Below are positions 1-35,522 of a stretch of 35,522 nucleotides of DNA, piece by piece (within the stretch, counting starts at the first letter, position 1; every line of letters begins with the position of its first letter). The position numbers were made by a program, and so were the translations under genes. The DNA is from Verrucomicrobia bacterium ADurb.Bin118. GTDB lineage: Bacteria > Verrucomicrobiota > Verrucomicrobiia > Limisphaerales > MWDV01. The stretch lies in assembly GCA_002070715.1 (NCBI GenBank), contig MWDV01000220.1, forward strand, positions 1-35,522. Direction: 5' to 3'. The notes below the pieces were generated by a model. The model searched no databases. It was given only the letters and a program-made list of their open reading frames with translations, and was not told the DNA's origin.

Positions 1-1272
1 TTTTTCGTTCAGCTTCTTTTGTTGATGCGTAATGTTGCGACCTTCGCCGGCCTCGCCGAGGCCGTAGCCCTTGACCGTTTTGGCCAGGATCACGGTGGGT
101 TGTCCCTTGTGGGCGAAGGCGGCGGCGTAGGCGGCGTAAACCTTCAACGGGTCATGCCCGCCGCGGGTGAGCTTGCGGATCTGTTCGTCGGTCAGGTGGT
201 TGACCAGTTGCAGCAGTTCCGGGTATTTCCCGAAGAAATGCTTGCGGGTGTAGCTGCCGGGTTCGACGGAGTACTTCTGGTAATCACCATCCACGGCTTC
301 TTCCATGCGCTTGAGCAACAAGCCGGAAGTGTCCCGGGCCAGCAGGTCATCCCAATCGGTGCCCCAAATGACCTTGATGACATTCCAGCCCGCGCCGGAA
401 AATACCGCTTCCAATTCTTGAATGATTTTGCCGTTGCCGCGCACGGGTCCGTCGAGGCGTTGCAGGTTGCAGTTCACCACCCAGAGCAAATTGTCCAACC
501 GCTCCCGCGCGGCGAGGGTCAAGGAGCCCAGGGTTTCCGGTTCATCGGTTTCGCCGTCGCCAATGAAACTGACCACCTTGACCTCCGGGCCCTGGATCAA
601 TCCGCGGTCGCGCAGGTAGCGATTAAACCGCGCCTGGTAGATCGAGAGCAGCGGTCCCAGCCCCATGGAAACTGTGGGGAACTGCCAGAAATCCGGCATG
701 AGATACGGATGCGGATAAGACGACAGCCCGCCACCCTCGGCCAGTTCCTGCCGGAAATTCCGCAGGAGTTGCTCGCTCAAACGGCCCTCCAAAAACGCGC
801 GCGCATACATGCCCGGCGCCGCGTGGCCCTGAAAATAAATCAGGTCGCCCGGGTAATCGTCGGTGCGACCGCGCAGAAAATGGTTGAACGCAATCTCCAG
901 CAAGGTGGCGCTGGAGGCGAAACTGGAAATGTGCCCGCCCACGTTGGTCTTGCTGTTGGCCTGCACCACCATCGCCATGGCGTTCCATCGCACGAGACTT
1001 TTAATGCGCCGCTCCAGCTCGCGGTCGCCCGGGAAAGGCGGTTGCTGGTCGGCGGGAATGGTGTTCAGGTAGGGCGTGCTGACGGGACGGAATCCGCTCT
1101 GGCCCGGGGCAATCAGCCGTCCGGTCAGGCTTTGCAAAAACCGGCCGGCGACCTCCGGCCCGCGGCTTTTGAGCGCGAACTCCAGCACGGAGTCCACCGA
1201 TTCATACCAATGTTGCGCGCCGCCGGCGGTCGGCGACGCCGCCGACGATTGTGTTTTGTCTGATGCGTTCAC
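1..1272 (-). CDS. aceE: Pyruvate dehydrogenase E1 component, homodimeric type (partial, C-terminus beyond window)
   Basis: This is the thiamine-diphosphate-dependent E1 subunit, which decarboxylates pyruvate and acetylates the lipoyl groups of E2 in the pyruvate dehydrogenase complex. The minus strand is open for 424 codons, from a GTG at 1272 to the window edge. A TGA lies in frame four codons upstream, so the GTG is the only possible start. About 230 residues in is the GDGExDE motif that binds Mg-ThDP. It is followed by the NCNLQRLDGPVRGNGK segment typical of homodimeric E1. The N-terminal SLVRWNAMAMV and GGHISSFASSA segments also match AceE. The family is usually about 890 residues, so a little under half is present. 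Downstream E2/E3 genes would lie outside the window. The long plus-strand reading frame over the same bases is a shadow. Confidence 0.95.
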   Translation of the reverse strand, partial: MNASDKTQSSAASPTAGGAQHWYESVDSVLEFALKSRGPEVAGRFLQSLTGRLIAPGQSGFRPVSTPYLNTIPADQQPPFPGDRELERRIKSLVRWNAMAMVVQANSKTNVGGHISSFASSATLLEIAFNHFLRGRTDDYPGDLIYFQGHAAPGMYARAFLEGRLSEQLLRNFRQELAEGGGLSSYPHPYLMPDFWQFPTVSMGLGPLLSIYQARFNRYLRDRGLIQGPEVKVVSFIGDGETDEPETLGSLTLAARERLDNLLWVVNCNLQRLDGPVRGNGKIIQELEAVFSGAGWNVIKVIWGTDWDDLLARDTSGLLLKRMEEAVDGDYQKYSVEPGSYTRKHFFGKYPELLQLVNHLTDEQIRKLTRGGHDPLKVYAAYAAAFAHKGQPTVILAKTVKGYGLGEAGEGRNITHQQKKLNEK

Positions 1273-1595
1273 GTTGCTCGTTCAGTTGGATTTCGATTCC
1301 GCGTCCAGCCCCCGCTGACGGCAGAATCCCGTGACATGAAACCGGAAGTAACCCGGTTTGTCAGGCGTAAAGGTAGCCGACGTCGGGCGTCCTGCAAAGG
1401 GTTTGCGCGAAGGGCGGGGGAATGCCGCCAGCGAATACGGTGGGCGCAACGGATGCGTGGTCGCGGTTTAAGTTGGACAAGCACCGGGATTTTTGCGATG
1501 TAGGCGGGGGCATTCGAATGGGGCATGGCCAAGGCCTGGTTGATTTCGCCGGCAGGTTGTGTCATCCCCGGTCAACCACCCACACCGATAAGTTT
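1273..1595. other. Intergenic region between divergent aceE and URO-D-family gene
   Basis: These 323 bases separate two divergently transcribed genes and should hold both promoters. The URO-D reading frame stays open upstream to 1422, but that extension is not protein-like and aligns with nothing I recognise. A minus-strand frame of 98 codons here also looks like chance. I saw no convincing -35/-10 pair, terminator or repeat. Confidence 0.5.
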
Positions 1596-2645
1596 ATGCG
1601 ACCTGAACAATGGCAACTCTTCAAAGCCGCCGCCAAACGTGAGAACCCACGGGGACCGATCCCGGTTTCGTTGATCGTGGATTGCCCGTGGATTCCGCCG
1701 TATTGCGGCGTGGGACAATGGGATTACTTCTTCGACGTCGAGACTTGGTTCCGCTGCAACGTCCAGGTGCAACGCGATTTCCCGGACGTGATTTGGTTCC
1801 CGTCGTGGTGGTCGGAAGTGGGCATGGGCGCCGAACCCTCGGCGCTGGGGCCGCGCCTGCGCTTCAATCGCAGCCGCGTTCCCGACGTCGAACCGCTGCC
1901 GTTCCCGATGGAGCGGCTCGCAGAACTCACGCTGCCCGATCCGCGGACGGACGGATTTATGGCGCTGTGCCTGTACCGCTACGAGAAACTCAAGCAACGC
2001 ATTGCTGACGAAGGCTTCATTGTGCCGGTTGTCGCCGCGCGCGGACCGCTGACTATTGCGTCGTTTTTCCGGGGAGTCACGGGATTGATGGAGGACATCG
2101 TGGATCATCCGGAGCGCACGATGCAATTGCTGTCGTTGGCGGCGGATCTCGGCATCGGCTGGCTCCGGGCGCAGGCGGAGGTCCTAGGCGACAGCGTGGA
2201 AGGCATTCTGGTGCTGGATGACCTCGCGGGGTTCATTGGCCGGAAGCATTACCAGCAGTTTGCCCATCCCTTCCTGAAGCGTTATTGCGACGCTTTCCCG
2301 GCGCACTGGGTGAAGGTGTTTCATAACGACGCCAACGTGACGGCCTGTATTGATCTGATTCCGGACGCGGGTTTCGACGTGCTGAACTGGGGATTGGACC
2401 TGACCATGAAACAGGCGTGCGAAAGACTCGGCGGCCGCATGACGCTCATGGGCAACGTCCCGCCTCTGGCTTTGGGCGTACGCGGGACACCCGAGGAAAA
2501 CTACGCGGCGGCCCGCCAAGCGTTGGCCGATGCGGCTGGGCATCCGTTGATTCTCTCGCTGGGCGGGGCCACCACCACCGGCGTCACCCCGGAGAACGTG
2601 CGCGCCCTGGCGCGGGCGGCGCGGGATTTCAACGCGCAACGGTGA
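1596..2645 (+). CDS. Uroporphyrinogen decarboxylase (URO-D) family protein, methyltransferase-like
   Basis: The 349-residue protein has the fold signatures of the URO-D superfamily (HemE, MtaA, CmuA). These include a PxxxARGPLTIASFFRGV-type segment, a GILVLDDLAGFIG strand, and the C-terminal GNVPPLALGVRGTPEE and ILSLGGATTTGVTPENVRAL segments. I chose ATG 1596 because similarity begins there; upstream codons in the same frame look random. In MtaA/CmuA-type corrinoid methyltransferases the zinc site uses an H-x-C motif. Here the equivalent stretch reads FHNDANV, so the first cysteine is missing. True HemE is unlikely given the divergent N-terminus. Relatives are common beside methylamine or methoxy-compound catabolism genes, but no such neighbours are present. 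Function beyond the family is unknown. Confidence 0.85.
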   Translation: MRPEQWQLFKAAAKRENPRGPIPVSLIVDCPWIPPYCGVGQWDYFFDVETWFRCNVQVQRDFPDVIWFPSWWSEVGMGAEPSALGPRLRFNRSRVPDVEPLPFPMERLAELTLPDPRTDGFMALCLYRYEKLKQRIADEGFIVPVVAARGPLTIASFFRGVTGLMEDIVDHPERTMQLLSLAADLGIGWLRAQAEVLGDSVEGILVLDDLAGFIGRKHYQQFAHPFLKRYCDAFPAHWVKVFHNDANVTACIDLIPDAGFDVLNWGLDLTMKQACERLGGRMTLMGNVPPLALGVRGTPEENYAAARQALADAAGHPLILSLGGATTTGVTPENVRALARAARDFNAQR

Positions 2646-2763
2646 GGCCGGGACCGGTGTTGGTGCTGGGCGCTGGAATCGGACTGGCGTTGCGTTAGCT
2701 CCGCATCGTGCGTAGACCGGTCAGTCAGGTCGGACTAAACGGCCTGTTGTCACCAGTCAAAGA

Positions 2764-2808
2764 GCGCCAAAAACCGCCAGTTTATGCGGGGTCTGACATC
2801 TTTGGCGC
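2764..2808. repeat. Inverted repeat (8-bp arms) between URO-D gene and glnA
   Basis: The arms GCGCCAAA (2764-2771) and TTTGGCGC (2801-2808) are exact reverse complements separated by 29 bases, with a CCGC...GCGG hairpin inside. It could be a structured leader or a weak transcription stop, but nothing in the sequence decides this. Confidence 0.4.
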
Positions 2809-2891
2809 CTGGACGATATGCCCGGTCCCGCAGAGACTTATCCGGGATGGGCTACCCCCTGATCCGCAACAAATCACTCGACTTTGAATTT

Positions 2892-2906
2892 TGGCCGGGG
2901 TCATGC
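2892..2906 (+). promoter_or_regulatory. Candidate sigma-54 (-24/-12) promoter of glnA
   Basis: The sequence TGGCCGGGGTCATGC has GG and GC dinucleotides at the required 12-base offset. It matches the TGGCACG-N4-TTGC consensus except at three positions, the A, the C and the first T. It lies about 80 bases before the glnA start. sigma-54 control of glnA is established in proteobacteria but not shown here. Confidence 0.3.
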
Positions 2907-2984
2907 TGGGCGGGTGTCGGCGGTTCGTCTGGCGGATGAACCCAACGATTCCGGCAATCGAAAGCAAACAAGCAGATCAGATTC

Positions 2985-4397
2985 ATGAGCACGCCCAAAA
3001 GCGTAATTGAGCTGGCCAAAAAGGCCGGCGCGAAGATGGTGGACGTTAAATTCGTGGACCCCATCGGCACTTGGCAGCATTTTAGTTGTCCCATCCACGA
3101 ATTAACCGAGGAAGTGTTCGCCGAAGGCTTCGGGTTTGACGGCTCGAGCATCCGCGGATGGAAAAGTGTCGAAGCCGGCGACATGCTGGCCATGCCCGAT
3201 CCGGCCACCGCGTTTATTGATCCCTTTTGCGCCGTGCCCACGCTGTCGCTGACCTGCACCATCCACGAAACCGGTACCAAGGAAGCCTACACGCGGGATC
3301 CGCGCGGCATCGCGCAACGCGCCGAGCGGTATCTCACCTCCACCGGCGTGGCGGAAACGGTCTTGTTCGGTCCCGAAGCCGAGTTTTTTATCTTCGACAA
3401 CGTGCAATACGACACCCGGAGCAACGAGTCGTTTTACCGGGTGGAATCCGAGGAAGGCGTGTGGAACACCGGGCGCGATGAAATGCCCAACCTCGGGTAC
3501 AAAATCCGGCATAAAGAAGGCTATTTCCCGGCGCCGCCGATGGATGCGCAGCAGGATCTCCGCACGGAAATGTGCCTGGTGATGATGGACTTGGGGATTC
3601 CGGTTGAGCGACAGCATCATGAAGTGGCCACGGCGGGGCAGGCGGAGATTGATTTTCGTTTCGACACGCTTGTCAAAGCCGCCGACGCCATGATGGTTTA
3701 CAAGTATGTGGTCAAGAACGTCGCCCGGCGGCATGGTAAGACGGCGTGTTTCATGCCCAAGCCGTTGTTTGGCGACAATGGCAACGGCATGCACACGCAC
3801 ATGAGTTTATGGCGCAAAGGCAAGCCGCTGTTCGCGGGCGGCGAGTACGCCGGTCTGAGCAAGATGGCGTTGTATTACATCGGCGGCCTGCTCAAACACG
3901 CCCGCGCCCTGTGCGCGCTGTGCAATCCCACCACCAACAGTTACAAACGGTTGGTCCCCGGTTACGAGGCGCCAGTGAATCTGGCTTACAGCCGGTGCAA
4001 TCGCAGCGCCGCCATTCGCATTCCTTCCTACAGCAACAACCCCCACGCCAAGCGGTTGGAGTATCGCCCTCCGGATCCGGCGGCGAATCCGTACCTCGCC
4101 TTCGCCGCGCTGTTGCTGGCCGGATTGGATGGTATCATCAACAAAATTGACCCGGGCGAACCACTGGATAAAAACATTTACGAACTCCCGCCGGAAGAAC
4201 TGAAACACGTGCCCAACGTGGCGGGCAGTCTTGGCGAAGCGCTCGATTGTTTGGAAGCCGACCATGAGTTTCTGCTCAAAGGCGACGTGTTTTCCACCAG
4301 CTTCCTGGACATGTGGATTGCCAGCAAACGCAAGGAACACGACGCGCTGCGTTTGCGACCGCATCCCTACGAGTTTTTCCTTTATTACGACGTCTGA
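2985..4397 (+). CDS. glnA: Type I glutamine synthetase
   Basis: Cytoplasmic enzyme that condenses ammonia and glutamate to glutamine using ATP; the main ammonium assimilation step. The 470 residues match the dodecameric GSI family in length. Visible signatures are the beta-Grasp [12 protein letters not shown] segment, the catalytic [11 protein letters not shown] segment, the GQAEIDFRF and [10 protein letters not shown] metal/ammonia-site segments, and the [14 protein letters not shown] flap region with NRSAAIRIP. The loop [10 protein letters not shown] places a tyrosine at about residue 399, the position that is adenylylated in E. coli GlnA, so GlnE-type control is possible. The ATG at 2985 gives the expected N-terminus ([13 protein letters not shown]). 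A hairpin follows the stop. Regulation may use the -24/-12-like site upstream. Confidence 0.97.
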
Positions 4398-4402
4398 GCT
4401 GT

Positions 4403-4420
4403 TCCCGGGTGGGCCCGGGA
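4403..4420 (+). terminator. Candidate terminator hairpin after glnA
   Basis: TCCCGGG (4403-4409) and CCCGGGA (4414-4420) form a perfect 7-bp GC-rich stem with a 4-base loop, six bases after the glnA stop. The bases after it are TGTTTGCC and then an A-run, not a T-tract. It is therefore either a weak plus-strand terminator or, read on the minus strand, a hairpin preceded by A and followed by other sequence. Confidence 0.4.
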
Positions 4421-4593
4421 TGTTTGCCTAAAAAAAGTTCCTTCCGCTTTGGCTGCGAGCAGGGACTAAATGTGATTTCGTTGGGTGTCGTTTTTTTGGT
4501 GGCTACACGTGCGAAATTCGCTGCCGTAAGTCGGTTTCCTCTGTCGGAGTATTTCCCGACACCGTCGCCCTTGTGCTTTCTCCTGCATGATAG

Positions 4594-4692
4594 AAAGCGG
4601 CAGAGGACTGCCGCACTCCACGACGCTTCGCGCTCGCAAACGCCTCCGGTCTGCGCGCCAGCTTTTGGACTGCGCCAGTCCTCTGGCGCTTT
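4594..4692. repeat. Imperfect palindromic intergenic element
   Basis: Two 27-base arms (4594-4620 and 4666-4692) are reverse complements at 24 of 27 positions, separated by 45 bases. Each arm carries AGAGGACTG or its complement CAGTCCTCT. The three mismatches are G/C swaps. It sits in the 397-base gap between the convergent glnA and the DUF4832 gene, which otherwise shows no gene. I recall similar AGAGGACTG-type intergenic repeats from Pedosphaera-like genomes, but could not check this. Confidence 0.6.
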
Positions 4693-4794
4693 TGGAAACT
4701 GCGATCACCACGGTTTTCTTCCTGCCCAACCTCAAGACACCGAAGTCATTCTGGTGAAGCTGAATCGTGGTCAAGCAGCGTTAAAGATTTCGCA

Positions 4795-6273
4795 CTACTC
4801 CCGATCCGTCACGATGATCTGTCCCATTTTGTAGCGGCGTTGGCCGTCATCGCTGGACAAGGGTAGGGCGATGGTCGGTGTTCCGTCGCGCTGACCAACG
4901 GAAACGAACACGTCGTAAGTGCCCGGTTTGGTTGCGGGAGCAAATTTACCGAACGGATCCACGTATTCGTGTGCAATGACAAATCGGGCTGCGCTTTCGG
5001 CGACGGGAATCTTGTCTGGTGGTCCGGGCGGCAGTTGTTTCATGTCAAAATCCTCCGCCACGTTGACGGAAACAATGCCGCCTTTTTCGTCCTTCAAAGT
5101 GAGCGCCCAAAAACCGCCGCCATAGCAAGGCGCGACACCGGCGTTCGCCCATTTGGTGGTGACGGTGAAAGGCGCGCCGAGCGCCACCTCCGCCGGCCAG
5201 GAGATTTCGTGCAGTTGCAGGCGGTAGCCCAGCCGGCGATTGATGCGCTGAATCAGTTCGCGATTTTCATTCAATTCCTCGCGCGGCCACCAATGGATGG
5301 AAAGATAACTGGCGTGGTAATCCTCCACCGCCTTCAACAAGAGCGAACCGTCGCCCCAGGCGTTGCGCAGTTTTGAGCTGCCGAAATGTTCGTGCTCGAG
5401 AATGACGGGCAGCGTGGGCCAGAACGCTTCCGCCATCTCGGCGTGATACCACGAGCGTGGCGGCGGCTGCACCATGATGCTGTCATCGCGCATGGTAACG
5501 CCACGAGCGCGGGCGTAGTCCATGATTGGAAAATCGCGACCCGGTTTGTCGTGACCGGCGGCATCGTCGCTGAGGCAGAGCTGGGTGTGTTTGAAATATT
5601 TTACGTGCAGATCAATGTGACGTTTCACGGCGGCCAGGGTTTGTTCGTCGGACAACTGACTGCTCATCAACGTGTGCGCCTCGCCCCACAGACCGAACGT
5701 GCCGATGTCAATGAAGGCGACGTTGGGATTGCCGTCGTAACGCCGCGCCATGACCGCCAGGAAATTCTCCAGCTTCTGCAAATAGATCGGATCCAGGAAG
5801 TCCGGATCCCATTGCGCTCCGTCCGCTTTAGGTCCTTGTCCGAATTGGTAAGTGACTCCCTTGGCACCGGCGGCTTTCACCCATTCCGGCGTGGCATACC
5901 GCATCCAGTTTTCGGAAGTGGTGATCCGCAGTGCGATGCGTTTGCCTTTGGCGATCCAGCGTTGCGCCGGTGTGTCAAGCAATGACCAGTTGAATTCGCC
6001 CTCCTTCGGTTCGAGAAATCCCCACGGCACGCGCAGATAAACCACGGACAAGCCCGGCCAATCGTCGAGCGTGTCGCTCGGTTCGAGCTTTGACCCGTAA
6101 TTTTCCAGCAGGTTGGAAAAGAAATGGAAGGTCCAGCCCATGCCCGGATTGACGAGCGCAACGCCAGTGTCTTCGGGCCGCACGACGTGATTCGTCGGTG
6201 CAGCGCCAGTGCGAAGAACAGTGGCAGCTGCGACAAGGAGGCAGAAAATTCGGACGATGCGGTTAACGGTCAC
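4795..6273 (-). CDS. Secreted TIM-barrel protein with C-terminal DUF4832-like domain
   Basis: The 492-residue protein starts with a signal peptide (hydrophobic residues 7-22, then TGAAP). The N-terminal two thirds resembles a glycoside-hydrolase-like TIM barrel. It has LRVPWGFLEPKEGEFNW near residues 80-96, as in GH42/GH35-type barrels. It also has IDIGTFGLWGEAH near 188-200, where E198 sits at the end of a strand in the place of an acid/base glutamate, and later LPVILEHEHFG. Residues from about 355 to 490 look like a beta-sandwich of the DUF4832 type (ALGAPFTVTTKWANAGVAPCY). Substrate is unknown; the neighbouring polysaccharide genes suggest carbohydrate. It is transcribed alone, convergent with glnA and divergent from the MDR gene. 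Confidence 0.8.
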   Translation of the reverse strand: MTVNRIVRIFCLLVAAATVLRTGAAPTNHVVRPEDTGVALVNPGMGWTFHFFSNLLENYGSKLEPSDTLDDWPGLSVVYLRVPWGFLEPKEGEFNWSLLDTPAQRWIAKGKRIALRITTSENWMRYATPEWVKAAGAKGVTYQFGQGPKADGAQWDPDFLDPIYLQKLENFLAVMARRYDGNPNVAFIDIGTFGLWGEAHTLMSSQLSDEQTLAAVKRHIDLHVKYFKHTQLCLSDDAAGHDKPGRDFPIMDYARARGVTMRDDSIMVQPPPRSWYHAEMAEAFWPTLPVILEHEHFGSSKLRNAWGDGSLLLKAVEDYHASYLSIHWWPREELNENRELIQRINRRLGYRLQLHEISWPAEVALGAPFTVTTKWANAGVAPCYGGGFWALTLKDEKGGIVSVNVAEDFDMKQLPPGPPDKIPVAESAARFVIAHEYVDPFGKFAPATKPGTYDVFVSVGQRDGTPTIALPLSSDDGQRRYKMGQIIVTDRE

Positions 6274-6417
6274 GGCTTAATGTCTATGCGAAACTGGCGA
6301 GGCTGACAATCCAAGGCGTGCGATCTGCCGGTGACGCTTTTCGTATTTCGGTCGGGCTCGGGTTGCCTGATTTGACGTAACGACGTGGTTGCAGTAATCA
6401 CTGTGCTTGGACGATTT

Positions 6418-7431
6418 ATGAAAACTTGGCGCATGCAATCTCCGGGCGGGTTGGACCGCCTGGTTTTGGAAGAAACAGCGGATCCGGGAGCTCCCGGCAA
6501 GGGGGCCATCCGCGTCGCCATCAAGGCGAATTCCCTCAACTATCACGACCTGCTGGTGGCGCTCGGCACCATTCCGACGGAGAACGGCCGCATCCTGCTT
6601 TCCGACGGGGCCGGCGTGGTGGAGGCCGTGGGCGAAGGCGTGGAAGAATTCAAAGTTGGTGATGCGGTGGTTTCGACGTTTTTTCCCATCTGGCTGGCGG
6701 GGGCGCCCATCCCGGCAGCCGGTGGGTTCCAACACACTCCGGGTGACGGAGTGGACGGCATGGCGGCAAAATATGTGGTGCGCCCCACGACGGCGTTCAC
6801 GCACGCACCCCGCGGCTGGACGCATCCGCAGGCGGCGACGATTCCCACTTCCGCGTTGACAGCGTGGCGGGCCCTGGTGGTGGATGGAGGATTGAAAGCC
6901 GGCGAAACCGTGCTCGTTCAGGGAACGGGCGGGGTTTCGATTGCCGCCCTGCAAATCGCCAAGGGAATGGGCGCCAAGGTGATTGCCACCTCTTCTTCCG
7001 ACGAAAAACTGGAGCGCGCCCGGAAGCTGGGGGCCGACTTTACCATCAACTACCGGCAGGAGCGGGATTGGGGAAAGAAAGCGTTCGCCTTGACCGGCGG
7101 ACTGGGCGTGGATCACGTCATCGAGGTCGGCGGGCCGGCCACCTTGGAGCAATCACTCCGGGCCTTGAAGGTGGGCGGGCATGTCGCCCTGATCGGGGTA
7201 TTGTCGGGCACGGCCGGAGAGCTGCCCATCATGCTGGCGCTGCTCAAGCAGGCCAGGATCGGGGCTTTGATCGTGGGGAGCCGTCGGGATCAGCAGGATT
7301 TTGTTCGCGCCTTGGAAGTGATGGGTGCCGCGCCGGTGGTGGACCAGATTTATCCGGCGGCTGAACTGGTCGAGGCCTTCCGCCATCTGCAAAGCGGGCG
7401 GCATTTTGGGAAAATCTGCATCGAATGGTAG
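6418..7431 (+). CDS. NAD(P)-dependent alcohol dehydrogenase / quinone oxidoreductase (MDR superfamily)
   Basis: A 337-residue cytoplasmic medium-chain dehydrogenase/reductase. The N-terminal GroES-like half shows LVLEETADPGAPGKGAIRV and NSLNYHDLLVALG. The Rossmann half shows GETVLVQGTGGVSIAALQIAK around residues 163-184, followed by the usual SSSDEKLERARKLGAD segment. The C-terminus ends HFGKICIEW, typical of the group. The cysteines of the structural zinc lobe are absent, which places it in the zinc-free or zinc-poor NADPH:quinone oxidoreductase-like branch. The start at 6418 (MKTWRMQ) fits the family better than the in-frame ATG at 6385. It is a single gene; the physiological substrate cannot be read from the sequence. 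Confidence 0.88.
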   Translation: MKTWRMQSPGGLDRLVLEETADPGAPGKGAIRVAIKANSLNYHDLLVALGTIPTENGRILLSDGAGVVEAVGEGVEEFKVGDAVVSTFFPIWLAGAPIPAAGGFQHTPGDGVDGMAAKYVVRPTTAFTHAPRGWTHPQAATIPTSALTAWRALVVDGGLKAGETVLVQGTGGVSIAALQIAKGMGAKVIATSSSDEKLERARKLGADFTINYRQERDWGKKAFALTGGLGVDHVIEVGGPATLEQSLRALKVGGHVALIGVLSGTAGELPIMLALLKQARIGALIVGSRRDQQDFVRALEVMGAAPVVDQIYPAAELVEAFRHLQSGRHFGKICIEW

Positions 7432-7510
7432 GTTCGTTGCCGGTGTGAATCCCGAACGCTTCGACAAACGGGTGCCCAGTCTTTGAGCCCAGACGTGGGT
7501 TGCGCGCGAG

Positions 7511-7789
7511 TCAGTTCCTTTCGTCCGGTTCGGGCCGATGCCGTTTCAGGCCGACTTCGTGGGCGATGTCATCCAATTCCTCGCGGCTCACGTTATCCAG
7601 GGTTTTGCCTTTGGAACTGAGCTTTTCGTTGATCTTGACGACCTTCTCAGTCATGGCCTCGTGCGTTTCCTGCGTGCCGCCTGCCAGCACGAAATTCGGG
7701 CCCGCCGTGAGCCGACGATGTCCATCGGTATCCAATCCCACGCCCAGCAGCAGGGCCTTGCCCTTTCGCGGTTTCTTTGCCTTCGCCAT
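7511..7789 (-). CDS. Small conserved hypothetical protein
   Basis: A 92-residue protein: a lysine-rich start (MAKAKKPRKGK), a strand LLLGVGLDTDGHRRLTAGPNFVLAGGT, then a predicted helical half (ETHEAMTEKVVKINEKL, REELDDIAHEVGL). This ordered strand-then-helix composition looks like a real protein, whereas the overlapping plus-strand frames do not. No signal peptide or membrane segment. GAGGT lies immediately before the ATG, which is closer than a usual Shine-Dalgarno site. It lies between the MDR gene and the sialidase gene, opposite to both. I do not recognise a function. Confidence 0.6.
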   Translation of the reverse strand: MAKAKKPRKGKALLLGVGLDTDGHRRLTAGPNFVLAGGTQETHEAMTEKVVKINEKLSSKGKTLDNVSREELDDIAHEVGLKRHRPEPDERN

Positions 7790-7928
7790 ACCTCACGATT
7801 GCGGTTCGCGCGCCTTTCTGCAACCGACAAATTTCAAAATCCGTCCGGGGTTGCGGTGGGTGAACCGGTTTGCCGGCCCGATTTAAGCGTTGCCCCCTCC
7901 GCAATTGTCCTCGAATAATCCTCGCCCC

Positions 7929-9128
7929 ATGCAGTTGATCCAGACGACACGGTGCCAAAGTGGATGGCGGGGAATGGCTTTGTTCCTTCTCGTCGTTGGC
8001 GGGATTGTGGCCAGTCACGGCGAACCGGCTGCCCGCCCAAGCTGGCAATGGTCTGAAATATCCGCAGCTGCGGGCGGCGGCAAAGGCGCGGCGCAACTGG
8101 CCTCCGGCGACATTCTGACCACGCGCATGCGGCGCACGGCGCAAGGTGTGCAGGTGGTTTGCGCGCGCAGTGTGGATGGGGGCCGGCACTGGCAGGATGA
8201 GGCTGTGATTGCCAGTGAAACCGGCGTGGACGCGGATTTGGGCGATGGGCATTTGCTCGCGTTGCCCACCGGCGAGGTGCTTTACAGTTATCGCCACAAC
8301 CGGCTGCAAACCAACGCCGCCGGGCGGCGCACTTACTCGATCCGCGTGGCGGTGAGCCGCGATGCGGGCCAGACCTGGCAGCCGCACAGCGTGGTTGCCC
8401 AATCCACCCATGATCCGGTCCGCGAACCGGAGGCCCTTCGCGGATTGTGGTCGAGTTTTCTGCTGCGTTTGCGCGACGGTACCTTGCATTGTTACTACGA
8501 CGACGAAGACACGCCGCATCGGCGCGGCTTTTTCCGTCATCAATGGCTGACGCGGAAAACGTGGGATGCCGCCGCGCATCGCTGGCGGCGCCCGGTCACC
8601 GTATCCCGGGCGCTTAATGCGCGCCACCTTTCCCGCGACGGCATGCCCAGTGTGGTGGAACTGCCGTCGGGCCGATTGCTTTGCGTTATGGAAAGCGTGC
8701 AGACCGCACCGCCCCACGCCAATTGCCTGCGCGCCGTCACGAGTGACAATGGCGGTCGCACCTGGAGCTGGCGCCGCACCGAGCGCGCGATTGTCTATGC
8801 TCCCCAGCGGGAGAATTCCCTGGCGGTTTCGCCGTGGCTCGCGCGGTTGCCAGATGGCCGGTTGTTATGCGTGTTTACGACGGATGAAGAGCGGGACACG
8901 CCGAGCCGGCCCGGCACGCCGCCTAGGGCCTTCCGCATGGATGTGAAATGCCTGTTCAGCGACGACAACGGACAAACCTGGCCCGGCCCCCCGCAAACGA
9001 TCTTTGCGGAGGCACATCACAATTACGCCCCGGGCGCACTGGTGTTGCGCGACGGCAGCGTTTTGGTGACGTGCATGAGTTTCGACCGCGCCGGCCACCG
9101 GGCGTTCCGGGGCGTCAGCGCACCTTGA
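7929..9128 (+). CDS. Secreted BNR-repeat sialidase/neuraminidase-like protein
   Basis: A 399-residue six-bladed beta-propeller of the exo-sialidase-like type. Four Asp-box motifs are visible: SVDGGRHW (about 81-88), SRDAGQTW (143-150), TSDNGGRTW (271-279) and FSDDNGQTW (343-351). A hydrophobic segment (MALFLLVVGGIVASHG) near residues 16-30 looks like a signal peptide, so the ATG at 7974 is an alternative start. Many verrucomicrobial members of this family are not proven sialidases, and I cannot point to a complete arginine triad, so the substrate is open. Its stop codon lies inside the last codons of the convergent rhamnosidase gene, a 14-base tail-to-tail overlap. Confidence 0.82.
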   Translation: MQLIQTTRCQSGWRGMALFLLVVGGIVASHGEPAARPSWQWSEISAAAGGGKGAAQLASGDILTTRMRRTAQGVQVVCARSVDGGRHWQDEAVIASETGVDADLGDGHLLALPTGEVLYSYRHNRLQTNAAGRRTYSIRVAVSRDAGQTWQPHSVVAQSTHDPVREPEALRGLWSSFLLRLRDGTLHCYYDDEDTPHRRGFFRHQWLTRKTWDAAAHRWRRPVTVSRALNARHLSRDGMPSVVELPSGRLLCVMESVQTAPPHANCLRAVTSDNGGRTWSWRRTERAIVYAPQRENSLAVSPWLARLPDGRLLCVFTTDEERDTPSRPGTPPRAFRMDVKCLFSDDNGQTWPGPPQTIFAEAHHNYAPGALVLRDGSVLVTCMSFDRAGHRAFRGVSAP

Positions 9129-11922
9129 ATTCGTATTGGCCCGAGCCGACGGTGAACACCGTGGCCCGGTCGGTTTTCCGCAACAAACGAACCCCGGGCG
9201 CGCGTTCCGCAGGGCGGCCGCTTTCCGTGATCGTTGCGTCCGCCGCGGCGGGAACATGCACTGTCGCGGTGGCGTTCGCGGGAATCGTCACGCGCAATTT
9301 GAATTCGCTTCCGGTTTTCTCCCACGCGCTCGCCACCCGTCCACGCACGGATTGATAACTGGCTTTCGCCCACTGCAAATCCCCGACGGGCTGTGGTTGG
9401 ATGAGGATCTGGTCAAACCCCACCGCTTCGGGTGCGGGCGCGATGCCGGCCAGCGCTTTGTAAAACCATTCACTGACCGAACCGAACATCGGGTGGTTGT
9501 GCGAATAGGTGTTGTCGCTGAACGCCCAATGTTCCCAGAGCGTGGTGGCCCCTTTTTCAAGCATGTAACCCCAGCCGGGAAACGTGCGTTGATTCACCAT
9601 AGCGTAAGCGGTATCAGCGCGACCGGCGTCGGTCAGCGCGTGCAACAGATATTTGGTGCCGAAAATCCCGGTGGTGAGATGCCCATCCTGTGCGGCGATG
9701 TCGCGGAGCAATACCTCGAGCGCTTGGGATTTTTCTGCCGTCGGGACCAACTCATGATACAAGGCGAACGCCTGACAGGCTTGGGAGGCGATGTCGTAAC
9801 GCCCCGTGCCGGCTTCCAGAAACTTCTGGTTGAACGCCGCTTGAATGTCCTGCAGTTGAGCTTCCGCGGCCAACGCGTCGCCATCCCGCCCCAACGCCCG
9901 GGCCAGTTGCGCGAACAATTGGACGTTAAAATAATAAAACGCCGTGCCCGTCAGCGCGCGAGGTTTGGGGGCCAGACTTTCGTGATCGCTGATGCCGTTG
10001 TCGAGGATGCCATCCCGCGCTTGCTCGTGCAGCAGTGCAATCCAGCGTTTCGTCGCCGCGTAGTGTTCTTCGGCCAGGCGGTGCTCGCCGTAATACTGGC
10101 GGAGTTGCCAAAGCAACAGCGGCTGTGCGGTGCCCCACCCGACGGGGCCGGATTGTTCTCCCAGACCTTCGTCGCTGATGCCGACGTAGGGTGCGGTTTC
10201 GGTGAACCCGCCGTTGGGGCGTACGTCGTCCACCAGGTCCTGCGCCGCCTTGGCATAAAATCGCGCCATGTCGAAATTCAACATCGCCATCTCGCTCGAA
10301 GTGACGATGTCCCCGCCGTACCCCAGTTTCTCGCGGTGCGGGCAGTCCGATTGCACGCTGAACAGGTTGGCCAACAATGTCCATTGCGTCATCTGTTGGA
10401 TGCGGTTGAACATCGGGTTGGAACATTCAAACGATCCGACGGGGGTGACATCAGCATTGAGCCGCAGGCCTTCCAACGCTCCCAGAGTCGGTCGGCCGGG
10501 AAAGCCGGTGACCTCGACGTAACGGAATCCGTGAAAGGTAAAACGCGGGGTGAAAATTTCAGTGCCCTGTCCCTTCAGGATATATTCATCGAGTTGAAAC
10601 GCCGTCTTGGGTTGGCCCTGGCCCTCGTAGCGGTAATCTTTTCCACCGCCTTTGATCTGTCCGCACACCGCGGTCATGCCATTGAGCGTGCCGTCGTCGT
10701 ACAGTAATTCGCCCGAGCGCAACCGGACCCGCGTTCCAGCCGGGCCTTTCACCCGCAAGCGCGCCCAACCCGCAAAATTTTGGCCGAAATCGAAAATGAA
10801 CACGCCCGGCTGCGGTTCGGTGAGACGCACAGGCGCCAGCCGGCGGGTTACCCGGATGGGCGGGGCGTCTTGGGCGCGGAGCGGGCCGAGTTTGGGTTCG
10901 GTCGCGAGCACGGCGGATTCCCACGCCGCGTCATCAAACCCGGCTTGGTCCCAACCGGGTTGCTCGTGGCGGGCGTCATAGACTTCACCGAGAAAAATGC
11001 TGTTGCGTCGGATGGGGCCGTCGCCCACGCGCCAGGATTCGTCGGTGACAATGGTTTCGGTTGAACCGTCGGTGAACTCAATGACCAGTTGCAGCAGGGC
11101 GCGCGGTTCGCCAATGGTCAGGGCGTCGCGGGGATTGATCCGGCCCCACATGCGCAGCGGCAATGGATTGAACCAACCATTGCCCAGCATGAAGCCCACC
11201 GCGTTGCGCCCCCGTTTGAGTTGGGCGGTCACGTCGTAGGTGGAATACAACACGCGCCGGGAATAGCGGGTCCACCCGGGATCGAGCACTTGGTCGCCCA
11301 CTTTAGCGCCGTTCAACCGGAGTTCGTAGTAACCCAGTCCGCTGACATAAGCGCGGGCCCGGGCCACTTTTTTATCGAGGGTGAATTCTTTGCGAAAGAG
11401 GGGCGCGGGATGGTCGTCGAACATGTGTTCTTCAGCCAGCGGCGCCGGCGCGGAACGCTGAATCCAATGCGCCTGCCAATCCTCCGGGGAAAGCAGCGCC
11501 ATTTCAAACCAAGCGGGCGCGCTGGAGCGCGAAACTTTGCCGGCGGCGTCCCACGCGCGAACCTTCCACCAGACGCGTTGTCCGGGGCGCAACGATCGGC
11601 CCGCGTAGGGGACGTGAACGGACGCGCGCGAATGGACCTTGCCGCTGTCCCATAAATCAATCTCCCCGCGCGCCAGCCGGGCGGGACTGGAACTGACGAA
11701 AATTTGATAGGCGGTTTGGATTTCGCCGCGGCGTGAAGATTGAAGCCCCCAACTGAAACGCGGTTGAGGAGTGTCCAGTCCCAAAGGGTTCACCCGAGAT
11801 TCGCAACGCAACTCGGTAATCGTCACATCGGCGCGGGCGTTTCCGCCGAAGCCGGGCAACCATCCCAAGAGACCGGCCAGCGCAAGCCACGCGGCAAAAG
11901 GAATAACTGGTGGCGTTTTCAT
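9115..11922 (-). CDS. Alpha-L-rhamnosidase, GH78
   Basis: Secreted enzyme that hydrolyses terminal alpha-L-rhamnose from glycans or glycosides. The 935 residues begin with a signal peptide (to about 31). Then comes a fibronectin-like N-domain (ELRCESRVNPLGLDTPQPRFSW), a rhamnosidase N-domain with YVSGLGYYELRLNGAKVGD at about 192-210, the concanavalin-like domain, the (alpha/alpha)6 catalytic barrel from about 490, and a C-terminal beta-sandwich. Acid residues are in family positions: D526, E531 and D538 in SDCPHREKLGYGGD, and E797 in TTLWEHWA. Spacing matches characterised GH78 enzymes. It is the last gene of the minus-strand run with the Agl23-like and F5/8-type-C genes, 18 bases after the former. 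Confidence 0.93.
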   Translation of the reverse strand: MKTPPVIPFAAWLALAGLLGWLPGFGGNARADVTITELRCESRVNPLGLDTPQPRFSWGLQSSRRGEIQTAYQIFVSSSPARLARGEIDLWDSGKVHSRASVHVPYAGRSLRPGQRVWWKVRAWDAAGKVSRSSAPAWFEMALLSPEDWQAHWIQRSAPAPLAEEHMFDDHPAPLFRKEFTLDKKVARARAYVSGLGYYELRLNGAKVGDQVLDPGWTRYSRRVLYSTYDVTAQLKRGRNAVGFMLGNGWFNPLPLRMWGRINPRDALTIGEPRALLQLVIEFTDGSTETIVTDESWRVGDGPIRRNSIFLGEVYDARHEQPGWDQAGFDDAAWESAVLATEPKLGPLRAQDAPPIRVTRRLAPVRLTEPQPGVFIFDFGQNFAGWARLRVKGPAGTRVRLRSGELLYDDGTLNGMTAVCGQIKGGGKDYRYEGQGQPKTAFQLDEYILKGQGTEIFTPRFTFHGFRYVEVTGFPGRPTLGALEGLRLNADVTPVGSFECSNPMFNRIQQMTQWTLLANLFSVQSDCPHREKLGYGGDIVTSSEMAMLNFDMARFYAKAAQDLVDDVRPNGGFTETAPYVGISDEGLGEQSGPVGWGTAQPLLLWQLRQYYGEHRLAEEHYAATKRWIALLHEQARDGILDNGISDHESLAPKPRALTGTAFYYFNVQLFAQLARALGRDGDALAAEAQLQDIQAAFNQKFLEAGTGRYDIASQACQAFALYHELVPTAEKSQALEVLLRDIAAQDGHLTTGIFGTKYLLHALTDAGRADTAYAMVNQRTFPGWGYMLEKGATTLWEHWAFSDNTYSHNHPMFGSVSEWFYKALAGIAPAPEAVGFDQILIQPQPVGDLQWAKASYQSVRGRVASAWEKTGSEFKLRVTIPANATATVHVPAAADATITESGRPAERAPGVRLLRKTDRATVFTVGSGQYEFKVR

Positions 11923-11940
11923 GTGAGGAGCAGGGCAGAC

Positions 11941-13512
11941 TTAATCGGCGGCCGGCCGGAGATGCGCGCGCGCGTTCTTTTCCAGCCAGGCTTTCCACAA
12001 TTCCAACTCGACGTACAGTTCCAGAAACACGCGCGCCCGGTGTTCATACAAGCCGGCCATCAGCCATTTTTTGTCGGAGCGCTCGTCCAGATACGCTCCC
12101 AAGCGGGCGGCGGAAACAACCACCGGCGCGAATGGATCGTCGGGGAGCGACTCATACCAGCCCACCCGGGTCAGGTCGCGGAAATACCACGGCAGGGGCC
12201 AGTAATCGCTGTCAGGAGCGGCGACTTTCACCAGCATGCGCGGACCGTCCGGATGGATTTGCGCCAGTTGTTCCACTTGTTCCACCAAGCGCAGCAGATC
12301 GGGCGACGTTTGGGCATAGACATACGGGTTGCGCCAATCCGCAGCCCGCACAAAGTTCGCCTGCCACGTCTGCCAGCCCAGATGAATTCCCCCTGCCAGC
12401 AAGACGACGCTCAAGATGATTTTTGCCGGCAACGAACGGATCCATTGAAACAAAGCCACCGTTCCCACGCCCGCCAACACGATCCAACCGTGCCAAAAAC
12501 CGACGAGGCACCAAGGCGTTTTGTAAGCGATCAAACAATAGATCGCGGTGAGCCCGAGGGTGTAAAGGGCCAGGATCCGGATCAACGGCACCCGGGCTTG
12601 GGACACGCCCCGTCGTGTGGCCGCGGCGAGCATGCCCACGCCGCCCAAAAGCAAAATCAAACCCTCGCTCCACCACAGCCCTTTGGGCCGGTGAAAGCAC
12701 AAGAGCCGTTCCAGATAGAAATACCAGGGATGAATGTGCGGGGAATCGCCGGCGGCACGTTGCATCCAGGGAATATAAGTGCGCAGGGAATCAAGGGGGC
12801 CGGAGGGATTGGTGAGAAAAGAGGTGAACAACAGTTGCGATAGGACAATCGCCGCAGCCAGGGCGGCCACCAAAGGCCATCCCCAACACGCCCGCGCCCA
12901 AGCGCGCACGGTTTTCAAACCGCCTTCCCCCCACGCGGTCAAGATCAGCGCCCCGACCAAGGCCACCAGACAGAAAATGAAGGTTTCTTTGGTGGCATAC
13001 ATCAGTCCCACGCCAGCGCCGGCGACGCCCGCCCACAGGATGCGCCGGGTTTGTGTCCATCGCCACGCGCCCACTCCTGCCAGCAGCGTAAAAAACGCCA
13101 GCAACATTTCGTGGATGTAATGCCGGCTGTAATAGACGAGGGCAGGGGAAAGCGCCGTCAACAACGCCGCCACGAGCGCGGCCCGCCGCCCCAAACCGTC
13201 CGCGAGTCCCGCCAATAAAAGAATCAACCCCACGCCGAACAAAGCCGGCGTGAGGCGAAGTGTGGTTTCGCGCAGGGCGCTGAAGCTGCGCGTGCCGCTT
13301 AGCCAGAGCAGCGGCAGATTGGCATAGTAAAGCGTCGGCCCGTGGTATTCGTGGGGATTGTAACGGTAGCGTTTATCGCTCCAGTAATCGCTGAGCCGGA
13401 TGGCGTTGACCGCCTCATCCGAGTGCAACGGCCGCACCGCCAACCGGGTGCTGCGAATTCCCAGTCCCGCGACGGCTACGAGGCAGAGGGCCAACGCCCA
13501 GCCGCGGTTCAT
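11941..13512 (-). CDS. Polytopic membrane glycosyltransferase, Agl23-like (TIGR03663 / GT39-like)
   Basis: A 523-residue integral membrane protein with about ten hydrophobic segments. It has a periplasmic acidic motif typical of lipid-phosphate-sugar transferases of the GT-C fold (LHSDEAVNAIR, D32-E33, after the first membrane helix), then NPHEYHGPTLYYANLPLLWL and YYSRHYIHEMLLAFFTL. These segments are the hallmarks of the family annotated 'flippase activity-associated protein Agl23'. The C-terminal 140 residues are soluble. Its ATG overlaps the stop of the upstream F5/8-type-C gene by 4 bases (ATGA), so the two are translationally coupled. The donor and acceptor are unknown. Confidence 0.85.
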   Translation of the reverse strand: MNRGWALALCLVAVAGLGIRSTRLAVRPLHSDEAVNAIRLSDYWSDKRYRYNPHEYHGPTLYYANLPLLWLSGTRSFSALRETTLRLTPALFGVGLILLLAGLADGLGRRAALVAALLTALSPALVYYSRHYIHEMLLAFFTLLAGVGAWRWTQTRRILWAGVAGAGVGLMYATKETFIFCLVALVGALILTAWGEGGLKTVRAWARACWGWPLVAALAAAIVLSQLLFTSFLTNPSGPLDSLRTYIPWMQRAAGDSPHIHPWYFYLERLLCFHRPKGLWWSEGLILLLGGVGMLAAATRRGVSQARVPLIRILALYTLGLTAIYCLIAYKTPWCLVGFWHGWIVLAGVGTVALFQWIRSLPAKIILSVVLLAGGIHLGWQTWQANFVRAADWRNPYVYAQTSPDLLRLVEQVEQLAQIHPDGPRMLVKVAAPDSDYWPLPWYFRDLTRVGWYESLPDDPFAPVVVSAARLGAYLDERSDKKWLMAGLYEHRARVFLELYVELELWKAWLEKNARAHLRPAAD

Positions 13513-14207
13513 GGGGCCGGCAGCGCGTAAACCTCCAGTTCCTGCCAGCAGTTGAGCGCGCTCAGGCTGCTGCCGTTAGTGTAGGCCCGCACGTAACGCC
13601 CCTTCACACCCTTCGCATCCACGATTTTTCCTTCGTGGGTTTCAAAATACTCGCGGTCGGTGCCCACGCCCAAGCCGGAGGAATTGTCCACGTCATTATT
13701 GAAGACGGTCGTCACGTGATCTTTGAATTCCGGATCCGCCGACACCTGCACAATGACATCGCGCATCACCTGGATGTACCGGTGATCGTGCCACATGACG
13801 ATGGCATGGATGGCGTAGGTCTGGCCCAAGTCCACCTGTACCCATTGGGTGCCTTTCTTCATCTCAACCGCGTCATAATCAAACGCCTCTTTTTGGCCGT
13901 CGGTGATCTGATTAAGTTCGCCTTGGAATGGCTTGACGCTGCTGGTGACCGGTTTGTTGAGGGCCACGTTCTTCACGCCCTTGGCGGTCATGAACGGCGG
14001 ACGCGGCTTGTCGGAAAGCGGTTCAATCGTTGCGCCCGTGGGCAAGTCTTCCGGGGTGCCTTTGAGCGTGGGCGCGGGCAGAGTGAGGTTCAAAACTTCT
14101 TGGTCATCGGCCGCCGCCGCGGAAAAAGCGGTCAACAAGAGATGCACGGCCATACCGGTGGCGACGAGCGCTGAAAGTTTACCAAAGAGATGCAGCTTCA
14201 TTTTCAT
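13509..14207 (-). CDS. Secreted protein with F5/8 type C (discoidin) domain
   Basis: A 232-residue exported protein. Residues 1-33 are a signal peptide (AAAADD cleavage region), 34-75 a proline-rich linker. From about 77 to 229 is a galactose-binding-like beta-sandwich with NVALNKPVTSS, TQWVQVDLGQTYAIHAIVMWHDH and GRYVRAYTNGSSLSALNCWQELEVY. Such domains bind carbohydrate and have no catalytic role on their own. First gene of a minus-strand run with Agl23-like and GH78 genes; its last four bases overlap the next start. A short imperfect repeat of ATATCC/GGATAT lies about 20-45 bases before the start and could be an operator. Confidence 0.82.
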   Translation of the reverse strand: MKMKLHLFGKLSALVATGMAVHLLLTAFSAAAADDQEVLNLTLPAPTLKGTPEDLPTGATIEPLSDKPRPPFMTAKGVKNVALNKPVTSSVKPFQGELNQITDGQKEAFDYDAVEMKKGTQWVQVDLGQTYAIHAIVMWHDHRYIQVMRDVIVQVSADPEFKDHVTTVFNNDVDNSSGLGVGTDREYFETHEGKIVDAKGVKGRYVRAYTNGSSLSALNCWQELEVYALPAP

Positions 14208-14616
14208 TATATTCTCAACGTTTCAAATATCCCTATCTGGATAACGGATATGTCCGCCGACCGAAAGACAATTTTCCGCACCGGCCCGACATCTTTCAGA
14301 CGGTAAAAGCCGCTTCATTATTCGGCGGTCGCCCTTGCCGCGCCTTGGGATCGTGGGTTTTGCCGGGGTTGGTTGAACCGTAATTTTAACGAGGACCGGG
14401 TTAGGCCACAGGAGGTGATACCCAGCCGCCGGAGCAAAGACGCTTGTCATCCGCGCCCCGACGGCGCAAGGTAGGGCCGACCGAACGGGGCAACCATGAT
14501 CACAACGTCGCGTTCCCTTGATGTGGGTGAAATCCGGCGGATTCGCCGCCGGAAGACAATTGCGGGGTCAACAACCCGCCGGTCATGAAGTATTATCAAC
14601 CCGAAGTCGCTTTCGC
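14208..14616. other. Divergent intergenic region and leader of the wsp operon
   Basis: The 409 bases between the discoidin gene and wspA hold no convincing gene. Two hairpins are visible: GCGCC/GGCGC (14453-14467) and an 8-bp TCCGGCGG/CCGCCGGA stem (14533-14553). A strong AGGAGGTGAT string at 14410 is not followed by a usable start. The reading frame of wspA stays open upstream to 14518, but residues before the ATG at 14617 look random. I could not fit the leader to a c-di-GMP riboswitch. Confidence 0.45.
14533..14553 (+). promoter_or_regulatory. Hairpin in wspA leader
   Basis: TCCGGCGG (14533-14540) and CCGCCGGA (14546-14553) form a perfect 8-bp stem with a 5-base loop, about 64 bases before the wspA ATG. 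There is no T-run, so it is more likely a leader structure than a terminator. Confidence 0.35.
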
Positions 14617-16212
14617 ATGAAACACGCAACCCTGAGCCAACGACTCCGCAGCCCGGTCTACCTGATGGTAGGTTTTCTTCTGCTGGGCATGGGCTGTGCG
14701 CTCTGGACCCAGCATCGGTACGCCCAGGCGCAACACCGGGTGGAAGATCTCGCCACCCTGGCACACCGGGTCCATTTTGACCTGTTACAGATGAGCGAAT
14801 CCCTGCGGGGGTTGCTGCTGGATCCGCACAGTGTGACGGAGCAAAAACGGCGCCGCGACGCCGAGGACGATCTCGTGAGAACCCTCAATGACATTGAGAC
14901 GCGGTTTCCCCATCAACCCGACCTGATCAGCCGCGTGCGCACCCTGCGCGAGTATGCGGAGAAACATCTGGCCGTCTTCCAAACCCAGGTGCTGCGGGAG
15001 CTGGAGAATAATCCCGAAAAAGCCTTGGAATGGTACACCCAAAAACGCGCGGAAACCATCCGGTTGCGCGACCGGTATCTCCAGGATTTTGCCGAACGGG
15101 TGGCAGTGGTGAAATCGCAGGAAACGGACGCTGGGCGCAAAGCCACGGTGTTGGGTACGGTGGGGGTGTTGGTCGCCCTTCTGCTCGCCGGGTTGACCGT
15201 GCATATGCATGCCCGCGCCCTGATGCGGCCGTTGGGGGAATTAAGCGCCGCACTGGAGCGCATGCGCCAGGGGGATTTCAGCCAGCGCATCCAATGGCAC
15301 CGCACCGATCAATACGGTGTCATTGGCGAGGGATTGAACCGGCTGGCGGATGACCTCTCGAAGCTCGTCGGCCAAGTGCAACGGTCGGGCATCCAAGTGA
15401 ACACCACCATCACCGAAGTCTCCGCCACCTCCCGCGAGCAACAGAGCACCACCACCGCCATCGCCGCCACCACCGTCGAAATCGGCGCCACTTCCAAGGA
15501 GATTTCGGCCACGTCCCGCGAACTGGTGCAGACCATGAGCGAGGTGGCCGATGTGGCCGGTGAAACCGCCCACCTGGCCAACCGCGGCCAGACCGCCCTT
15601 ACCCGCATGGAGGCCATCATGCGCGAAATCATGGAAGCCTCCGGCGGTGTCACCGCCAAGCTGGCTGTGCTGAACGAGAAAACCACCAACATCAACTCCG
15701 TGGTCACGACCATTACCAAGGTCGCGGATCAAACCAATCTGCTCTCGCTCAACGCGGCCATTGAAGCGGAGAAAGCCGGGGAGTACGGACTGGGGTTTGC
15801 GGTGGTGGCCATGGAAATCCGCCGGCTCGCCGATCAAACCGCAGTGGCCACGTACGACATCGAAAAGATGGTCAAAGAGATGCAATCCGCCGTGGCGGCG
15901 GGGGTGATGGGAATGGACAAATTTTCCGAGGACGTGCGGCGTGGCGCGGCGGAAATCCGTCAGGTCAGCATTCAACTGGCGCAAATCATTCATCAGGTCC
16001 AAACCCTGACGCCGCGGTTCCAAACCGTAAACGAAGGGATGCAAACCCAGGCCGCCGGCGCGCAACAGATCAGCGAAACCCTGGTGCAACTCAGTGAATC
16101 AGCCCATCAAACCGCCGAATCTCTGCGCCAGTCCAATCTGGCCATCGAACAATTGAACGAAGCCGCCCGGACACTGCAAGCCAGTGTGGCGCGGTTTAAG
16201 CTGGAGTCTTAG
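14617..16212 (+). CDS. wspA: Methyl-accepting chemotaxis protein, WspA-like receptor
   Basis: Inner-membrane chemoreceptor of 531 residues that feeds the WspE kinase. TM1 is about residues 14-31, the periplasmic helical domain 32-175, TM2 176-196, HAMP about 197-250, and the rest is a cytoplasmic coiled coil. The hairpin tip carries [20 protein letters not shown] and then [20 protein letters not shown] (about 372-411). The EKAGEYG and LADQTAVAT variants are the WspA form, not that of flagellar receptors. No C-terminal pentapeptide for CheR docking is visible. In Pseudomonas, WspA responds to surface contact or envelope stress. I start it at ATG 14617, just before the first membrane helix. The next gene begins two bases after the stop. 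Confidence 0.92.
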
Positions 16213-16214
16213 GC

Positions 16215-16724
16215 GTGTTGTTCCTCCAGTTCCAACTCGACGACGACCGCTTCGTCCTGGACGCGGGCCGCGTGGCCGAGGTGTTGCCGTTGGTGGAACT
16301 CCGGCGGCTGCCGCAGTCGCCGCCCGAGGTGGCCGGCCTGTGTAATTACCGCGGGCAACCGGTGCCCGTGCTGGATTTGGCGCGATTGCTCCTGGGCCGT
16401 CCGGCGCGGGAAGCGTTGAGCACCCGCATCCTCGTGCTGCATCACCGCGCGGCGGTGGATCAGCCGGCCTTGCTCGGGGTGATCGTCGAGCAGGCCACCG
16501 AAATCTTCCGCCGCGATCCCCGGGAGTTCACCACCGGCGCCGTGCCGGGGTTGGGACCCGTGTTGACCGACAGCCAGGGCATGATCCAATGGATTGATCC
16601 GGAACAGTTGGTGCCCGCCCATCTGCACGCGCGGCTGTTGCCTCCCACCATTCCGAAGACGGCATCCGTTGCGGCGTCGGGCGACGGCGTCACCGTCAAT
16701 CACGCAGGAGATGAAACGGATTGA
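16215..16724 (+). CDS. wspB: CheW-like coupling protein WspB
   Basis: A 169-residue single-domain CheW protein that links receptor and kinase. The start is a GTG two bases after the wspA stop (MLFLQFQLDDDRFVLDAGRV). The family segments VAEVLPLVELRRLPQSPPEVAGLCNYRGQPVPVLDL and GVIVEQATEIFRR match CheW strands. It shares the 'YRG' loop used for receptor and kinase contact. The last 14 bases overlap wspC, indicating coupled translation. The short tail after residue 150 has no recognisable domain. Confidence 0.9.
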   Translation: MLFLQFQLDDDRFVLDAGRVAEVLPLVELRRLPQSPPEVAGLCNYRGQPVPVLDLARLLLGRPAREALSTRILVLHHRAAVDQPALLGVIVEQATEIFRRDPREFTTGAVPGLGPVLTDSQGMIQWIDPEQLVPAHLHARLLPPTIPKTASVAASGDGVTVNHAGDETD

Positions 16725-18054
16725 ACAATGGTTGCGTGATCGCATGGGGATGGACTTTAACACCGTCGGTCCGGCGGTGTTGGAGCGCACGGTGCGGCAG
16801 CGCATGCGGCTGCGAGGGGTAACCTCTCTGCGGGAGTATTATGCGGTGCTGACGGATTCCACCGCGGAAGCGGAGGAGTTGATTGAACTGGCGGTGGTCC
16901 CCGAGACATGGTTTTTCCGCGACCCGGAAGCGTTTCGGGCGCTTACCCAACTGGCCCGCACCGCCCTCGACATAACGACCTTTGGACCGGCCCGCGGACG
17001 CCCAGCGCGCGGGGCTGCCGCTGGAAATGCGAACGGCGAAGGGGAGGTTGCCGGTCGCGCCCGGGGTACGCCGGCGCCGCCGCCGCGTCGGCTGCGGGTG
17101 TTAAGTATTCCCTGTGCCACCGGCGAGGAAGCTTACTCGCTGACGATGGCGCTTTTAGATGGCGGCATTCCCGCAACACAGTTTCAGGTGGATGCTGTGG
17201 ATCTGAGCCAGCGGGCATTGACGACCGCTCAGCGCGCGGTGTATGGGCGCAATTCTTTTCGCGGCAAAGACCTGGCTTTTCGTGATCGCTATTTTGAACG
17301 CGTGAAAGACGGCTTTGCGCTGAACGCCAATGTGCAGGGTTGCGTGTGCTTTTCCCGCGGCAACATCCTCGATCCCGGATTGCTGGCCGGCCAGCCGCCG
17401 TACGACTTTGTGTTCTGCCGCAATTTGCTCATCTATTTTGATGGAGCGGCGCGGACGCGTGCCTTGGAGCGATTGACCGCGCTGGTGAGCGCGACTGGAT
17501 TTTTGTTTGTCGGCGCGGCGGAGCTGCCCTTGGTCGTCAATTATGGCTTTGAATCCGCCCGTCTCCCCATGGCCTTTGCGTGTCGGAAATCAATCCCGCA
17601 TGCTGCTCATTCGCACGATCAAGCTGGCGAGAGTTCCGGCGCGAGCATTTCCTTGCGGGCCCCCGTGCGGAAAGCGGCTTCGCTTCAGAAGGGGAAAAAC
17701 GCCGTCGAAAAACCAGCCGCGCACCCGGCGCACGCCGGCGATCCGGGCCCCGCCGAGCTCCTGGAGACGGCGCGTCGCCTGGCGAATGCCGGTCAGTTGC
17801 GCGAGGCCGCCGAACTGTGCGAACGCCATCTCGAAGTGTATGGGGTTTCCTCGGAGGTTTATTATCTCCTGGGACTGATTGAGGACGCGCAAGGGCGGGC
17901 CGGGGCCGCCCAGTATTATCGCAAGGCCCTCTATCTGGACCCGAATCATGGCGAATGCCTGGTGCAAATGGCGCTGTTATGTCAGCGGCAGGGCGACATG
18001 CGCGGCGCCCGGGTTTTCCAGCGCCGGGCCGAACACGTTCAGCAACGTCCTTGA
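16711..18054 (+). CDS. wspC: CheR-type methyltransferase with C-terminal TPR, WspC
   Basis: SAM-dependent glutamate methyltransferase, expected to methylate WspA and set its signalling level. The 447 residues comprise the CheR N-domain (1-80), the Rossmann methyltransferase domain with SIPCATGEEAYSL at about 132-144 and FVFCRNLLIYF at 233-243, and tetratricopeptide helices at about 350-440 (YYLLGLIEDAQGRAGAAQYYRKAL). The TPR tail is characteristic of WspC. A low-complexity Gly/Ala/Arg insert (about 92-125) separates the subdomains and a Pro/Ala linker precedes the TPRs. ATG 16711 follows GCAGGAG closely and overlaps wspB by 14 bases. Confidence 0.92.
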   Translation: MKRIEQWLRDRMGMDFNTVGPAVLERTVRQRMRLRGVTSLREYYAVLTDSTAEAEELIELAVVPETWFFRDPEAFRALTQLARTALDITTFGPARGRPARGAAAGNANGEGEVAGRARGTPAPPPRRLRVLSIPCATGEEAYSLTMALLDGGIPATQFQVDAVDLSQRALTTAQRAVYGRNSFRGKDLAFRDRYFERVKDGFALNANVQGCVCFSRGNILDPGLLAGQPPYDFVFCRNLLIYFDGAARTRALERLTALVSATGFLFVGAAELPLVVNYGFESARLPMAFACRKSIPHAAHSHDQAGESSGASISLRAPVRKAASLQKGKNAVEKPAAHPAHAGDPGPAELLETARRLANAGQLREAAELCERHLEVYGVSSEVYYLLGLIEDAQGRAGAAQYYRKALYLDPNHGECLVQMALLCQRQGDMRGARVFQRRAEHVQQRP

Positions 18055-18060
18055 TCGCGC

Positions 18061-18774
18061 ATGGCTCCGCCTTCCGCCAAATCCTCCTTGCCGGCGCCAC
18101 CCGCGCCCGCTTCCGCGCTCACGCCGTTGGATGAGTGTTGGCATCGAATCGGCGTTTACGGGGATGGGTCCTGCCCCGAACTGGCGCGGCAGGTGCATTG
18201 TCGAAATTGCCCCACGTTTACCCGGGCGGCGGCCGGATTGCTTAATCGCGACCTGCCCGTCGGGTATCGGCAACAGTGGGCGGCGCACTATGCGCAGGCC
18301 AAACATCGCGCGGCGCCGTGGGATATTTCCACGGTCATCTTCCGGCTCGGCACGGAATGGTTTGCGCTGGACACGGTTTTGTTGCAGGAAATCGCGGAGG
18401 ACCGTCCCATGCACACGCTGCCGCATCGGCGGCGGGGGGTGGTCTTGGGGGTGGTCAACATCCGGGGGGAATTGCTACTGCTGGTTTCGCTGGCGCGGTT
18501 GCTCCAACCTCACGCGCCCGGCGCGGAGGAGTTCACGGCCCGTTGTTGCCCCTGCGTGCTGGTGGTCCACGCACAGGGAAATCGGTTTGCGTTTGCCGTG
18601 GATGAGACGCCGGGGGTGCAGCGCTTTCATCAAACAGACCTGATGCCGCCGCCGGTCACTGCCACCCAGGCCGTCCGCACGTTTACCCGCGGCTTGCTGC
18701 GTTGGAACGGGCATTCCGTGGGCTGGCTCGATGCCGACGCTCTGTTGTTTCACCTCAACCGCAGTCTCGCGTGA
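18061..18774 (+). CDS. wspD: CheW-like coupling protein WspD with N-terminal cysteine motif
   Basis: A 237-residue second CheW of the Wsp array. After a Pro/Ala-rich start, residues 26-50 carry four cysteines (C26, C38, C47, C50; C-x11-C-x8-C-x2-C) in the pattern CWHRIGVYGDGSCP...HCRNCP, followed by the CheW domain (about 85-235). The same N-terminal cysteine block is, as I recall, found in Pseudomonas WspD, which supports orthology over a generic CheW. The cysteines could bind metal or act as a redox site; this is not established. Start ATG 18061 lies six bases after the wspC stop; its stop overlaps the wspE GTG by four bases. Confidence 0.9.
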   Translation: MAPPSAKSSLPAPPAPASALTPLDECWHRIGVYGDGSCPELARQVHCRNCPTFTRAAAGLLNRDLPVGYRQQWAAHYAQAKHRAAPWDISTVIFRLGTEWFALDTVLLQEIAEDRPMHTLPHRRRGVVLGVVNIRGELLLLVSLARLLQPHAPGAEEFTARCCPCVLVVHAQGNRFAFAVDETPGVQRFHQTDLMPPPVTATQAVRTFTRGLLRWNGHSVGWLDADALLFHLNRSLA

Positions 18775-21092
18775 ACGCCCCGGACGATCTCCGCCAGTTG
18801 TCGTTGATGGAATTGTTCCGGGTCGAGTCGGAAAACCAGACGGCCACGCTCACTGCGGGATTACTGGAGCTGGAACGTCAACCGGAATCGTCCGCCCCTT
18901 TGGAAGTCCTCATGCGCGCCGCCCATTCGCTCAAGGGGGCCGCCCGCATTGTCGGACTCAATCCGGCCGTGCGTCTCGCCCATGCGTTGGAGGACTGCTT
19001 CGTTGCCCTTCAACGCGGGCAACTGCGGCTCGACGCCGCCCGGATGGACGCGTTGTTTCGCGGGGTGGATTTATTGCAAAATCTGGGATGCTGTCCGGAT
19101 GCGGAACGCGAATCCTGGCTGCGGGAACAGGCGTCCCATTGGGAGGCATCCGTCAACTCGCTACGCAACCCGATCTCTACAACGAACGTTGCGACAAGCC
19201 CCTCACCCCCGCAGCCGGCAAATCCTACAACGCCCGCCGCCGCCGATGAAATGCCCGTTGTCCTGCCGACGGCGCCGGAGACGACGGCTCCCGCGCAACC
19301 AGCGCCAACCGCGTATCCGACAACTGGCGGGTTGCCGGATTTGCCGGAACGCGTGTTGCGGTTGACGGCGGAGAATCTCAACCGGCTGTTGGGACTGGCC
19401 GGCGAAGCCTTGGTTGAATCCCGTTGGTTGCGCCCCTTCGCGCTCAACATGCAGCGGCTCAAACGCCAGCATGCCGAGATCGAGGCGGATTTGGCGCGCA
19501 CAGCCGGGGCGTTGCGCGAGGTGCCCGGGGCGGAAAACGCGCTGCGCGAGATGCAGGAATTCAACACGCAACTGAAAGAGTGTCGCAGCTTTTTGGACGA
19601 GCGCCTGGCGGAGTTGGATCGCTTCGATCAGCGCAGCGCGCAGTTGTCGCACCGGCTGTATCTGGAAGTCTTGCGCACCCGCATGCGTCCCTTCAGCGAT
19701 GGCGTGCGGCGGTTTCCGCGCATGATCCGGGATCTGGCCCAAAGTTTGGGGAAGGAAGTGCGTTTGGAAATCGTGGGCGAACACACGCAAGTGGACCGGG
19801 ATATTTTGGAGAAGCTGGAGACGCCGCTGGCCCATCTGTTGCGCAACGCGGTGGACCACGGCTGCGAACCGCCGGACGTCCGGCGGCAACAAGGCAAAGC
19901 TCCGGTGGCTACCGTCCGCCTGGAAGCCCGGCATAGCGCCGGTCAGTTGGTGGTGATGGTCACCGACGACGGCGCGGGGGTGGATTTGGAGGCCGTTCGG
20001 GCGGTCATTCTGCATAAACGACTGGCGGCCCCCGACGTGGCCCAGAGCCTCAGTGAAGCGGAATTATTGGAGTTTCTTTTCCTGCCCGGAGTGACCCTGC
20101 GGGAACAGGTCACCGAAGTGTCGGGCCGCGGCGTGGGGTTGGACATCGTGCAAGACCTGGTGAAAAGCGTGCGGGGAAGTCTGCGGGTCAATTCCCAACC
20201 GGGACGGGGCACGCGGTTTCAGTTGCAACTGCCGCTCACGCTTTCGGTGCTGCGGGCGTTGCTGGTGGAAATCAGCGGGGAAGCCTACGCCTTTCCGCTG
20301 GGCCGGCTTAACCGGGTGCTGCACCTGTCCCGGGCGGAAGTGGAATCGTTGGAAGGTCATCCGCATTTTCGGCTGCAAAACGAGACAGTCGGGTTGGTCA
20401 TGGCCCATGAAATTTTGGAGGGGCGTCCACCGCCGACCCTGGGTGACACCCTCGCCGTGGTGGTGTTGGGGAATCGCCAGGAGCAATTCGGTTTGGTGGT
20501 GGACCGTTTTCTCGGGGAACGCGAATTGGTGGTGCAACCGCTGGATCCCCGGCTTGGCAAGGTCAAAGACATCAGCGCGGCGGCGTTGCTGGAAGACGGG
20601 GCGCCGGTGTTGATTGTGGACCCCGACGATGTGGTGCGGTCCGTGGCCAAGGTGTTGGCGGAAGGCGGGGCCGCCGGTTTGGGCGACCGCGCCCCGGCCC
20701 TCGCCGCGCCCCGCCGCAAACGGGTGTTGGTGGTGGACGATTCGCTCACGGTGCGCGAGCTGGAGCGTAAACTGTTGCTCAACCGCGGCTACGACGCGGA
20801 GGTGGCGGTGGATGGGATGGACGGCTGGAACGCCGCCCGCACCGGCCGTTTCGACTTGGTCATCACCGATGTGGACATGCCCCGGCTGGACGGCATCGAA
20901 TTGACGCGGTTGGTGCGGAGCGACCCCCGACTTGAATCCTTGCCCGTGATGATTGTTTCGTATAAAGACCGGGATGAAGACCGGCTGCGCGGTTTGGAAG
21001 CCGGGGCGGATTATTATCTGACCAAAAGCGGTTTTCATGACGAAAGATTGCTCCAAGCGGTCGTGGACCTGATCGGCGAACCAGAAATGTGA
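18771..21092 (+). CDS. wspE: Hybrid CheA histidine kinase with C-terminal receiver, WspE
   Basis: The 773-residue kinase at the core of the array autophosphorylates and passes phosphate to its receivers. Domain order: HPt (about 8-110) with phospho-acceptor H52 in AAHSLKGAARI; a Pro/Thr-rich linker (135-190); dimerisation and HATPase (about 195-490) with N359 and H363 in LLRNAVDHG, DDGAG at 399-403 and GRGVGLD at 452-458; CheW-like domain (about 492-630); receiver (about 650-770) with D700 and K752. The separate P2 domain of flagellar CheA is absent, as in WspE. I use the GTG at 18771, which overlaps wspD by four bases and gives the usual short N-terminus; the upstream in-frame start at 18702 lies inside wspD. 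Confidence 0.93.
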   Translation: MNAPDDLRQLSLMELFRVESENQTATLTAGLLELERQPESSAPLEVLMRAAHSLKGAARIVGLNPAVRLAHALEDCFVALQRGQLRLDAARMDALFRGVDLLQNLGCCPDAERESWLREQASHWEASVNSLRNPISTTNVATSPSPPQPANPTTPAAADEMPVVLPTAPETTAPAQPAPTAYPTTGGLPDLPERVLRLTAENLNRLLGLAGEALVESRWLRPFALNMQRLKRQHAEIEADLARTAGALREVPGAENALREMQEFNTQLKECRSFLDERLAELDRFDQRSAQLSHRLYLEVLRTRMRPFSDGVRRFPRMIRDLAQSLGKEVRLEIVGEHTQVDRDILEKLETPLAHLLRNAVDHGCEPPDVRRQQGKAPVATVRLEARHSAGQLVVMVTDDGAGVDLEAVRAVILHKRLAAPDVAQSLSEAELLEFLFLPGVTLREQVTEVSGRGVGLDIVQDLVKSVRGSLRVNSQPGRGTRFQLQLPLTLSVLRALLVEISGEAYAFPLGRLNRVLHLSRAEVESLEGHPHFRLQNETVGLVMAHEILEGRPPPTLGDTLAVVVLGNRQEQFGLVVDRFLGERELVVQPLDPRLGKVKDISAAALLEDGAPVLIVDPDDVVRSVAKVLAEGGAAGLGDRAPALAAPRRKRVLVVDDSLTVRELERKLLLNRGYDAEVAVDGMDGWNAARTGRFDLVITDVDMPRLDGIELTRLVRSDPRLESLPVMIVSYKDRDEDRLRGLEAGADYYLTKSGFHDERLLQAVVDLIGEPEM

Positions 21093-21218
21093 ACATGATA
21101 AATCGGCAAACAGGGAAGGGGAAAAGCGCGCCGCGCCGCGCCTCTGCTTACGGGTTAGAGTTCGCCATCACCGCGCCTCACGCCGCGTGCCAACGTCAAC
21201 GAAGTGTCCTGTCCAGCC

Positions 21219-22369
21219 ATGCGAATCGCCATCGTCAATGACCTGCCGACGGTGGTTGAAGCCATGCGTCGGGTGGTGCTGTCCACCGGCGAACATGGTG
21301 TGGCTTGGGTTGCGGCTGATGGCGGCGCGGCGGTGGAATTATGCGCGCGGGAACGGCCCGATTTGATCCTGATGGATCTGACCATGCCCCGGATGGGCGG
21401 CGTTGAAGCCATTCGCCGGATAATGGATCGCTCGCCCTGTCCCATCGTCGTCGTGACAGCGGAGGGGAAACAAGATCATGCCCGGATCTTTGAGGCCATG
21501 GGCGCCGGGGCGTTGGATGCCCTCCATCTTCCCGGACTCGTATCGTCCGTCACCGCCGAGACTGCGGACAAGTTGCTGGCCAAGATTGATACAATCCGAC
21601 GGCTCACCGGAATTCGCACCCGGAGCTTGTCTGCCAAGCCCGCCCGCGATTTAACGCCGGGTTCCCTGGCGTCACGTTCGCACCCGGCCAGCGCAACATC
21701 CGGTCTGAATGCAGCCAGCCCAGCGCCGCTGGTGGCCATTGGCGCATCCGCCGGCGGGCCGGCGGCGTTGGCCCGGATTTTGGGTTGCTGGCCGGCGGAT
21801 TTTCCCGCCGCCGTGGTGATTGTGCAGCATGTGGACACGCAATTCGCGCCGGGCTTGGTCCGTTGGTTGAGCAGCCAGACTCCGTTGCCGGTGCGGCTCA
21901 TCCAGTCGGGGGATCGCCCGCAGGCGGGTCTGGTGTTGGTCGCCAACGGCGAGGATCATCTGGTGTTTGATAAGGCCCAGCGTTTGGTTTATTCGCCAAA
22001 CCCCACGGGCGCAGCGCTTCGGCCGTCGGTGGATTTATTTTTTCAAAGCATCGTGAAATACTGGCCAGGCGACGTGATCGGAGTCGTGCTGACCGGGATG
22101 GGCCGCGACGGCGCGCGCGGGCTGAAAATGCTGCGCGAAGCGGGGCAGATAACCGTGGCGCAAGATCAGGCGACCAGTACGGTTTATGGCATGCCCAAAG
22201 CGGCGGCCGAATTGCGGGCCGCCCGCGAGATTTTGCCTTTGGAAAACATTGGACCGCGCCTGGCCATGCTGGTGCAAACCCGCCGGCGCCGTCCCCGTCC
22301 AACACCGCCAACCTCCGCCCGGGTTGGCGCGACCGGCTTGACCCGCAAAAACCCCCAATTCCACAACTG

Positions 22370-22370
<1 letters not shown>
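21219..22370 (+). CDS. wspF: CheB-type methylesterase / response regulator, WspF
   Basis: A 383-residue receptor-demethylating enzyme that counteracts WspC. It has an N-terminal receiver (1-120) with phospho-acceptor D53 in LMDLTMP, a variable linker (about 125-168), and the methylesterase domain. The catalytic triad is complete: S177 in GASAGGP, H204 in VQHVD, D297 in GMGRDGARG. The start [19 protein letters not shown] resembles Pseudomonas WspF. ATG 21219 is preferred over a GTG at 21204. It lies 126 bases after wspE, the only real gap in the operon, and that gap holds no gene. In Pseudomonas, loss of WspF locks the system on. Confidence 0.92.
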
Positions 22371-24991
<2,621 letters not shown>

Positions 24992-25017
24992 ACCCAACCC
25001 ATCCCCCGGACTCAGCT

Positions 25018-25971
25018 ATGTTACAAATTCCCCAACGTCTGCAACGCGGCGACACCCTGGGCATTGCGGCCCCGGCCAGTGCCCCGCCGGATCCGCGCAA
25101 CCTGGACCGCGCCGTCGCGGTAATGGAATCCCTCGGCTTCCGCGTCAAACTCGCGCCCCATGTGCGGGCGCGCTGGGGGTTTCTGGCGGGACGCGACCGG
25201 GAACGCGCGGCGGATTTGATGCGCCTGTTCGCCGACCGCACGGTTCGCGCGATCATCTGCGTGCGCGGCGGTTACGGCACCGCACGGCTGCTGCCCCTGC
25301 TGGATTATGCCGTGATTCGCGCCCATCCGAAAATTTTCGTGGGCTACAGCGACATCACCTCGCTGCACTGCGCCTTCTTAAAGCAAGCCGGGCTGGTTTC
25401 GTTCCACGGGCCGATGTTGAACTCGGACTTTGTGAACGCCGACATGCCGAAGTTCACCCTGCAGAGTTTCCTGCGGTTGTTAACCGAACCGGTCGCCTAC
25501 GGCAGCATCGCGCAGGGGTATCGCCGCCGGACGGTTCAGATCCTGCGCCGCGGCGAGGCGACGGGGCCGTTGGTGGGCGGGAATCTCACCCTGCTTTGCA
25601 CGCTCATCGGCACGCCGTGGCAACCCGATTTCCGCGGCCGCATTTTGTTTCTCGAAGATCTGGGCGAAGAACCGTATCGCATGGACCGCATGCTCACTTA
25701 CCTGCTGAACGCCGGCATCCTGCAGCAAGTGGCGGGCATCGCCATCGGCATCAACAAGGATTGTCACGACCCGAAAGCGAAGCGGATGAAGGAATACCGG
25801 CAAACGCTGGAGGATGTGTTCCGCGAGCGCCTGCTTCCCTTGAAAGTGCCGATCGTGAGCGGCCTTCCGTTCGGCCACATCCCGCACAACGCCACGTTGC
25901 CGCTGGGTGTTCAAGCGCACCTGGACGCCCGGCGCGGCGCGTTGAATCTGGTTTCGCCGGCGGTGCGTTGA
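25018..25971 (+). CDS. ldcA: LD-carboxypeptidase, peptidase family S66
   Basis: Cytoplasmic serine peptidase that removes the terminal D-alanine from tetrapeptide muropeptides during peptidoglycan recycling. The 317 residues match the family length. The triad is visible: S111 in GYSDIT, E213 in FLEDLGEEPYRMDR, H287 in GLPFGHIPHN. The nucleophile-side segment RGGYGTARLL is also typical. ATG 25018 is preferred; an upstream in-frame extension runs inside the kinase gene. Only 26 bases separate it from the WspR-like kinase, so co-transcription is likely. No signal peptide is seen, in keeping with a recycling role. Confidence 0.92.
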   Translation: MLQIPQRLQRGDTLGIAAPASAPPDPRNLDRAVAVMESLGFRVKLAPHVRARWGFLAGRDRERAADLMRLFADRTVRAIICVRGGYGTARLLPLLDYAVIRAHPKIFVGYSDITSLHCAFLKQAGLVSFHGPMLNSDFVNADMPKFTLQSFLRLLTEPVAYGSIAQGYRRRTVQILRRGEATGPLVGGNLTLLCTLIGTPWQPDFRGRILFLEDLGEEPYRMDRMLTYLLNAGILQQVAGIAIGINKDCHDPKAKRMKEYRQTLEDVFRERLLPLKVPIVSGLPFGHIPHNATLPLGVQAHLDARRGALNLVSPAVR

Positions 25972-26042
25972 GGACGGCGCGACGTCGAAGCCCGCGATGC
26001 CTGAACGGCGAAGCGGGGCGGCGGTTCGCCCGAGTGACTTGG

Positions 26043-26729
26043 TTAGCCCCTCCTTTCATCTCTCTTTCGTGTGAACCACACCATCAAGACGCCGCCGCCA
26101 ACCAGTAACGCCCAAGTGGATGGCTCCGGCACGGGGCGCGCAAAAATGGGAGCGTTCGGCACCGAATGGTAAGCCCAGCCATGGAGCACACCGCCAGCTT
26201 CTGCCGCCATCGTCACGTCGAAGTACCCGAAGTGAAATCCATCCTCCAGTTCCAACTGGACGCCGATGAAGCCGCGCGCGCCTGGACTGCCCGGCCACTC
26301 GCTGAGTGTTCCGCTGCTCAGATGCATCGCTATGGTCGCAAAGGCGATTTCTCCTGGCGACACGTAGCCCCCGACCGGATCGCTGGAAAGCCAAGCGCAC
26401 GTTGGATCGAGCGATGAACCGACGAGGAAACCTTCCTCCAAACGGGCGACTGGGCCGCCAATGTTGGGCGGTGGTGAGAGCCTGATAACCACCCGGTTCG
26501 CCCGCTCCGTGCGCAGGCTCACAGAGCCTGGGCTTGCGCCAAAGGTAAAATCGGTAAGGCCGTCGCTGTTGAAGTCAATCGGATAGTAAAAGCCATTGAG
26601 CATATCGCTGCCAATTCCCAGCGGCTCCGGCAGGGCAACCGTAATCGTTCCCTGGGCAACGGCGCCGGCCGCCGCGAGGCCAAGCAGCCCGGCGGCGACC
26701 AATAAAACACTCAGCACTTTCTTGCTCAT
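26043..26729 (-). CDS. PEP-CTERM sorting-domain protein
   Basis: A 228-residue exported protein. Signal peptide at 1-26 (VLSVLLVAAGLLGLAAAGAVAQ). The mature part is beta-rich with a calcium-loop-like IDFNSDGLTDF at 51-61. It ends in a PEP-CTERM signal: VPEPSTWALL at 200-209, a transmembrane segment and RKRDERR at 221-227. Such tails are cut by an exosortase. No exosortase gene is in the window. Its ATG overlaps the stop of the S8 protease gene (ATGA, 26726-26729), so it is the second gene of a two-gene unit. The longer in-frame extension upstream lies inside the protease gene and is not coding. Function of the mature part is unknown. Confidence 0.85.
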   Translation of the reverse strand: MSKKVLSVLLVAAGLLGLAAAGAVAQGTITVALPEPLGIGSDMLNGFYYPIDFNSDGLTDFTFGASPGSVSLRTERANRVVIRLSPPPNIGGPVARLEEGFLVGSSLDPTCAWLSSDPVGGYVSPGEIAFATIAMHLSSGTLSEWPGSPGARGFIGVQLELEDGFHFGYFDVTMAAEAGGVLHGWAYHSVPNAPIFARPVPEPSTWALLVGGGVLMVWFTRKRDERRG

Positions 26730-29314
26730 TGCCCCCTCCGCATACGCCAGAAGCGCACGCCCGCTGGGCTCATCAATGGCACGGTGTTGGTGCGGCTCTC
26801 GGACAGCACGGAGACAGCCGCGGTCCAGTTGGCCAGGGGGGTGGCGACGTTGGTGGAGGCCAGAATCGTGAAATAGGCGCCGGGGTCGGCCACAAACGTC
26901 AACAGAAACTCGTTCGTCGTGGGTGATTTCTCCAGCGCGGTGATGACGGGCACCGGCGGCGTTGCCCCGCCAAGAACCACCGAGACCTTCTGCGTCGTCG
27001 GCGCGGGATTGCCGGGCAGCCCGCCGGAGTGGGTGACCGTAATGCGATACTCGCCCGCCGCTGGTGACGCAATGGAAATGCGCTCCACATTGTTCCGGTT
27101 GTCCACGCCCCGCGTGGCCGCTGCCGAACGGGCTGCCGCCGTCTTGTTCGTCAGGTCGGGATTCAATACCCACGGACGGGAGATCGTCGCCGTGCCCAAA
27201 TGCTCAACGACCACATCGAGGTTGTTGACCAGCATCGGATCGGGCAGGTCCGCCGCCGTGACATTGGTGATGGCCGGCCCCGGCGGGTCACTCCAGGCCG
27301 CCGTCACGGACAGCGGCTCTGTCCCGCTGGATGTTACCACCCACGAAACCGATTGCGTCGGTGCCAACGTGAACTCCTTGATGAGCGAGCCGCGTCCCCA
27401 ATTGAAGTCCTGCTCCACGCGCTCCACCGCGCGCCGGGCGTTGAAGATGCCGTGCCCCAGCCGGTAGTCCGACCCTTCGGCCCCGACCTCATCCACCGTG
27501 TCAATCGCCACGGCCTTGAGCGTGGAATTCAGCCAGGCATCCGCCGCGTTGGTTAGTCCAGGATAGAGTTGCGCCCGCCGCTGCAACACCAACCCCAGCC
27601 CGCCCACCACGCCCGGCGCGGCAAAGCTCGTACCTTCGGCGAACACCTCGTACTGGTTGACCGCTGCCGCCGTGGGCGAGATCAGGCCGAGGATATACCC
27701 GCTACTCACCTCTCCCAATTGATAGCGCAACCACAGATTCGGCGTGCCGACCGCAACCAAGTCAGGCTTCAGTCGCCCGTCATCGGTGGGGCCGGCACCG
27801 CTGAAAGTGGCTGGAACGGCGTTGGCACCGGGTCCGAAACCGAAGATCACAAAGTGATTGCTGACCCAGTAAACATCCTCGCACGCTCCTACCGTCAGCA
27901 CGTTCTTTGCGGTGCCGGGTGCGGCGAGGGAGTCATAACCGCCGTCATCGCCGTCCAGCCAGTCGCGTGTAGTCGTGCTCACCACGAACACGCCGTTGCT
28001 CAACCAATAGTAGGTGCCGGGTGAATTGGTCGGCCCTTCAAGCCGGTCGTTCCCGCACGAATAGACCATTAAATGACGAATCGCCTCTGCATTGTGGAAT
28101 CGGTCAACCTGGACGCAGCCGATGTCAGCGTCGTTCGGAATGGTGTAAAGCCCGAACTTTGGGTCTTCGGAAAAGCTCGCTCCCGGCGGACCCCACCAAA
28201 CCCAAACGTTGGTGACCACCACACCGACTTGGTTGGTGAGGGTCCGGTGACGCCGCCAGCCGTTGGCCAGTCCCCACGAATGGTTGGCCAGAAACACCGG
28301 CGCATTGGTCGCATCCCCCGCTGCAGCCGATTCCCGCTCGCTCTTGAAATTTGCCGTGTCGTAGGCAAAGACATTGGCCTGATACGCCACGCCGCGTGCC
28401 TGGTAGAACTGTCCGAAGATACTGCGGACTCCACCGGCGGCCATCGTGCCGGCCACGGCAGTCGCATGGCCGCTGGTGTCCAGCATCGCGTTGTCCCGTT
28501 GCCGGACCCGCGTGCCAAACTCAATGTGGTTGGTCCGCACCCCGCCGTCTGTCTCCCACAATGCGAGCGTGACGTTTGTGCCGGTCAGGTTGCGCCCCGT
28601 ATTACTCTCCGAGTAGGGCCACGCGCCCAGCGGCCACAATTCGTCGGCACTGATGCTGGCCGCCGCCGCCGTGTTGTGACTGCCGACGTAGGCCGGCCCG
28701 CCGGCAATCTCGTCCACGAGAATCAGCTTTCGCCCATCAGATTCCTGAATCTCGCGTGGCGTGCCAAGGCGTTTGGACAACTCGTCCAACGCGCGCTCCT
28801 TGGCTGGTTGCTCGGCAGCCGAGCGGGTGGCCTGCTCGCGCAAGGCCGCGAATTCCGCTTCGCCTTCCTGCCGCTTCTCCTCGCTCGCCGCCCGGCCGGG
28901 CGGAATCAGCGCCCGCGTCTGCGGCGCAAGCGCCACCTTTTTCTGTTGCCACGCTTCCTCGGCACGGCGTCTGGCGTCTTCTGCCGCCTGATGTGCCGCC
29001 GCCGCCAGTACGGGGTCGGCGGCGATGGCCTTGGCCAGCGCGGCAGCCTTCGCGTGCCGCTTCCGGGCGACGGCCTGCTCCGGTGTGTCGGGCACGCCGG
29101 TGTCATCCGCCAGGAACTTGCCCGGCGCAAACTCAACCGCTGGCAATTCGGGATGCGGGTTGAAGGGCCACGGCGGCTTCCACTCGTAATCCTTCGCTGA
29201 ATAGTAACTGCCCAGTTTGGGCGGTTCTTGGAGTTGGGCGCGACCGACGCTGGCAAGGGCAAGCGCCGTAATTACGATGGCGATTCCTTTCGTTGCGCCG
29301 ATTCTTGTTTTCAT
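26726..29314 (-). CDS. Secreted subtilisin-like serine protease (S8)
   Basis: An 862-residue exported protease. Signal peptide 1-26. Residues 75-190 form an Ala/Glu/Arg-rich helical stretch that may be a propeptide or coiled coil. The catalytic domain (about 220-630) has D256 in LWETDGG, H283 in DTSGHATAVAGT, oxyanion N422 in YSCGND and S563 in EGTSFAAPG. An insert of more than 100 residues follows the histidine strand. Residues 640-785 resemble the P-domain/jelly-roll that follows kexin-like and bacterial S8 domains. The end (YFTILASTNVATPLANW, then RFWRMRR) is the beta-domain commonly found at the end of secreted verrucomicrobial proteins. Its promoter is probably in the 29.4-kb module. It is translationally coupled to the PEP-CTERM gene. 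Confidence 0.93.
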   Translation of the reverse strand: MKTRIGATKGIAIVITALALASVGRAQLQEPPKLGSYYSAKDYEWKPPWPFNPHPELPAVEFAPGKFLADDTGVPDTPEQAVARKRHAKAAALAKAIAADPVLAAAAHQAAEDARRRAEEAWQQKKVALAPQTRALIPPGRAASEEKRQEGEAEFAALREQATRSAAEQPAKERALDELSKRLGTPREIQESDGRKLILVDEIAGGPAYVGSHNTAAAASISADELWPLGAWPYSESNTGRNLTGTNVTLALWETDGGVRTNHIEFGTRVRQRDNAMLDTSGHATAVAGTMAAGGVRSIFGQFYQARGVAYQANVFAYDTANFKSERESAAAGDATNAPVFLANHSWGLANGWRRHRTLTNQVGVVVTNVWVWWGPPGASFSEDPKFGLYTIPNDADIGCVQVDRFHNAEAIRHLMVYSCGNDRLEGPTNSPGTYYWLSNGVFVVSTTTRDWLDGDDGGYDSLAAPGTAKNVLTVGACEDVYWVSNHFVIFGFGPGANAVPATFSGAGPTDDGRLKPDLVAVGTPNLWLRYQLGEVSSGYILGLISPTAAAVNQYEVFAEGTSFAAPGVVGGLGLVLQRRAQLYPGLTNAADAWLNSTLKAVAIDTVDEVGAEGSDYRLGHGIFNARRAVERVEQDFNWGRGSLIKEFTLAPTQSVSWVVTSSGTEPLSVTAAWSDPPGPAITNVTAADLPDPMLVNNLDVVVEHLGTATISRPWVLNPDLTNKTAAARSAAATRGVDNRNNVERISIASPAAGEYRITVTHSGGLPGNPAPTTQKVSVVLGGATPPVPVITALEKSPTTNEFLLTFVADPGAYFTILASTNVATPLANWTAAVSVLSESRTNTVPLMSPAGVRFWRMRRGQ

Positions 29315-29380
29315 GGTGGCGGTTCAGTTTGCTGTGCGTGTTCGCTTTGCCCACGACGTGCGCGAACAGTTAATTAAACG

Positions 29381-29501
29381 ACAGTCGCATTGGGTTATTT
29401 GTCGCCATGTTACGGTGGCCGAAGCATAATGATTTTACAACGGGTTGTCACGCCGTGATTTCGCCGGATCAATCGCAATTTCTGCCGCCTGGCCAGGGGC
29501 C
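29381..29501 (-). repeat. Dispersed promoter-bearing module, copy 1
   Basis: About 110 bases align without gaps with 32778-32897 at roughly three quarters of positions, by hand count. The copy lies upstream of the S8 protease operon in the same orientation to its gene as copy 2. The best conserved parts are GAAGCAT-A-TGATT, the CCGTGATTTCG block and TTTCTGCCGC. Confidence 0.65.
29423..29451 (-). promoter_or_regulatory. Candidate sigma-70 promoter of S8/PEP-CTERM operon
   Basis: On the minus strand GTGACA (29451-29446) and TATGCT (29428-29423) are spaced by 17 bases. The same -35/-10 spacing recurs in the second copy of the module (TTGACA-N17-CATGCT). It leaves a leader of about 100 bases before the protease ATG. 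Confidence 0.45.
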
Positions 29502-29560
29502 ACGCGACAACGCGGGCCTGCCCGTACGCCCGCCCGCTGGGGGAAAACCATCTGAACAAC

Positions 29561-30403
29561 ATGCGACCGCCACTCCCTCCCGTTGAACGCGGCCGTTTCC
29601 CGGCGCGATTGCATGTGTTGCTTGCGCGCGAGGCAAAGGTCGGGTTGGTCATCCGGCGCGGCCCGTCGAAATCGGTGTGCGCGGTTTTGTGGAATCGCAC
29701 GCGTGATGCTTTCCGCGTGGGACAGTGGCTGCGTGGTCGGATTTACGAGCGGCGTTCGGATCTATCGCCGGACGGCCAGCATTTCCTGTATTTCGCCATG
29801 AACGGGCGGTGGGAATCGGAAACGCGCGGCGCGTGGACCGCCATTTCCCGCGTGCCGTTTTTGAAGGCGTTGGATTTATTTGCCAAAGGCGATTGCTGGC
29901 ACGGTGGCGGATTGTTTTTGTCCGAGCACGAATTCTGGCTCAATGACGGTTACGGCCATACAGAGTTAAAGCGCTCCAGCCGTCTGCATCGCAATCAGAA
30001 CGGCGGTCCGCAGACCTATTTTGGCGGAGAGTGTCTGACGGTTTATTACAACCGCTTGCAACGTGATGGCTGGCGCATGCACGCCCAGGAATATCAAGGC
30101 GCCACGCTCTTCGAGAAGCAACTGCCAAAGTCGTGGATCCTCCGCAAACCGGCCTACGCGGAAGTGGATCAGCCGCCGGGGCGCGGCTGTTATTGGGACG
30201 CCCATGAGTTGCGGCAGATTTCCACCGATACGACGTTGGTTTTTCCGGAATGGGAATGGGCGGATTACGTGGATGGGCGATTGGTCTTTGCGGTTGCCGG
30301 ACAGTTGCGCGTGGCGCGCTTGGGACGAAAGCAGTTGTGCGGGGAAAAGTTGCTGTACGATTTCAATGGAATGAAGTTTCAAGCGTTGACCGCACCGTAT
30401 TAA
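29561..30403 (+). CDS. Conserved hypothetical protein
   Basis: A 280-residue protein with no signal peptide or membrane segment. It begins with a basic stretch (RLHVLLAREAKVGLVIRRG) and continues with short strand-like repeats such as YERRSDLSPDGQHFLYFAM, EFWLNDGYGHTEL and WADYVDGRLVFAVAGQLRVARLG. The SPDG segment recalls beta-propeller blades of WD40-like proteins. Trp, Tyr and charged residues are frequent, and the frame is consistently protein-like over its whole length. I do not recognise the family. It is transcribed away from the S8 operon and ends 14 bases from the convergent DUF3592 gene. Confidence 0.7.
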   Translation: MRPPLPPVERGRFPARLHVLLAREAKVGLVIRRGPSKSVCAVLWNRTRDAFRVGQWLRGRIYERRSDLSPDGQHFLYFAMNGRWESETRGAWTAISRVPFLKALDLFAKGDCWHGGGLFLSEHEFWLNDGYGHTELKRSSRLHRNQNGGPQTYFGGECLTVYYNRLQRDGWRMHAQEYQGATLFEKQLPKSWILRKPAYAEVDQPPGRGCYWDAHELRQISTDTTLVFPEWEWADYVDGRLVFAVAGQLRVARLGRKQLCGEKLLYDFNGMKFQALTAPY

Positions 30404-30417
30404 GCGGCACCAGATGG

Positions 30418-30990
30418 TCACCGAACCAAGTTCAGCGGTCGCCGGGCCTCAGCCGGTGGTGTGTTCCTTTTAAGCAAAATCACGCCGAGGGGCACGGCCA
30501 CAACGCCCATGACTCCCAGCACGATCGGTAGAGCCCAAAGCTGTCGGAAGCTGACAATGCGCGCGCGTCGCGGCGCATCGGGCCGATACAAAACCGACAC
30601 GTTGTCGCCCACGTGAAATTCGGGCGGGGAGGAATAAAAGCTCGACGCCACCGTATGCTGGGCGCCGGCTGCATCCTCAAATTGAAAGGTGGGGGCATAA
30701 GTAACGTCTCCCGAACCCTTATCCGTCTTCTGGCGCATTTCGAGGATCGTGCCGGTCGTGCGTTGGGCCGTCCGGGTGAAATGCCAGGTATGAATCGCTG
30801 TGGCTGAGGCGGCCACCAGCAGGACGCATCCGGTGCCAATGAACAGTTTGGGGACGAGGGGATTCTTGGCTCCATGAATTTGTTTCGCCGCTTCACGCAT
30901 GGAGCGTGAAAACCCAATCATGAAACCCAATATCACCCCGAAGACGATCCCGGACACCAAGACGATGAGAATGACGATGGCCGTGTCCAT
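30418..30990 (-). CDS. DUF3592 membrane protein
   Basis: A 190-residue protein with hydrophobic segments at about 3-25, 48-66 and 150-173. Between the last two is a beta-rich extracytoplasmic domain (GTILEMRQKTDKG...YAPTFQFEDAAG...SFYSSPPEFHVGDNVSVLYRPDAPRRARIVSF) that is the DUF3592 signature. Function of the domain is unknown. I start at ATG 30990 because upstream codons to 31035 are polar and atypical. It is a single gene, convergent with the hypothetical gene and about 180 bases beyond the FKBP-like gene on the same strand. No clear Shine-Dalgarno site. Confidence 0.8.
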   Translation of the reverse strand: MDTAIVILIVLVSGIVFGVILGFMIGFSRSMREAAKQIHGAKNPLVPKLFIGTGCVLLVAASATAIHTWHFTRTAQRTTGTILEMRQKTDKGSGDVTYAPTFQFEDAAGAQHTVASSFYSSPPEFHVGDNVSVLYRPDAPRRARIVSFRQLWALPIVLGVMGVVAVPLGVILLKRNTPPAEARRPLNLVR

Positions 30991-31171
30991 GTCGCGTAAT
31001 TTGCGGCAGCTTATCCGGCGGGTCACCGCAAGCAAGCAGGGATTCCCGAGGGCGGCGGCGCTGGGGGTGAATCGTTTGCTTTACGGGTGGCGGGTTTTGC
31101 GTGGATTGGCCCCACGATGCCGCGCTTGACGCGCTTGTTTCCGTCCCGGCGCTCCGCTTCGGCTTGTGGAC

Positions 31172-31711
31172 CTATCGTCGGTGCTTTGGGTGGATCCGGA
31201 TCAGAAAGATTTCCAAACGAATGACTGATTCTCGATCAATGCCGCAGGCTTGGTGCATGGCATGAGCAAAGAGATGCGGGGGGATGGCAACGTGCCGGTA
31301 TCCCATCGTCCGCATCCCCAGAATCGCGTAATAAATTCCCGGCAGGACATCCGCTTGCCGGGCCAACAACCAGAGTCGCTGGTAGCTGACGTTTGACCGG
31401 TGCATCTTCGGCGCCTGCCACGCGATCACCGGTTTCCCCTCGAGGGTCGTCACGTAGGGGATGGGATCCTGTAGGATTGTCTCGAACTCCAACGGATCCC
31501 CTTTATTGCGATAAAACTTGAGAACCGCGTCAACGCGATCGGAGTCTTGGACCGGATCGCCGTACCCGACGATTTCATTCAACAACTTGATTCCGGCCCG
31601 AAGCTTCCGGGGCACTTTCTCTGAACGCTCCTCCGTGCGCCTCTGCGCGCCGAAGGCCTCGCGAGAAAAAACCCTGGCGAAAAGCTCACGAACCCGCTTG
31701 GCAATCCTCAT
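31172..31711 (-). CDS. Divergent FKBP-type peptidyl-prolyl isomerase-like protein
   Basis: A 179-residue cytoplasmic protein without a signal peptide. After a basic helical N-terminus (1-38), residues 40-175 follow the FKBP fold: GIKLLNEIVGYGDPV (first strand and loop), LKFYRN, then GIYYAILGMRTMGYRHVAIPPHLFAH (126-150). That stretch matches the family's G-x-GMRxGGxRxxxIPPxLAYG motif with changes at key glycines. It ends with SVIRLEIFLIRI, the usual last strand. The aromatic pocket is only partly recognisable (the GWDEG segment is missing), so isomerase activity is doubtful. Domain assignment is by motif reading only. It stands alone on the minus strand, downstream of the cassette-like genes. 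Confidence 0.65.
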   Translation of the reverse strand: MRIAKRVRELFARVFSREAFGAQRRTEERSEKVPRKLRAGIKLLNEIVGYGDPVQDSDRVDAVLKFYRNKGDPLEFETILQDPIPYVTTLEGKPVIAWQAPKMHRSNVSYQRLWLLARQADVLPGIYYAILGMRTMGYRHVAIPPHLFAHAMHQACGIDRESVIRLEIFLIRIHPKHRR

Positions 31712-31748
31712 AGGCGCAGCAGCTTAACGCGGCTAAGCCGCAACCAAA

Positions 31749-31815
31749 GGAGCGCAGAATTTATTCCGCGTGTTTCAAGGTCAGCGGGCCACTCGCGGAA
31801 TAAATTCCGCGCTCC
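31749..31815. repeat. Imperfect palindromic intergenic element
   Basis: Arms 31749-31770 and 31794-31815 are reverse complements at 21 of 22 positions, around a 23-base loop. Each arm is itself nearly palindromic around AATTTATT (GGAATAAATTCC-like). It lies 38 bases upstream of the FKBP-like gene start, on the minus-strand side. I recall similar repeats from verrucomicrobial intergenic DNA but could not check this. Confidence 0.65.
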
Positions 31816-31895
31816 GGTAAAATCTTTGCAGAATGCGATGATGTTGGGAGATAGCACTGCAGGGTCAGGCGGCGTGGCTTGTGAGGCTAGATAAA

Positions 31896-32139
31896 TCATC
31901 TCGGAGTGGCCAGACGCTCCAAGCACGCCGCGGCGCCCAAGCCGTCGTCCATCGCACCGCAGATGATGTCGGTGATGTCATCGTCAGAGCCGGCAACTCG
32001 CGTGTCGCGGCGAATGGCTGCGAGGAGCCGGCTCATCGCCGATCCCGAAGTCACCGTCCAGCCATGCGCGCACGGCGGCCATGGGCGTGAGAGCGCGCAA
32101 GCGCTCAAACCGCTCTTTGTTCTGTGGTTGAAACGTCAT
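31896..32139 (-). pseudogene. Small gene with apparent frameshift
   Basis: From ATG 32139 the first frame reads MTFQPQNKERFERLRALTPM and on to LDGDFGIGDE (36 residues), a plausible soluble protein, then turns into low-quality sequence and stops. A +1 shift near 32030-32040 continues with SRLLAAIRRDTRVAGSDDD and then ITDIICGAMDDGLGAAACLERLATPR, ending at TGA 31898-31896. Both halves read like one 80-residue helical protein broken by a single indel. A sequencing error would look the same. It begins 23 bases after the GTTAGCA end of the attC-like site, as a downstream cassette gene would. I do not recognise the family. Confidence 0.45.
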
Positions 32140-32161
32140 GTGGGGTGGGAGGTGCGGACGC

Positions 32162-32269
32162 TGCTAACGGCCAAAAGCTGAGCCACGCGACCTGCGACTT
32201 CCGAACGGCGGAAGTCCGCAGCGCCAAACCGAAAGCGCCCAGGCGGTTTGCTCCAGCGTTTTGTTAGAT
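32162..32269 (-). other. attC-like site (integron cassette recombination site)
   Basis: Read on the minus strand it has the order of an attC site. R'' is ATCTAAC (RYYYAAC; 32269-32263), then a 5-base spacer and L'' GCTGGAGC (32257-32250). A 66-base centre with two imperfect hairpins follows. L' is GCTCAGC (32183-32177), then an 8-base spacer and R' GTTAGCA (32168-32162). L'' and L' pair fully except for one extra G in L'', the extrahelical base typical of attC. The stop codon of the upstream gene lies in R''. R' departs from GTTRRRY at its last two bases and the spacers are unequal, so it may be degenerate. Confidence 0.45.
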
Positions 32270-32749
32270 CTCAATCTCCCCATGCGGTGTCACTTTTGGC
32301 AGATACGGAATGCGGAAATCGACAAACCGCTCCTTGGCGTCCTTTGCTTTCTCCCGAGTATAAATACGTAGGAAAAACTGTGTCGTGCCTTCAGGTGCTG
32401 ACCAAAACTCCCAAATCATCGGAATGCCACTACGACCGTCATCTGGCACCCCAACTTGGCAGCCAAACTTGGGGTCAATCTCTGTAGATTCCGCCGAAGT
32501 CCGAATGGAAGCCCTCACGGCATAGCGCTCATTGGGGTTGCCTCCCAACCAACGACATCGGACACGAAGAAATCGGTTGGTTCCGGTAGGATACACATAA
32601 ACATCCTCAACCCGCATGCTGATGCCATCAGCTATCGTTTTGGTCTGGGTGATACGCCAAGACCGGATCGGATTGGCCTTTGGCAGCAACACCACCGCCA
32701 GCACAGCCATCGCGACGCTGATCCATATGAGTGATTCACGACGACGCAT
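32264..32749 (-). CDS. Hypothetical membrane-anchored protein in cassette-like context
   Basis: A 161-residue protein with one N-terminal hydrophobic segment (LIWISVAMAVLAVVLLP, residues 7-23), probably an uncleaved anchor, and an extracytoplasmic beta-rich domain (ISMRVEDVYVYPTGTNRFLRVRCRWLG, FRIPYLPKVTPHGEIEI). I do not recognise the family. GTTAGGT, a perfect GTTRRRY core, lies 8 bases before the ATG (32764-32758), and the TAA stop is inside the attC-like site. Gene plus site span about 600 bases, a typical cassette length. The candidate promoter module copy 2 lies just upstream. Confidence 0.7.
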   Translation of the reverse strand: MRRRESLIWISVAMAVLAVVLLPKANPIRSWRITQTKTIADGISMRVEDVYVYPTGTNRFLRVRCRWLGGNPNERYAVRASIRTSAESTEIDPKFGCQVGVPDDGRSGIPMIWEFWSAPEGTTQFFLRIYTREKAKDAKERFVDFRIPYLPKVTPHGEIEI

Positions 32750-32777
32750 AATTTGAGACCTAACGGTTAAGTGAGTG

Positions 32778-32897
32778 ACCATTGCATTGGATTGTTTGCC
32801 GCCATTTCACGGTGCTTGAAGCATGATGATTCCATAACCAATTGTCAAGCCGTGATTTCGTCGAATCAGCCACTGTTTCTGCCGCTAGCAGTGGTCC
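32778..32897 (-). repeat. Dispersed promoter-bearing module, copy 2
   Basis: This is the second copy of the element at 29381-29501, in the same orientation relative to the gene it precedes. It also contains an imperfect stem TCACGG-TG-CTTGA / TCAAG-CCGTGA and a CCACTG/CAGTGG hairpin that copy 1 lacks. It lies between the cassette-like gene and the divergent aldo/keto reductase gene. Confidence 0.65.
32820..32848 (-). promoter_or_regulatory. Candidate sigma-70 promoter upstream of cassette-like gene
   Basis: On the minus strand TTGACA (32848-32843) matches the -35 consensus. CATGCT (32825-32820) lies 17 bases downstream as a poorer -10. The predicted leader to the ATG at 32749 is about 65-70 bases and includes the GTTAGGT core site, an arrangement like a promoter reading into an integron cassette. 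Confidence 0.5.
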
Positions 32898-32995
32898 TTG
32901 GGCTGGCTGCCGGATGGCGTCCGATGTCAATGCCGGATTGGGATTGCATCGGGGCCGGGCCCACTTCATGTTGACCGCCGACAACCAAATTCATC

Positions 32996-33940
32996 ATGCA
33001 AACTCTCACATTGGGCGTCAGTTCTTTGGTGAGCAGCCGGCTGGCCTACGGCTGCTGGCGGTTGGCGGGCACCTCGAAGCCGGCGGAAGTCACCCCAGCC
33101 TCCCGCGCGGCGGGGAAACGCGCCCTCGCCACCGCGTACGAGGCCGGGTACACACTGTTCGATAACGCGGACGTTTATTGCCGGGGAGAAGCGGAACGGC
33201 TCCTGGGCGAGGTGTTGCGGGAAATCTCCGGCATGCGCGAGCGGGTATTGATCGCCACCAAATGCGGCATCCGGTTGCCCGGCGTGCCGCACCCGGATTC
33301 GCCCCACCGCTACGATTTTTCCGCGACCCACATTCTCCAGTCGTGCGACGAATCGTTGCGGCGTCTGGGGCTGGAAACGATTGACCTTTACCAGTTGCAC
33401 CGGCCGGATTTTCTGGCGGATCCCGAGGAGGTGGCGGCGGCCTTCACCCGTTTGCGGGAGGCCGGCAAGGTCCGGTATTTCGGGGTGAGCAATTGCCGAC
33501 CCACGCTGTTGACCGCCCTGCAGCGCGCGTGTCCGCTGCCGCTCATTGTCCAGCAGGTGGAAATCAGCCTGTTCCAGCGGGCCCCATTCACCGATGGCAC
33601 CCTGGATCAATGTCTCAGCGAACGGATCACGCCCTTGGCGTGGAGTCCGCTGGCCGGCGGGCTGCTCGGGGACGGCGCCAAACGGCCGCTCGAGGCGCCG
33701 GTCAATTATCCGGTGGCCGCGACGCAGGCGGCGTTGGACGCGGTGGCGCAGGCCCACGGCACGACCCGGGCGGTGATTGCGCTGGCGTGGTTGCTCAAGC
33801 ATCCGAGCCGGATCGTGCCCATCATCGGAACGGTCAACCCCGCGCGCATCCGCGAGCTGGCGCGGGCGCCGGAGATCGAGTTGACCTGCGAGGAATGGTA
33901 TCGGTTGCTCCTGGTCGCGCGGGGTGAACCGTTGCCCTAG
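32996..33940 (+). CDS. Aldo/keto reductase
   Basis: A 314-residue NADPH-dependent oxidoreductase with a TIM-barrel fold. The catalytic tetrad is visible: D56 and Y61 in FDNADVYCRGEAE, K89 in LIATKCGIR, H135 in LYQLHRPDF. Cofactor-end segments are YFGVSNC, PLAWSPLAGGLL and VPIIGTVNPARIREL. Overall it resembles the YdhF-like branch. The ATG at 32996 gives the normal N-terminus. It is followed after 54 bases by the RNA phosphodiesterase gene on the same strand, so they may share a transcript. The substrate is unknown. Confidence 0.92.
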   Translation: MQTLTLGVSSLVSSRLAYGCWRLAGTSKPAEVTPASRAAGKRALATAYEAGYTLFDNADVYCRGEAERLLGEVLREISGMRERVLIATKCGIRLPGVPHPDSPHRYDFSATHILQSCDESLRRLGLETIDLYQLHRPDFLADPEEVAAAFTRLREAGKVRYFGVSNCRPTLLTALQRACPLPLIVQQVEISLFQRAPFTDGTLDQCLSERITPLAWSPLAGGLLGDGAKRPLEAPVNYPVAATQAALDAVAQAHGTTRAVIALAWLLKHPSRIVPIIGTVNPARIRELARAPEIELTCEEWYRLLLVARGEPLP

Positions 33941-33994
33941 CGTGTTGACGCTGCGGACCGGGTTCACGCGCGAGATCCGCAGACCGCAAGGGAT

Positions 33995-34582
33995 ATGACA
34001 CCGTCTCCCCAATCCATCCGGGTGTTCATCGCCCTGGCCTTGCCGGATGCGGTCCGTCAACGTCTCGCGGCCTTGCAGCGGGAACTGCAAACCTACTGGC
34101 GGGGAAACTCCATCCGCTGGACTCCCGCGGACCAAATCCACCTGACGTTGCGTTTCGTGGGCGATATTTCGCTCCATGCGGTGCCGGCGCTGGAAGCGGC
34201 GGTGCGGCGGGCGGCGGCGGGGATGGCCGCTTTCTCCCTGGCGGCCAGCGGCAGCGGCAGCTTTCCCGGAGAGCGTAATCCGCGCGTGTTATGGGTGGGG
34301 GTGACGGGCGATCTGGCCGCGCTGACGCGGCTCCAAGAGCGCGTGTGGGAGGCAACCCAGCCTTGGGGTGAAACAGAAGCCCGCCCCTTTCGGCCGCATC
34401 TCACGATTGGCCGGGTAAAAAACCTGCCGCCGGGGCGGCCTCCGCTTTCCCGGCAGACGAGCGGGCCGAGCGGCGAAGTCTTTGGGCGTTGGCGGGTGGA
34501 GGAAGTGTTGTTGATGCGCAGCGAACTCGCCGCCAGCGGGGCCACGCACACCGTGCTGGCGCGCGTGCCGTTTACCAGTTGA
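33995..34582 (+). CDS. thpR: RNA 2',3'-cyclic phosphodiesterase (LigT/ThpR family)
   Basis: A 195-residue 2H-phosphoesterase that opens 2',3'-cyclic phosphate RNA ends. The two HxTx motifs are H49-x-T51 (HLTLRFVG) and H135-x-T137 (HLTIGRVK), at the expected spacing. The N-terminal IRVFIALALPDAVRQRL strand and the C-terminal EEVLLMRSEL segment are typical. AAGGG precedes the ATG at 33995 closely. Role may be RNA repair or end processing. It follows the aldo/keto reductase gene on the same strand. Confidence 0.92.
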   Translation: MTPSPQSIRVFIALALPDAVRQRLAALQRELQTYWRGNSIRWTPADQIHLTLRFVGDISLHAVPALEAAVRRAAAGMAAFSLAASGSGSFPGERNPRVLWVGVTGDLAALTRLQERVWEATQPWGETEARPFRPHLTIGRVKNLPPGRPPLSRQTSGPSGEVFGRWRVEEVLLMRSELAASGATHTVLARVPFTS

Positions 34583-34604
34583 GGCGGGCACAGGAGACGC
34601 CTCC

Positions 34605-34829
34605 GTGGCGGACCGGGGGCGCGGGGGCGGAAAATTCCGGGCGATCAAGCTTGGGGCAATTTCCAAGGCGCAGGGGTTATCAGTCCAAACCGACCCGGAG
34701 GGCAAAGCCCGATTCCGGGGCTTCTACGGAAAGTACCGGGTGGTGGTGCCGCACGGCTGCCAGACCCGCAAGCTAGAACTGAGACTCACCCGTGGCGGGA
34801 CGGCCCCGGCCCGGGTGGTGCGGGAATAA
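34605..34829 (+). CDS. Short protein, possibly a C-terminal fragment of a secreted glycosidase
   Basis: A 74-residue frame starting at GTG 34605, with AGGAGA 7 bases upstream. It contains SVQTDPEGKARFRGFYGKYRVVV, which resembles the last beta-domain of some verrucomicrobial GH10-type xylanases (TDxxGxFRFRGFYGxY). The expected catalytic part is absent upstream, where the sequence belongs to the phosphodiesterase. The N-terminus is glycine/arginine-rich and the tail basic. It may be a remnant or a stand-alone small protein. Function unknown. Confidence 0.4.
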   Translation: MADRGRGGGKFRAIKLGAISKAQGLSVQTDPEGKARFRGFYGKYRVVVPHGCQTRKLELRLTRGGTAPARVVRE

Positions 34830-35003
34830 CACAAAGCTGCGCAACCGGTCGCCGACTTTGCGCTTGAAGCGCCTCGCGAAAGAGCGCAGGCTCTACGCAT
34901 GAGTGCATTTCCTCACGTCAACATTTCCGTGATGGATGCGTCCCCTGCCAACGTGCAATTCCACCGCATCCGCGCCGATTGAAGGCCCGGGATTTGACGA
35001 TTT
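34830..35003. other. Intergenic region with hairpin near 34880
   Basis: The gap upstream of the ceramidase-like gene has AGAGC/GCTCT flanking GCAG (34880-34893), within a GCGCAGGCTCTACGC-type sequence that I recall from verrucomicrobial intergenic repeats. I saw no promoter or other signal. Confidence 0.3.
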
Positions 35004-35522
35004 ATGACTGCTGCAATTCATTCTTCCAACCACTCCACGCCGCCCGCCGGCGCAACCCGGGGGCAAACCTCGAAGTCCGCCATGCTGATCTTGGCGGCGG
35101 CCGTCACGGTGAACTGCTGCGCTGCCGAGTTGCGCATCGGCACGGCTAGCATCAGCATCACCCCGGACCAGCCCGTGGCTCTCGACGGGCAGTTCAACCT
35201 GCGCGTCTCGCGGGGCGTGGACAACCCGGTCACCGCCACAGCGGTGGCCCTCGAGGCGCGCGCGGGCGATCGCACGACCGACCAGGCCATCTTGCTCTCC
35301 GCCGATCTCGTGGCGTTCCGCCCGTTCATCCCGCCGCGGGTGCGCGAACGCTTGCGCGCCCAACTGCCCGACTTCGATCCGCGCAAACTGGTCCTGACCG
35401 CCACGCACACCCACACCGGGCCGGTGACCGAAGAAGGGAAATACGATATTCCGAAGGAGGGGGTAATGCCGCCCCGGGAATACGTGGAATTCCTCGTGGC
35501 GCGGCTGGTGGACGTCAGCGTG
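35004..35522 (+). CDS. Neutral/alkaline ceramidase-like secreted protein (partial, N-terminus)
   Basis: The frame is open from ATG 35004 to the window end, 173 codons. A hydrophobic stretch (SAMLILAAAVTVNCCA, about 26-41) suggests export or a lipoprotein-like signal. Then come ELRIGTASISITPDQPVALDG, ILLSADLVAFRPF and TATHTHTGPV, which are the N-terminal signatures of the neutral/alkaline non-lysosomal ceramidase family (G-x-A-x-x-D/S-ITP, then the zinc-binding THTHTGP). In bacteria such proteins hydrolyse N-acyl linkages of sphingolipids or related compounds, but many verrucomicrobial and planctomycete members have no tested substrate. An in-frame ATG at codon 27 is an alternative start. The gene continues past 35522. 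Confidence 0.85.
   Translation, partial: MTAAIHSSNHSTPPAGATRGQTSKSAMLILAAAVTVNCCAAELRIGTASISITPDQPVALDGQFNLRVSRGVDNPVTATAVALEARAGDRTTDQAILLSADLVAFRPFIPPRVRERLRAQLPDFDPRKLVLTATHTHTGPVTEEGKYDIPKEGVMPPREYVEFLVARLVDVSV

Follow-up and report, generated by a model that had tools for sequence, protein, structure and literature searches.

Two cassette arrays headed by promoter-bearing attI sites on an integrase-free contig of a Verrucomicrobia genome, probable remnants of former integrons

Organization of the locus

The window analyzed here is the whole 35,522-nt contig C220 of Verrucomicrobia bacterium ADurb.Bin118, a draft genome of 3.78 Mb in 464 contigs with a completeness of 80.65%. The glutamine synthetase is nearest to that of uncultured Verrucomicrobia. 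Between about 26.0 and 32.9 kb, the contig carries two gene cassette arrays, each headed by its own attI site (attI A and attI B). No integrase is encoded on the 35.5-kb contig, so that a complete integron with intI in cis is absent from it. An integron integrase was present in 93 of 293 sampled genomes of the order. Judged from translations only, positions 14518 to 24991 hold a chemotaxis-like cluster with receptor-, CheW-, CheR-, CheA-, CheB-, and hybrid-kinase-like open reading frames (ORFs). An inverted repeat, GGAGCGC(A/G)GAATTTATTCCGCG, lies at 31749 to 31815 with a partial second copy nearby (31324 to 31339) and resembles a dispersed intergenic palindromic repeat.

The attC site and the first cassette

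The attC site of cassette 1 occupies positions 32162 to 32269 on the minus strand. It consists of R'' ATCTAAC (32269 to 32263), the spacer AAAAC, L'' GCT[G]GAGC with a one-base bulge, a variable part, L' GCTCAGC, the spacer TTTTGGCC, and R' GTTAGCA (32168 to 32162). R'' and R' are complementary over five pairs (CTAAC/GTTAG), as are L'' and L' around the extrahelical base in L'', while R' deviates from a perfect RRRY. The recombinogenic bottom strand, here the plus strand of the window, takes the canonical attC fold with paired R and L boxes and an open spacer (z = -3.14; none of 200 shuffled sequences was equally stable), compared with a z of only -1.87 for the top strand.

For covariance model R1, 33 attC sites were taken from loci with an integron integrase in other genomes of the order and one from contig C445 of the present genome, with the window site left out; covariation was strong in the R and L helices of the collected sites. 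The window site scored 41.4 bits (E = 1.5e-9 in the window and 9.1e-8 in the whole genome), and the second-best match in the window, 12.7 bits (E = 0.26, default filters), is the half attC described below. Across the genome, R1 detected 24 attC sites on 12 contigs at E < 0.01. Furthermore, an attC from an integrase locus of genome G055 (L123:1-111) has in common with the window site L'' GCTGGAGC, the stretch CGTGGCTCAGCTTTT, and the L' sequence. A search of Rfam at the gathering threshold returned no match, BLAST of the site against its own genome found no close copy, and matches to a simple R''/L'' pattern were not above the reversed control. On its R1 score and fold, the element at 32162 to 32269 (minus strand) is a genuine attC. 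Common attC starts (AACCATGCGCTGCAGCGAACC, e.g., L017 9498 to 9520) translate as NHALQRTA when an ORF reads through them, and such read-through is the likely origin of this C-terminal motif in predicted proteins.

Cassette 1 spans 596 nt (32168 to 32763, minus strand) between two G^TT crossover points, placed by the core positions in the sequence. A perfect GTTRRRY core, GTTAGGT (32764 to 32758, minus strand), precedes the ATG at 32752 by 8 bases, and the TAA stop codon of the gene (32267 to 32752, minus strand) lies inside R'' ATCTAAC. The encoded protein of 161 amino acids has an N-terminal helix, either a membrane anchor or a signal, and a predicted eight-strand beta-sandwich (AlphaFold2 model, mean pLDDT 74.7). 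It matched no Pfam family, and as its fold gave only weak sandwich matches in the PDB, no function is claimed for it. A single distant homologue was found among 97 relatives searched, in genome G079, where the stretch examined around it showed no integron sign; the species-genome collection held no relative. Overall, the small gene with its two boundaries reads as a genuine integron gene cassette. The original prediction, made from the letters of the window, had proposed this core, the stop codon inside R'', and a 108-base attC-like structure with a bulged L'' and paired R and L boxes. All of these are exact, and the fold and covariance model that it had named as checks (see the values above) agree with it.

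A second cassette in three contexts

Directly behind the attC lies cassette 2 (31875 to 32167, minus strand), whose gene is frameshifted by a 2-nt deletion. The ORF remnant extends from about 31896 to 32139, following an ATG 23 nt downstream of the site, where a next small gene had been predicted. The segment from 31875 to 32186 is 89.5% identical to positions 7011 to 7323 of contig C427, which also lie directly behind an attC, and 88.5% identical to positions 3182 to 3467 of contig C402, where the cassette sits between two attC sites. On both of these contigs the ORF is intact. An attC belonging to the window copy itself was not recognizable. The upstream neighbors differ in all three contexts, and real similarity begins at the GTT core, as is expected from site-specific recombination. 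The window array is thus read as more than a single cassette, with a second one joined at the GTT core.

The S8/PEP-CTERM module behind attI A

The other array consists of attI A and the subtilase/PEP-CTERM module of about 3.3 kb that it heads (26.0 to 29.5 kb). The S8 peptidase (subtilase) gene (26726 to 29314, minus strand; PF00082, E = 2.2e-31) has paralogues on contigs C50 (two), C427, C454, and C397. The PEP-CTERM protein gene (26043 to 27173, minus strand) scored 21.1 bits against PF07589, for which the cutoff is 20.7, and has homologous ends on other contigs. The module ends in a half attC (25977 to 26048, minus strand) that keeps the 5' half and has lost L' and R'; this region is 82 to 83% identical to the PEP-CTERM end and attC start on C50 and C427. 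The module is classed as an unusually large cassette type.

At least five occurrences of the two-gene module, about 3.3 to 3.4 kb long and ending in a 138-nt attC family, were seen: window 25977 to 29366, L160 (C50) 37 to 6913, L017 (C454) 9613 to 12892, L158 (C427), and L157 (C397). In the open-access literature searched, no paper joined integron, PEP-CTERM, and gene cassette.

A family of attI sites with a promoter

The element upstream of cassette 1, attI B with its promoter (32765 to 32864, minus strand), ends exactly at the GTTAGGT core. Its predicted sigma70-type promoter comprises a -35 box TTGACA (32842 to 32847), a 17-nt spacer, and a -10 box CATGCT (32819 to 32824), followed by attI proper at about 32765 to 32812. 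The 124 nt before the cassette-1 core recur at 29365 to 29488 with 75% identity (E = 1.5e-17). This second copy, attI A (29368 to 29466, minus strand), has the promoter GTGACA-17-TATGCT and the core GTTCGC (29367 to 29362). A similarity search of the genome found further copies on C402, C199, C187, C437, and C148. Sequence model R2, made from these seven copies, all of this genome, scores attI B at 89.3 bits and attI A at 87.1 bits (both training members) and adds copies on C294, C458, and C97 and, at the end of C437, an incomplete copy, giving 11 in the genome.

The ten full copies align over 100 nt without indels, and an ORF starts within about 50 nt downstream of each. Pairwise identity among them averages 0.88 for the -35 box TTGACA and 0.46 for the 17-nt spacer; the corresponding values are 0.75 to 0.78 in the 48-nt attI, 0.89 at the core, and 0.26 to 0.32 inside the cassettes. 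The copies resemble each other up to G^TT, past which they carry different cassettes.

R2 also matched 14 other genomes of the order. In three of them (G112; G148, contig C79; G288, contig C230) the match adjoins a full, divergently oriented intI, the position that an attI takes. For this reason the 100-nt element upstream of cassette 1 is identified as attI plus the cassette promoter Pc, an assignment made from sequence comparison. We infer that the strongly conserved TCA[T/C] before TTGACA is the intI start codon on the opposite strand. The IntI proteins of G112, G148, and G288 form one clade (support 100/100), distinct from the IntI proteins of the genome studied here. In the model search, G227 had 7 attI copies, G148 had 6, G192 and G046 had 4 each, and G044, G288, and G100 had 3 each. 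R2 found no match at about 40 intI loci in other genomes, so that the order has several attI types, of which this is one. Model R3 gave one weak candidate beside intI in G125, which a whole-genome search did not confirm.

Loss of intI and integrases elsewhere in the genome

None of the 11 attI copies adjoins an intact intI. For nine of them, the upstream sequence is free of an intact intI over at least about 2.4 kb; the copies on C199 and at C437:6746 are close to the ends of their contigs, and an adjacent intI might have fallen outside the assembled sequence. Truncated 5' ends of cognate-clade intI were found upstream of attI on C187 (E = 4e-26), C402 (2e-12), C294 (5e-9), and C199 (7e-7). 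In the window, a possible stub of the intI 5' end (32771 to 32881, plus strand) overlaps attI B and aligns in tblastn with residues 1 to 37 of the G148 IntI frame (E = 2e-7), although it reaches only about 10 codons past the start and is weak when taken alone; the stub at attI A is weaker (E = 1e-4).

In other genomes, this attI occurs next to intI genes that are full, partial, or reduced to a stub. Intermediate states of loss occur in G148 (C14), G044, G196, G129, and G100. The intI fragment on G148:C14, 167 amino acids long, is 92% identical to the intact copy on C79, and the two attI copies score identically. Comparison of G148:C14:103138 (L186, L209) with G148:C79 (L200, L215) suggests an apparently recent duplication of the integron head.

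The predicted lack of an integrase nearby is right for contig C220. The wider genome, where a search for an integrase and for more sites had been proposed, yields both, as the 24 attC sites are joined by an intact IntI on C454 (TIGR02249, 388.6 bits) that has cassettes on its other side. A broken intI lies on C445, with an upstream region nearly identical to that of C454 and a different first cassette. The C454 IntI falls outside the clade that owns the R2-type attI, and the attI models did not match its own attI. The attI common to C454 and C445 (L017, L018) differs from the R2 type and has the direct repeat AACTTTGTC. The C454 ORF (L017 6988 to 8466) encodes 492 amino acids with two N-terminal SAM-like domains (PF02899, PF13495) and is possibly an integrase variant with an extra N-terminal domain; many IntI proteins of the order have open frames of 430 to 570 amino acids. 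The cognate intI is absent from the assembly and, at 80.65% completeness, may simply be missing from it.

Origin of the arrays and alternative explanations

In integrons, the integrase recombines attC, in the form of its folded bottom strand, with attI, which is double-stranded; the exchange takes place at G^TT, and the first cassette is expressed from Pc.

Taken together, the segment between about 26.0 and 32.9 kb very probably represents two former integrons from which intI was deleted while the Pc-attI heads and their cassettes were kept. Cassettes would have been inserted at G^TT by an IntI of the attI-owning clade, binding attI in double-stranded form and attC as a folded bottom strand. 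The first cassette would have been transcribed from Pc, which overlaps the start of the deleted intI. The heads may have multiplied through duplication within the genome or repeated acquisition, followed by stepwise loss of intI from the multiplied heads with retention of promoter and attI. At present, the main role of the platforms would be the expression of a first cassette that stays in place. For cassettes to be excised or captured, an integrase would have to act in trans, be it the resident C454 IntI, which is of a different clade, or a cognate one that was not assembled. Activity of the C454 IntI in trans is only a possibility, given this difference in clade and an attI of its own that the models leave unmatched.

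The original prediction had described a lone cassette or an integrase-less cluster of attC sites. The cassette, its attC, and the lack of an integrase on the contig stand, but the description was incomplete. The GTT core ends a full attI with promoter, and a second cassette, found on two further contigs, follows the attC. Moreover, the array is one of about 11 attI arrays in the genome that have no intact intI, and the second attI-headed module at 26.0 to 29.5 kb was not part of the prediction.

The resident C454 integrase could still be filling and emptying the orphan attI platforms in trans, as part of a live system. Its IntI is intact, cassettes of the S8/PEP-CTERM family follow orphan attI sites on C220 and C294 and are also part of the C454 array, and promoter and attI are conserved in register. 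Against this, the C454 IntI is not of the attI-owning clade, its attI is unmatched by the models, and several arrays hold decayed cassettes and a half attC, and we consider ongoing activity of this kind doubtful. Off-target insertion, in which an IntI made elsewhere put a cassette into an arbitrary attG-type site that was never an integron, is a known process (Loot et al. 2024, as cited in PMC12444791), and the genome does have an IntI on another contig. The target here is, however, a conserved, promoter-bearing element of 100 nt that recurs 11 times in register and stands beside a full intI in relatives, which makes such an origin very improbable. The sequence upstream of the cassette is an attI, so the site is not one unrelated to attI or attC.

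Drafts of 464 contigs invite the suspicion that a single integron was broken across contigs and copied by misassembly or binning, since repeats break assemblies and integrase-less arrays are overestimated in drafts (PMC9024848). Yet the attI copies differ from one another (about 75 to 78% identity), as do their flanks and cassettes, and attI A and attI B both lie in the interior of a single contig, together with chromosomal genes. In G148 (80 contigs, 95% completeness), six attI copies occur, three of them on one contig. We consider an artifact very unlikely. GC-rich hairpins are common here and the top strand folds only moderately better than shuffled sequences, as might suit a terminator or repeat with GTT cores by chance. 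The R1 scores in the window and the whole genome effectively refute this reading, the site having been left out of the model and still reaching E = 9.1e-8 genome-wide. The L'' and L' sequence in common with an integrase-locus attC of another genome (L123:1-111) and the cassette junctions also speak against it, and its chance is next to nil.

The reading as former integrons suggests that platforms holding cassettes can outlast the enzyme that built them and can increase in number without it. A distributed integron, with dispersed attI-Pc platforms that lack intI, carry and express cassettes of their own, and still exchange them through an integrase in trans, is a more tentative extension that we regard as rather unlikely; its scope would be about 11 platforms here and, in several further members of the order, three to seven per genome. 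If true, it would break with the standard layout, in which a single attI lies in cis to its integrase. The attI family is defined here by its place beside intI, exact cassette junctions, and conservation, and intermediate states of intI loss are documented. This indicates that some arrays without an integrase are real integron platforms and not the result of cassettes inserted at random. Two questions can now be tested, namely whether an integrase acting in trans serves the orphan attI sites and whether selection for cassette expression maintains promoter and attI.

Comparison with known systems

AttC sites, cassettes, and integrase-less arrays are already known. For multi-copy orphan attI platforms, no description was found in the open-access literature searched, and this absence is not proof of novelty. 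Integrons typically have one attI, close to the integrase; attI has been called poorly described outside class 1, and the standard tool does not search for it (PMC9024848). The window resembles sedentary chromosomal integrons in its Pc, attI, G^TT junctions, and attC cassettes, and in the overlap of the intI start with Pc as reconstructed from relatives. It differs from them in lacking intI in cis and in the number of heads, 11 per genome in place of one attI near an integrase.

Clusters of attC sites lacking an integron integrase (CALINs) likewise combine attC-bearing cassettes with the absence of an integrase on the contig. Proposed origins of CALINs are intI loss, off-target insertion, and rearrangement (PMC8618304), the first of which is the one favored here. 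By default, IntegronFinder 2 calls a CALIN from at least two attC sites (PMC9024848); the window, with one full attC and a half attC 6.1 kb away, falls below this number and, by keeping attI and Pc, lies outside the CALIN definition. The attG sites of Loot et al. 2024 are, as cited in PMC12444791, scattered sequences used in recombination that belong to neither the attC nor the attI type. They share with the arrays described here the presence of cassettes at chromosomal loci without intI, but, as far as that citation describes them, they are not a 100-nt attI/promoter family. Delta-attI-type cassettes of class 1 and class 2 integrons (PMC12901181) also have an attI away from its integrase. In those cassettes, the place of attC behind the ORF is taken by a partial attI, whereas here a full attI with its promoter lies upstream and attC is present.
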